Below are positions 1-64,000 of a stretch of 64,000 nucleotides of DNA, in pieces. Within the stretch, counting starts at the first letter, position 1; each line of letters begins with the position of its first letter. Where the stretch lies: positions 5,304,128 to 5,368,127 of the forward strand of contig OY811973.1 of the NCBI GenBank assembly GCA_963681505.1. Direction: 5' to 3'. This stretch comes from Eunapius fragilis. Its lineage: Eukaryota > Porifera > Demospongiae > Spongillida > Spongillidae. The notes beneath the pieces are model-generated. The model had not been told where the DNA came from. It saw only the letters and a program-made list of their open reading frames with translations, and did no database searches. The position numbers and the translations under genes are program-made.

Positions 1-223
1 TGGGTTACTCTATGCCACAATAAAATTACCAATACTTTGGGTGGTTTACTTTTTCACTGAGGGAAGAAATAAGGGAAGGTGAATAGTGAGGCAGGAGAGA
101 AGTGGTGATATGAGGATGGACGAGGTGGCTTGTTAGACATGGAGGAACATTTCTTTATTAACAATCTTCTGCCGTTAACACCATTAAGTAATTGCACTAT
201 TTCTGTCCTCCATTTACATTCAG

Positions 224-3200
224 CCTAGTGGTATACTGGATAGAGGCACCCAGCTGAAGGAGCAGGTCAAATATGGCATCTTATTTGATGACGATTATGA
301 CTACTTGCAGCATTTGAAGAAACCTGAAATGGTTGTCATGGAACCTGTGATCGCCCCTCACCAAGAGGATGTTGATGAACCCATGATGGCTGTAAGCAGC
401 TGTAGGAGCAATGTCATTTATACACATGTGGCATGCCTATGTGTATATCAGTGCCAATCATCTGTGGCCACCAAATCAATGTGTGTATAGAATCATATGC
501 ATCTCTTTTGTTTTTGAGCTCAAAAGACTCTTTCTGGTAGTAATCTATTGCATTTACATTTAAATTGAAAAGTGGCATTTATGGACTAACAGTAGTTAGA
601 ATATTGACAATTGTATAAAGCTCCATTGGTATCTATTGGAATGCTCATATAGGATGAAGTAACAACTATGTCTTCAGAGCATTAAAAACAAAGTAAATGC
701 ACTGCGTTGCTGTATAATTATATTTGGATCATTTCATGACAAAATTTGCATGTATGAAGAAGGTATCAAAATAATCTGTGTTCAATTATGTATACATGTA
801 CAATGGATAAAGGACATCAACGGATCATCTATGTGCATACCAATTTTGAAGTGATTTAAATACTCCTGCAGATGAATATTAAGCATTGAATCACAGGGGG
901 TACATGTTCCATGTAGAAAAAAATGCAAGATACAAAATCTGTTTTAGAATGGAGAATGATGTGTAAATCGGAAGTTAAGAGCATTAACCTTGCAGGGATC
1001 GAAATATTCTTGAAAAAGTACCTGCACAAGGTGCAGATGGAGTATCTATACTTCCTGCACTTTGGCATGTCTACCTGCACACTTGTAGACACATGCATGA
1101 TTGTGCATGTATTTTTTAAATTGTGATTTGGCAATATGAATTAATTTATTTGCATGAATTCTAACGCTGCCATGCAGGAACATCACTAGTCAAAATACGG
1201 GCCTTCTTTGGCGGCATTTTGATCGTTAACCACTGTTAACCATCATTTTTTACGCATGCGCGCGTAAGCTAAATGCTTTCTATTCAATGTAAACTACGTT
1301 CGCCTGCACTTACCTGCGCAAAGTGCAGGTATACGTATAGGGCTACCTGCATACTGAAAAAAGCACCTGCGCGGCGCAGGTGCAGCACACGGTATTTCGA
1401 ACCCTGCCTTGAAGCCATATGAACTTTAGAACTAGAGTTATAGCTTGATCCTGATATTATACCAGCAATAGAGGAATGAAATAGAAAATTATAGCACTCT
1501 CAGAATGGTCAAGACCATTGTGTCGGAAATAGGTGTTCAAAATAAATAAAAGCATGTCAATGGTTAAAGGAATTAATTTATATGCATGTCAGTTTTGGAA
1601 ATGTGTATCTTGTGAATATAAGGGCTAGTATAATAATCGGATAAGTTGTTGAAATACAAAGGTATATTAAATATAAAGATAGGGCTATACATGTAGACTT
1701 TATACTTCGAATATAGCACAAGCACCAGGCCAGCCCTTGTATAATACATGTACAAACCTCACACCAGACCAGCCCCTGAATAATAAAGAACATTTAGCTT
1801 GGTGGGATGTGAAACGCAGGCTCATAGATGCTGTTACCAGCCAATCGGACCACCCCCTACCCCAACCCATTCAGTGATAGAGCCATGCTTTATGGGATAT
1901 CATATGCCGTAATAAGAGTAGGGAGTGATAGCGTCACACATCAAATTTCTGCCTCATCCCTCAGTTATCACATCAGGTAGAAAATGACTGGCCTATGATG
2001 AAATAGGAAAATGAGACATATTTTCGCACTGTTGCTCTTTATGTGTCTCACTCTATTACAACTGATTCGATTGGTTCTAACAGTCACCATGAAATTTCAT
2101 ATGGCATTATGCTATCCTTAGTGTTTACACACATTTCAAAACGAAAATGCTACAATGTATGTGGTAGACCTTATAGCATTTGCATTCACTTCAAAACTAC
2201 ACTAGTGTTTAATAATCGTGATACATGCCGCTTAGACTTAGGTATTTTTTACAATTAGGACCACTGCATCACTACAATTGAAAATGTTTGACCGGTTAAT
2301 TTATCCTGCCAACTTTTTTGACCACCAGGCAATTGGCAGGATAAATGTCCGGAGTCTGGCCCTTAAGGCTCTTACTGCTTAAACGTCTGCTGGAATCACA
2401 TTCCTCGTGCGTATCAGCCTCAACTTGATCACCTTGGCTCTATGACTTGGGAACAACCCATGACTAAACATGTAGCCAGTGTGGAACCTGTTTCAACTTG
2501 CTTCTAGACTCCATTTGCAATCCTTTTCAAACCAATAGAGGCACGTGTACACACCTAGCGTCATTGGCTGTGTGCTTTAGTGTTTCTGTGGCTTCAGCAG
2601 CAGTGCCAACCCTTAAAGACTAGTCTCAACCAGAATATCATAGTTATTAATAAGAGGAGTTGGTGATATCAAAGGCAGTTGGCTGCTCAGTAAAATAATT
2701 TCCCACTTAAAATTCTCTGCAGTGAAGGCCATGACATCTTGTATGAAGAGGAAATATATGTACTTTTGCATGCATTCTTGTGTTCTGTAGGTAGAAGCAC
2801 CAGGCTGCTCCTCTAAGTCATTTGGACAGGATGCCTATTTAGAAGAAAAGACGTTTCCATCAAGAGGTTTGTGGTTTTGTGAAGCAGTAGTTTAGGGTGT
2901 TGATCTGATGAAAATTGCTTCTTTCCATATGAATGCAAAAATGATTTAAATATTCAATAAGATTACTATATTATTGCACACAGAATATCCAAACATTTTG
3001 TTTTTGGGGGGGAGAAGAGAGGATTCTAACCTAAATTAAGCTGCAATCTAGAGTGAGGTTGTTATATTCAGTCGGCATTTCTATGTAAACTTTTAACTTT
3101 GCTATCATTTATGAAGATTCGCTCATGTCAGATCAAGCAACAATCAATTTTGCACGTGTGGTTTACTTAATAATAATTTTCCCTGCCCTCGAGATGGGGG

Positions 3201-6200
3201 GGGGGGGGGGGGGGGCAAAGAAATCTGTATGGACCCCATCATCCAATACTGTAGAGCTTGAAGAGAGGATTACAAATCTCCTTCTAAAATAAAAAATCTT
3301 AAGAGAAAAAAGATACAAGGGATTTTAAAATGAGGGCGTGGGGGTACCACCCTACGCATTTTATCGCATTTTTGTATCTTTTTTGTTTCACTTCAGATTT
3401 CACGTGGGAGTCACACCGGTCAGTTCCTCGCAGTGAAAGTCACTCATTAGCACACAAGTACAATATGTAGACCCTCGCTAAAACCTAGAGCGATGTAGTT
3501 AACATTTTAACCCAACCATTCCAGAGATACATGTACGTGTGGTTGGTTTAATTACTGGGTTAAAATGCTCAAGATTTTAGCGAGGGTTTACAAGTTGTAC
3601 TCGGGTCCTAACTAGCTACTTTCACTGCTAGGAATCAATCGGTGTGACTGCCATGTGAATCTGAAGCAAAACGAAAAATATATAAAATGTAAGGGGCGTA
3701 GGGTGGTATCTCTTTAAAATCCGCCGTATCTTTTTTTTCTTAAGTTTTAAAAGCAGATTCGTAATTCTCTCTTCAAGCTCTACAGTATTGGACGATGGGA
3801 TCCATACAGATTTCTTTGCCTCCACCCCCCCCCCACATCCTCGCCTGCCCTTTCATCTGCTTTTTATCTTCCATGATGCATTGGAACGTAGTGCCATGAT
3901 ATTACTTCACAATGCTAATATGGCTATAACATTTTGGTTAGAATTGAATAGGAATTGGGATAGAAATATCATGATGCTTGCATGTATATACCAGTAATAC
4001 AACCCCTGAACAGAGTCCCAAATGCTTTACACAACAACTGACAGATTTCTCCAATGCACCTGATTATATACTATCCTACATGTAGATACAACTACATGTA
4101 CATGTTATAAGCTTTTATGTACAATGTCACAAGTTCTAAACAGTTCTTCCGTCAGTCTGTGATAACTGGGTACTGCATATTAAAGCAGTTGCTATTGTTA
4201 CAAAATTCTCCATAGTAAAAAACTGCCGTTATATCGCTGTGTAATGTGTTATGACATGGCACAGTCCTACCCATTGGTAATTATGAATGCGTGATTAATC
4301 ATGATTGTTTGAAGTGAATCGCATTATTATGGCTGAATTGGACGCGCTTGGCAATACGTGTTACTTGTCGACACGTTTATATAATGCTTAAATAATCGCA
4401 TTGCAATCCATTACTGTATAAAATAGTGATACCATTAAAGTCCGAGACAGCAAGGAGGAAGTAAAAGTTTATGGCTTTGTAATGAATATTATTAAATTCA
4501 TGGCAATCATACCGCTATGTTGAAAATCATATCAGCTATGAATGTTGTAAAAATGAACCCCTAATGCCGCTCAAAACTATGTCAATATTTTCAAGTGTAT
4601 TGGGGGTACTTTATTTATTTTGTTTCGAATTTGACTATATTTAGTACCGCATCCACAAACAAAAATCATATTTTGATTGTATGTGTAATTGTACCTCTAA
4701 AATCTTGTTCACTGCTTAGTGTCTTAACGTTTTCGCTTTATTACTGGCGCCATCTTTCTACACTCATACCTTGTGTTAAAAAAGGCAACTCATTAAACTA
4801 CATGTACATGTAACTGTGATCCATAGTTTGCTTAGCGTTTATTGTAGATAAGAATTAACCACGTTAAACAACCCTCCGCACCAGTGAGCGGTTCCTTTGT
4901 GCCTTTTGTGCACGTTTTGAATGCTTTTGTGTGAATGTAATTAGTACCGCATGAGCTAATTGTTAACATCCTCTCAAAAAAAGCTTGAGCATGTTGTACT
5001 TCCTGTTTCGGGTGTATAGAATCTTCCTTATCTTGCCTTCACCCACCCTGCTTTTCGTCACATGGTACTTGTATTTATTTTTATACATGTACTGCATGAG
5101 GTCCTCTAAAAGGAATGACCATAATGATACGCCATTACACCTTCATCAGGCTTCTTTTTGATGCATTTTGATTAGAAGTGGCAGTACTGCTTCACAGAGG
5201 TGTTCATTTATCACCATTTGATGTTGGCATTTAACGGTGGCAACATGAATGTGCTGATTGAATTAGATTCATGCAGTTGAATGATTTCTCCTCTCCCCCC
5301 CCCCCCCCCCCCCCACCCCTCCTAAAAAAATTACTCTATTTCTGTAACAATACTTTAGTCAACTTATAATTCTACTGGTGCCCTACCTATACAAAGTGTA
5401 CCTGTTTGTAGGCCCACAGCTGGACTGGGACCCTGACATAGTAGATGCTCTGAACACTGCTGAAGCCACATCAAATCCTGAAGAGGAACTGGAAGACGAC
5501 TTTATCCTTTTAGTAATTGAAATTCTCCTTGATTACATGGTGCTAGCAATTGCTGTCTTATCTCCTTATGTACAGGCAAATGAAGGGCAGTCAGCTCTGC
5601 CAGTGTATGTGATGGAAGTAGAGTAAGTACCATTATCTGTGTGTTGTGTGTCTCGTACACAACAGGCTGAAGCGTCAGTGGCTATCTATTAGAATATATA
5701 TATTCAATCTAAAAATTGAAAGACATCCACTTCTTGTGAAGTACAATACTCATTAGTTAGGGGTGATTGTTAATTAACTGTCACATTAATGCATTCCAAT
5801 AAACATGGATGGTTTGAGTTGTTAGATGGGCATACATGTTTGCTTGAGGATGTCATCATTGAAAGACAGCCCTTGGCAACTGTGCTAAGATATGATATAT
5901 ATTCTAACTTATTGGTCAAAATAAGTGCAAAAACGCTTGTCAAACCCTAGCATGTTCTGAGTACATGTATGTGCACAACGAATATTTGGGTCTGGAGTCA
6001 ATTGTTTCAATGCTAGCATGATAGGCCATTGCTGTTTGTAAATGAAGTATTCAACAACTCACAGTATGCCAAAATACATATGGGACATTTCACGCTAGAC
6101 TTGCACTTCACGTATATATTATAAAAATGACTCGTTTTGAAATCACTTTATCTCCTGAATGGTATTGCTATTTACTTTGTATTTTCAACACTTGTATCAT

Positions 6201-9200
6201 TTCTCTTTGGTAGAATCGATTTTGAGCTCTTGCATTTGCCTAGTGTCAGTGTTGTAATGTATTTTCAGTGATGAACAGGTAGGCACACCATGGTGGCAGA
6301 CAAGGGGTGACTTTCAAACTGCCCAACCTGCTGAAGAGAGTGGCGAAAGTGATGATAGTGATGGAGGAGGGGATGATGATGGGAGTGAAGATATTGAAGA
6401 TGATGACAAACCAACAGGTCTTACAGAGTGTTCACTGAGCTCATCTTGTGTTCCTCGTAGTGAAGGTACATGTATAGTTGGGTTTGTTTGGTGCACAGTA
6501 CATGGTATCAATTGTTTCATTTGTTGCAGTCCTCACTTTATTGGATAACAGATTTGAGAAAGTTAGTTATATAAATAATTCTGTATTCTGTATTCTGTAT
6601 TTGAGAACGTTAGTTATATTCTGTATTCAGCATTACCTACTGTATGTAAGTGTCATCATTTAAAGGTATGTCACAATTAAGGAATCTATGGGTCAACGCA
6701 CAATTTTTTATTGTAATTAAGGTGCAGCACATAAAGTTTCTCAAATTTCACAAATAGGAATAGGGCATGTGTCCTGAATTGAGTGTTTATACCCGCATCG
6801 ATTTGATCTTGCACTTTGAATTGGCCTAGATTCGATGATTCCCTTTGTGATTTAATCATCGGGGTAGTTTGTTGGATGTAACCCCACCCTTACACTCAAC
6901 TTGTGGTGGGGCAGGGTGAGAGAATTGTTGGTAAATTTACCATAGGGATTTGATGTACATGACCTGAGTAAGACCGTCCTCTCTGATAGTGGCTGTATGG
7001 CATGTGGGGGGGGGGGGGGGGGGGGGGGGGGGGAGAGGGGGGTAAATTGTCAGTCCGCAGTATTATCTTCTTTAATGATGATGATGTGTGGAGAAATACT
7101 AATTTCCACCTAATAGCTGACAATATACATGTACCGTAAACTACCTGTTAGAACCCCCCCCCCCCCCCCTCCGCCCTCAATGCGCGAGATTGAAAAAAAA
7201 GGGTACTTTTTAAAATCATCATAACTCAGTAACCATGTACGCTAGCTCTTACCTTTTTCAAACTTTTGTAGGACTACCATTCCTTTCCAGGAAGTTTGAA
7301 AAAGATAAGCCTAGCATAAATGGTTACTGAGTTACGCTGATTTTTAAAAAGTACCTTTTTTTTTCAATCTCGCACGTTGGGGGCGGAGGGGGGGTTCTAA
7401 TAGGTAGTGTACGGTAGTTATTTCTATCCGTAGGACCATTGTGTGCGTCTAATGGCATTCTTACAATTAAGGGATCTGACTGCTTCGAAATATTCTGTCA
7501 GAATTAAGTTATTGTGACATTCCATATGATGCTTCGGTATCTTTTCTGGTAATGGATTTTCCTTGCTATTATCCCTTTGCTGCCTCCCTTAATGCATTTT
7601 TGCTTATATTCTCATACTCTGACAGTTGGTAGAGGAGTATGATGATACAAACATTGGCAATTTGGTTGATGATGTTGACGATCCTGCATCTACTGATGGT
7701 GACCAATGGCTGATTGAATCTGCTGTGCAGGACTTTGAAAACAATTTTACTTTCAATGTGCAGAGGTAGATTTAATGATTTGATATACATGTATTCTCTG
7801 TGCTTTTTGTGTTTGCCATACAACATGCCATGTTGAATCATGGGAACTGTGTGGTGTACTGAGAACTGAGATATATATGGGACAGTGTCTAGCAAAATCA
7901 CCCTTCTGGCTAGTTTATCAAGTTTTCAAATTTATTGATTTTCCGTGAACTCCAAAAAGCTTCTATCAAATGACTGCATCCTAAATTGGACCTGTTCCAT
8001 ATATATATATATCAATCGCTCCTTTGTATTCATATACGCGTATGTAAATTAACTGTAAAACCCCTCCAAATCGAGTAAGTTAGTTATGTAATCATGATCC
8101 TAGTGTTGTCTAGCATGAATTGACTGTTTGCTGTTCATCGGTGAGTTTAAAAAATTGATAAGAAAATTTCTGTACCAGTTTTGTGTTTTCTCTTGTAACT
8201 TACTATCCGTACATTTAGTTATATCACTCATCATCAACAACTCTTGTGACAAACTATCATAGATACATGTATCTTTACACAGCAGTGATGCATTATCATA
8301 AACGTTCATCCGATTCCACACGAAGGCCTATATTATAAAAGTGAGGCTAAGGTACAAGTGTACAACCTTATAAGAGAACAAAAGAGCTTCGTGGGCTATT
8401 AGTTATAGGTCCTCGCACATACTCTATTGAATTAGAGCACACAAAAAGAAGATATGCATCTACAGTACCGGTCATAATAAAAGTCACGTTCTGTTTTAGT
8501 GCGACGATCGTAGCACTGTGCAGTCTTTTTAAAACACGAAGATAAAATGATGATCTTTCTGACGCACATGTACGTATTAACTAGTTCCGCGACGTGCATA
8601 ACTCCGTTTACACTGGTTTTATATTAACGCACGCGGCAACAAAACGATGACGCTGCGTAGATCACCCGCCAGGATTGAGCAAAGGAATTCTAACGTAGCG
8701 TATAAAACTGAACAAGCGCGTCCGTTAGGAAGAACCATTTTACTAAATACCTTTAAGTAATTCTGCCTCCGCCCCTACAGAAAAAATCGCTCGCTTCGAC
8801 CGCTACATGTACTTCTTCTATACAATGTACATTTCCTCTTTGAGTTCCCAAAATCCCCCCTCCCTTTGAAGGGATAAGTCGATGATGTCATATAATAGAT
8901 GAGTCCGCGTTTAATTTAGCCACGAACTGAGCGCTGTTGCGGAACGTCCATCCAAGCAATGCTCTACAACAAATCAAGCAATGTGAATGTTTTGTTCAAA
9001 AACGCGTCTAAACCACTGGCAATTAACAACTTTTGTGTGAAGAATAGCTACAATGCCAAAACAAAATGAAACAAGAAGCCATATCTTGGTGCCATGATCG
9101 TAGCACTAAAACGGAACGTGACTTTTATTATAACCGTTACTGTAAGTGCACCCTCACACCAAGGTTGTTTTTTAGGCTGTAATTTTGCTCGTCATGGAGT

Positions 9201-12200
9201 TGTTAATGGTGAGTGGGTTAGTGGTATGATATCATTCTTTGGGCAGAGGGGGGTGTACATTCGAATGATCCATATCTAACACACATATATAAAACAGTTG
9301 TTTCATCAGATGTTTATGTACATAAAAGTCACAGAAAATTTTAATCATGTACATGTAGTGTGCAATTGGCAGCAGCACAAAAGCCATAAAAGTTTTTATT
9401 TTTATAAAAGATTAAAGAGGTATTATGTGTATCATCGTGTCTTACTGTAGCCTGGAGAGGGTGAGTGGGGAAAGACCCAAAGAATATGGCGTAGATGAAG
9501 ACTCTGAAACAGAAGATGAGACCGAATTGATAGAAGTGAATAATGCGCAAGAACAGGAATGGGACTGTGAAAGCATCTTAAGGTGCGTTTGATCATTGGA
9601 GGCATTTAAGACTTGTGTGTATTTTTCTGCAAAAATTTGTAATACAATTAGTGTGTTGCCTGACATGGGACAACATAAGTCATGATTTAAATCTTCAAAT
9701 GGGTTTTTCTTTGTATTCTTATTTATAGTAACAAAAAACGAGAGAATTCATTGCACTCTTCTGGTCTCATAATTGGATTGTCAAGTCAACATGGAGATAA
9801 TTGTCGTTCTGGAAAAACAATTTTCAAGCATACATGTAACATGTACATGTATACTAAGTAATTTACACTGCAGCAAACATAAGCGTTTGTAAAAAAAAAA
9901 ACCTTGGAATTATGGCGTAGCATTACCAAAGCAAATTTCGTAGTAGACTTGAGAGTGTGTACTTCCTTATAAAGCCTTGTAAGTGCATTCAGTCTCATTC
10001 CTTTTAAACTGCGTAAACTGTGTGCCTCACATCGTTATATCTTGATGAATACAGAAGAGGTCAGATTAAAAGTCACGTTTCGTTTTAGTGTGATGATTAC
10101 CACAATCATTTCATAAACACAATATTAGTATGATTTTCTCTTCACCCTTCCTTATGTGTTAAACGATACTGGTGAACTGCGCAACTCCGTTAATAGTTCA
10201 GCATGCAGCCTCTTTTCAGTAATATCGATAGTTTAAATGATGACACTTCCAAATGAACTGAGTAATTATATGTCACTTTCCAACATAATCGAATATTGTA
10301 CATGTACTTGTTCCTAAGAACCATTTTTCCGAGGAGAATTCGGTAACGAGGGTGTCGAAGGAGTGTTGCCATCGGTAAAAGGAAATGACCCATGTTTTCG
10401 ACTGATTGATCAGTAGATTTCGTAGCATTTTAGGAACCTGTGAATATTTTTGTGCGTACATTCTGTGCCCTCTGATTGCAGGCACTTTTGATTGTTGGCG
10501 CTTTGTGCCCTTTCTGATGAAAAAAGGATGCGAAGCTTGACGTAGTCGCTTAGACCTTTTTTGAAAACATTAGTTAAGTGATGTGGTTATAAAACAACTA
10601 TGGCATCTTAACAAAATGCAGTGCTAATTCAAACTGTGCAATCGATTCGAAAGTCAAAACTAAGCCAAAGTCAAAACTAAGCCAAGCATGAAACCGTGCA
10701 TCTGTGCAACGACATTGCTCTAAAACGAAACATTACTTTTAATCTGACGTCGACAGTATTTGTTGGCCTGTTACTTATATCATTATGAAGTTATGAAATA
10801 TCAGAAAAATAGTAACTTGGCAGGCTAAAATAATCATGTCCGTTTTTTTGCACCAATAAACGGTTCAAGGGCATAAATTAGATACATGTATTAAAGTTAG
10901 TTTTCTGTGTAGATGAACAGCAACAGTGTCATTTACAGTGCTCTCTGATATAACAATGAAACACAAGCTTTCCTGCCTACATGTAATAGCACACAAAGGG
11001 GTGAACAGTGCTGAACTATTAACTGTGTGGAATGAACGGACTTCGTTCTGAGTGACAAAACTCAAAACTGTAATTCGCAGAGAAGTCAACAACCACTAAA
11101 AATCCACAAGGCTTCAGGTTTCGCTTTTTCTGCTTCATGAAGCTCGACTGCATTTCTGGCAGTGAAATTATGCAATAGCAGCTTTTTCAGCAATAAAGCT
11201 GTCAGTGAAATCATCCACAGGGTGAATCTTTGTTTCAAGTGATGGCACAATCTTTAGCAGTCCACTGTGGTCTCAATTTTCGTTTCGTCTTCATCGGCGG
11301 TAGCTTGCAGCAATGCATGCAGTGCTTTGGTACCAGGACACTGGTCAAGTCCTCAGGGTAGTTAAGGCTGCCACCAAATAATTTTACGTCATACAAAATG
11401 GCGGCTAGTACCAAAAAGTTATATTTCACGCAAGGACCATCCACTTGCTTAAAACTTGATGTGAATATGTGTGTTAAATACTGCTACTTCTAATAGCTAT
11501 GTTGTATGCTCTTTAACACACCTATCGTACGTAACTGTTTGGAAAACGGCTATGTAAACAAATACGGCTGTAGGCGGGGATGTTGCGATACAAATTTAAT
11601 AAGCTAATTGACTACAAACAATCTCTTTATGCTCTCACACATTAATCGACTGGATGCTGTAAATTCTTTGCTTGGTGTTATCACAACAAACGTTAACAAG
11701 GGTCAAAATGGCCGACGACTTGTACGAAATACGATACATCTTCAATACTCTATGCAGTTATCGAAAAATCCAGTCGCAGTGAATAACTAGAACCCAAGAG
11801 GAGCTTGCCCAGTAGAATAAATGTACCTGAGAGCTGCGTTTTCATCTCCGCGTTTTGAATCTCCGATATTCCCATACAAAGTACAGTGGTTATTAAAATA
11901 TAACCACCCGCCAAATTTGTATTGCTGGGCAGCTGCACGCTCTTTTTATTAGTCCATTGTGCGTTTTTTTCCATTTCGTGTACACTTTGCTCTACATCAC
12001 TGTAACGTAGTAACAGTGTATGAATACGATACTGAAATAGTGTCCTTGCGCTAAATGAAGACCGAAACATATAGAATCACATAATGTCATAATGATGTAA
12101 TTACAAACATGAATGTTGACAGCATGTTAACATGATTTTTCTCGTGAGGCAGCCGTAACTACCTGAGTCAGCTTGAATAGTGCTCAATGTTGGGAAGGTT

Positions 12201-15200
12201 GCACAGGATTGCAGCAAATCATTCACGGTTGAAAGATTCAAGCACCTGACATTAACGTTACGTTCTGATAGATGCACAAACACACACTGAATGTACCACT
12301 AGCACCTTCCAAGACACACCTTTGGTCTCAGCATTGCAAACTTATCTTTAGGTTAGGGTGTCGTTCCTTAAATTCCCTATATGCTTCCCCTAAGGTTGCA
12401 TAAAAGGAGCCTCTTCTGTTACTTTCCTCTATGAATCTGGACAACAAAAAAAAGTCCTTTTTGACTGGCATGGAACTGCTAATATCGTCGGACAGGTAGA
12501 ATCTTTTTATCTCCTGGTAGTTCTTCCATTACTGGGATTGGACTTGACATGATGCCGCTTCTCAGCCACTGACCAAAATTGTATGAATTTGCATCATGGT
12601 TATTTTACAAATAGACAACCACCACAGAACAAACTACATGTATAAAGGGTTCATGTAAATGATTAATTATTCATGGGTGGTATCCAGTGAACCAAGCACT
12701 GTAAGGTATACAAATGTATAGCAGTTTTGTTTGTCAGATATGAAATAGTTGTTTATGGTGGCAGTTTAATATATTGGGGGGGGGGGGGGGGGGGTAAACA
12801 TTAGCTGCTACCATTGCTAGGAAAAGTTGTGTGCATTGGGGAGAATGTAGATAACTTTCCTTGCGTTGGGAGACGAGTGATGTCATTGTGAACAGTAGTT
12901 TGATGGATTTAATAAGTGTTGATAATTGTACCAAAGTTGCTGCCATTGTAATAATTAATTTACTTTGGTTTTTACTCTTATACAGCACCTACTCCAACCT
13001 GTACAACCATCCCACCAAGATAAAACACCCTCCATGTCCAGTCAACCTGTCAAGGTCAATTGCCACCATAGAAATGCCTAAACCAGAAGCAAAACATGAT
13101 AGTCAAATCCACAAAGTTGGAATTGAAAATGGTAAAGTCATCAAGATTATATGTGCCCATGGTGTACATTTATGTATACAAGTAGGGTCATTCCACTATG
13201 ACTTTGTATGGGAGTGTGCTTCACGTCTTCAGATCATGATGCATTTACACATATTTGTTTGTCTTTGGGTGAATGTTACTTTAACCGCTTATTATGTTAA
13301 AAACTTGAATGGTTTACGAAATATGCTGCCCTGAATAAGAAATTTTTCCAGAAAATTTGCAACTTTGCATGCTCATAACCTTTCCATTTTTTGCCTGGTA
13401 GTGACTTCCTTGGCATCAAATTGAAGTACAATTTATATAGAATCTATGTATATTTAACTTTAGTAGGTGGTGAAAGGGTTAAATAAAATTTATCATCGTA
13501 GCGCAGATTTCTAAATTTAAATGGTTTCTGGATCGATAAACAGAAAAAAAAAATTTCAGGATTGAAGGGACCATCCATATTGTTGTTTTTATGAAATAAA
13601 AATTCTGTTTATAGACAAGCTCTAAGGACAGCATCGAGTTTTACGAGTGTCTGCCATCTTAAATGTTATACTGTATATTTTAGCACTAATCAAAGTAAGT
13701 GTTTGTTTATACACCACGTGTGTTACATAAGTATCGCGAACCGCAGCTAAGAACACTGGCCACCAATTGCGCTCAGCTAATTACAAATGAGTTTTTCTTT
13801 TAAGAGTGCATCTTTTAGAAGAATGGGCGTGCTGTTCAGGTATGCAATCTATAATGCATGAATATAGAAATATGAATTGCTTCGTTCTTGTCGCAAGTAA
13901 AAAGCAACCAGCCACGGTCGAAAACTGTCTTCTTCTTGAAGGAGACCCGGCAGCGATCACATCTATGACTGGTGGCGAACCGGTAGCAGCGACCATATCT
14001 ATGACTCATGGTGAACCACTGCCGATCGCATCTGTGACTGATGGCGAACCGCTGCCGATCACATCTGTGACTGATGGCGAACCGGCAGCGATCGAATCCA
14101 TGACAGTCGCTATACGAGAACCGGTAGCGATCGAACCGTCCCCTTCCGATAACCCTGAAGGTCGTATGCATGCTGTTGATACCGCGGGTTTATTACTGCA
14201 CACAGCATGTCCAGTGCGTGGGAGCTCAAGGACAGTGAAATCAGAGCCACCATCCCACCACTATCCCTACCAATTGCAAGCACCAGTAGCAGGCCCCACC
14301 GCCATCCCCTCCAATTACAAGCACCAGTAACAGGGCCCCCCCCCCCCCCCCCCCCACCAATTACAAGCACCAGTAACAGGCCTGTTACAGGTGCTGGTAA
14401 TTGGTAGGGATGTTAAAGTAACATTCACCCAAAGACAAACAAATATGAGTAAATGCATCACGATCTGAAGATGTGAAGCACACACTTACCACGCTTATAA
14501 TGGAATGACCCAGTAATGAAACCATTCTCTATACGAGAAGGTTGTTATATTCCCCTGCTTTTTACACCACCATCACCTTTGATTCTTATATGCAGTAGCG
14601 GTCAGAATAAAGGTCTCATACCGTCTTCGTTGAACGATTGGTGTGTTTCTCTTTGTAAAAAAATGAAATTAGGACAAAATCGATACGAAGCCGATATATG
14701 TCACGGAGCATGTGTTAATTACATACACACTAACTTTATATTCTCAATGTTGTCGTGTTTTAGATAGTTTTGAATGATGACGCTTCGTTGTGCGCTGAAG
14801 TTTAGCGGGTATTTCAGCTGCACTATCGTTAGCGTGCTTGGTTTTATCACGCGCAGTAGTAATATTCTGGCCCGACTAAAAAGTCAGTCAGTTTAATTGT
14901 CCTGGCCCCTTCGAAGAGATGAGATGGCGCAATAAATGAGGGTAGAATAAGAATCTGAGCGATGTATAATGCTTATCGAGGCGCTAAGTTCTTGACGTTC
15001 AAACGAATTCGTGGTTAAATCTTATTGATCTACGTGGATCTAATCACTGAACAATGTCAAGTCCCTGTGAAAACCGTTGGTTATGATCGGTTTGAACGAT
15101 ACCGCCACATGTAAACCATTTTAGCAAATAACATGTGATGGATGTATTTCATGTATGAAGACGTGGTCGTTTGTACGGCGTTGACACGTTTATGGTGCTA

Positions 15201-18200
15201 TTCATACGCAACGAAGTTGGGCGGAAGTTAGAACACTACAAGTCAAAACTGCTACGATCATACTATGCATACAGAAGAAGACCTTTTTTCTGACCCAAAA
15301 TGTACCACCAACCTTCTCGTATAGAGAATGATTTTATTACTTGTTTCCTAAATTTTTCTGGTCGATTTGGTATTGTATTTAGTTCTTGTGACTTATTGAC
15401 CCAGGTAGCAAGAACATCAACTTGCACGATCATGACAGAATCTGCAGTTTTGTTGAGGTGTACCATTAAAATATTTCACCAGTCCCCAGACTACCTCAGT
15501 CTTTGGGTGGTCGTTTTGTTGGTCCTTTTGGTAGCACGCTTGACATGCACTCATTTCGCAGATCTGGCAGCATCTGGATCATTCCACTTCTAGATGCTCA
15601 AATGGAATCAGAATTGTCCTTGAGATTGCATGGGAAAACCAGCCGAATTTGATAATGCTGATTATTTTTTACCTGTTGCGTCCTGAACATTGTGATAGCT
15701 GATGTAATGTGCTATTTTTGATCAACACCAAATAAGGACTACTCGCTTCAGCTAATTGCCTGATCGGATAGGTGTCTAACAGACCCTTGAAGATAACCTG
15801 CAGACACATCCAGAGGACAAGGAGGAGGAAGGAGGAAGAAGACGATGATGAAGATGAGAAGGAGAAATTTTAGATGGGACTGGGTACAGACGATGGGGAT
15901 GAGTTTTTTTTTCTCTAGAAGTACACAGTCTTATGACATGACAACGCAGAACTGTTCTCCTTTTTATTGCTCGATTGTCACTAAGAGTGAAGTGACCCGA
16001 CTCTTGGCTGTCCCACTAGATGCTATAGTGATGTTTTAATGACATTCATGATACTGCAGGATTCCTATACCATGGCTTGTTTCCCTGCACACTGGTAGAC
16101 ACATCTTTGTATGTTAAATTGTGATTTGGCAATGACCTATTCTACACATAATAATAAGCAAAGCATGTATGCAAGATCAATTATGCTCATCAACAGAGAA
16201 ACTGGCTGTTGTAAATGTATGTTCAAGAAAAACTAGCATTATTATCTAATTACCACTTCTGCATGCAATTAATATGTACGTGTAATTAAAAAATCAGGCC
16301 ACTGTTACTCCATGATGACAGACTAATTTCCAGTGCATAAGTAAGAAGTTGTAGAGGACATAGGTGTCTCATAGAAAATGACATAATTTGAAAACTTGAA
16401 AAATATCTACTGTGCCCCTTTTCGATGCCACAATCACATCTATATATATATATACAAGTAACTAAAACATTCTTTGAGAAAGTTGGTGAGATATAGGAGT
16501 TGATGGCAATAGTAGTATAAAAAGCAAATAAACAAGGGTCTGTAATGGTAAAGGAAATGTCATGGTCCTATATTTAACCCTTTGCATATACTATGTTTGT
16601 GTGCTAAATATAGGACTATGACATTTTCCCTTACTATTACAGACCCTTGTTTCCTTGCTTTTTACACCACCATTGCCTTCAAATCCTAAATCACCAACTT
16701 CCTCATAGAGAAAGTTTTTAGTTGCATAGATTTTTTCTCATCTATGTCTTACACTGACTGTATAGATGTAGTCGATTGTAAATCATTTGCTACTGTTCCT
16801 GTAGTTTTCGGGTTTGGTTATCGACAATTCTAAACTTGTCAAGATTCTGCCTTGTAATGATACGAGTAGCGTTTAGTATGGCCCAAACATAACAATACAA
16901 TTACCATAATATACCATCGACTATTTGATCGCAGTAGGCACTCCAGCCAATTCTTAAGTGTGTTCCTTTCCCAAGTTATGCATGGTCGAGTAGGAGGAGG
17001 ATTATTCTGGGACTGGGTACGAGGACAGGCAGTACTCTTTTGTTCTCAACAACCGCGCGGTTTTGTTACAAGAAACAAGTGATGAAATTACTCACTTTCA
17101 TCTTCCCGTTCGATTACAACAACTAGCTAAAAAATTCGATTGTCAGAAGTCTCGTTATAAACGGTCCCGTGTTTTTAATGATTTCATAATCGGGGTCAAA
17201 TCCTATATAGACGTTTCTAGCGAAACTTCTGATATATATATTTATACAGTAGCTGTCATAAAAAGTTTACTTAATCATTTATGCCGTGGATGTTGTACAG
17301 CCTGCTGTATGTATGGTACGCTATTACAGTCGTACGATACGATTACTACCGTAGTACTAGCATATCTAATTACAGTGTAATCAGTTTTCGGCATATCGTA
17401 CATGTATTGGTCAGAACACGTTTTTGACACTTCGCAAGCGAAATGAGAACATCATTTCACAATGAAAATGTGCCAGGTTAAATGTTTTTAATTAGCTAGT
17501 ACGTGCGGCGTTATTATATTAAACACGTACCGTACAACGGCCACCGCGCAATTGATTCACGTACAGGAGTTATACGCTACGCCTATTACGATGTACGTTA
17601 CGTTTACAGTTATACCGTACAATGGCCACGGCGTAAATAACTTTTATATGACCGCTGCTGTGTATATATATATTATGGATCAGGAAATTTTGTCATGAAC
17701 TGTCCCAGTTGATTTTTTAATATATTATAACATATATATGGTTAACATCAATGCAGATGTAAATTTGAGGTTTGTTTTTTGTGCAGGTTAGACTGCCTAA
17801 AATTATAATAAGTACAACCACAAAAAAAAAAAATAATATGGTCTCCCAAAAAGAACTATCAAGCACATTGGACACTTGCATGTTCAATCTGCTGTTGGAA
17901 ACCTCCTCCAATGCTGACCAAGCTCGATTGCTTTCAGTTTCCGCACCACATGCATCATCCTGGCTGTCTGTTCTACTATCACAGGGGCTGGATCTACATC
18001 TTGATGCACCGGTCCATCAAGTTGCCATAAAATGGTGGCTTGGTATGGACACTTCCCAGGGATCCCAGTGTGCACTGTACCCTGGCAATGCTCTTGACCC
18101 TCTGGGACATCATGCCACCACTTGTAAGCATGGTGGTGATGTGGTGGTTCGACACAACACCCTTCGTGATGTTCTGGCTGAAACATGCCACCGGGCCCGC

Positions 18201-21200
18201 CCATCTTGGCATCCAAGTGGAAGCTGGCAATGACCTCACAGCCGATCATAGCCACACCCATCCTGCTGACCTTCTGTTGACTAACTGGACAACAGGCAAG
18301 ACTGCTGCCTTTGATATCTCTGTAACCTCTCTGCTTAACACACATACCCTTACGGAAGCTTTCATACTTATCCAAACGTACTCCTACTACAATATCCATT
18401 AAGGCTAATAGACTTACAACCATCCTCACGAAAACTTACAATACAGTGATTATATATAACTCTTTGATAATATACGTGCACGCATATAGAAAACACTACG
18501 TGACACATAGTTATTTATTCACTGTGCACAACAAAGCTTCAGGGGCATATAGGTAAGGACCATCCACTTGCTTAAAACTTGATGCAGATATGTGTGTTAA
18601 ATACTGCTACTTCTAATGGCTATGTTGTATGCTCTATAACACACCTATCGTACGGAACTGTTTGGAAAACAGCTATGTAAACAGATATGGCTGTAGGCGG
18701 GGATGTTGCGATACATTTTTAAATAAGTTAATTGGCTACAAATAATCTCCCTGTGGTCACACACACTAAATTGACCGGATGCTGGAAATTATTTGCTTGG
18801 TGCGTTAACAAGGGTCAAAATGGCCGATAACTTGTACAAAATACAATGCATCTTCGATACCCTATGCAGTTATTGAATTATCAATATCCGGTCACAGTGA
18901 ATAACTAACACCCTAGAGGAGCTTGCCTAGCTGAATAAATTTACCTGAGAGCTGCGATTTCATCCCTGCATTTTGAATCTCTGATACTCCCATACAAAGT
19001 ACAGTGGTTATTAAATCTAACTTCCCGCCAAATTTGTATTGCTTGGCAGCTGCACACTCTTTTCGTTAGTCAATTGTGCGTTTGTTTGCATTTCGTGTAC
19101 GTGTTTCATGTATGTTTCATGTATGCTTTAGATCACTGTAACGTCGTAACTTGTATGAATACGATACTGAAAAGTCCTTGCGCTAAATGAAGACAGAAAC
19201 ATATTGAATCACATAACGTCATAATGATCTAATTATGAACATGAGTGTTGACAATATGTTAACATGATTTTTCCTGTGAGGCATCCTTAACTACTCTGAA
19301 AGCCTACTTAAGAACCCAGAGATAAAACAATTGTATATTTCATAGTATACTCGATGTATGGCTTCAAATCCCCGACCATTGACTCTGACTATGTCGAGTA
19401 TTCTTGTCAACTGTTTCATTTTTCAAGCTAGTACACCATATTTATCAAAACAAACGTCATTAATTAATGTCATAGTTAATATCTGTAAGTAAGCTAGCCA
19501 CGAGATTCTTCAAGAACGACGACTACTAAGAAACGGGTAGCCATATTTTAAAACATTGCTGGCAGATAATCAATTAACTATGTCATCCGCATTGATGTTC
19601 AAAGAGTTCACAGCCAACTGATTTCCTTACGCTGCACTTTTTGGACTGCCTCTAATGTAGCGGGTCTAGAGTTTTGGATGAAAGGATGTGTATAAGTATA
19701 TATGGCGAGGACGATGTATCTGTGTTGGCTACCGATTCTAGATCAATATTTGGGCGATGTAGTTGGAACAGTACTCGCACGCGAACACACACTACTCAAG
19801 AGGGAACACTCTGGTAGTCTGAGACCTAGTGACAACTGTAGATCCTTCAGGGTCATGTTTATCAATCTGGTCAACTGTGGCTCTAGTTTTATGAGGGTAC
19901 AAGTGTTGTAATGGGTGATTCAACAATGTGGATGGTTGTACCCAATTGCACTCCAAGAGATGCACCTCACACTAATCCATCCGAACATTTCTCCACCTTG
20001 CCAATTTTCCACAGTGCTCGAGGTTGGACTGGATCATGGATGAGAACAACTTCACCCACTTGAATTCTGGCAACTGTGTCCTAGGCCTTTTTCTCACTGC
20101 AATGGATCTCTCTTTGCCCAGTTAGGTACTCTGGTCTTGCCAATTGCCTTCCTTAAGCATTTCTTCATTGACTGGATCAACCTCGTATAATTATCCCCAC
20201 CAGGGCGCCTTCTCCAATATGGAGATCCATTGAATGAGCAAAAGAAATGGCGCTCTCTTTCAGGAGATCCCATCAGAGCCTTCAGAACCTCGTTCACTGA
20301 CAGAAATGCCTTGCTGTTCTCCTGCAACGTACTTTCTGGAGAACTCTCGCCTGGCAGAGAATCGATTTAAATTGCGTACCAGATGGACAGCACGCATAAG
20401 ACGGCAAATCCAAACCTTCCCATTCTTTAGATACAGTGGTCCTGCATTATTACTTAATCGAAGGACCATGTGTTGGCTACAGATCGATATTAGGGGAATG
20501 TAATTGGATACAGTACTCGCACGCAAACACAAGATACTCAAGAGGAAACTTAATAATCAAAATTACATGTGCAAATCTAACCTGCATGAATTAATGCAAA
20601 AGACGTCAGTATCCTCTGCATGGGAGGGTGAAGCCATCACAGGGAACTGGCAACAGTTTCAGCTGTCGGTTGTGCGGAACGGCTGAAGGTAGAAAAAGGG
20701 TGAATATTTTTCTTAAGTACCTCGCGGAACTTATGGGGGTGAAATTTTTCATTATGTACCTCGCACAACTCGTGGGAGAGATTATTCGTGATGGAGAACA
20801 TTTTCATTATGGTTCATTTTAGTTGCCTCAGAGCAGGCCCATGAGCAAATTAAAAATTAAAAAAACAGTACAGTCACTGGGAAACATAGTGTAGAACATC
20901 TAAATAAATGGCAATCCATTATGACTTCTAGCCATTGGGTCTATCATTAAACACAGGTCTTCATATTCATCCTCTGAAATAATGCTTGTTGAAATTGCAG
21001 GTACATGGACATCTCCATCTTCCTCCATCTCTGGCAGTGGACCTTCGTAATGTATGCCATATAACTGAAAGAACATTTGTGCATCATCAACAGTATAGGC
21101 TAGCTTATCTTAATAATAGGGGCCATCCATAAGGTATGTTTACCATTATGGACCCCCCCCCCCCCCTCTCGTCACGCATTATCCCATACTGTCGTATAAA

Positions 21201-24200
21201 TCGTCACCTACCCACCCCCCCCCCCCACCCTCTTTAGCGTGACATAATTTAAAAACGGCCCCATACAATACAGAGCTGGACCAGTTGGTAACTTACAATA
21301 AACATTACAGGCTGCAGATAGTCAGTTAAGTCCTATGAATCTTCAACAATTGATCCCTATGACAGGAGTGCCCGTGAGATGGCTCAAAGTACTCCCAACG
21401 CCATATGCTCCGCCATGCATATATTCCCGTTCTGTCAATATTGGTGCAGCGTCCGTTATGCACACCACCAGCACTAGAGCACATTCTGTACACAAAGTAC
21501 ATTGTACACCACATACTGCCAGCACATGAGCGGAGGCCAACTATTAAATTTGCCTATATTTAGAGGAAGTGGGCCCAAATACACCTCCTCCTAGAAAAAA
21601 CCCTTTGAAAGGGAAAAACCGAGTTAAGGTCTGCTCAAATAATAATTTCATAGAAGAGTTTCCCATTCACACGCCTCTTCAGTGGCGCACCTAGCTGAAA
21701 GTGAAACCTTTTGAACTGATTCTTTGACATTACATTATATGCCTCCCAGTCAGAGACTGTTTGGGCAGCCCTCTTCTCCCGTGGTTTCTCCTGCTTTGTG
21801 TGTAAAACCTTCTGCATTTAACCCTCTCCATATATGCAGCTTTCCTAGCTGCATCGTGGTTGGCCACAGGCTGTGTCCCTAACAGAGACCGTCACCCTGC
21901 ACTGGGTCTTGATCCTCCCCTTGTATCAGAGGCATGGTATGTGAGTTTTACTTTTACAGCCCGGCATAGTGTTGATGTCATCGATGTTGTTGGAGTATGA
22001 TCTGATTGTGTAGTGGGGGGGGGAGGGGCTGCTGATGGTAGATCTTGTGCAGTTTCCTGCATGTTGTTTGAACAATGGGCTTGCCAATAACCTTTGCCTA
22101 GTACCTAGAACGTAGCTCTCATCTGGGTCCTCTTTTGCTTTTCAAATGTCCTAGCTACTGGGTTGTAGGTCAGATGGAAGTACCACTTTCCCCTGTCACT
22201 ACGTAACGGATCGTCTCATCCACACTTTTAATGGATGTGCAAGGAATCTGTCATTATAAGAGCTTTTCCCACTCTCTCTCATGCACAGGTTTAGGTTTCT
22301 TTCCACCAAGGTTTGCCATAGAGTTTGATTGAGCCAAAACGCAGCGCGCGCGCACCGCCCGTTAACAAAAATAAAAGGAGTTCATTTTTAATAACTGTTG
22401 AATAAACCCAATTTGTGGTATAAAAATGGCAGCTCTCTAAGCTATCGTCGTTTTTGAATTATTTTGAACAAACGGTAAGTGGTGCATTGCTATTCAAAGT
22501 ATGTATAGGTATAGGAATCACTGGAGTTTGATCAAACCACACAGCGAGACCCATTGCTATATCCTAGAAAGTGCAGTGAACGCGTGAGTGTGGTCGAGTA
22601 AAGTTCTCAGGGCAGTTAAGGCCTGGGTATCCTGTAAATTGACATCATTGAGTGAAACTTTTTAATTTGATGACCAGTAAGTATAGCTCTTATATCCTTG
22701 GATAGCCCTGATTGAGACCTACATTTTGATATATACTATGACGCAATTACGTCACGTGATACTTCTCAGGGTGATTCAACTGAATTAAAACTTTAATAAA
22801 AAACGCGGTGATGATGCCAAGGTATTTATGATTCGTGGTTATACCAATTTGAAGATCATTACAACTAGAGTACATTTTCTGCTAGACGTATTGAAAATTC
22901 AACTGTGATCGGAAGATAATGAAACTAAAGCCAATTAATCGCCGCCATTTTGGCCGCTTTGTTGCGATTATTTAGCATAGCAAAGCTGGTAGCTATAAAT
23001 CCTACCGAGAAGTTAGAAGTACTCATCACTTGATGTGTAGTGATGAAAAATGACCACTGAAATACCCTGGCTTCACTGCCGTATAATCCGCTGAACAAAC
23101 TATGACAATACTGAACCTCTGCAATACTCACGTGATGCAATGGCGTAACCATGGCGACAATAAAATTCCGCATCATTAATACTTTAATTTGATATCATAC
23201 TTATGCATAGATATTGCACTGTTCATGAGCAATATGCAAAGTTAAAAAAGAATGGCTACCCATGCCTTAACTCCCCTGAGTTGGGTCACGTGGAATTAAA
23301 ATAACTGAAGGTTTAAACTGACCAAAAACACCCTAGTGATTTAGTTTGGGTCTCCCGCTACTTTAAAATGTGTTTGTCTTCATTGCACCACTTAAAATGG
23401 CCGAGATACTTTTCAAACCACACCAGAATTCCTTATACGAAGTTCCACTCTAAAAAACTCCCAAGAGCTTTTATCAAATGGTTCTTACACATCCTATATT
23501 GGACTATCTATCGCAAAAGTTATTAGGTACTGAATTTGTAATTAGCCATACATTTCAATGCGAGCATTACCTTTCTTTAGCTTAGAGTTCAAATAATTCT
23601 TATTTGTGTCTTTCAACCTACTCAACTCATTACCAACAGGATTAACATTGACCTTCACAGGCTGCTATTTGCAACTTGTACTTCAACACACGATAGATCG
23701 CTGAAAGAATCCTTGCTTGCTTAATGCATTGTGGATCTGTTCAAGAGTGGTCATAATCAATCTAATCCAGATAAATGCATATTGTTGCTGGCTCTTGAAC
23801 ATAGGTTTGAAATCTTGAAAATATATCAGTCATGCCCTTAACACAGAGGGGGCAATGCAGATAGCAGAGGGAAATGGTCTTCCTCGTGCAATGATTGCTT
23901 CACGAAGTGAAACTTGCATATATACAAATTGCTAGCAAGAGTATCCATATGTAGAAACCTCCTCAATGGGATTGGCAACAGTCTAGGCTTTTGACATATT
24001 TTTGAATAATGTGTTACCTTATACAAGTTCTCATATTTGTTCCATTGCTGCTAACTGGGACTGAAGTTGGTGTACAATTGCATTATCTAAATAACGGGTA
24101 GAATTATTATTTTTCACCAAGCACTGTAGAAAAAAGGAATTTGTAAAATGAAAACGCCCTTGGGGAGTTGCATTGACATTGTGCATGTATTATAACAAGA

Positions 24201-26799
24201 TGACTCATTGCATGATTTGTTAGCTCCATACTTCCGCGCTTCATGTTTCTTCCATTACCATCTACAAAGCAAAGATATCCATTTTGCTTATCTACACCAT
24301 AATTCCTGATCCCTTTCCCTTGGGTCTAATATTTAGTTCTCCATTGAGTCTTCTGGTCATCGTTCACTGTGTATATATATATATATATTCATCATGGAAT
24401 ATGACAATGTTCTTTTGGTGTTCATTATTAGTGAATGTTTGAATCCGGTGTGATTACCCCAGTCAGAAACAATCGATCTATTGTTTGCATCTACAATGAC
24501 TGCCCAGAACCCACTCCCTTCTGACCAAATGTATTACAGAACAGCCCCATTAAAGTTAGCTTTAGTATCTGGGCAGTTGATCCACTACAACATTTTGTCT
24601 TCCTGATGAAGATACTGAGGGATCTATTAAACCCAGATTTAGCTCTGCCTATAATAGTATCTTTCCTTTGGCCTGCTTGGTTGATCATAAGTGTTTCCCG
24701 CAGCATACCAAAAACAGGGTGCTCCGCCCTGTTTGAATACTCCAGAAAATGTAAATGTATAATTAATCTCCCGCTCGCATACTGTTAATAAATCAAATTG
24801 TGTGTGTGTTAACGACTCGCATGCCACTCGTGTGAGTACCACATGTATCGTAGAGTACATGTACTAAGCCCCTTCTGCCCTCACCAAAAAATGGCCCATG
24901 TTTGAAAGAGCGCATTGTCGTAATTTCGAGCGCTGCTGCATGCGCTGTTCTTCGAAATCTTGATAGAGCACCATTTCTTTCCAGAAATGTTGAAACAGGT
25001 ACGCACTAGCGTTAATGATCACGACGATACTCAGTATGCTCATTTAAATACAAGCCATTTTTTTTTGGTGGGGCAGAGGAGGCTTAGTATGTATATTCTT
25101 CTGTATACTTATGTTATCCTATAACAATTTATCGATCCACAGCGCGTAGTTAATTCGTGACATGTAGTAAGTACATGTATTCCATTTTTTGTTACAGGTA
25201 TGCCACAGGGACAATTAAATCATTTATCGCGTATCTCATTAATTATTCATGAGTGCCCTGTTTGAAAGCATTCTGCAGGAAACACTGAACATGTAGATGC
25301 TGTTATCAGCACTCCCAACATAGATGTCTCCATTGGGCGGTAACACATAATGGATCCATGCATTGCGCGGCATAATACATTGCACCTCTATATATCTTTA
25401 ATCAAAAACTATATTAGTTGCTGCTGGTGTACATACTGTTGCTGATTTAATTGCAACGCTACTGTAAAAATTACTTATAGGGGTTGGGGGGAGGGGGGGC
25501 TGGGTCCACGAGGTACTTAATGAAAATTTTCACCCTCACGAGGTACCTCATGAAAATTTCACCCTTTCTCTACCTTCAACCTGTTACGCACACACTACAG
25601 CTGAAACTGTTGTCAGTTCCATGTGATGTTTCAGTTATTCATGTTATGGGTGACGGGGCAAAAAGTCATTAAATAAAGGCAAATCTAAATATACAACCGC
25701 TCTAATATCCATTGTCAAACCGCTTGTCACCCGTTCTGAAACTTTGTCATCCATTCTGAAATGTCACCCATTCTGAAACTTTGTCATCCATTCTGAAAAT
25801 GTGTTACCCATTCTGAAACTTTGCCATCCATTCTGAAACATTGTCGCGCAAGCCGATACTTTGTCGTGCAGGCCGAAATCTTGTCGCACAAAAAGAAACA
25901 TTGTCGCATGCATCCTGAAACCTCTACACCATGTCTGGCCTTTCAAAACCATGTGTCGCCTTTCAAAACCATGTGTGGCCAACCAAAACCATGTGTGATT
26001 TTTTGGCATGGATTTCACACCATATCCTACTGCAGATTACCATAGCTATCTTACTGTAGATTACCATAGCTATCCTACTGTAGATTACCATAGCTATCCT
26101 ACTGTAGTTTACCATAGCTATCTTACTGTAGATTATCATAGCTCAGGTTACCAACCTAAGTACCTCTAAATGGAGAAACATACACAGGTTATATTAAAGA
26201 AATTTTGAACACACTTGTGTGCTTATGTGGTTTTGGAATAACTTTATTTAGATGCATGTACAGTTTGAAGAACACAGATATCAGGTGTTATAGAATATGC
26301 ATGTTTATTTTGCATTCTGTTATAACTAGTTCTTTTTGAAAATGATGTATTTGATTCACCTACTAAAATGGTTGCATTGGTGTTTTACAAATTGAGCATT
26401 GTATAGATCCAGACTCTGAAGCTCTCTTTTGATTAAGGATTTTGTTGTCTTCATTGTATACTCACATTAATTTGGCTACTTTTTCAAAAAGTGTTCGGTT
26501 AATTGTAAAGAGTAGCAGGGCCATTAATAAAATGTTACATAAACTGGTACTTATATTTCTGTTCAGTTATTACTCACCGACCTAAGGAAGAGAGCAAAGA
26601 AGAAAAGAAGGCAAGGAAGAAGATGATCAAAGAGGACAGAAGGGTATGTCACCACCTGCAAATTGTTTTTATATTTATTCGACAACATCTGTAGGGAAAG
26701 AGAGCACAGAAAAAGGCTACTAAAGTTGCCTTCAAGACAGAAGAGTTGAGGATGGAGAAAGTGATAGCTACTCGGATGAATACAAAACCAGTTGTCTGA
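224..26799 (+). CDS. LTV1: LTV1 ribosome biogenesis factor (11 exons, 5' partial)
   Basis: Exons: 224-391, 2791-2866, 5412-5512, 5576-5622, 6269-6465, 6530-6561, 7626-7765, 9451-9582, 12986-13131, 26567-26643, 26695-26799 (TGA 26797-26799). All junctions are GT-AG, phases agree throughout, and the 1221 nt give 406 residues plus stop. Family hallmarks occur in order: GILFDDDYDYLQHL (exon 1), LDWDPDIVDAL and LEDDFIL (exon 3), an Asp/Glu-rich tract (exon 5), LTLLDNRFEK (exon 6), VEEYDDTNIGNL (exon 7), EWDCESIL joined to STYSNLYNHP across exons 8-9, and a basic Lys/Arg-rich C-terminus (exons 10-11). Known for the family: LTV1 is a non-ribosomal factor in late 40S head maturation, released after CK1 phosphorylation. 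Human LTV1 is about 475 residues, so only the N-terminal part is missing, left of the window. No AATAAA is evident just after the stop. No disabling change is seen, so I infer a working gene. Confidence 0.95.
392..2790 (+). other. LTV1: LTV1 intron 1
   Basis: This intron of about 2.4 kb joins two phase-0 exons (donor GTAAGC, acceptor TCTGTAG). It contains the TIR element at 993-1406. The rest is AT-rich, with scattered ATACATGTA palindromes and no convincing coding sequence on either strand. Confidence 0.85.
993..1406. mobile_element. Short TIR DNA element with 5-bp TSD
   Basis: The ends are inverted: CAGGGATCGAAATA on the left, and on the right the complement of CAGGGTTCGAAATA. The direct repeat CCTTG flanks the element (988-992 and 1407-1411). 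The interior is rich in ACCTGCAC/GTGCAGGT inverted motifs. There is no ORF, so this is a non-autonomous element of about 414 bp. The CAGGG terminus resembles hAT-type ends, but the 5-bp TSD is shorter than the usual 8 bp, so the superfamily is open. Confidence 0.7.
2867..5411 (+). other. LTV1: LTV1 intron 2
   Basis: This intron interrupts a Gly codon (G|GC). It holds the foldback element at about 3187-3846 and a 20-C homopolymer at 5295-5314. Remaining sequence is AT-rich with no recognisable gene. Confidence 0.85.
3187..3846. mobile_element. Foldback element of about 650 bp
   Basis: The two halves are near-complementary along almost their full length. A left arm starting at the G-tract (3196-3215), with GCAAAGAAATCTGTATGGA and CAATACTGTAGAGCTTGAAG, is mirrored by the right arm ending in a C-tract near 3827-3835. 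The arms meet near 3510-3520 around TTAACCC / GGGTTAA. There is no ORF, and I see no clear TSD. It could be a MITE or an old inverted duplication. Confidence 0.75.
5513..5575 (+). other. LTV1: LTV1 63-bp stop-free intron
   Basis: The intron between LEDDFILL and ANEGQ is 63 nt, a multiple of three, with no in-frame stop. The donor is GTAATT and the acceptor TGTACAG. Retention would therefore insert 21 mostly hydrophobic residues without a frameshift. Alignment to the family pattern (EDDFIL followed by xANx) supports removal. Confidence 0.75.
5623..6268 (+). other. LTV1: LTV1 intron 4
   Basis: The donor is GTAAGTAC and the acceptor ATTTTCAG, splitting an Asp codon (GA|T). It contains only AT-rich unique-looking sequence and no other feature. 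Confidence 0.8.
6562..7625 (+). other. LTV1: LTV1 intron 6
   Basis: A phase-0 intron of about 1.06 kb. It carries a 28-G homopolymer (7006-7033) and the foldback MITE at 7132-7416. The ATTCTGTATTCTGTAT repeats near 6580-6630 are a short local duplication. Confidence 0.8.
7132..7416. mobile_element. Foldback MITE of about 285 bp
   Basis: The ends are TACCGTAAACTACCTGTTAGAA plus a C-tract (left) and G-tract plus TTCTAATAGGTAGTGTACGGTA (right). The arms continue inward through GAGATTGAAAAAAAAGGGTAC and its complement to a centre near 7270-7290. No coding capacity. The C/G homopolymers sit at matching positions in both arms, so they belong to the element. Confidence 0.8.
7766..9450 (+). other. 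LTV1: LTV1 intron 7
   Basis: A phase-2 intron of about 1.7 kb, mostly filled by the Tc1/mariner-type element at 8463-9142. No other gene-like sequence. Confidence 0.8.
8463..9142. mobile_element. Tc1/mariner-type non-autonomous TIR element
   Basis: The left terminus reads CAGTACCGGTCATAATAAAA and the right is its inverted partner CAGTAACGGTTATAATAAAA. The similarity extends about 50 bp through GTCACGTT(C/T)(C/T)GTTTTAGTGC. A TA dinucleotide flanks each end (8461-8462, 9143-9144), the Tc1/mariner target. At 680 bp with no transposase ORF it is a deletion derivative. It is related to the element at 10052-10756. Confidence 0.8.
10052..10756. mobile_element. Second Tc1/mariner-type non-autonomous element
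   Basis: The inverted termini share GTCAGATTAAAAGTCACGTT and its diverged partner, both continuing into TTTCGTTTTAG. TA flanks both ends (10050-10051, 10757-10758). The terminal core matches the element at 8463-9142, so they are one family. Length about 705 bp, no transposase ORF. Confidence 0.7.
11424..12175. repeat. Dispersed repeat, copy 1
   Basis: About 750 bp recur at 18549-19300 in the same orientation with moderate divergence. Shared blocks include CCATCCACTTGCTTAAAACTT, GTAGGCGGGGATGTTGCGATAC and GACAG/AATATGTTAACATGATTTTT. No coding frame is conserved between copies. The family is unknown. Confidence 0.75.
13185..14511. mobile_element. 1.3 kb TIR element carrying a 33-bp minisatellite
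   Basis: The termini GGGTCATTCCACTATGAC and its inverse (ending GGAATGACCC) are part of TIRs of about 104 bp that include TTTGTTTGTCTTTGGGTGAA. AGTA flanks both sides (13181-13184, 14512-14515), a plausible 4-bp TSD. Inside are 33-bp tandem repeats (about 13954-14105) encoding SVTDGEPLPIT-like units in an open frame of 174 codons (13806-14330), and a C-tract (14336-14355). No transposase is recognised. Confidence 0.7.
13954..14105 (+). repeat. 33-bp tandem repeat
   Basis: About five degenerate 33-bp units with core ATCTGTGACTGATGGCGAAC. The period is a multiple of three and stop-free, so it reads as an 11-residue repeat within an ORF, but nothing shows that it is translated. Confidence 0.75.
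14523..15330. mobile_element. TIR element of about 0.8 kb
   Basis: The ends are CATTCTCTATACGAGAAGGTT and its exact inverse at 15310-15330. An inner inverted pair (GGTCAGAATAAAGGTCT near 14600, AGACCTTTTTTCTGACC near 15280) resembles the Tc1/mariner-type family at 8.5 and 10.1 kb, so this may be a nested or composite insertion. No coding content. Confidence 0.6.
16457..16726. mobile_element. Foldback MITE of about 270 bp
   Basis: Arms of about 115 bp are inverted copies sharing AACAAGGGTCTGTAATGGTAA and TAAAAAGCAA, with end segments AAAGTTGGTGA. The GCTTTTTACACCACCAT block also occurs inside the left end of the 14523-15330 element, so the two are related. Confidence 0.75.
17838..18402 (+). 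pseudogene. RLE-type non-LTR retrotransposon fragment (endonuclease region)
   Basis: This is a 5'-truncated piece of the C-terminal part of a retrotransposon polyprotein. Visible in order: ARLLSVSAPHASSWLSVL, KWWLGMDTSQ, LDPLGHHATTCKHGGD, VVRHNTLRD, then after a frameshift near 18190-18230 HPADLLLTNW and GKTAAFDISV. The H-C cluster, RHN motif and PADxx-D arrangement match the restriction-like endonuclease of the R2/R4/CRE-type non-LTR group. The zinc cluster is damaged (C-A-L-Y where the copy at 64 kb has C-S-F-C) and the frame is broken. Nonfunctional relic within an LTV1 intron. Confidence 0.8.
18549..19300. repeat. Dispersed repeat, copy 2
   Basis: Direct-orientation partner of 11424-12175. 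The sequence just downstream (19425-19550, with CAAGCTAGTACACCA and TAAGTAAGCTA) also resembles 35850-35955, suggesting a further low-similarity family member there. Confidence 0.7.
19915..20545 (-). pseudogene. BEL/Pao retrotransposon relic (integrase end)
   Basis: Read on the - strand, 20541 to 20094 gives LVRNLNRFSARREFSRKYVA, then NGSPYWRRRPGGDNYTRLIQ and SMKKCLRKAIGKTRVPN, which match the end of the BEL/Pao integrase (the usual PWWGGFWERLVxSVKRCLRK block). About 20080 to 19950 gives VGEVVLIHDPVQPRALWKIG KVE, the typical domain that follows integrase. Frames shift between blocks, and no LTRs or RT were found, so it is a dead fragment. Changes at PWWGGF suggest old decay. Confidence 0.75.
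20633..20765. repeat. Inverted repeat pair, left arm
   Basis: The segment containing CAACAGTTTCAGCTGT, GAAGGTAGAAAAAGGGTGAA and repeated AAGTACCTCG recurs inverted at about 25505-25650. The two arms lie about 4.9 kb apart inside LTV1 intron 9 and could be ends of one decayed DNA transposon or two solo insertions. Confidence 0.65.
21120..21262. mobile_element. Short MITE with GGGGCC ends
   Basis: The ends GGGGCCATCCATAA and TTTAAAAACGGCCCC are inverted. The interior has two C-tracts and TCACGC/GCGTGAC inverted motifs. TGTCACGC-type ends also occur near 28080 and 35500, suggesting other degenerate relatives. Confidence 0.55.
22607..23285. mobile_element. TIR element of about 0.68 kb
   Basis: The left end CTCAGGGCAGTTAAGGCCTGGGTA is inverted at the right end (TACCCATGCCTTAACTCCCCTGAG). 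A CTCAGGGTAGTTAAGGC match near 11354 may be a solo end. No convincing ORF inside and no clear TSD. Confidence 0.6.
25505..25650. repeat. Inverted repeat pair, right arm
   Basis: Inverted partner of 20633-20765, with CGAGGTACTTAATGAAAATTT and CTACCTTCAACCTGTTACGC. A short internal duplication (CGAGGTAC...ATGAAAATTT occurs twice) is present in both arms. Confidence 0.65.
25710..26150. repeat. Three adjacent minisatellites
   Basis: About 25725-25915 repeats CCATTCTGAAACTTTGTC units of 18-22 bp. About 25930-26000 repeats CAAAACCATGTGTGGCC. About 26025-26145 has five near-perfect 26-bp units of the CTACTGTAGATTACCATAGCTA type. No reading frame is meaningful. Confidence 0.85.
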
Positions 26800-28409
26800 C
26801 CATTGAGAGAATTTGGAATAGTAATCAGATGACTCATTCAGAAACAGCACCATCTTTTTTTGAAATGTGTACAACATGCAGTACATTCACTTCATCCATC
26901 AATCAAGGAGGGGACAGAGATGGGAAGGAGGTGGACAAGTGATGAGAATGGGGACAGTGATAGCGAGAAGGGGACAGTAGATATGGGATAGAGGGGACAG
27001 TGATGAGGAGGGGACAGTGATAGGGAGGAAACAGTAGAAATGGGACTGATGAGAAGGGAAGAGTGATGGGAAGGAGGGGACAGTGATGGCTTCTCTGCAC
27101 TCATGGTTACCCATCCTCCTTCCCTTTCAATGGGTGTGTCAACGAGGCATGTATGCATGGGAAACTCATTCGGTTTGTTGAGGGGTCATACCTCAACACT
27201 TCAGTGTCCCAGAAATTGTACCAACACATCAGTAGTGTTCCACACACATTAGTGTCCCCCTTCCCTTTCGATAGTTGTGTCAACAGGGCTTACATGCGAC
27301 ACTCATTTGGATGCTTTATTGCTATGATCGGGTAGATAGATGTATGCATATGCACAGCGACATAGCCAACAGGATTCACAAAGCCTGTTGCCTGCATATT
27401 GGGTCCACTGACTGTAATTGCGTAAGTGTAATTGGTATGTGATTGACATTGATCAAATTCTTTATGCAGTGTTATCTTTATCGCAGGGTGTGACAGCCAT
27501 GTGCAGTCCTAGCTCAAGGGGGAGGGACAATGACCATGAATGAAGCATGGTCAGAAATGCGAGCCGCACTGTAGATGCTGTTGTGATAGCTGGCAAGCTA
27601 AGCACTGGGAAAACTTAGTTGTGCAATCTTTAACCACATGGTTTGCCTTCTTATTTACAAGAGAAATGCAGAATTAAATTTTGACCGATGATCCACGATG
27701 TGTAATATCCAGTTGCATCCATTATGTGGCATATGCCTCATATCAATCAGAGCGATCTACAGATATTTTTTACGTCTTAGTAAGCATGAATAGTCATTAA
27801 ATCTACCTGCGGATACTAGAAATAGCCCATCAGCTATGATTGGCCTTACAGGGGCTTTAGCTTTAGTGTGCTGTGGTTTCCTGTCGTGTTCTCAGGGAGA
27901 CAGAATTTCAACGAATATAATTTCAGGAATAGGTATGGCAAATCAGGCTAATCACGTATCTACACACTAACAGAGCCAAAAATGCACCACCTAGGAGAGC
28001 AATAACTAGAATACACACGTGTTATCATGTGCGCATGCAGGGTAGAATAGTCATTGATGAAGTTTAAGGGAGCATCCATAAATGATGTCACGCTTTTTTG
28101 ATGAATATTGGACCATGCATACATATGTTGTCCACATTTGTCACAAATGTAAGAACTATACCCCCATACCCCACCTTTAAATGATGTCACATATCATTAC
28201 ACCATACCCCCCCTTACCCACCACGCACAAATATGAAGATTCTTTATTCCCATTTCCACAGCAGGCTGATTTCTATCAATCAACATATACTGATGCACTA
28301 GTATAGTGTTTTTGTATTTATTGAAGTAATTATTTTGGCTTTGTTCACACATGCAAGCAGAGTTTTTTAATCACATTAAATGACAATTGGCACAGTTGTT
28401 TAATTCAAG
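26800..28409. other. Intergenic region downstream of LTV1
   Basis: Contains a purine-rich minisatellite (about 26886-27090, GGGGACAGTGATG-type units of roughly 18-24 bp), then AT-rich unique sequence. Near 28073-28190 two ATGATGTCAC motifs resemble the ends of TGTCACGC MITEs. No gene recognised. Confidence 0.6.
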
Positions 28410-31400
28410 CTACAGTGTATCTTCTTCCCATGGTTCTTGGAAGTGTTCAATCAAGGAAATTACTGGGAGTTGATCATCTATATATGGGAACCACTTTGAA
28501 CACTATCAGGTGGAATGATTTTGTGTTGCTCATATAGCAATGTCTGTAGCGTGCCAGAGTGGCTCTCGTGCTGGAATGGCCTAATGAGGCGCGCCTCTGA
28601 AGTTATTGTAACCGCGGCTTATTAATTGTATTCACGCATTTATATGAATTGTATTAACGTACAAGGTGTGCCCGCCTACGATACAGATTCCGCATACCTT
28701 TATCTCCACGATTCCTATACGCCTGGAAAAAAAAGATGAATCCAAAAATTGAGATATCAACAACTGTCCATTCCCGAATGGCTCGAGCCACTCTGGCACT
28801 CAAATCATGCATCCGGCGTGCCAGAATGGCTCGGGCCATTCTGGCACTCAAGTTATGCAACTGGCCGTGTCAGAATGGCTTGAGCCATTCTGGCACTCAA
28901 GTTCGGCCACGCATTACTGCGTGCAAGAATGGCTCGAGCCAATCTGGCACTGCGAACCATATTTGAGTGCCATAATGGCTCGAGCCATTCTGGCACTGCC
29001 AACCATATTTGAGTCCAAAATGGCTCAAGCCGTTCTTGCACGCAAGTAATTCCAGCCGTGCTAGAATGGCTCGAGCCATTCTGGCACTCAAATATTTTTG
29101 GCAGTGCCAGAATGGCTTGAGCCATTCTTGCACACAAGTAACGCCACTGGCCGAACTTGAGTGCAGAATGGCTCGAGCCATTCTGGCACAGCCATGCAGA
29201 TTACATGACTTGAGTGCCAGAATGGTTCGAGCCATTCTGACACGGCCAGATGCATAACTTGAGTGCCAGAATGGCCCGAGCCATTCTGGCACGGCAGGAT
29301 GCATCATTTGAGTGCCAGAATGGCTCGAGCCATTCCGGCACTCAAATCATGCATATATAAGGCCGTGCCAGAATGGCTCAAGACATTATGGCACTCAAAT
29401 ATGGTTGGTAGTGCCAGAATGGCTGGAGCCATTCTTGCACGAAAGTAATGCCACTGGCCGAACTTGAGTGCCAGAATGGCTCGAGCCATTCTGACACGGC
29501 CAGTTGCATGACTTGAGTGTAAGAATGGTTCGAGCCATTCTGGCACGGCCACTTGCATAACTTGAGTGCCAGAATGGACCGAGCCATTCTGGCACGGCCG
29601 GATGCATGATTTGAGTGCCCGAATGGCTCGAGCCATTCTGGCACTCAAAAATTGCATATATTAGATGGCCGGTCCAGAATGGCTCAATCCATTACAGCAC
29701 TCAAATATGGTTGGTTGGCAGTGTCAGAATGGCTCGAGCCATTCCTGCATGCAAGTAATGCCACTGGCCGAATTTGAGTGCCAGAATGGATCGAGCCATT
29801 CTGGCACAGCCATGCGGCAGACTACATGACTTGAGTGCCAGAATGGCTCAAGCCATTCTGACACGGCCAGTTGCATGACTTTAGTGTAAGAATGGTTCGA
29901 GCCATTCTGGCACGGCCAGTGCATAACTTGAGTGCCAGAATGGCTCAAGCCATTATGGCTCTCAAATATTGTTGGCAGTGCCAGAATGGCTCGAGCCATT
30001 TTTGCACGCAAGTAATGCTACTGGCCGAACTTGAGTGCCAGAATGGCTCGAGCCAATCTGGCACAGCCATGCAGATTACATGACTTGAGTGCCAGAATAG
30101 TTCGAGCCATTCTGGCACGGCCAGTTGCATCACTTGAGTGCCAGAATCGCTCGAGCCATTCTGACACGGCAATTTGCATGACTTGAGTGTAAGAATAGTT
30201 CGAGCCATTTGGCAAGGCCAGTTGCATAACTTGAGTGCCAGAGTGGCCCGAGCCATTCTGGCGCGGCCGGATGCATGATTTGGGTGCCAGAATGGCTCAA
30301 GCCATTATGGCACTTAAATATGGTTGGCAGTGCCAGAATGGCTCAAGCCATTCTTGCACGCAAGTAATGCCACTAGCCGAACTTGTGTGCCAGAATGGCT
30401 CGAGCCATTCTGGCACAGCCATGCAGACTACATGACTTGAGTGCCAGGATGGCTCGAGCCATTCTGACACGGCCAGTTGCATAACTTGATAAGTGTAAGA
30501 ATGGTTAGAGCCATTCTGGCACGGCCAGTTTCATAACTTGAGTGCCAGAATGGCCCGAGCCATTCTGGCACGGCTGGATGCATGATTTGAGTACCTGAAT
30601 GGCTCGAGCCATTCTGGCACTCAAATATGGTTGGCAGTGCCAGAATGGCTCGAGCCATTCTTGCACGCAAGTAATGCCACTGGCCGAACTTGAGTGCCAG
30701 AATGGCTCGAGCCTTTCTGGCACAGCCATGCAGATTACATGACTTGAGTGCCAGAATAGTTAGAGACATTCTGGCACGGCCAGTTGCATAACTTGAGTGC
30801 CAGAATGGCTCGAGCCATTCTAGCACTCAAATATTGCATATATGGCCGTGCCAAAATGGCTCAAGCCATTATGGCACTTAAATATGGTTGGCAGTGCCAG
30901 AATGGTTCGAGCCATTCTTGCACGCAAGTAATGCCACTGGCCGAACTTGTGTGCCAGAATGGCTCGAGCCATTCTGGCATAGCCATGCAGATTACATGAC
31001 TTGAGTGCCAGAATGGCTCGAGCCATTCTGACACGGCAATTTGCATGACTTGAGTGTAAGAATAGTTCGAGCCATTTGGCAAGGCCAGTTGCATAACTTG
31101 AGTGCCAGAGTGGCCCGAGCCATTCTGGCGCGGCCGGATGCATGATTTGAGTGCCAGAATGGCTCAAGCCATTATGGCACTTAAATATGGTTGGCAGTGC
31201 CAGAATGGCTCGAGCCATTCTTGCACGCAAGTAATGCCACTAGCCGAACTTGTGTGCCAGAATGGCTCGAGCCATTCTGGCACAGCCATGCAGACTACAT
31301 GACTTGAGTGCCAGGATGGCTCGAGCCATTCTGACACGGCCAGTTGCATAACTTGATAAGTGTAAGAATGGTTAGAGCCATTCTGGCACGGCCAGTTGCA

Positions 31401-34400
31401 TAACTTGAGTGCCAGAATGGCCCGAGCCATTCTGGCACAGCCATGCAGATTACATGACTTGAGTGCCAGAATAGTTAGAGACATTCTGGCACAGCCAGTT
31501 GCATAACTTGAGTGCCAGAATGGCTCGAGCCATTCTAGCACTCAAATATTGCATATATGGCCGTGCCAAAATGGCTCAAGCCATTATGGCACTTAAATAT
31601 GGTTGGCAGTGCCAGAATGGTTCGAGCCATTCTTGCACGCAAGTAATACCACTGGCCGAACTTGTGTGCCAGAATGGCTCGAGCCATTCTGGCATAGCCA
31701 TGCAGATTACATGACTTGAGTGCCAGAATGGCTCGAGCCATTCTGACACGGCCAGTTGCATGACTTGATGAGTGTAAGAATGGTTCGAGCCATTCTGGCA
31801 CGGCCAGTTGCATAACTTGAGTGCCAGAGTGGCCCGAGCCATTCTGGCACGGCAGGATGCATGATTTGAGTGCCTGAATGGCTCGAGCCATTCTGGCACT
31901 CAAATATGGTTGGCAGTGCTATGCAGAATGGCTCGAGCCATTCTTGCACGCAAGTAATGCCACTGGCCGAACTTGAGTGCCTTAATGGCTCGAGCCATTC
32001 TGGCACAGCCATGCAGATTACATGACTTGAGTGCCAGAATAGTTAGAGACATTCTGGCACGGCCAGTTGCATAACTTGAGTGCCAGAATGGCTCGAGCCA
32101 TTCTGGCACTCAAATATGGCCGTGCCAAAATGGCTCAAGCCATTATGGCACTTAAATATGGTTGGCAGTGCCAGAATGGTTCGAGCCATTCTTGCACGCA
32201 AGTAATGCCACTGGCCGAACTTGTGTGCCAGAATGGCCCGAGCCATTCTGGCACAGCCATGCAGACTACATGACTTGAGTGCCAGAATGGCCCGAGCCAT
32301 TCTGGCACGGCCAGTTGAATAACTTGAGTGCCAGAATGGCTCAAGCCATTATGTATTATTGGCAGTGCCAGAATGGCTCGAGCCATTCTTGCACGCAAGT
32401 AATGCCACTGGCCGAACTTGAGTGCCAGAATGGCCCGAGCCATTCTGGCACAGCCAGTTTCATAACTTGAGTGCCTAAATGGCTCAAGCTATGATGGCAC
32501 TCAAATATTGTTGGCAGTGCCAGAATGGTTCGAGCCACTCTTGCACGCAAGTAATCCCACTAGCCGAACGTGAGGCCAGAATGGCTCGAGCCATTATGGC
32601 ACAGCCATGCAGATTACATGACTTGAGTGCCAGAATGGCTCGAGCCATTCCGACACGCGGCCATGCAGTTGCATGACTTGAGTGTAAGAATGGTTCGAGC
32701 CATTCTGGCACGGCCAATTGCATAACTTGAGTGCCAGAATGGCTCAAGCCATTATGTATTATTGGCAGTGCCAGAATGGCTCGAGCCATTCTTGCACGCA
32801 AGTAATGCCACTGGCCGAACTTGAGTGCCATAATGGCTCGAGCCATTCTGACACGGCCAGTTGCATGACTTGAGTGTAAGAATGGTTCGAGCCATTCTGG
32901 CACGGCCAGTTGCATAACTTGAGTGCCAGAATGGCCCGAGCCATTCTGGCACGGCCGGATGCATGATTTGAGTGCCTGAATGGCTCGAGCCATTCTGGCA
33001 CTCAAATATTGCATATATGGCCGTGCCAGAATGGCTCAAGCCATTATGGCACTCAAATATGGTTGGCAGTGCCAGAATGGCTCGAGCCATTCTTGCACGC
33101 AAGTAATGCCACTGGCCGAACTTGTGTGCCAGAATGGTTCGAGCCTTTCTGGCACAGCCATGCAGATTACATGACTTGAGTGCCAGAATAGTTCGAGCCA
33201 TTCTGACACGGCCAGTTGCATGACTTGGGTGTAAGAATGGTTCGAGCCATTCTGGCACGGCCACTTGCATAACTTGAGTGCCAGAATGGCTCGAGCCATT
33301 CTGGCACGGCCGGATGCATGATTTGAGTGCCAGAATGGCTCGAGCCATTCTGGCACGGCCACTTGCATAACTTGAGTGCCAGAATGGCTCGAGCCATTCT
33401 GGCACGGCCGGATGCATGATTTGAGTGCCAGAATGGTTCGAGCCATTCTGGCACGGCCACTTGCATAACTTGAGTGCCAGAATGGCTCGAGCCATTCTGG
33501 CACGGCCGGATGCATGATTTGAGTGCCAGAATGGCTCGAGCCATTCTGGCACGGCCTGTTGCATAACTTGTGTGCCAGAATGACCCGAACCATTCCGGCA
33601 CGGCCGGATGCATGATTTGAGTGCCAGAATGGCTCGAGCCATTCTGGCACTCAAATATTGCATATATGGCCGTGCCAGAATGGCCCAAGCCGTTATGGCA
33701 CTCAAATATGGTTGGCAGTGCCAGAATGGCTCTAGCCATTCTTGCACGCAAGTAATGCTACTGGCCGAACTTGAGTGCCAGTTACTATATTATAGTGCCA
33801 AAATGGCTCAAGCCATTCTTGCACGAAGTAATCCTGCCGTGCTAGAATCGCTCGAGCCATTTTGGCACTCAAGAAATGCAACTGGCCATGCCAGAATGGC
33901 TCAAGCCATTATCGCACTCAAAAGTCATTACAAGCCATTATCGTACTCAAAAGTAGTAACTGGCAGCTGTGCGACCAGAATGGCTCTAGCCGTTCTTGCC
34001 ACACGTAATCAGAATGGCTCAAGCCATTATGGCACTTAAATATTGTTTACGTACCTGGAAGTGCTCGAACCATTCTGGCACTTAATTATAGTAACTGGCA
34101 GTGCCAGAATGGCTCGAGCCATTCTGGCACTTAAGTATATGTGGTAACTCAAATATAGTAACTGCATAGCCTTGCCAGAATGACTTGGCACGTACATTAT
34201 ATGGCACTCAAAAATAGTAACTGGCCGTGCCAGAGTGGCTCGAGCTATTCTAAAACTCAAATAATGCAACTGGTTTCCCAGAATGGCTCGAGCCATTCAG
34301 ACAGTCAAGTATGAAAAGTTAAACTGTCCGTGTCATAATGGCTCGTGCAAAAATATTCATAGTTAGTTTATCCCTCATGCAGGGTACAAAATTCATGATT

Positions 34401-35024
34401 TATGAATTAAATTATCCGTACGGCTTACTAGAGGCGCGCCTCATTAGGCCATTCCAGCACGAGAGCCACTCTGGCACGGTACAAATGTCTACCCAATCTG
34501 CTGCTTCTCCGTCAGGGCGGTCACAAGTTATTACTAACACTTCATTTCCCAATCTTATTACAGTACGATGAGGAACTACAAGTTGGTCAATTGATTGGGG
34601 CTCCTGTAGTGTCACTTTTATTCTTCCTATGTATTTGTCTGTGCTGCTGAAGCATATCTTTTTTCTTGCAAAATACAGGCCAAGTCCGACCTTGTAAATC
34701 ATCCTGAATTGATGGCAGTAAAGGTCATTTGGTAAATCCGTCTGCTGTAGAGATCAATCCCAATTGAGCCTAGCCTTGGCATTGAGTAATGTTTTCCTCT
34801 GCCGGCTTATAAGGTAGACTACTCCAAAACCCTAAAAGCTGTCCTTTCTTATTAAGGGACACCACTGCTTGCACCTCCTCAAACTTCTTTACGGCATCGG
34901 ACAAATTGTCAGCCTTTTTCATGTCATTCCAGATAATTTTCACGGTTTGTTTGATCTTTTTGATGTGTGTGTGCCTTCTAGTAGGCTTCACGCACACGGA
35001 AGTACAATTCTCTCTTGTTGCCAA
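28410..35024 (-). CDS. Unrecognised gene, last exons, interrupted by a giant intronic element
   Basis: On the - strand an exon at 34703-34493 (70 full codons, acceptor CAATTCAG, donor GTAGAC) ends at DGEAADW and joins in phase to an exon at 28502-28410 (30 codons then TAG; acceptor CCTGATAG), starting CSKWFPYIDDQLPVISLIEH. The first includes YIGRIKVTLQEPQSIDQLVV and VLVITCDRPDGEAAD. An upstream open segment (35024-34770) reads KKADNLSDAVKKFEEVQAVV and is probably part of an earlier exon, but its splice site is unclear. The 5.99 kb intron is almost entirely the TIR palindrome-array element. I do not recognise the family. Coding status is inferred from open, non-repetitive, phase-matched exons ending in a stop. 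Confidence 0.5.
28549..34478. mobile_element. 5.9 kb TIR element filled with palindromic satellite
   Basis: The 48-bp sequence at 28551-28598 (begins GTGCCAGAGTGGCTCTCGTG, ends GCGCGCCTCT) is perfectly inverted at 34430-34477, and the next base outward pairs too. GTA lies next to each end (28546-28548, 34479-34481), a possible 3-bp target duplication. Between them are about 180 bp of unique sequence on the left (28599-28780), then the satellite to about 34320. No transposase or other protein is encoded. The TIR start resembles the satellite half-unit (GTGCCAGA(A/G)TGGCTC), implying the array grew from terminal or subterminal motifs. Probably a non-autonomous DNA transposon of unknown superfamily. 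Confidence 0.75.
28780..34320. repeat. Palindromic satellite array, about 49-bp period
   Basis: The unit is a perfect 30-bp palindrome (half-site GTGCCAGAATGGCTC followed by its complement, centre CTCGAG) plus a spacer of mostly 16-27 bp. Spacers fall into a few recurring types: GGCCGGATGCATGATTTGA, GGCCAGTTGCATAACTTGA, AGCCATGCAGATTACATGACT and AAATATGGTTGGCA, among others. Many centres carry substitutions (GGCCCGAGCC, GGTTCGAGCC). There are on the order of 100 units. A higher-order repeat of 867 bp is visible (30181 and 31048 start the same block), so amplification involved multi-unit blocks. Long ORFs on both strands here follow from stop-poor repetition. Confidence 0.95.
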
Positions 35025-35027
35025 AGG

Positions 35028-35281
35028 ATGCCGCCATCATATTAAATTCGAGTATTCCTTTAGTGGTGGAAACCTATGGTGCATGGGGAGCTGAAGCCAT
35101 TGAGGTGTTTTCAACTGTGGCATCACGACTGGCTATCCGGACTAATTCCACCAAGTCAAGAGCTCTGGCCACCCTCTATGGTCGTCTCAGCATGATTTTG
35201 GTACGGGCCAATGCTGGAGGTATTCTGGTGCGATCATGCCTGCCATCATCTGCGTTTAATGACATTATTTTGGACTTATGA
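35028..35281 (+). pseudogene. RLE non-LTR retrotransposon fragment (extreme C-terminus)
   Basis: Encodes IPLVVETYGAWGAEAIEVFS and ATLYGRLSMILVRANAGGIL up to a stop at 35279-35281. It matches the last part of the copy at 52692-53255 (IPLVVEVFGGWGNEAINVLL, YSRLSLTLMRQNARAI). The 5' side is truncated. It abuts the unrecognised - strand gene. Confidence 0.8.
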
Positions 35282-36274
35282 TAGTAACATTAGTGTTATA
35301 GCTGTAGTTTAGTGGTGCATGTTATGTGTAGACTAAATGTAAGACGCATGTACACGATAATTATTACCATTAAATATTAACTTTTCAATGATAAATTAAC
35401 AAGTCACGCCATCTTTACCATACATGCATGCCCTATATATCATGTCCAATCCTGTCACGTTAGGGGGAACCATACATACATACATATGGTCAGCGTGACA
35501 TCATTTGTGAACGCTCCCTGAAGTGTGCTGGCCACAACATTTCCTTAAGCTGCATGTTGAACACAAGCTTACATACTTTTCAACCACAACTCTTGGTATG
35601 TAGGAGTACAATGACTTGACATACAGTGTAATAGGAGTGACACACACATGACTCATAGTCAATTTAGCATGTACGTCTACCGCACTTCACTGACGTGTCC
35701 TGGGGAGAGCGAAGCCTTTTTAAACACCTGGACCTTAGAAATGAAATAACACCAAGGGATAAAAGTAGCGTGTTATCGTCTTCTGTTTTATAGCATACAT
35801 GATATGAAGGCTTCCAGCCCACTTGGCTCCCCCTATATCGTGTTGTGTTTTCCAAGCTAGTACACCAAATAAACATCATAAACGCTTTTACAATGTATAT
35901 CTTTAAGTAAGCTAACCGTGTCATTCTTCGAAAACGGCGACTAATAAGCTACGAGTTAACAAGCGATTCAAAAGTAGGTACACTTTTATGGGAAGGTGCA
36001 CATAAATGTGCACTTGGCGGTCAAAGAGCTGATAGTTAAATTCTGAACAAGAAGTGAGCTTGGTTTGTGCGTGTACATTTATGGTATAGCCATATACTGC
36101 ATGCACGTATTGGTACATGGGGCAGGGGGCATGGTCTGGCCTTTGGGCCAGGGGTCCGGCCTGACAGGCCAGACCAGGTGTCGATCTCCGACTGGCCTTG
36201 GCAGCCCTGCCCTACAGTATCACAATATGTTAAGCATTAACATTTTAATAACGGAGAAGGCAAAGCTTAAATTA
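35282..36274. other. Non-coding, repeat debris
   Basis: Includes a degenerate TGTCACG...GCGTGACATCATTTGTGAACG MITE-like piece (35450-35520), a segment similar to 19425-19550 (35850-35955), and a GC-rich GGCCTGACAGGCCAGACC inverted motif near 36150-36175. No gene recognised. Confidence 0.5.
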
Positions 36275-37944
36275 GGCCACTCCAAGTTGTAACCCTGTTT
36301 CTCATCCGACCATTATTGAATGGGCGGGTTTTCAGCATCTCGGAAACCGTGGGTGTGGCTTATTTAGTATATTACGTATATGCATTTTCTGACGCGAAAC
36401 TAATTTTCTAACCATACATGTATATACAATCATCACAGAAACAAACGTAATAACTAAAAACAGAGGACTCAGTAACTTCTTAGAAATGGGAGGCTTTTTC
36501 TTGCATTGTGGCAGGCATTGCTAACATCCATATTTCCCATCATTGGTTCAGCACAGTACACACGTATAGGATACTTTGCAACATTGTACAGCTTTTTAAC
36601 AGGCTCTCTACATGAAACGTGATAGAAATATGACATGGTGATCAGGCCCTCCATCTGTATACAATATAATACAATCTTTTCTCCTGCTGCAAGCTACTGA
36701 GAATAGAATTAAGAAAGTTTTAGTATAGTCATATGACGTCCAGGCAAATGCTGTATCTTTTATTTTCTATCAGATGAACATGTTGACTGCGAGAAAAAGC
36801 ATCTGACATACTTGATATTCACCTTTATTGTTTTCAGGTGTATGTGAACATAGTATAGTGGGAAACTTTAAACCGTTTATTGAAAGCTTTTTTTGATATC
36901 TATTGCGCGGTTCATCGATATTCATATTAATTCATGTTTTTAAAAATAATGTTTAGCTGCAAAAATAAAGGAAATACAGAAAATTGTATTTTATTTGCAT
37001 AGATTCTAAATTTCCGTTACATGCAGGGATTGGCAATGCGTGATTAAATTTAACCCTTTTAACTTGATTGTCTAGACAATCTGCATACTGAAATATGCTA
37101 TAAGCAAGTGACTTGAACTTCACTGAAACATTTTGACCATGGCTCACTCTTACAATAATTTCCCTGTAAAATGTCGAACATGGAAGATGAAATTGCATGA
37201 AGTGACTGGCTGCACAATTTATTTTGCATGCATGGACTTCTCTGGAAAATTATAGCCACAAAATGATTCAAAAGTTGATGTCATTGTATCCTGATGGCCA
37301 TCTATAGTCCACAGGCAATTACACAAACGAAACTTAAAGATGACTCTTTCTTACCAGCCAGCTTATTAGCCTGAAGAAAGTCAACAAGGTCATTAAACAG
37401 TTCATCCTTCCTATTTTAACTAGCTCTAGGTTTTTGGAATAATATGCATACATCTGGCTGGACGGGTCATCAGATCTGTACATCAAACATATTTCGACAG
37501 ACGGCAACGCTAGTGGTTTGCGGTGCTAGCACACATTGTGTCTACATAGTATCATGCAGAGAAATTCAGCAAACATGTTTGCTGCAATACGCGGTGGAAT
37601 AATCAGCTCAATGTTGTCGAGTGCCTCCTTTGAATGTCCAAGAAGTGCCCCTCGAAGAATTCACTTTTCAGCCGGTCACCACTAGCGCTTGGCAAATATT
37701 TTTCACTGTTGATACAAAATATTGTTCTACAGTACGTTCAGCCACATTTTCTGCTTAAATAATCCACGGAACGGTAAGACTGTTGGTAGAAACACACAAA
37801 ACGGTGCAATTGATCAACACTTCCATTTTGAAAAGTTAATTAAACTCATTACGCATGCGCAGTGACGCAGTTTCTGAAACTCGGCAGTTTTCAATAATAG
37901 ACGCGGGCGGGGGATGAGAAACAGGATTACCACTTGGAGTGGCC
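36275..37944. mobile_element. PIF/Harbinger-like TIR element, 1.67 kb
   Basis: The left end GGCCACTCCAAGTTGTAACC and the right end (inverse of GGCCACTCCAAGTGGTAATC) form TIRs that continue through CTGTTTCTCATCC. A TTA trinucleotide flanks both ends (36272-36274, 37945-37947), matching the TWA target of PIF/Harbinger elements. The interior has only short ORFs and no recognisable transposase, so it is non-autonomous or decayed. Confidence 0.7.
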
Positions 37945-38421
37945 TTATGCCACTTTGCAATAACTATCAGCTAGTGTAGTACCGGACGGTACTGCGACAA
38001 GTATTAATGAATTAGAAGAAAGAGATTTTTATTAGCAAATCAACTATACTTGAGTTTTGACGTCATCGTGCATTATATTTTAAAAAGTAGTCAAAAATGA
38101 CGCCATTGAACTTTAGATTCGTTAAACAATGAAGCACGAGGCAGGTTATATAATTTTTTTGTCTCCTGAACTGCGCTTACCTAACATTCCTCCTTAGTAC
38201 AAACTACAAAGGCTCTTTAGCAACTTCTCAATGTTTCGCTGTACAGAAATCTCTTACAAAAGCTCCAGCCATCGTGCAAAAACATGATGAACTCGTGATA
38301 ATTGTCAACTTTAATTTATTCACGTGTGACGTCAGCGGTAATGTTATTGATCTAAACATGCAGGGGGAGTTCCATGGGGAATTCCCGTCTAAATGCGAAC
38401 TCGTTCCCGGACCTGCTTATG

Positions 38422-38427
38422 TATAAG
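38422..38427 (+). promoter_or_regulatory. Possible TATA box of the ZAR1-like gene
   Basis: TATAAG lies 31 bp before the ATG at 38453. If used, the leader would be only a few nucleotides. Inferred from position only. Confidence 0.3.
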
Positions 38428-38452
38428 TAGACTCACGAACGAACTATAGAAT

Positions 38453-39016
38453 ATGGCTACGGAGCCCAACCTCGATAGTGTGTTCAAGCGAATCATAATG
38501 GAAACGATGCACGAAAAGGCAGTACTCGCGGCCGAAATACCAAGAGAAGAGGTATTAAACGTCAAAGATTTGGAAGCCATACGCCGCAGTCTAAGGTATT
38601 ATCGTACAAAAGGCTTCGCTAGTTTCTATTGTTTATGCCGTCGCAAGTGGGGGTCTGCCCACGCTTGGTGCATCCTGGATCTACGGAGACAGAAGGTCGC
38701 CTACAAGTATGGGCAAATGTGTCAGAAGTGCGAGAAAGAGGCGAAGCCAATCTTCGACAAAGAGAGCATTAAGCGTATGGCACAATACGCCGTGGACAGC
38801 TACTTGATCAAAACTCGCAGACTGCGGAGACCCCCGCAGCGCGATGATGATGACGGCAGGATTAAGGGTAACGAAGATGAACAGCCACACGACGAAAAGC
38901 GGTGCAGTGTGTGCCTCGTGAGTGGGGGTAGCTGTTGGAAGAAGAAGGATATACCTCATGCCACTGTGAATCATGACGAGGAGGAAATTCCTGAATTTTC
39001 CCGTTTGCATTTGTAA
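38453..39016 (+). CDS. ZAR1/RTP-like 3CxxC zinc-finger protein (single exon)
   Basis: An intact 187-residue ORF. Residues 53-120 match the 3CxxC zinc-finger domain of ZAR1 and receptor-transporting proteins: FASFYCLCRRKW (54-66), GSAHAWC (67-73, compare ESAYVWC in ZAR1), YGQMCQKCEKEAKP (86-99). A further CSVC plus Cys161 (151-161) fits the last ZAR1 cysteine group. The first pair is C60-x-C62 rather than C-x-x-C. An acidic stretch (131-145) separates the halves. Known for the family: ZAR1 proteins bind maternal mRNA 3'UTRs in oocytes, while RTPs act in receptor trafficking; which applies here is unknown. The stop overlaps a poly(A) signal. Being intronless beside multi-exon genes, it may be a retrocopy or a natural single-exon gene. 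Confidence 0.8.
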   Translation: MATEPNLDSVFKRIIMETMHEKAVLAAEIPREEVLNVKDLEAIRRSLRYYRTKGFASFYCLCRRKWGSAHAWCILDLRRQKVAYKYGQMCQKCEKEAKPIFDKESIKRMAQYAVDSYLIKTRRLRRPPQRDDDDGRIKGNEDEQPHDEKRCSVCLVSGGSCWKKKDIPHATVNHDEEEIPEFSRLHL

Positions 39017-39020
39017 TAAA
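39015..39020 (+). terminator. AATAAA poly(A) signal overlapping the stop codon
   Basis: The TAA stop (39014-39016) shares two bases with AATAAA, so the 3'UTR would be only about 15-30 nt if this signal is used. Confidence 0.5.
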
Positions 39021-39320
39021 GTTTAGCATGCATTGAGTGATATGAAGCCTGCATGGCAAAGAGAAAATTCTAGATACGTGCATGTGCATGCATTATATAG
39101 ATGCACAACTGCATGATCGTGGCATGCATATTTGATATTCCGTGGGCGGATGCAGGCGGACCAGGAGGCTAATATAATTCTGTATATGGGGTCGAGGCAG
39201 CGAAAAGGGACCTAGCGTATATTATAAAAATTTTCCAGGAAGGAGCATCAAAGTCCACGCGTGCAATAAAAATGTACGAGTAATTAAAAACTCAGAACCC
39301 TGTAAAGCTGTAACTCCTAG

Positions 39321-39484
39321 TTCCTTAGTGAAAGATCTGGAATATCACAGGGTCTTATGCTCACAGTACTACATGTTCCATTGACAATGTAGTCAAATAC
39401 AGGCGATGCCAGAAAAGGGATTCCACAACCCCCTTGCGTTATGGACATGGCCACAAACACCCCTAAATGATAGTACAATCGTTG
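39321..39484 (-). pseudogene. Inverted partial copy of a HECT exon
   Basis: On the - strand, after a TTTGCAG acceptor, this reads QRLYYHLGVFVAMSITQGGC, GIPFLASPVFDYIVNG and IRPCDIPDLSLRN, the middle of a HECT domain. The last 83 bp (39321-39403) repeat perfectly, inverted, at 39584-39666 on the + strand, where the exon continues into the C-lobe. This piece is therefore an inverted duplicate orphaned from the rest of the gene. Confidence 0.75.
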
Positions 39485-39583
39485 CTGCAAAGTAGAAAAG
39501 TATCAAAAACAAAACTCAGCTGATGTGTTAGTACAAACATGTACCTTACAATCCACCACATCAAAAGCAACAATCTGATAAAG

Positions 39584-40874
39584 CCTGTATTTGACTACAT
39601 TGTCAATGGAACATGTAGTACTGTGAGCATAAGACCCTGTGATATTCCAGATCTTTCACTAAGGAACACTGTTGAAAGAGTAAGCCACTACCTCTATTGC
39701 ATTCTTCCAAATCATTCACAAATTCCATTTACAAGCATGCTGATAATTATGGATTTCTATTACTAAACCGTTCAACTTGGAATCACAATCAGTACTCACC
39801 ATGAGGATCTTCTTAGTATAGTGCACAGGCTATAATCCATACTGAGTATTTCCAAGGGACAACTCAATTGCATATCACTTCATTCACTACATAACTCTTA
39901 TACTACAATGTTTTTGATGGAATGCAGATTTATCAAGTACATAGTATTGAGATGTCTATCAATCTTCAATATTTATCCTTATGAATGTTAATTTTTATTT
40001 ACTTAACCTTGTTTTCTAATATGCAAAGTGGAGGGGAGCATGTGTAAAATATTAATTACAACATACCTGATCCCTAGCTTAATAGTCGTCTAATTGTTAT
40101 CTTATTTATACGCATACATACATGTATTATATATATATATTTGCATTGCACAGGTAACTGATGCCAAGTCTTTAACTGAATTAAAAGAGGTGTTTGTTCC
40201 TGATGGCATTGCATGGACATTGCTATCGGAATGTGGACTTTCGAGTCCACTAGACAGCTTTGACCTCAAACCGTGTATATTGTCCTGGCTATTGGATTTC
40301 CACCTAATGTTCAAGTTTAAAGCAGCGATGGACCAATTCCTAGAGGGGTTAGACACCCTAGGAGTACTGAGTGAAGTACGAAAGCAACCGACATTATTCA
40401 CAGATTTTTTTCTATACTCTGAACAAAACATTGATGCTGGTAATAATGCATACTGTGACTTAACCCTAACCTATATGATTATTCACTTATTGGTGTTTTG
40501 TTACAAGATCTTCTTCGGTCCATATTGGAAATAAAGTTCAGTGGGAATTCTACAACCTACTCAACCGAGTATGCAGCGTACGCCAATTTCAACCTCTTTA
40601 TTGAGGAGTGCAGTGAAGGTATGTGTATTTATTTATTTTTTAATCTCATTGTGCATCATGCACATTCACAGGAACTGCAGATGGCTGTACGCTGCGGGAT
40701 ATTTTGACCTTTTTTACAGGATCATCATTTATTCCTCCACAAGGGTTTGGGAAGAAATGTCAAATCACCTTTTTGGTTGATGATTCACCATTACCAACTG
40801 CTTCTACGTGCGAAATGGAGATTCGTCTCCCTACTGTGCATGGTGAAAATTATACTTCCTTCAAGAATCGTTAG
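39584..40874 (+). CDS. HECT E3 ubiquitin ligase, C-terminal exons (5' broken)
   Basis: Exons: 39584-39679 (PVFDYIVNG...NTVER), 40154-40439, 40508-40618, 40672-40874 with stop. Introns of 68 and 53 bp are GT-AG and all phases agree. The last exon has LRDILTFFTGSSFIPPQGF then LPTASTCEMEIRLPTVHG, the HECT C-lobe with the catalytic Cys (codon 40809-40811) in the usual T-x-x-T-C context. The pattern resembles the G2E3-like HECT group. Known function: the Cys accepts ubiquitin from an E2 and passes it to substrate. The N-lobe and all N-terminal domains are missing on this side. Upstream lies an inverted copy of the preceding exon, so the locus is rearranged. Possibly a pseudogene despite an intact frame. 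Confidence 0.8.
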
Positions 40875-41625
40875 TGTTAGGGTTTAAAGGCCATGATGGT
40901 TTTGGACAATTATGACACTTTCATTATGACATCCCTCTCCCCTGGTAGTATATACCAACTCCCCCTTTTATTATTCCTGGATGCTCCCCATGGTATCATC
41001 ATTTTTGAAATATAGCCCCCTCTATGCAATATTGCTTCCAATACCAAGTGCAAGGCTTCTAGTCATTTCTGTTGGACAGTGTTGATCACATCCTGAATGA
41101 GTGCATCGTACTTTGTTGTGCTTTCAGTACACTGCATGTTATTCTTTTTGTTCATAAGCAGCATACCGCGCGCGGGGGGTAATTCAAAACGATATTTATT
41201 ACTTGTTTTGGAAGATTATTGGACTTTGAACAAGAGCTATAGCTATACATATAAAATGAATTCTTAGTCTGGGCAAAAACTTTATATATAGTCTGGTGCA
41301 CTTTCAAAGATGTTCTAAGAAAATTGTTGACCTTGTACTTTCATTTATCACAAGCTCACTGCGATGATGTCTACGTTTGGCAATTTGCTCATCGGATAAC
41401 CGCAGGACCAGTATTGCTACACCCCTTTGCAATTATTGGTAAATAGTGTTAATTCAGAGCATTCAACCAAATATGACAGACAAAACCCATCGCCAGCACA
41501 CTGCTGTAAAACAGGAAGGAAGTACATCACAGTATTTAAAATGGATACATCCGGACTATCATCAGTGTAGCATAGCCTGACTTCGAACAGAAGATACACA
41601 ATGCACAAACGAACCTTTGTAAGCG
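40875..41625. other. Non-coding spacer downstream of the HECT copy
   Basis: AT-rich sequence with no recognisable gene or repeat. Confidence 0.5.
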
Positions 41626-42759
41626 CACGGATGGTGCTAAAATTAGGGCATACAACTCTAGTTTTAAATGCTATTTACTCCTTCTAATATAAATAGTTGT
41701 TTTAATAGTACGACTATTCAGGTGGTACTATTAAAACAAAATATTAATGTTGCAGCTGTATAACGAAGCGTTTGCATAATATCTTTATGACTCATTGTTA
41801 GGGGGAAATTTCCTTTCGATTAAGATCCATCGAGATAAATTAAACCTCGATTGTGTTCTATCGATGCGAACAAGCGGCCAATTGGAGCGTAGCGAAGTGA
41901 TTCCTACATCGATACAGTTTCGTCGATACGAGTTTGGCGTCAAAAAAGTAGAATAAATTTTAAAGTTAATGGATACCCGATTTGTGTCGAGATGTCTGAT
42001 GCGATGCTCCATCGAACAAAATTTGCACTCGATCCAAACGCACGGAACTAGTTTTGACATCAAGCGATTTCTATCGAAATAGATTTGACCACGGTCGCGT
42101 TCGATCGACGTGAAAAAGCAATCGATCGAATCGCAACGATGTGATTTGTTGCAATGATTGCCTTTCGTCGATCGAGGATTACTGCCAAACAGAAACGACG
42201 AATTTTGACCTCAACGGCGTTCCATAAAAATTGATCACTTCTGTAATTCGATCAAGTTTTTTAGATCAACGCAATTTTCTAACCGATCATTTGCATTCGA
42301 TGCTTTATCCCATTCGATCATGCGGATTCGACACAAAATTCTTTTTGATGGGATTAAATCGATGGACATCGATTGATGATCGATCGATCGACCATTCATC
42401 GATCGACCATCGTCGATCGATCACCGATCTGGATCATTCGATGGGAACGAGGTGGTACGAGGTTAGGTTGTTACCAGAATAGGTATACCGAGACTTGGAC
42501 TAGAGTATTAATAGTTTTCTTCGTTGCACAGGAATGGGATTTTGCATCTATGAAACCAGTGGGGCGGCAGAGAAGCTTTCTTAAGCGGAACATCCCTAAA
42601 CTTATATAAGCGCCTCGTTTCGATGAAGAATGGGTATGGAGGAGGTGTGAGGCAGAGCATATAGTTCAGCGTAGCTGTAGAACTATACGTGTTTTTGTGT
42701 GTGCACATTCAAGTGGTGTAGGCCAATGTGTGTAAAGATTAAAGGTCTTTAATTTAGGG

Positions 42760-42790
<31 letters not shown>
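41626..42790 (+). repeat. CGATCGAT-rich 1.2 kb unit, copy 1
   Basis: Repeated inverted at 57930-59102. Shared landmarks run in order: GATGGTGCTAAAATTAGGGC, GGTACTATTAAAACAAA, a long stretch dense in ATCGAT/GATCGATCG, GAAACCAGTGGGGCGGCAGAG, CTTATATAAGCGCCTCGTTT, then a GT microsatellite. A candidate terminal exon after GTTGCACAG (42536 on) is better preserved in the other copy. The family is unknown. Confidence 0.75.
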
Positions 42791-42822
<32 letters not shown>

Positions 42823-42858
42823 TGTGTGTGCATGCATGTGTGTGTGCATGTGTGTTGG
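42761..42858. repeat. (GT)n microsatellite
   Basis: Nearly pure TG dinucleotides with a few interruptions, at the outer end of the 1.2 kb unit. The inverted partner ends in (CA)n at 57931-57960. Confidence 0.95.
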
Positions 42859-43923
42859 TACCTTTAGGGATGTGTATATTAGTGTATAAAGCTCTGTGTG
42901 CATTTTAATGGGAGCCATAACATGTAGAGCCTATTGGAGCATGTGTTCAAAATGTCCTATGGGAGGTGTTGTTCATTTGATTGCCACAGCTGAAAGCATA
43001 ACAATTTGTGTGAGTTGTCTCTGCTTTGTAATTTCGGAGAGGTGTTATGCCCAGCTAGGAATATACATGTTTATGTGGTTCAGGTGTCCACTACTGGGTG
43101 GAGGGCAAGATTAGACAGTCCATGATTTGAGTAGCAAGGTTATTGCTTTTAGAACGCCTATCGAGCTGCTGTAAAACCAGGCATACCCTGATTTGCATGC
43201 TCCTAGGGCATGTGGCTGTAATAGAGGGCGACTCATACAACAGGTCATGGATTAGAAACCTAAATATGGAATGTTCCCACCTTCTTTGGTGCATTATTTT
43301 GCAATGCATGAAAGCATCCATGGAAGTCGGTTCGAGCCTATCATTTTAATATTGATCTCCACCTATATCCTTGTGTGTATGTTCAGGGCCCTCCTCCCCT
43401 CAACGTTTGGTCAGAGAATCCATCATATATGAAAGCATCTAACTAGCAGACTGTACCCCATCCAGACAATGGGTATAATCAGAGGTTACATGCATGCTGC
43501 CAAATACTAATCCAAACACAAAGTTCCTCTCTGATTATTAATAGTCAACTCACATAGCATCACATGTTGCACAGATTCCAGCCATACACCAGGATTGGAG
43601 GTACTTAATTTTAATCCTGTCAAGTTATTAGGGTTAGGTTTAGCGAAAAGTATACCCTTTGTGTCTGGAGAAGATGATGGATATGTTAGCTATACATGAA
43701 TCTGCCTATATGGAATGGGAGTGGCAATCATCATGCAGACATTTGAGAAAGACCAATACAAAATATCCTAAGATTATTGTGCCATGCCTCTTCATATTGG
43801 GTCTTTGTTGCAATACTGTCCATCTTTCAAATCATACACAATACAAACTGTAATGTTGTAGGCCATATTCTACTAACCTCCCAATTCTCATCATGGAAAC
43901 ATTTAGCATATTCTGTATGCTTG
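42859..43923. other. Non-coding flank left of the gypsy element
   Basis: No recognisable coding sequence, RNA gene or repeat structure in about 1.06 kb of AT-rich DNA. Confidence 0.45.
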
Positions 43924-44076
43924 TGTAATAGTAGCCAATAGTATTGAATCCCAGCAGAATCAAAGACACCATACAAAAATAATATCAATCTTTATATACT
44001 GAAATATTGGCAGTTCTAGACAAATCTTGGCTCACTGCGCAAGCGCGCATTGTGCAAATGGCGACCGTTCACTACA
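43924..44076 (-). repeat. 3' LTR of the gypsy element
   Basis: Matches the other LTR except at CCCAG versus CGCGG. On the - strand it begins TGTAGTGAACGG and ends ATTACA. Confidence 0.95.
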
Positions 44077-44335
44077 CTGCTCCCTCCTTCAGTAAGGTAC
44101 CGCTCCATAATTATCAGGTGGTCGATGTTGTCTTCTAGGATACCTAGATCTGGCAGGAACTATTTCCACTGGGCCCGGAATCCTATCTTCATGTAGTTGC
44201 AGTTCTTCATGGTAGCGTAATTATACAAGTATGTGGCCCCCCACCCGTTGACAGCGATCGCGGATGGATATTTATATTATTGAATCGCCGTAGAGCCACA
44301 ATTTGTACTGGCTGTTGAGTCGCCATTTGCACTGA

Positions 44336-44812
44336 CTATGGTAGAACAATAAGGTGTACAGCTTCAATTGCATCTTCCAGTTGCAGTTCTCCATCTGCCC
44401 TTTGTCCCCCATCTGCAATATCTGTTTCTTGCGGCACGTCCACAGCCATATCTTCTTCAGACTCAATAAACTTCAAATTGGTCCCAGCTGGTAACTGATC
44501 CACCGTGCTATGTGTCACTTTGGCTGAACCCTGGGGGGGGGGGGGGGGGGGGGGGGGGGAAACCTCTTGAGAACTAGAAGTTACAGGTACTCGAACACCT
44601 GGTGGACAGGGCTTAAGGCGATTGAAATGCACTACTAACCGCTTTCTTTTATTTGGTCTTGTATCCTGGATCCTATACACAGCTGTTGACAGTTTCTTAA
44701 TGATCCTATATGGCCCAGACCATGGGCAATGCAGTTTCCGCCCTCTGCTTTTATTAATTGCAGGGTTATGCAACCAGACTAGATCCCCAACATTAATTTC
44801 CTCTCCATGCAC
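44336..44812 (-). pseudogene. Gypsy integrase C-terminal module and tail
   Basis: Open frame with INVGDLVWLHNPAINKSRGR, CPWSGPYRIIKKL and KRLVVHFNRLKPCPPG, the GPY/F-type module that follows gypsy integrase. A poly-Pro run comes from a 27-bp G/C homopolymer (44533-44559) and is probably a late expansion. The tail is acidic and ends shortly before the purine tract and LTR. Confidence 0.85.
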
Positions 44813-44816
44813 TCTC

Positions 44817-45775
44817 CTATCGTACTGCTCTTTTTTGCCTGTCTAATTTTGTGTCCATGTGCTCTCTCACCCTAGAATAAGCCTCTTCTAGAGTGCTCTT
44901 AATACGTCTTACATGTTCGGGGTACGCCACTTCCTCTGTAGGCGTTGAACCATAGACCAGATCCAGTGGTATTTTTGCTTGCCGCCCGAACATCATGAAG
45001 AATGGGGAAAACCCTGTAGATGGATGGACAGATGTATTATAGGCCATACACACTGCCCGCAGATGTTTATCCCAGTCCCCTGGATGTTCTTCCACGGTTG
45101 CCGCTAGCATCCCAATTAGTGTACGGTTAAACCGTTCCACCAGTCCGTCAGATTGTGGGTGGTATGGTGCGGTGCGTGTTTGTTGATGTGGAGCAGCTTG
45201 AAAATCTCCATCATGATGTTTGCCTCAAATTGTCGGTCTTGATCAGAGTGCAAACGTTCCGGTACAGAGAAACGGTAGATAAACTCCTCCACCACCAATA
45301 GTTGTGGCCTCTTGGTTGGGTATGGCAAATGCTTCAACCCATCGGGTGAAATAGTCGCACGCACACCACCATGATATAAATGTTTCCACTTTGCACTGGT
45401 GGAAAAGGACCCACAATATCGACTGCAATGGCCTGCAATTATAATGGATATCCCGTTCGAACACTCTGCAACGGTGCCGGCGCTCCTGACATGGGTTTTT
45501 TTCTGACTGCACAGTATGGACAATTTCTACACCACAGCTTCACAGCGTCTACATGACCCGGCCAATAAAAGCACTCCTGCACTTGACTTAAGGCAAGATG
45601 CCCCCCCCCCCCCCCCCCCCCCCCCTCCTTTATTATGCAGGCTATCTAGAACCTCTTCTCTACTCACCTCTGGTAAGATAACTTGGAATTTCATATGTCC
45701 ATTTGCATCTTCATGCTGTCTGTACAATACTCCATCTTTCAACGTCAGCTGATCCCACTGCTCAATCAACTGCAA
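44817..45775 (-). pseudogene. Gypsy integrase (frameshifted)
   Basis: From 45775 down: a spacer with LKDGVLYRQHEDANGHMKFQ, the zinc-binding region with LWCRNCPYC interrupted by a 25-bp C-tract (45601-45625), the catalytic core VVCDYFTRWVEAFAIPNQEA and ERLHSDQDRQFEA, then MERFNRTLIGMLAATVEEHP and TGFSPFFMMFGRQAKIPLDL. At least three frame changes separate these blocks. The homopolymer lies where the second His of the HHCC finger should be. Confidence 0.85.
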
Positions 45776-47178
45776 AAGTTCTCGAGAGCCACCCTGGCCC
45801 GCGTAGTTTCTGGTCCGGGTTTCGAACCATCCTGCATAGCCTGGTACACTGGGCCAATACTCTTGTCCTGGAGCTGAAGCTGTTGTATGGATTTTTCGGA
45901 CACCACCAGGCCTAAGAGAGTGTTAACGTTAACATCTTGTTCAGGTAGAAGTCTGGAACGCGAAAGGGCATCAGCATTCCCATGATTCCGCCCACTCCGA
46001 TGGACCATTTCAATATCAAATTCCTGCAACTTTTCTAACCATCTTGCAATTTGCCCCTCCGGCTTCTTGAAGGTGTACAGCCATTGCAATGAGCTGTGGT
46101 CTGTCCTGAGGATAAAGTGCCTTCCGAGTAGGTAAGATCTAAAGTGCTTAATAAATGTTACCACAGCCAACAGCTCTTTTCTCGTTACACTGTACTTCGG
46201 TTCCGCCTTGTTAAGGACTCTGCTTGCATAGACTATAACTCTTTCCTCTCCATCAATATCCACCTGAGACAGCACAGCACCAATTCCGGACTCGCTTGCG
46301 TCTGTATCAAGGACAAAGACAGCTTTAAAGTCAGGAAAAAAAGCGAGGATAGGAGCCGATGTTAGTCGTAATTTCAATATTGCATATGCCTCTGAGCACT
46401 CCTGTGTCCACTTGAATTCGCGGCCCCTCTCCATCAATCGGAATAGAGGTTGTGCCAAGCTAGCAAAATCTTTCACATACCTCCTATAATATCCAGCCAG
46501 TCCTAGGAACTTTTGAAGCTCTTGCACTGTGGTGGGGGTTAACCACTTGTTCACAGCCTCAATCTTTGCTGGATCCGTAGCGATGCCTTCCCGAGTTATC
46601 TTATGCCCTAGGTAAAGAACTTCTTTGCGGCGAAGAAAGCACTTAGATGGTTTCACCTCCAGCCCCGCCCTCCTCAACTTCTCAAGTACTATAGCCCCAA
46701 GTTGTCTACGTGCTGCTGAAAGGTTTTGCCCATTATGACAATGTCGTCTATATATACTAGACAACTACTCCATTTCACACCTGCTAGTACTAGTACCATA
46801 TCCATTAACCTCTGAAATGTTGCAGGTGCATTGCACAAACCGAAGGGATTTACCTTAAATTCCATCCCGTGTTGAAAACGCTGTCTTCGGTCTGTCCTCC
46901 TCTTTTACTTCCACTTGCCAATAGCCAGTCAGCAGATGTAGTGTGGAAAACCAACGTGATCCCCCAAGGGCTTCTAATGTTTCGTCAATCCGAGGAAGAG
47001 GATAGGCATCTTTGCGTGTCACAAAATTGAGCTTCCGATAATCGACACAAAAACGGTATGTGCCATCCTTCTTCTGGGCCAGAACCACTGGTGATGCCCA
47101 CGGACTGTTTGATGGTTGAATAACTTCTCTTGCTAACATTTCTTTAACCAACTTGTGAGCATGCTCCTGTCTCGCCAA
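45766..47178 (-). pseudogene. Gypsy reverse transcriptase and RNase H
   Basis: RT fingers and palm: WASPVVLAQKKDGTYRFCVD, DAYPLPRIDETLEALGGSRW. The first catalytic Asp is replaced (FSTLHLLTGYWQ where the family has FSTLDL). A frameshift near 46855 precedes the intact YIDD box (about 46743-46754). From 46700 an unbroken frame gives KPSKCFLRRKEVLYLGHKIT, then RNase H with VLDTDASESGIGAVLSQVD, ILRTDHSSLQWL and GRNHGNADALSR. The RNase H part is intact, but the RT would be catalytically dead even without frameshifts. Confidence 0.9.
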
Positions 47179-47259
47179 TGCATGGAATCAGTCTGCAAGG
47201 TTGTTTAATGGGCGGGTGATCACCTGTGTTGATTGAGTGTTGAACTGCAGATGAGCGAC

Positions 47260-47674
47260 CTAGCTCATAATCTCTGTCAGTAAATACGTCGGCAACTTCA
47301 ACAACTTCAACAACAGCCTAAATAATTGCTCACGTTCCTTCTCTGATATGTTTTCCTCACATTCTTTGACCAAATTGTGTAGGATGTCTTGTTTGTGCAA
47401 AGGCACCTCCTCCCCAGGACTGTACAATGGATGGTTTGACTCCTGAGCAACAACAGCCAAGTGGTGCTCTTCAATTCTCTCTGCCACAGCTACTTCCGTT
47501 CAACCGTACCGGTAGCCAGTTGAGTTTGGTCGCATCATCCCATCCATTCACCCTCGCAGCTGCTTCAAAGTGATCCACCCAATCACTCCAGCTAGTATCC
47601 CCTGCGAAAGCGTCCGGCAACACCAAAGATCGAGCCTTCCTGGCCGCCGTCTGTGCTCCCTCCGTGTTGGACAT
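47260..47674 (-). pseudogene. Gypsy gag remnant fused to the pre-RT spacer
   Basis: Starts MSNTEGAQTAARKARSLVLP and continues LNWLPVRLNG, the beginning of gag. Near 47500 it jumps to a segment with HLAVVAQESNHPLYSPGEEV and HKQDILHNLVKECEENISEK, which normally lies between protease and RT. The rest of gag, the zinc knuckles and the protease are missing: an internal deletion. Confidence 0.75.
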
Positions 47675-47695
47675 AATCCTGCCGACTACGCCAAG

Positions 47696-47848
47696 TGTAA
47701 TAGTAGCCAATAGTATTGAATCGCGGCAGAATCAAAGACACCATACAAAAATAATATCAATCTTTATATACTGAAATATTGGCAGTTCTAGACAAATCTT
47801 GGCTCACTGCGCAAGCGCGCATTGTGCAAATGGCGACCGTTCACTACA
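47696..47848 (-). repeat. 5' LTR of the gypsy element
   Basis: 153-bp partner of 43924-44076. It should contain the element's promoter, but no confident TATA position is assigned. Confidence 0.95.
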
Positions 47849-50800
47849 CTTGTCTGTGCAATAGATGTCCTTCCAATATTTCATTTACTACCATACATAT
47901 TGTACACTAACTGAAATTCAGTGGAAAACCATTTAAGCTATGTTAACTAATTTTTAATAATTAGCATCATACAATTGCAACAGTGCAAATATTCAGGTAT
48001 ACAAGCAACTAAATTGTTCTTTTGGATGACTGACATAATCACAAGATATATCAGCCCACAGATTGCACAGCTGAGTTCGGCTACAAGGACCAACAAGGTA
48101 TCACTTTCCCCAGGCACAAGAAAACCACAGACATGGCAGCAGATGTACATTTCACATCAAGGTTATAAACCTGCTTAATGAAGTGGTTCAAACTTCTGAT
48201 CTGCAGTAGGGTACTGAATTTTTTAACCCAAACTCTGAGTTTATTTTGTCAACCTTACCCTCATGAAACAAAATGAATGGTCAACTGCAGGTAGCAGTAG
48301 TGCCTCACCTGCTCCTCCTACATCATTATCTGTGCATGCAACATTAACAATTGCAATTTACATACATGTATGTAGACAAAATCTAACTTTATTGGTATTA
48401 GGAGACAGCCTTATAAGAATATAACTGCATTTTAAAGTGTCCAGCAAAATAAGCTTTATGGGGGTTATAAATTTATCATCTAAAGACAACAACAAGCTAA
48501 ACGATCAGATCTTTAATAATGTTATAAATTTAATTTCACATGCCGTTTATATAGTTAGCAAATCATGCTACAAAGATCTGTCTCCTATCATCACATGAGT
48601 ATTTCTGCTACATGCTTCACTTCAACAGGTGTCAAATTGCACAACTAACCCAACCAAGTGGGTCAGTTGGAGCCATATGCTGTCTTAAGCCAAATTTTGG
48701 TGCGTATGCTAGCATGGGTAGGCCTAGGCCTTCCCATCTCTTGTCCAATTGCTAGGTATTGTCAAATTATGATCGAAGCAAATTCATGTATTACATTGTA
48801 ATTCATGACACCTCACCAACGAGAGTCCTTGGTAAGTGTTTTAAACATGATTCACAACTCCATGTTATAAAAACAGAATGCCTCTGAGACTGCTGCATGC
48901 CAAATAAGCCCAACTCACTATTTCTGTTAGATGAGTAATAAAACATTGTTTTAATGCCATTATTTAAGATTGCAGTTAAAGTGTAAGGCTCAACTAACCC
49001 TTTTGCAAATGGCTCAACTAACCACTTCTCCACTAAGGCCATTCAAACTCAATTAGTTATTTCTCGGCCCAAAAAATATATATACTTTGCCAAAAAAAAT
49101 ACGGCAAATTAGCTGATTTGAATGTAGCAGTTTATATAGAGTCCGGTGGTGTATTTGTCAAGAGAAGCATCATCAAATGTTGGCGCCCTGATGGAGAGGT
49201 TGCATGGAAGTGAATGTAGTAGCGAACGGTCGCAATCCCATCAGACGATACGTCCGTGCATTAAGCGCGCACAGTTCCTTCAGATGCTACAATCACTTTG
49301 CTTGAGACTTATATCTGTCACTACGTCAAAAACGTCATCACAAGCTCAGCAGTAGCCGCCAATTGCACTCGGAATATTAAAGCAGAATGCTAAGGTATGA
49401 CAGAAGTTTTTATTTGTAACTGAAGGCATAGCGGAGCTGAAAGGCAGTATGCTGTTGTACGTCTCCTGTGCTCCATGTGTCAATCAGATGACAAAACGCA
49501 AAAACAACGTTGTCAAGAGGCAACGAATTGCACCGAGCAGTGTGTATGGGTTAATTATTATTTATCTTTCTACCTATATACTGACTGAATTTTATTATAC
49601 GTTTGCCTGAGAAACAACTAATCAAGTTTGAATAACCTAAAGAGCAAAGTAAATGGAAGTTAAGGTTAAGTATACATTTCTTTTTTTTAAATGTAATTGT
49701 AGCTGCATAGTTGTACTTTTAAACACCCAAGTAGAAATTATATTAGCTCAAACCATAAAACACAATTTCACTATTTGGTCATCAATTTACAATGTAATGA
49801 ATGCTAGTACAAAATGTATATATATGTATAACAAAAAGTTAATGTCAATATATGTTAGCATAACTGTGTTTCTTGTAAGGTGTTTCTAGATTTTTCATTA
49901 TACCATGCATTATTCCTATGTTTAAGATTAGTGGCATGAGTGGCTTTGTGTTGGTATGTGCATGACAGTTTTGATACACTTATAATAACATTGGAATGCA
50001 TGCATTTGAGCTGGGTGGTGGGATTGATTTGTTTTGCATGCAGGTTTCTTATTAGGTAAGGGCCAAGATCAATTATTATAATCTTCATTTCTTTGTATTC
50101 TTGCAATGAGCTTAGATAATCAATCAATTGCAACAGTTTGCCTTTTCTTTTCAATGTGTACAAGATTACTACATTATTGTGAAGGTAGGCTATTTTATGG
50201 GAAGGGGTGGGGGCAAATTTAAGCGTCTAGCACAAGCTGCCCCCCCCCCCCCCCCCCCCCTCCCGCCCCCCCCTCCCCCCCCCCCCTTCCCAGCCACCCT
50301 CTATGCCACAAAGATAGTTGATCTGCCAATAAGTATATCAATAAACCGCTTTGGATTACACATATAACTTATAGAGTGATAATTTCGCCTCCGGCCCCGC
50401 AACTTCAGCACTTTTGAAGTCACAAAACCTAGCATTATTCGCGTATATTACTCGCTTCAGTCTCGCTTGCCAGACCATAGATATTCGAGTTAATATCTAT
50501 GGTCCGGCTACTATATACTGCTCCATGTTTTGTCGACCGTTCAATAACGATTATAATAAGTAGGTACATGTAGATCTAGATATGGCTTGCATGCGCGTGA
50601 GACAATACATGTAACTATAAATATGCGCCACTGCAGATCAACCCGTGGGCTTTAATCAAATACCACCCGTGGGCGTTATTCAAGGAAACCAATAAACGCC
50701 CACGTGTGCGTGGTCTCTTAGAAGGGCAAACATCCAGCTCATCTTGACAAAACTAAGCAACTTTTGAATGGCAAGTTAAATTACGATCGGTTTTATACGT

Positions 50801-51154
50801 TTTCCCTCTTGAGTATATAAGTTGTCACGAATATATTGTTCGGCGCGGATCGCTTATGTCAGAGATAGTATATAGATCTTACTGCCTCATTAAATTCACA
50901 CATTATCAGTTTGTATGCGTAAGTAGGCCTAACATACTTACCTGATCAGACAAACTATTTTACGTTTACGTGTTGTCTCAGTATTGTGGTGTGGTATTCT
51001 ATTTAGTGCACAACAACCAGAAAGTTATTACCCTGTCGCTTACTTATACATTTGAAAGCATTGAATTAGACGGGAAATAACCTCCCGCCATAATATGGCC
51101 GGTATTCATGGTTACAAGCGGGATGGTACATTGGCGGGGTTGTGCTTCGTTACA
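47849..51154. other. Non-coding region between the gypsy element and the hairpin
   Basis: No gene recognised. It contains a C-rich low-complexity tract (50240-50287) and a small perfect 12-bp-stem hairpin, ACCATAGATATT...AATATCTATGGT, near 50475-50504. There are paired CACCCGTGGGC motifs near 50640-50680. ORFs here are short and unlike known proteins. Confidence 0.5.
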
Positions 51155-51315
51155 CACAGGGAAAAAAATCGTGTTCCGGACCTTGGGTTTTAACCTATCG
51201 ACCATGGGATCTGTTCCATCAAACGTATTCAAAGACTTTGAATACGTTTGATGGAACAGATCCCATGGTCGATAGGTTAAAACCCAAGGTCCGGAACACG
51301 ATTTTTTTTCCTGTG
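51155..51315. repeat. Near-perfect 80-bp-stem hairpin
   Basis: Bases 51155-51234 are the inverse complement of 51236-51315 with a single substitution in the A/T tract and a one-base centre. Each arm contains ACCTTGGGTTTTAACCTATC and GGATCTGTTCCATCAAACGT. No paralogous copy is seen elsewhere in the window. It could be a MITE, a hairpin RNA locus, or a recent palindromic duplication. Confidence 0.9.
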
Positions 51316-52179
51316 ACATATCGAGCGGTCAAAGGATTACGCGGTATTCGGTCATTGCGTATTTCGATGTCCATAGAAAATGTATTGACGCATTACTGCA
51401 ACTTACTGCAGAATAAAACCAAATATTGACTAGGTGCTCTCGGATTTGCAATGTGGGGACTATTTGGCATTTTATGAGTAGGTTTTTGCATCTTAGGTAC
51501 TTATATCCGCACTTCCACATTAATTATGCAAGGTTTCCAATGTCCATTCATTTTATCTCATTTCGTTATTCAATCATCAATAGTTTCCCAACCAAATGAT
51601 ATTTTCCTTAGGTGCTAACGGATTATAAGAGAGCAGTCAGTGTACTTATTTATCATCAGAGCTTAGGGTCTTCAAATCGTACTTCCGTTGAATGGTTAGT
51701 GAGATACAGCCCACATACAAGATGCGTAACACGATCATCACGTGCCACTTATCGTCAGTCAGCCGTGCCCAAACCTAGCTGTTTTTTGATGTTGTAGTTA
51801 AATGACCAAAGTAATGTACTGACTTAGCATGCATGACCACATGTAGGAGTGGCTAGGTTGCACTAATTGGAATTATTGACATGTTATTGCAATGACGGAG
51901 GTGGCAGGGCCCGCGGAGCCAGGGGGGGGGGGGGGGGGGGGGGGTGCAAGGGGGGCAGCTGCTCTCCCCCTCCACTTTTTTGGCCGATTATTTTTATTTT
52001 TAAAAATGTATAAATTATCGATGCAGTATAATTATGCACATACAAGCATGCAGGCAACCAACCTTTTGTTGTTATTGTGCAGTGTATCCACCTCAAGTTA
52101 TAGTGATTGATTGTTTGCTTGAAGAAGGGCTAGGAAACTCTGAAATATATTTGCTTGTGTAAGATAGCCTGCCAACCGA
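51316..52179. other. Non-coding
   Basis: AT-rich sequence with a 23-G homopolymer at 51922-51944. Nothing else recognised. Confidence 0.5.
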
Positions 52180-52593
52180 TTGGATTCGAACTCTAATTGC
52201 CGAGTCGGTCCGCTACATACGCAATGGGCGAATCTCCTTAAAAAGCAGTGTGTATATAGCATAGCTACGTTCTTCCTAGTAATCCAACCATGCTTAAAGA
52301 TATCGGCAGTATCTTTAAATTCGAGTAATGAAGCACGTGGTACTGCAGATGTGCCAAACGAAGATGATGATCGTGTATTGGATGGCAATACTTTACCAGA
52401 CGACATACCTGCACCCGAGGATAGCCATACTTGCAATGTGAAAAAGTGCCATCTTACAGAGATTGTTACAGACTTTACTATACTTAAACTGATCTTGGTC
52501 AATCCAGCTACTAAGGCAGTTAGTGAAAGATCATTTTCGACCGCTCGTAGCTTAATTGAAAACTTGGCTTTGTTCAAGCATGAATCAAATTAA
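52180..52593 (+). pseudogene. hAT transposase C-terminal relic
   Basis: The ORF contains LKLILVNPATKAVSERSFST followed by ARSLIENLALF, matching the hAT dimerisation domain (usual form LxLxxPATNAxSERSFSxxRxIKxxLRSxM). The C-terminal helix diverges and stops early. The N-terminal part has no clear match, and no catalytic core or TIRs were found. A decayed fragment. Confidence 0.65.
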
Positions 52594-52718
52594 AAAGTTA
52601 CTGCTCAGTTTATTTAAATGTTCAATTCTGGAGTTATACCATTTTGCGCGACTTTCCAATCACCCTGAATAGATCGATATGAGGTATTATTGTGCATTTT
52701 ACTGTGTATTTATACGCG

Positions 52719-53255
52719 CGTTATAACTATGAAGATGCTTGGGGACATCACATGCTCACTTGTCGCTCTGGGGGAGATGTAATAACCAGACACAACCAAC
52801 TCAGGGACTGCATTGCTGACTTCTGCCACAAGGCATGCCTTTCCCCACAAATTGAGAAAGGAAGTGGTATTCTTCCCAAAGACCAATCAAGACCAGCAGA
52901 CATCCTAGTGCCAAACTGGTCCCTCTCACGCCCAGCTGCATTTGACATAAAGGTCATCAATCCGCTTAATTTGCAATTTATACAAGAAGCGGCTCAAACC
53001 TGTGGTCATGCAGCTGAGATGGGAGAAGAGGCCAAGCACTCAAGAAATGATGAGGCATGTGCCCTTAGAGGATGGTCATGCATCCCTTTGGTTGTAGAAG
53101 TGTTTGGGGGATGGGGCAATGAAGCCATCAATGTACTTTTGGCCATATCCAAAAAGGTAGCCACTCAACTCTGTCGACCTCTGAATGAGGTTATGTTGGG
53201 CATCTACAGTCGCCTCAGCCTCACCCTCATGAGGCAGAATGCCAGGGCAATTTAG
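52719..53255 (+). pseudogene. RLE non-LTR retrotransposon C-terminus
   Basis: An open frame to a stop at 53253-53255. Visible: AWGHHMLTCRSGGDVITRHN with the His-Cys end of the zinc cluster and the RHN motif, then SRPADILVPNWSLSRPAAFD (PD-(D/E)xK-like core of the restriction-like endonuclease), then IPLVVEVFGGWGNEAINVLL and a C-terminal YSRLSLTLMRQNARAI. 5'-truncated, as is common for target-primed insertion. The endonuclease part is the most intact of the copies in this window. Confidence 0.85.
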
Positions 53256-55209
53256 GCCAGATGTGTCTCACCAAACACTTGCTATGACTTTTAGTTATTT
53301 GTAGTGCTTATGTTTTAAATTAATGTATTCTAATAACTGCTAATAACAGCCTTGTGTTATGGCAACTTGGCACATTTTATGATGCCTATTTGCGGAGTGC
53401 TAAAAGCCATCTGTGTTACAACTTAATTGCTAACATGGAGGAGTACTGAAATCTGCCCCCCCCCCCACTTTATAATACTCTCCGCGGGCCCTGGGTGGCG
53501 ATTACACAAAGGAGTTTGCCATGAACACTTCAATATTTGTTTCATGGACGAATGGCTATTTCTAACAAAGCTTCAATGGGGTACACAGCCTTCAGGAAGA
53601 GGGGGGTTCGAATTTGGTTAATAGATGACCTTACAATAACATAATGCATCATATGACAGGGGATTTTCAAAAAGGGGGGTTTACAGTTCAGACCCGCAAT
53701 ACGCAAAGCGGGGGGGGGGGGGGGGAACTGTACGCTTCAGGCCCTGTATCCGCCCCCGTACGGTATATACTTACTCAATGGTGACGGTATTAAACCTAGC
53801 TTTGGGGTGGGGGGGAGGGAGGGTCGTTCATACCCCCCCCCCAACCTCTCCTCTGCTACCATGGCTTCGAGACTGCGTCGTGTTTATCAAACTACAATAT
53901 CAAACTCCTCGGAAGGTTGGTAATCATATCGGTAGCATCCAGTGTAACTAGATCCCTTCAACCGAATGGTAAAAACATTTTTGCTGTACACTCAGGTCCC
54001 CGGATGGACATATTAGACATTAACGCATACCACATTTATTTTTAGTCTAATAGCATGGTGTTTTCCCATCGTCGTTGTACAGTACTAGTAATGTGCCAAC
54101 ACATATCTAGTACTAGTGCATGGGTGACATCTTGACAGTGTTGCTTTTCATATTCTTTGCATAGTTTAATTCCCTCTGACCGGTACTCATCATCCTCATA
54201 GTGTATACACTCCTCTTGCTTATGGTCAAAACGCTAATTGTGTCATTGCTTTGAGCAAAACAGAGGTACCATAATGTCTTGAGCACAACACAATAAACAC
54301 TTGAAGCACATCAGACAACAGTGTAACCTACCAGGCCACCATACCTACACACCATCACATGTATACAGACCATCACCTACACACTATGATGACATACCAG
54401 TACACCTCACACATGTGGATACTCAGTGGCAAAAATGGCTGGATGTTATATTATTACATGCACAGGCATCTAGCTGTATTGCTATGTACTCAACAGGTAA
54501 AGTTTTTATAAAGTGGGAAGGAAAAGTTTACATAATCACCCATAACTACCTATATACATAGTTCTTATCTAAAAGACCCTGCTTTCAGTCGATAATTGTC
54601 CAAAGTTCCATACCAGCACCTTCTGCAACTATCCACATTCACACATACAGATCTTACATCACCAAATACAAATGCCAAGCACACCACAAATCTACATGCA
54701 TGCATCACATGAAGTCCGCAGAGCCTTGCAGACCACACAAAGCCTGCAATGTCCCTTCTATTTGAGTTGTTGCTGAAGCTTTTTTGTCATGCTGGCTGTA
54801 TCACACTGATCATCTAGGGAGCAGAGTAGGAAAAATAAATAAAAGAAACTGTTAGTGTTCTTAGCCTATCCTGTTGATCACTACCCCTTTATGTGGGGCA
54901 GATGACCTCTGATAGGGGAACACACCACATGTAGAATTATGGGTACATGTATGAAGGGAACTGCATATGTTATCTTGTTGTTACATGTAGTGCATGCCTT
55001 TTGGTGTACATACATGTATGAGCTGGTATATGGGGTGCATGTGGGACATTTGCCATATTGTTACCCCTTGGCAATAAGTGATATAACCTCAGAGTTGCCT
55101 TAGCAACAAATTTTTAAAATTCCCCCTCTAAGGTTTTTATCCAAAGAAACCCAGTGTGTGGGACTGTGTGCTGTTCACTGTTATGCTCACTGTTCTGTGT
55201 AGAGCTATT

Positions 55210-55260
<51 letters not shown>

Positions 55261-57930
55261 TAAACCCATGTTGGTCTAACGATGTGTAGGTTAGGTGGTT
55301 GGCCGGCTATACGCTGTGCTGGTGTGCCTGTGGGGTAACCTGGTGTGTACATGCTGTTATTAAGGGATAAAAAGTGACACGATCCATCATCGAGAAAAAA
55401 CATCAGTTGGGGGGGGGGGGGGGGGGGGGGAATGAGATAAATGTTAAGTTGAAACTTTTAGGAGGACTTTATACCAAGGGAGCCAATTCTGTGCATGAGT
55501 TGTGTAACTTGTTATCCCTTCATTGCCAAGAGGGGGCAAAAACATGGTAGGTGTGGGGCACTCCAGCCCCATCTATACTGGTGTGTAGGGTCATTGAGAA
55601 TGTACACACTGTTGCTAGTGTATACTGGTATGTGGTTAGCGGAGAATATGAGTTGGGTGTGTATGCTGATGGGGGGTCATATAGTTGTGTATGCTGGGAG
55701 TGTACACTCATGTTGGGGGTGAAAAATGTTATTTGGTGTGTTGGGTGAGCAATATAGAATTCTGAGTGTGACTGTGTGTTTTGTGAACTTGGAGTCATGG
55801 GCACCCACGGGCTGTGCTCCCTCCCCCCCCTTCCCCTTTGAGACTCAATGGTGCCCCACCCCCAACCCCTTCTAATAAATGCCTGTTAGAGTTCAACCCC
55901 TGTCCCAGTAACAAATTTATGCACCCCAAGAAGCCACAAGACACATAAGCAAAAAGGATACTCAAGCATTAAATAATTGAGACTCACCGTTCCTTTCATA
56001 GCAAGGACCACCCCTATTAGGCCCATACGAATATGCGTTGCTAACTTTTATACGGTTATACATGTATGTGCAGTACTTTCAGACAGTACGAACAGGTTGA
56101 TCAAAGGATGAGGTCATGATTGCGGGTATACTGCGGTTCCTGAATTATGGGGGGGGGGGGGGGGGGCAAATTGATTGGCTGGAAGGAGTACAATATGCGA
56201 TCACAGTCCCCGGCCCCCATCGGTGTCAGTGCGTTAAGTTTAAACAATCAGTATTATGGTGATCGTGACGTGTACTATATGTAAGCATAGTACTGATGCA
56301 TATCCGCCACTTCTGTAACAGTAACAATGTGCCATTCTGCACTTAGTAACAATCCGCAATTGTACATAACCCACCTTTACAAAAATGTGGTTGGTCGTCT
56401 ATGTGCTAATTGATGCACATCCACCCCTCGTCAGATGAAGTGGGGCTGGCCTGGGGAGCATGTGGATATGAGTTTATTAACGAAATGCTGCTTATTGTAG
56501 TTATTGATGCTAACGACAGTGTTGAATATTATAATTACCTGCGATAGTAATTAAATTTTTGTCTTGATTTTTGTATAATGTTGCATACTTACAATGCATC
56601 GAAAAACAAAATTCAATTTTTAGTATTTTTTTTAGTTTAGAAGTCAATTTGAAATAAAATGCAAGATGACCGCCGATGTATGGGTCATTTCTCCGTATGA
56701 TCGGCGGGGGCAGCTGTAAGTGGCAGCTGACAGCACTGGTAAAAGCAGTTGCTGGAGACTGTTGTTCAGTCTAAGCGTTCGTGCACGGCAAGCACCAGAA
56801 ATTTTTACTTTTATTTGTTTATTCTCTGTTTGTTGCCAAAGGGTAGCATTGTGTGTGTCTTATTACAAGAGCAGAGACCGATGACAGATGACCCCTGGGC
56901 ACAGAGAAGGCTGCAGCTGTTGGACTGTTTGTAGACTGAATGTGTTTGTTGTTGTATGTGGCTGGGCAGTGCTAGTTAGAGGTTTTTTCCCCAATGTATG
57001 GTGGATTTTTTCCTATTAGAGGTTTTTCCACTGGGGCTTTTTCCTTAAGGAGATGTGGGCGCATCTCCTTTAAAATATAGGTATATGTGAGCCCCCTGCC
57101 CAGCCTTGTGTGTTGTGTGATTGTGTATTGTTTTGTTGTAAGTGATGTTGGGATGTTGTGGAGGTGTATATGTGGATTTTAATGGTGGATGTGTTCGTTG
57201 TGCTGGATTGTGGTTGTTGTGGTCAATATTGGTCCATGTACATGTATGTATCAGGTGCTATTATTAAGTTGGCGTGCACAGGCGACGCTGCACCAATTGT
57301 CATGTGATCTGGGAAGGGGGTACGTACCATGGAAGGCATGTGGTGGGAGTGCTCATGCGTATGTAGGCCTTTTCATATGTCTGGCATATGTATACCATAT
57401 GTACATGTATCATGGGCGTGGGTCCAGATACCACATCCACACAACAGTTTTTGTTCCTATATTGATAAGAGGTCCTTTTGGATGCTTTCGTGTATGCCAC
57501 CAACCCCCACACCCCTCACAAGGAAGGTGGCACCAATCCATATGTAGGCCCATATAACAAGACAAGGTATGACCTGGTTTTACTTTCTAAACGCAGCAAC
57601 TCTAATCAAGCCTTTCACCCACATATATTCATAACACCTCTCCGAAATTACACATCTTAAACAGGCAGGCATAAAAATACTGATGAACTCTCCTCCAACA
57701 TGTACATACATGCATAGTAATCAATTGACCACATACACCCAACATAGTGGAATACTTGCAAAAGTTTGTTAAGTTATTAAGTGTAGTCAATATAGCTCTA
57801 TCACCTATCCATAAAACGAACAACACCTCATTAGACATTTTGAACAAGGCTCTACATACACGCCTACGTCTCCCATTAAAATGCACACAGAGCTTTAAAT
57901 ATACCTAGAGGTACCAACACACTCGCGCAC
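53256..57930. other. Low-complexity intergenic region
   Basis: Holds G-tracts (53710-53725, 55409-55430, 56149-56166), a (GT)n microsatellite (55211-55257), and GT-rich minisatellite-like DNA with repeated GTGTATACTGGTATG motifs (about 55570-55740). An ORF near 56880-56934 ends DDPWAQRRLQLLDCL; I do not recognise it. No supported gene. Confidence 0.5.
55211..55257. repeat. (GT)n microsatellite
   Basis: A pure GT dinucleotide run of about 47 bp. Confidence 0.95.
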
Positions 57931-59102
57931 GCACACACACACACACACACACGCACACACGCCTAGATTAAAGACCTTAATCTATACACACATTGGCCTA
58001 CAGCACTTGAATGCGCACACACAAAAACACGTAGAGCTCTACAGCTACGCTAAACTATATGCTCACACCTCCTCCATACCCATTCTTCATCGAAACGAGG
58101 CGCTTATATAAGTCTAGGATGTTCCGCTTAAGAAAGCGTCTCTGCCGCCCCACTGGTTTCATAGCTGCAAAGCCCATTCCTGTGCATCGAAGAAGACTAT
58201 TATTATTACTCCAGTCCAAGTCTCGGTATACCTATTCTGGTAACCTCGTACCACCTCGTTCCCCATCGAATGATCCAGATCGGTGATCGATCGACGAATG
58301 ATCGATCGATCGATCATCAACCATCGATTTAATCCCATCAAAAAGAATTTTGTGTCGAATCCGCATGATCGAATGAGATAAAGCATCGAATGCAAATGAT
58401 CGGTTAGAAAATTACGTCGATCCAAAAGATTTGATCGAATTACAGATGTGATCAATTTTGACCCAAACGGCGTTCCATAGTTCCATACATTTCTGTAATC
58501 CTCGATCGACGAAAGGCAATCATTGCAACAAATGACATCGTTGCGATTCGATCGATTGCTTTTTCACGTCGATCGAACGCGATCGTGGTCAAATCTACTT
58601 CGATAGAAATCGCTTGAGGTCAAAACTAGTTCCGTGCGTTTGGATCGAGTGCAAATTTTGTTCGATGGAGCATCGCACTAGACATCCCGACACAAATCGG
58701 GCACCATTAACTTTAAAATTTATTCTACTTTTTTGACGCCAAACTCGTATCGACGAAACTATATCGATGTAGGAATCACTTCGTTACGCTCCAATTGGCC
58801 GCTTGTTCGCATCACAATCGAGGTTTAATTTATCTCGATGGATCTTAATCGAAAGGAATTTTCCCCATAACAATGAGTCATAAAGATATACGGTGTATTA
58901 TGCAAAAGCTTCGTTATACAGCTAACATTAATATTTTTGTTGTAATAGAACCACCTGAGTAGTGGTACTATTAAAACAAAGATTTATATTAGTTGCTTAC
59001 GAAGAGAAGGGAATTGCATTTATACTCAATTCATTAAGACAACAGTTGGAATGATTTATTATAAAACTAAGAGTTGGATGCCCTAATTTTAGCACCATCC
59101 AT
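57930..59102 (-). repeat. CGATCGAT-rich 1.2 kb unit, copy 2 (inverted)
   Basis: Inverse complement of 41626-42790 with scattered indels. On its - strand, after a TGCACAG acceptor near 58180, a frame reads MGFAAMKPVGRQRRFLKRNI then LDLYKRLVSMKNGYGGGVSI and stops, a possible terminal exon. Copy 1 has a frame change and different residues there. The distal ATGCCCTAATTTTAGCACC block is duplicated in tandem (59078-59126). Confidence 0.75.
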
Positions 59103-59139
59103 GCCCTAATTTTAGCACCATCCATGCCCTGACCTTACT

Positions 59140-59740
59140 AGAGACTCCTATGTACCCACTATAATGGAAGCCAAGCTTCTCCCAATGTCATACCACTTGG
59201 TAACTCTACTCATTCACCAGGACAACACTTTGGAATGATTTATTGTCCCTGTCTAGTGGTAAGGGTTGAGTCACACAGGCCTACAAGGTACCCAGATCTT
59301 ACTTGAGACTCCCATGTTCCCCACTATTACAATAGAAGCCAAGCTTCTCCCAATGTCATACCCACTGTTGGTACTCATTAACAGTTTGGAATGATTTATT
59401 ATAACAGTCAAGTGGTAAGGCTGTGTCACACAGCCAACAAGGTACCCTGAGACTCCCATTTTCAATAATAGAAGCCAAGCGTCTCCCAATGTCACGCCCA
59501 CTTGGTAACTATACTCATTCAACAGTTTGGAATGATTTATTGTACCTGTCAAGTGGTAAGGGTTGAGTCACACAGGCCTAACAAGGTGCCCAGACCTTAC
59601 TTGAGACTCCCATATCCCCCACTATTATAATAGAAGCCAAGCTTCTCCCAATGTCGTACCCACTTGGTAACTATACTCATTCACTAGGACTACTGTTAAG
59701 GGATGAGTCACACAGGCCTACAAGGTACCCAGACTTTACA
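59140..59740. repeat. Tandem repeat with about 140-165-bp units
   Basis: Four imperfect units each start near GAGACTCCCAT (59142, 59305, 59447, 59604). They share AGAAGCCAAGCTTCTCCCAA, TTTGGAATGATTTATT and GAGTCACACAGGCC. No coding content. Confidence 0.85.
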
Positions 59741-59866
59741 TAGGGACTTTTAATCAAATTAATACCATGAACAAAAGAAAAATTCATTACTGGTTTTTAT
59801 ACATTGTTAATACAGGAGTGGACATATGCCCTGGTTGCGGTGTACTGTACTAATTTCCTATTGTAG

Positions 59867-60551
59867 TGTTGGAGAAGTATTAAAGATGTCCTTACATGTG
59901 AATTGGGAAACTCCATTTAGAATCACCGTCCACCGTCACTGCGTGTGGACAGATGCAATACGCGAAGCAAAACGAAAGGCATTTGCTCCCTCCTCTTTGT
60001 TGAAGGTAATTAGAAATGCTTGATGCTAAGAATATTATTCATATCAACTCAGGTTACATTTTTTGGTGAATTGTCAGTGGATGCAGGTGGTCCTCGTAGC
60101 GAGTTTTTCAGACTGCTTGTTCACCAGGCAGCTGATACTCTTCTTCGAGGAGAGAATGTGAAGTTCTTTTCTACGAATGACCCTGCCATTGTGGTACAAA
60201 GCATTACTAAATGTAGCAATATTCATTTTTCAACATATCTGTTTACAGGCTTTATCAGATTGTTGCTTTTGATGTGGTTGATTGTTCTGTATAATAAGGT
60301 GCATGTTTGTACTAACACATCAGCTGAGTCTTGTGTGGAGTAGGGATCTTATTTTTGATACTATTCTACTTTGCAGCAACGATTGTACTATCATTTAGGG
60401 GTGTTTGTGGCCATGTCCATAACACAAGTGGGTTGTGGAATCCCTTTCTGGCATCACCTGTTTTGACTAGATTGTCAATGGAACATGTAGTACTGTGAGC
60501 ATAAGACCCTGTGATATTCCAGATATTTCACTAAGGAACATTGTTGAAAGA
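59867..60551 (+). pseudogene. HECT E3 ligase copy B, N-lobe exons, frameshifted
   Basis: Exons 59867-60005 (LHVNWETPFRITVHRHCVW...), 60053-60193 (VTFFGELSVDAGGPRSEFFR then NVKFFSTNDPAIV) and 60377-60551 (QRLYYHLGVFVAMSITQVGC, then IRPCDIPDISLRNIVER) give the N-lobe and middle of a HECT domain. In the last exon a one-base deletion and a TAG relative to copy A (39.3-39.7 kb) break the frame just after GIPFW. Downstream intron sequence to about 61020 is nearly the same as copy A's intron (39680-40150), but the C-lobe exons are replaced by retrotransposon sequence. The two loci are segmental duplicates and this one is a pseudogene. Confidence 0.8.
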
Positions 60552-61067
60552 GTAAGCTGCTACCTCTATTGCATTCTTCCAAATCATTCACAAATTCCAT
60601 TTACAAGCATGCAGATAATTATGGATTTCTACTACTAAACCATTGAGCTTGGAATCACAATCAGTACTCACCACTTCTTAGTATATAGTGCACAGGCTAT
60701 CATCCATACAGAGTATTTCTAAGGGACAACTCAATTACATATCAATAATACACTTTGTTCACTACATAACTCTTATACTACAATGGTTTTGATGGAATGA
60801 AGATTTATCAAGTACATAGTATTGAGATGTCTATCCATCTCAACACTTATCCTTATGAATGTTAATTGTTATTTACCTAACCTTGTTTTCTAATATGCAA
60901 AGTGGAGGGGACAAAAGAGCATGTGTAAAAATATTAATTACAACATATCTGATCCCTAACTTAATAGTCGTTTAATTGTTATCTTATTTTATATGCAATA
61001 TATAATTATATATAATACATGTATGTATGCATATAAAATAAGATAACAATTAAACAAGGTTAGGTAA

Positions 61068-61153
61068 ATGTTGGTTCTGTACGGTAGGCTCAGCATCGTC
61101 CTGGTGAGAGCCAATGTAAGGGCCATATTAGCTAGATCTTCCACAGTTTATTG
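61068..61153 (+). pseudogene. RLE non-LTR element, 3' end
   Basis: Reads LYGRLSIVLVRANVRAILAR then SSTVY and stop, matching the terminal residues of the copies at 35.2 and 53.2 kb. Severely 5'-truncated. It joins HECT copy B's intron sequence directly and is followed by a short A/T-rich tail and the next element. Confidence 0.75.
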
Positions 61154-61217
61154 ACTCCTGGTGTCTAATTAAGGTTTATCTTGTATATTGTATGTATTAT
61201 TATTATTTAAGGGAGGT

Positions 61218-64000
61218 ATATGAGAATACGGAATCCACAGAGCCTGCCCGTGGTTCATCGTCGCACCTCCTTCAGTCTGACTCCCCGCGAGCGTCCAATT
61301 TCGTAGCAATACATGCTGATAATGAAACCGACCTCCATTTAGCAAGACCGTCCTGCTCCTCATTCTCTCGAGCTTTCTCGTGAACACCTCATATTCCTTC
61401 ACTGCCTCAAACGTCCACACATGTACACCTATCTGTGTCACCTTCTTCGCCTACGTCAGTGACATCTGGACAGCTAAGCACATTGCCATCACCTGCTCGG
61501 CCTAGCCTAGGGAGGAAGCCTTGCATAGTCAAAGGTTGTACTGAACTTGTTGCCCATTCCATGTGGCGCAACCAGATGAACGCTCACGCTAAGAGCCTTT
61601 TCCCAGGATCAGTACCAATAGGCTGGTTTGAAGAATTTGTAATAAGTGCTCCCAGCTTGTAGCCAAGTCTCACTCGAATTCCCACCAGCAAAAGTGTGTT
61701 AACCGTGGTCATAGCATGGGGTCCGTCGATCTTGGACCTACATCCTTAACTAATAGTGTTCCTATCCCTACTCTTGATCTTTTTTCATTTGAGGATGTTT
61801 CTTTGAGGATGTTTCTAAGCTCAAGTGCGCTATGATCCGCCACATTCCTGCCAAAGCAAGGCCCATCTTCGCTATAGTCCTCTCAGCTGCCTTAAGAGAA
61901 GTGTTAAATATAATGCCAAAGTGTGTCTTATTGCCTTCTCGCCGAAAAGGTCGTCACCATAAAAACAGTTCAATTATTTATCTATGCAAGCTGTGGCTAA
62001 AAAGCTAGTTTCAGGCACTTTGGAGACACGCGACCAACTATAGTGCATTCAATAAGTCCAAAACGTCAAAGCAGTTCGACATGCTCAATTCTGCCATCGC
62101 ACTAGCTAGGGAAGGTTCGTTGGTAAAAGCATGTCAGGTACTTACTTCTTCTGGCATTGTGCCAAATAACGATTCTACCTTTCAACCGCTGCTCGACAAG
62201 CACCCTCAAGGTCCTGTCCCAGTCCCTCTTGCTCTCGTGGCTACAGAAAACAACATAATTCCTCAGGATTTCGATTTGCTTTCAGTGTTGAGATCTTTCC
62301 CTAAAGCTTCTGCATGTGGTCCTTCAGGACTACGCATACAGCACCTATTGGATGCCGCAGAAGTTCACCTTCCAACTCCAATCTGTCCTTCATTGAGAGA
62401 GGTAGTGTGTCTCCTGGCTTCTGGGCGTGCGCCGATAAAAGTCGCCAAATTCTTAGCAGGTGGCAGCCTTGATGCTCTCATCAAAGACATACCCAATGGT
62501 CCCCAAGATATCTGGCCAATCGCAGTGGGTGAAGTACTGAGACGGTTAACTAGCAAATGCCTTTGCATTCTAACGAAGGCAAAGGCAGCAGAATATTTTG
62601 AGGGGTACCAAACAGGAGTAGCTTGCCCAGGGGGGTCTGAGATAACCATTCACGGACTCAGGGATTGTATTGAAAGGCACTGGAATGACAAAGATTTCGT
62701 CACCCTGAAAATTGACTTCCAGAATGCCTTCAATATTGTCTCATACCAGGCATTACTCGAAGAATGCCACACACACTTCCCAGAGTTACTACCAAGGGCA
62801 TCTTGGTGCTACGGTCAATACCCAATGCTCTTTCACAGCATGGGCACTATATCCTTCGAGACAGGTGTGCAGCAAGGGGACCCCTTGGGGCCCTTCTTCT
62901 TTTGCTTAGTCCGCACAAGTTGGTAGCCACCATAGCCTCAGACAAAGAGGCGTCCCATTTGTTGTACCACAAATGGTATATAGATGACGGGGTAGTAGCT
63001 GGTACAAGGGATGCAGTGGCCAGAGTGATTGCAATTATTAAAGAACAGGGTCCCCACTTAGGCCTGCTCATCAAAGACCCAAAGTGTGAGCTCTTTAGTA
63101 AATACAATTTGAATTCCTTTCCAGTGCAGATAAAAAGGTCCAACACACCGAACTTGGTGCTTCTGGGTGCTCCAATCGGAGACCTGATTTTCTGCGCAAA
63201 ATTCATCGCAAATCTTCGCTCCAAGATCCGTGGTCTGCTTTCCAGGTTGCAGCAGATTGGTCCCAAAGACCCCCAGGTTGCATATTTGTTGCTACGCTCC
63301 TGTGGTAGCTTCTGCAAATTGGTACATCTGGCCAGATCAACTCCTCCCTCCCTGGTGGCTCAACCTCTAAGCCTATTTGACTTGGACATCCGGCGCTGCT
63401 TCACGGAATGTACTAGCGTGGATGTCTCAGACGTTGCCTGGTACCAGGCACAGCTGAGCCCTAGTAGATGAGGCCTGGGTCTTTGAAGCCTTTACCACCA
63501 TTCAAATGCTTGCTTCATCGTGTCCATTAGTCAGTCAGTTATCACCCTTGGAGCGAACCACCATTTGGAGCAGTCCATCAATGACCTCAACCATATCATT
63601 GGGGAATCTGAGGCTGTAAGTGTCCAGGACATCCTTGAGGCCCCACCACGCCAGAGGATCTTGTCATCCAAGATTGAGGACCAGCAGCTGAGGATGTTTT
63701 TTGACCTGGCTTTTTCACCGGCACAGCGTGCATGTCTCCTCTCTGTGTCATCCCCCCATGCTTCAGCTTGGCTCTCAGTCATGCCCACACCCCAGCTCAA
63801 CTTACACCTGGAGCCACCCGAATTCCAGGTGGCTCTTAAATGGTGGCTTGGAATGGACACCTCTCAAAACGCCCGTTGTTCCTTTTGTCCTTCACATGCC
63901 CTGGATCCCCTGGGTCATCACGCTCTCACGTGTAAAAGTGGTGGTGATCTAATTGTAAGGCACAATGCTCTGCGCGACACACTTTGGGAATCTTGCACGC
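61218..64000 (+). mobile_element. RLE-type (R2/R4/CRE-like) non-LTR retrotransposon, largest copy, runs off window
   Basis: N-terminal blocks: a Ser-rich leader and a C2H2-like finger (CIVKGC...H...H, about 61525-61590). RT: 62081-62926 with ASACGPSGLRIQHLLDAAEV, motif A LKIDFQNAFN, and GVQQGDPLGPF. After a frameshift near 62900 the frame continues with the catalytic YIDDGVVAG and LGAPIG to 63471. A third frame (about 63532-64000) gives LSVSSPHASAWLSVM, KWWLGMDTSQ, CSFCPSHALDPLGHHALTC and IVRHNALRD, the zinc cluster and start of the restriction-like endonuclease, cut by the window edge. At least three frameshifts make it inactive. All motifs are + strand, like the other copies. Confidence 0.9.

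Follow-up and report, generated by a model that had tools for sequence, protein, structure and literature searches.

In sea-urchin TU and similar foldback elements, the ends consist of repeated short units, the target-site duplication (TSD) is 8 bp and the transposase is different from the one considered here. Ginger1 and Ginger2/TDD use a Gypsy/retroviral-type integrase as transposase and have terminal inverted repeats (TIRs) of tens of bp or more; Ginger1 has TGTNR ends and, at the C terminus, a ubiquitin/SUMO-type cysteine protease (OTU or Ulp1), and the TSD is 4 bp in Ginger (5 in TDD), with Ginger1 specific for CCGG or CCGT (PMC2836005). The terms "tandem repeat" and "palindrom" do not occur in that paper. 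IS3EU and GingerRoot have a 6-bp TSD, with TA..TA ends in IS3EU and occasional TG..CA ends in GingerRoot, and an HHCC motif is reported to be lacking in this group (PMC10045372). Among the systems compared here, the nearest functional precedent for repeated binding sites is Galileo/Foldback of Drosophila, whose transposase-binding sites are repeated in long, internally repetitive ends (PMC3688188; Tetris, PMC4079207); the THAP domain of Galileo bound three sites, and there are three sites per Galileo-G end (PMC3688188).

We analyzed a window of 64,000 nt from Eunapius fragilis (contig OY811973.1, positions 5,304,128-5,368,127, forward strand) containing an element with no enzyme gene of its own, whose body repeats a mirrored motif about 100 times and whose tips carry the same motif. 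Like Ginger1, the family to which it belongs (family 1) has an rve integrase, and its end, TGTAG, fits TGTNR; TGTAT, the end of a second family in this genome (family 2), fits the TGTN of Ginger1 but not the R. Unlike in Ginger1, TSDs are mostly 6 bp and are not CCGG or CCGT, and a Josephin domain replaces OTU/Ulp1. Compared by description with the 4-5-bp TSDs of Ginger2/TDD, the mode here is 6 bp, with some of 5 bp. This mode is shared with IS3EU/GingerRoot, and TG..CA ends occur occasionally in GingerRoot, whereas IS3EU has TA..TA; the protein here further differs from that group in having an H-C-C-C pattern and an N-terminal region alignable with foamy-virus integrase. Galileo/Foldback combines a P-superfamily transposase with long direct-repeat TIRs, whereas here an integrase is paired with a short TIR and ~100 inverted site pairs fill the body; a P-type transposase with a THAP domain is not among the Pfam matches (E up to 1) of the 1045-aa family-1 frame.

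Results

The element occupies 28545-34483 of the window (5939 bp, plus strand), bounds that we set because TGTA precedes and TACA follows the terminal repeat in all nine two-ended copies in the genome. The first-pass annotation had described a perfect 48-bp TIR; the inverted repeat is real, but its true ends lie 4-5 bp further out, giving 54-bp TIRs (left, 28545-28598, plus strand; right, 34430-34483, minus strand) that are identical at 53/54 positions after reverse complementation. The TSD AATGTC is present in exact copies at 28539-28544 and 34484-34489. A motif is found in the left TIR as GTGCCAGAGTGGCT at 28551-28564 and, 17 bp further in, as GTGCTGGAATGGCC at 28568-28581 (both plus strand), and in the right TIR at 34464-34477 and 34447-34460 on the minus strand. 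The left subterminal segment (28599-28760, plus strand), common to a gene-bearing relative, is followed by a deletion junction. The array, 102 palindromic units that are inverted pairs of GTGCCAGAATGGCT, runs from 28770 to 34304, and the right subterminal segment (34305-34429, plus strand) has no unit at ≤6 mismatches.

The TIR is not confined to this locus: its tip was found at 34 places in the genome (≤3 mismatches), and 18 of these tips pair into the nine two-ended copies, in which left and right TIRs are identical at 51-54 of 54 positions. The TSD is an exact 6 bp in five copies (AATGTC, CCCTCT, CACAAC, AACACC and TGCGCA), an exact 5 bp in two and an imperfect ~7 bp in two. TACA is missing from one unpaired family-1 tip, at C7:8260781. 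When the flanks of the window copy were joined, they matched 24 places in the genome, and 20 of these are paralogous places that run uninterrupted across the junction without the element. The TSD and these empty sites show that the window element moved as a unit. Dispersed TIR-bounded copies, target-site duplication and empty sites are the marks of a class II TIR transposon, and the element is almost certainly a mobile, non-autonomous cut-and-paste DNA transposon. The same deletion junction is common to seven non-autonomous copies at seven sites (the two-ended copies with a window-type left end), and pairwise identity among the left ends of the parent and these seven copies is 94-98% (28 pairs). 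In the C17 copy both ends are of the right type; judged from this copy, the left segment looks dispensable as long as the TIRs and array are kept.

The inverted terminal repeat encloses a palindromic array, as originally proposed, and does so far above chance, with 84 units in the window at ≤3 mismatches compared to 0 in each of 100 shuffles. At ≤6 mismatches to the consensus there are 102 units and at 8 mismatches 106, with 10 perfect 30-bp palindromes at either cut; the rest of the window outside the array has no unit at ≤6 mismatches. Units of about 49 bp, each centred on a perfect palindrome, had been described. The modal spacing is indeed 49 bp (exactly so in 35/105 spacings at the 8-mismatch cut, with 46, 57 and 54 next commonest), but perfection is confined to those 10 units. 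Of 63 exact-palindrome sites counted genome-wide, 50 were listed, and 48 of these 50 are enclosed by paired tips or have a single tip within ~1.2 kb; the remaining two are at C2:16135492 and C2:16135813. Array matches without a nearby tip occur at C2:16.135M and C6:2160132. The palindromes are thus mostly associated with transposon ends rather than forming a satellite independent of them.

Two inverted copies of the motif that is present twice in the TIR make up the palindrome. The suggested resemblance between the TIR tip and the array half-site holds at 13/14 bases for the first motif copy and extends to the second at 11/14. Among 20000 shuffled TIRs, one reached the first-site score and none the two-site sum. 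Searched on both strands at ≤3 mismatches, the family-1 TIR motif gives 93+98 matches inside the element (shuffle mean 1.29) and 3 in the 58,061 bp of the window outside it. Because the array motif tracks the TIR motif, we favor amplified transposase-binding sites, and we infer that the element's own transposase binds the motif in array and TIR.

A full-length relative of 10.4 kb is present at C1:4095257-4105696, with the same two ends, a 4-kb array and, with its gene at C1:4101416, an intact 1045-codon frame for a putative transposase. Sequence comparison shows the window element to derive by deletion from this integrase-Josephin transposon. At Pfam E-values up to 1, the frame matches rve (retroviral-type integrase), Josephin and a stray DUF3630 (E 0.27); its Josephin match is below threshold, and the cut-off is passed by the relatives P0003 and P0005 and by the family-2 protein. 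No OTU or Ulp1 match is listed by Pfam for these proteins, the C-terminal match being Josephin. D199, D265 and E301 are invariant in 8/8 aligned proteins, and the H-C-C-C pattern, read by eye upstream of the catalytic core, is conserved in the 7 alignment rows that reach this region. The predicted structure is mostly of low confidence. Outside its array, the parent has two frames of at least 110 aa (1045 and 121 aa), neither of which has the PolB or capsid match in Pfam that would mark a Polinton/Maverick. A scan of viral contigs with alignment A1 found no relatives.

Five family-1 gene loci have pieces mostly at ≥80% identity, and tips together with an array are present at one only: the C14 locus (L059) has a tip and no array within 7.5 kb, L060 (C2:350154) has no half-site within 8 kb, and the loci at C1:8080008 and on C9 have no tip at ≤3 mismatches. 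Among scored matches, there is one intact gene per family. Other integrase-Josephin-like loci lie at C5:7187572, C11:7427399, C18:3699822, C7:4888864 and C21:1485534. An 18.6-kb copy (L045+L046) was rejected as an autonomous parent, as its coding exons (minus strand, within L045:3391-7021) belong to a nested insert, a CACTG..CAGTG element flanked by AG that sits inside an array unit.

Family 2 encodes, in an intact frame of the gene at C2:13726213, a protein 32% identical to that of family 1. Its ends begin with TGTA and carry the motif from bp 7 and again from bp 24 (17 bp apart, as in family 1), and its array consists of kilobases of inverted pairs, which are imperfect and split by a centre of ~15-25 bp. 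In the one copy checked, the TSD is 5 bp (GCTTG). The family-2 TIR motif gives 23+22 matches in the L051 array (shuffle mean 0.44), 11+9 in the L061 array (shuffle mean 0.22) and 0 in the 6-kb gene part; with half-sites first chosen by eye, 200-237 of 20000 shuffles attained the two-site sum of this TIR. Between families, TIR and half-site match no better than shuffles. This like plan with unrelated letters provides strong indirect support for the proposal that the array consists of amplified transposase-binding sites. Presence of the array in the gene-bearing relative of each family also weakens the alternative raised in the first-pass annotation, in which the array was captured and then travelled as one piece, and capture of a foreign satellite is rejected on the same ground.

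Discussion

We consider the best explanation, with a probability of roughly 70%, to be a trans-mobilized transposon with an array of transposase-binding sites; the binding-array component is itself likely. The gene-bearing copy would supply an integrase-type transposase in trans, a view supported by the deletion junction that seven copies at different sites have in common. Catalysis would use the two sites of the TIR, whose register is fixed. A large docking platform inside the element, formed by the array, would keep transposase concentrated close to the ends and help to bring them together. The array would be retained because array-less copies are poorly mobilized, and its length would grow and shrink by unequal exchange. 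As a guess, the Josephin domain might deubiquitinate the transposase or host repair factors. AATGG, the five least mutated palindrome positions, is a core that looks like a protein site.

All nine two-ended copies retain 36-102 units, and array retention may reflect inheritance, not need, since the nine share ancestry. A passive, functionless minisatellite is the foremost rival, though an unlikely one: aborted transposition or template switching would have placed copies of TIR-tip pieces further inside on a single occasion, and the instability of palindromic repeats would then have let unequal exchange expand them. The longer periods in the array (98, 257, 303 and 355 bp) are typical of unequal exchange, and strong unit decay (10/102 perfect) and the few ancestors behind the copies also fit. 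However, such an array would have arisen in two lineages with 32% identity between their proteins, each time from that lineage's own TIR motif, and no two-ended copy among the nine is without one. Among 34 units of exactly 49 bp, pairwise identity is 0.888 in the palindrome compared to 0.756 in the spacer, which also argues against passive decay, although selecting units by palindrome match biases this comparison toward a conserved palindrome.

Less probable still is a repressor or sink, in which the array soaks up transposase and keeps damage low, and is favored by selection for low activity or by the host. It shares the binding premise of the best explanation, and the single intact gene per family among scored matches, beside many arrays, is compatible with it, but non-autonomous copies with an array are more numerous than copies with the gene, and the ends of the former are only ~3-4% diverged, which suits a mobilizable substrate better than a brake. 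Finally, the palindromes might act as hairpins of transcripts or single strands feeding small-RNA silencing, or as cruciforms in replication or recombination. Their layout fits this, and the first-pass annotation expected effects on replication, cruciform formation and small-RNA production. Such a role is very improbable (and rejected as an RNA-hairpin role), because the halves mutate independently across 565 units of nine copies (46 cells changed on both sides, 17 of them compensated, compared to ~89 expected from the margins) and the family-2 pairs are imperfect and interrupted by a centre.

We tentatively suggest, at somewhat less than even odds, that these families represent an undescribed lineage with a fusion of a retroviral-type integrase to a Josephin deubiquitinase, in which kilobase arrays of inverted TIR-motif copies would be an obligatory cis-acting platform. 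The letters of array and TIR would change together with transposase specificity, under an unchanging tip layout (TGTA, sites at bp 7 and 24).

It is common for non-autonomous DNA transposons to be reduced to short miniatures. Unlike these, the copies here retain thousands of bases of one repeated motif, pointing to a concrete route from transposon to satellite-like array, and Josephin joins the ubiquitin-type proteases carried by integrase-type transposons. If the motif is a transposase docking site, nature would have run the same experiment twice independently, each time changing the end motif along with dozens of internal copies, offering a rare chance to read the evolution of transposase DNA specificity.

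Ends and body of the window element

The whole element occupies positions 28545-34483, limits taken from the ends common to the family-1 pairs (the window element and its relatives) and from the target duplication (TSD), AATGTC, on both sides. Its first and last 54 bp are reverse complements with one difference, the ends being TGTAGCGTGCC and GGCACGGTACA. The first-pass annotation had proposed a 48-bp TIR; the inverted repeat is confirmed, but that length is a few bases too short, because TGTA..TACA ends are common to all nine two-ended family-1 copies in the genome searched (219 Mb, 24 contigs). The window itself is C3:5304128-5368127 of this genome. TACA is missing from one single tip (the outer TIR sequence), at C7:8260781.

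The array extends from 28770 to 34304 and comprises 102 units with at most six mismatches to GTGCCAGAATGGCTCGAGCCATTCTGGCAC, ten of which are perfect palindromes. The remaining 58,061 bp of the window hold no unit match at this threshold. The commonest unit spacings are 49, 46, 57 and 54 bp, and longer periods include 98, 257, 303 and 355 bp. Elsewhere in the window we noted short minisatellites upstream of the element (25724-25845, 26023-26143 and 26906-27088), an open frame with a 3CxxC zinc-ribbon domain (38450-39013, E 2.7e-11), minus-strand pieces of a Gypsy-type LTR retrotransposon (44339-46764; Pfam RNase H and integrase C-terminal), and an open frame with a weak, below-cut-off reverse-transcriptase match (62009-62923, E 1.7e-4).

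The array motif matches the tip motif. The TIR holds two motif copies, GTGCCAGAGTGGCT at bp 7-20 and GTGCTGGAATGGCC at bp 24-37, which agree with the array half-site (one arm of a unit) at 13 and 11 of 14 bases, respectively. Scanning the element interior with the TIR motif gave 93 forward and 98 reverse matches, compared to a shuffle mean of 1.29 and a largest shuffle count of 5. The nine two-ended copies hold 102, 69, 55, 39, 63, 87, 58, 56 and 36 units. Of all positions in the 565 units examined (290 distinct), the five of the AATGG core are the least changed. The palindrome is more conserved than the spacer, a comparison that the choice of units biases. Within a unit, the two halves mutate independently: both partners are changed in 46 cells (17 of them compensated), where the margins predict about 89; as units are related by descent, these counts are descriptive and carry no p-value. 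They show no sign of maintained base pairing.

Mobility of family 1

The window element has transposed as a unit. With up to three mismatches, the family-1 tip occurs at 34 genome places, and read backwards at none. Eighteen tips form nine pairs and 16 are single. Exact 6-bp TSDs flank five of the nine copies (window, C1:4095261-4105692, C1:5815974-5819489, C4:3526595-3530517 and C19:2575278-2578012) and exact 5-bp TSDs two (C1:20490450-20493219 and C17:3460482-3469714); those of C3:4464925-4470109 (ATCAACC/ATCGACC) and C3:2710017-2728645 (TAGGCTA/TAGGCCT) are imperfect. A 235-base query, made by joining the window copy's flanks around a single AATGTC, has 24 matches: 20 cross the junction, two are the window's own flanks and two are partial. 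The junction-crossing places, at 84-91% identity in 16 and 74-80% in four, are paralogous empty sites, and the window copy is inserted within another repeat. The host flanks (28420-28544 and 34490-34599) belong to a dispersed repeat that has 20 or more further copies.

In the C3:2.71M copy, one array unit is interrupted by a CACTG..CAGTG element (L045:2662 to L046:1978; C3:2712161-2721477), which we take to be CACTA/EnSpm-like. It carries a zinc-finger frame of the C2H2 type along with transposase-like exons that are broken, and AG flanks it on both sides, restoring the interrupted unit. L046:1-2360 is directly repeated at about 5877-8473.

A gene-bearing parent and its deletion derivatives

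The window element descends from an integrase-Josephin transposon. The C1:4.10M copy (10,440 bp, opposite orientation) shares the left 218 bp, which are followed by a gene, roughly 4 kb of array and the right end. The gene's open frame is 1045 codons long; its first ATG is codon 2, and TAA follows the frame. In Pfam, it matches rve, the integrase core, at E 5.8e-13, and Josephin below threshold, at E 1.1e-4 (22.5 bits versus a cut-off of 26). Seven ENA relatives (P0002-P0008) are 34-42% identical over 61-92% of the protein; five have Josephin among their precomputed domains, and P0003 (32.6 bits) and P0005 (38.5 bits) pass the cut-off. D199, D265 and E301, in DD35E spacing, are invariant in all eight aligned proteins. 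Most alignment rows that reach the domain show Josephin-type Q..C, H and D positions; we assume for these positions the catalytic roles of ataxin-3. Among solved structures, foamy-virus integrase matches best (E 1.6e-14 without and 3.4e-17 with a profile).

Seven non-autonomous two-ended copies lack the gene at an identical junction, directly after ATATCAA (TTATCAA in one). Their left ends and the parent's are 94-98% identical (28 pairs); for right ends, compared across all nine copies, the range is 96-99% (36 pairs). Therefore, one deletion derivative multiplied, presumably with transposase supplied in trans. The C17 copy, unlike the others, has right-type ends on both sides; with its 5-bp TSD, this is a foldback-like arrangement (L055:397-9637, C17:3460478-3469718). 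On C5, a roughly 1-kb insertion (L049:655-1682) lies inside a family-1 left end, and no right tip was found in the 5.6 kb read.

Some results count against the array role proposed below. Tips and array occur together at one of five family-1 gene loci (pieces mostly at least 80% identical). The C14 locus has a tip and no half-site beyond it in 7.5 kb, the C2:350154 gene copy has no half-site in 8 kb, and the C1:8080008 and C9:6473164 loci have no tip within three mismatches. No tip lies near the two exact palindromes at C2:16135492 and 16135813 or near an array match at C6:2160132.

The same plan in a second lineage

A tip-motif array recurs in a second integrase-Josephin lineage, family 2. A protein search identified an intact relative at C2:13726213-13729575, 32% identical over residues 51-693, whose frame (1121 codons stop to stop) carries rve and Josephin (29 versus a cut-off of 26 bits). 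Irregular repeats occupy about 2 kb upstream of the gene, and more start downstream. Three further gene loci (C2:12942042-12945375, C7:9068196-9071456 and C11:5107578-5108031; pieces of all four 80-100% identical) are likewise no more than about 4.2 kb away from family-2 arrays, and array matches lie on either side of a 74-codon fragment at C7:9063353. Among the matches listed, family-2 arrays are on 13 of 24 contigs.

Both ends of C7:8251278-8257453 were read as TGAATAGTTTAGTTTAAGGCAGCGTTTAAGTTAAGGCA and TGTATAGTTTAGGTTAGGGCAGCGTTTAAGTTAAGGCA, with GCTTG on both sides. The family-2 tip occurs at 36 places, including four other pairs (C3:9095928-9102283, C7:8555224-8559754, C12:263272-269022 and C12:892659-898679), and every pair encloses array matches. 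Motif copies begin at bp 7 and 24 in the tips of both families; the two direct copies, 17 bp apart, agree at 13 of 15 bases at that lag in family 2 and at 10 of 15 in family 1. The family-2 TIR motif occurs on both strands of two array stretches (L051, 23 and 22; L061, 11 and 9), largely as inverted pairs, and is absent from the 6-kb gene part. Its summed two-site TIR score was reached by 200-237 of 20,000 shuffles, the compared stretch ending within the second site. The motifs of the two families are unrelated, with cross scores no better than shuffles. Pieces 35-69% identical to the family-2 protein mark further integrase(-Josephin)-like lineages at C5:7187572, C11:7427399, C18:3699822, C7:4888864 and C21:1485534.

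Classification and possible role of the array

We call the element a new variant of integrase-type DNA transposons. As described in the excerpted PMC2836005, Ginger has similar ends and domain plan, but the element has neither the kind of TSD nor the OTU/Ulp1 that define Ginger1. By the excerpted PMC10045372, the TSD is common with IS3EU/GingerRoot, but the TA..TA ends defining IS3EU are absent. The element also lacks the defining features of Polintons.

The array motif is probably a docking site of the transposase; the strongest reason is that, from one lineage to the other, array letters follow tip letters under a fixed tip layout. A passive repeat or hairpin offers no evident reason for such a match, although each lineage could have copied a passive array from its own tip. 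Retroviral integrases use both N-terminal and C-terminal domains to contact their ends, and residues 19-142 of a relative's predicted model align with the foamy-virus N-terminal part at a modest Z. For extra docking sites inside a transposon, the functional precedent is Galileo, with three shown per end in the excerpted PMC3688188. With such docking sites, a hundred pairs might add a loading platform, a synapsis aid or a sink for the transposase.
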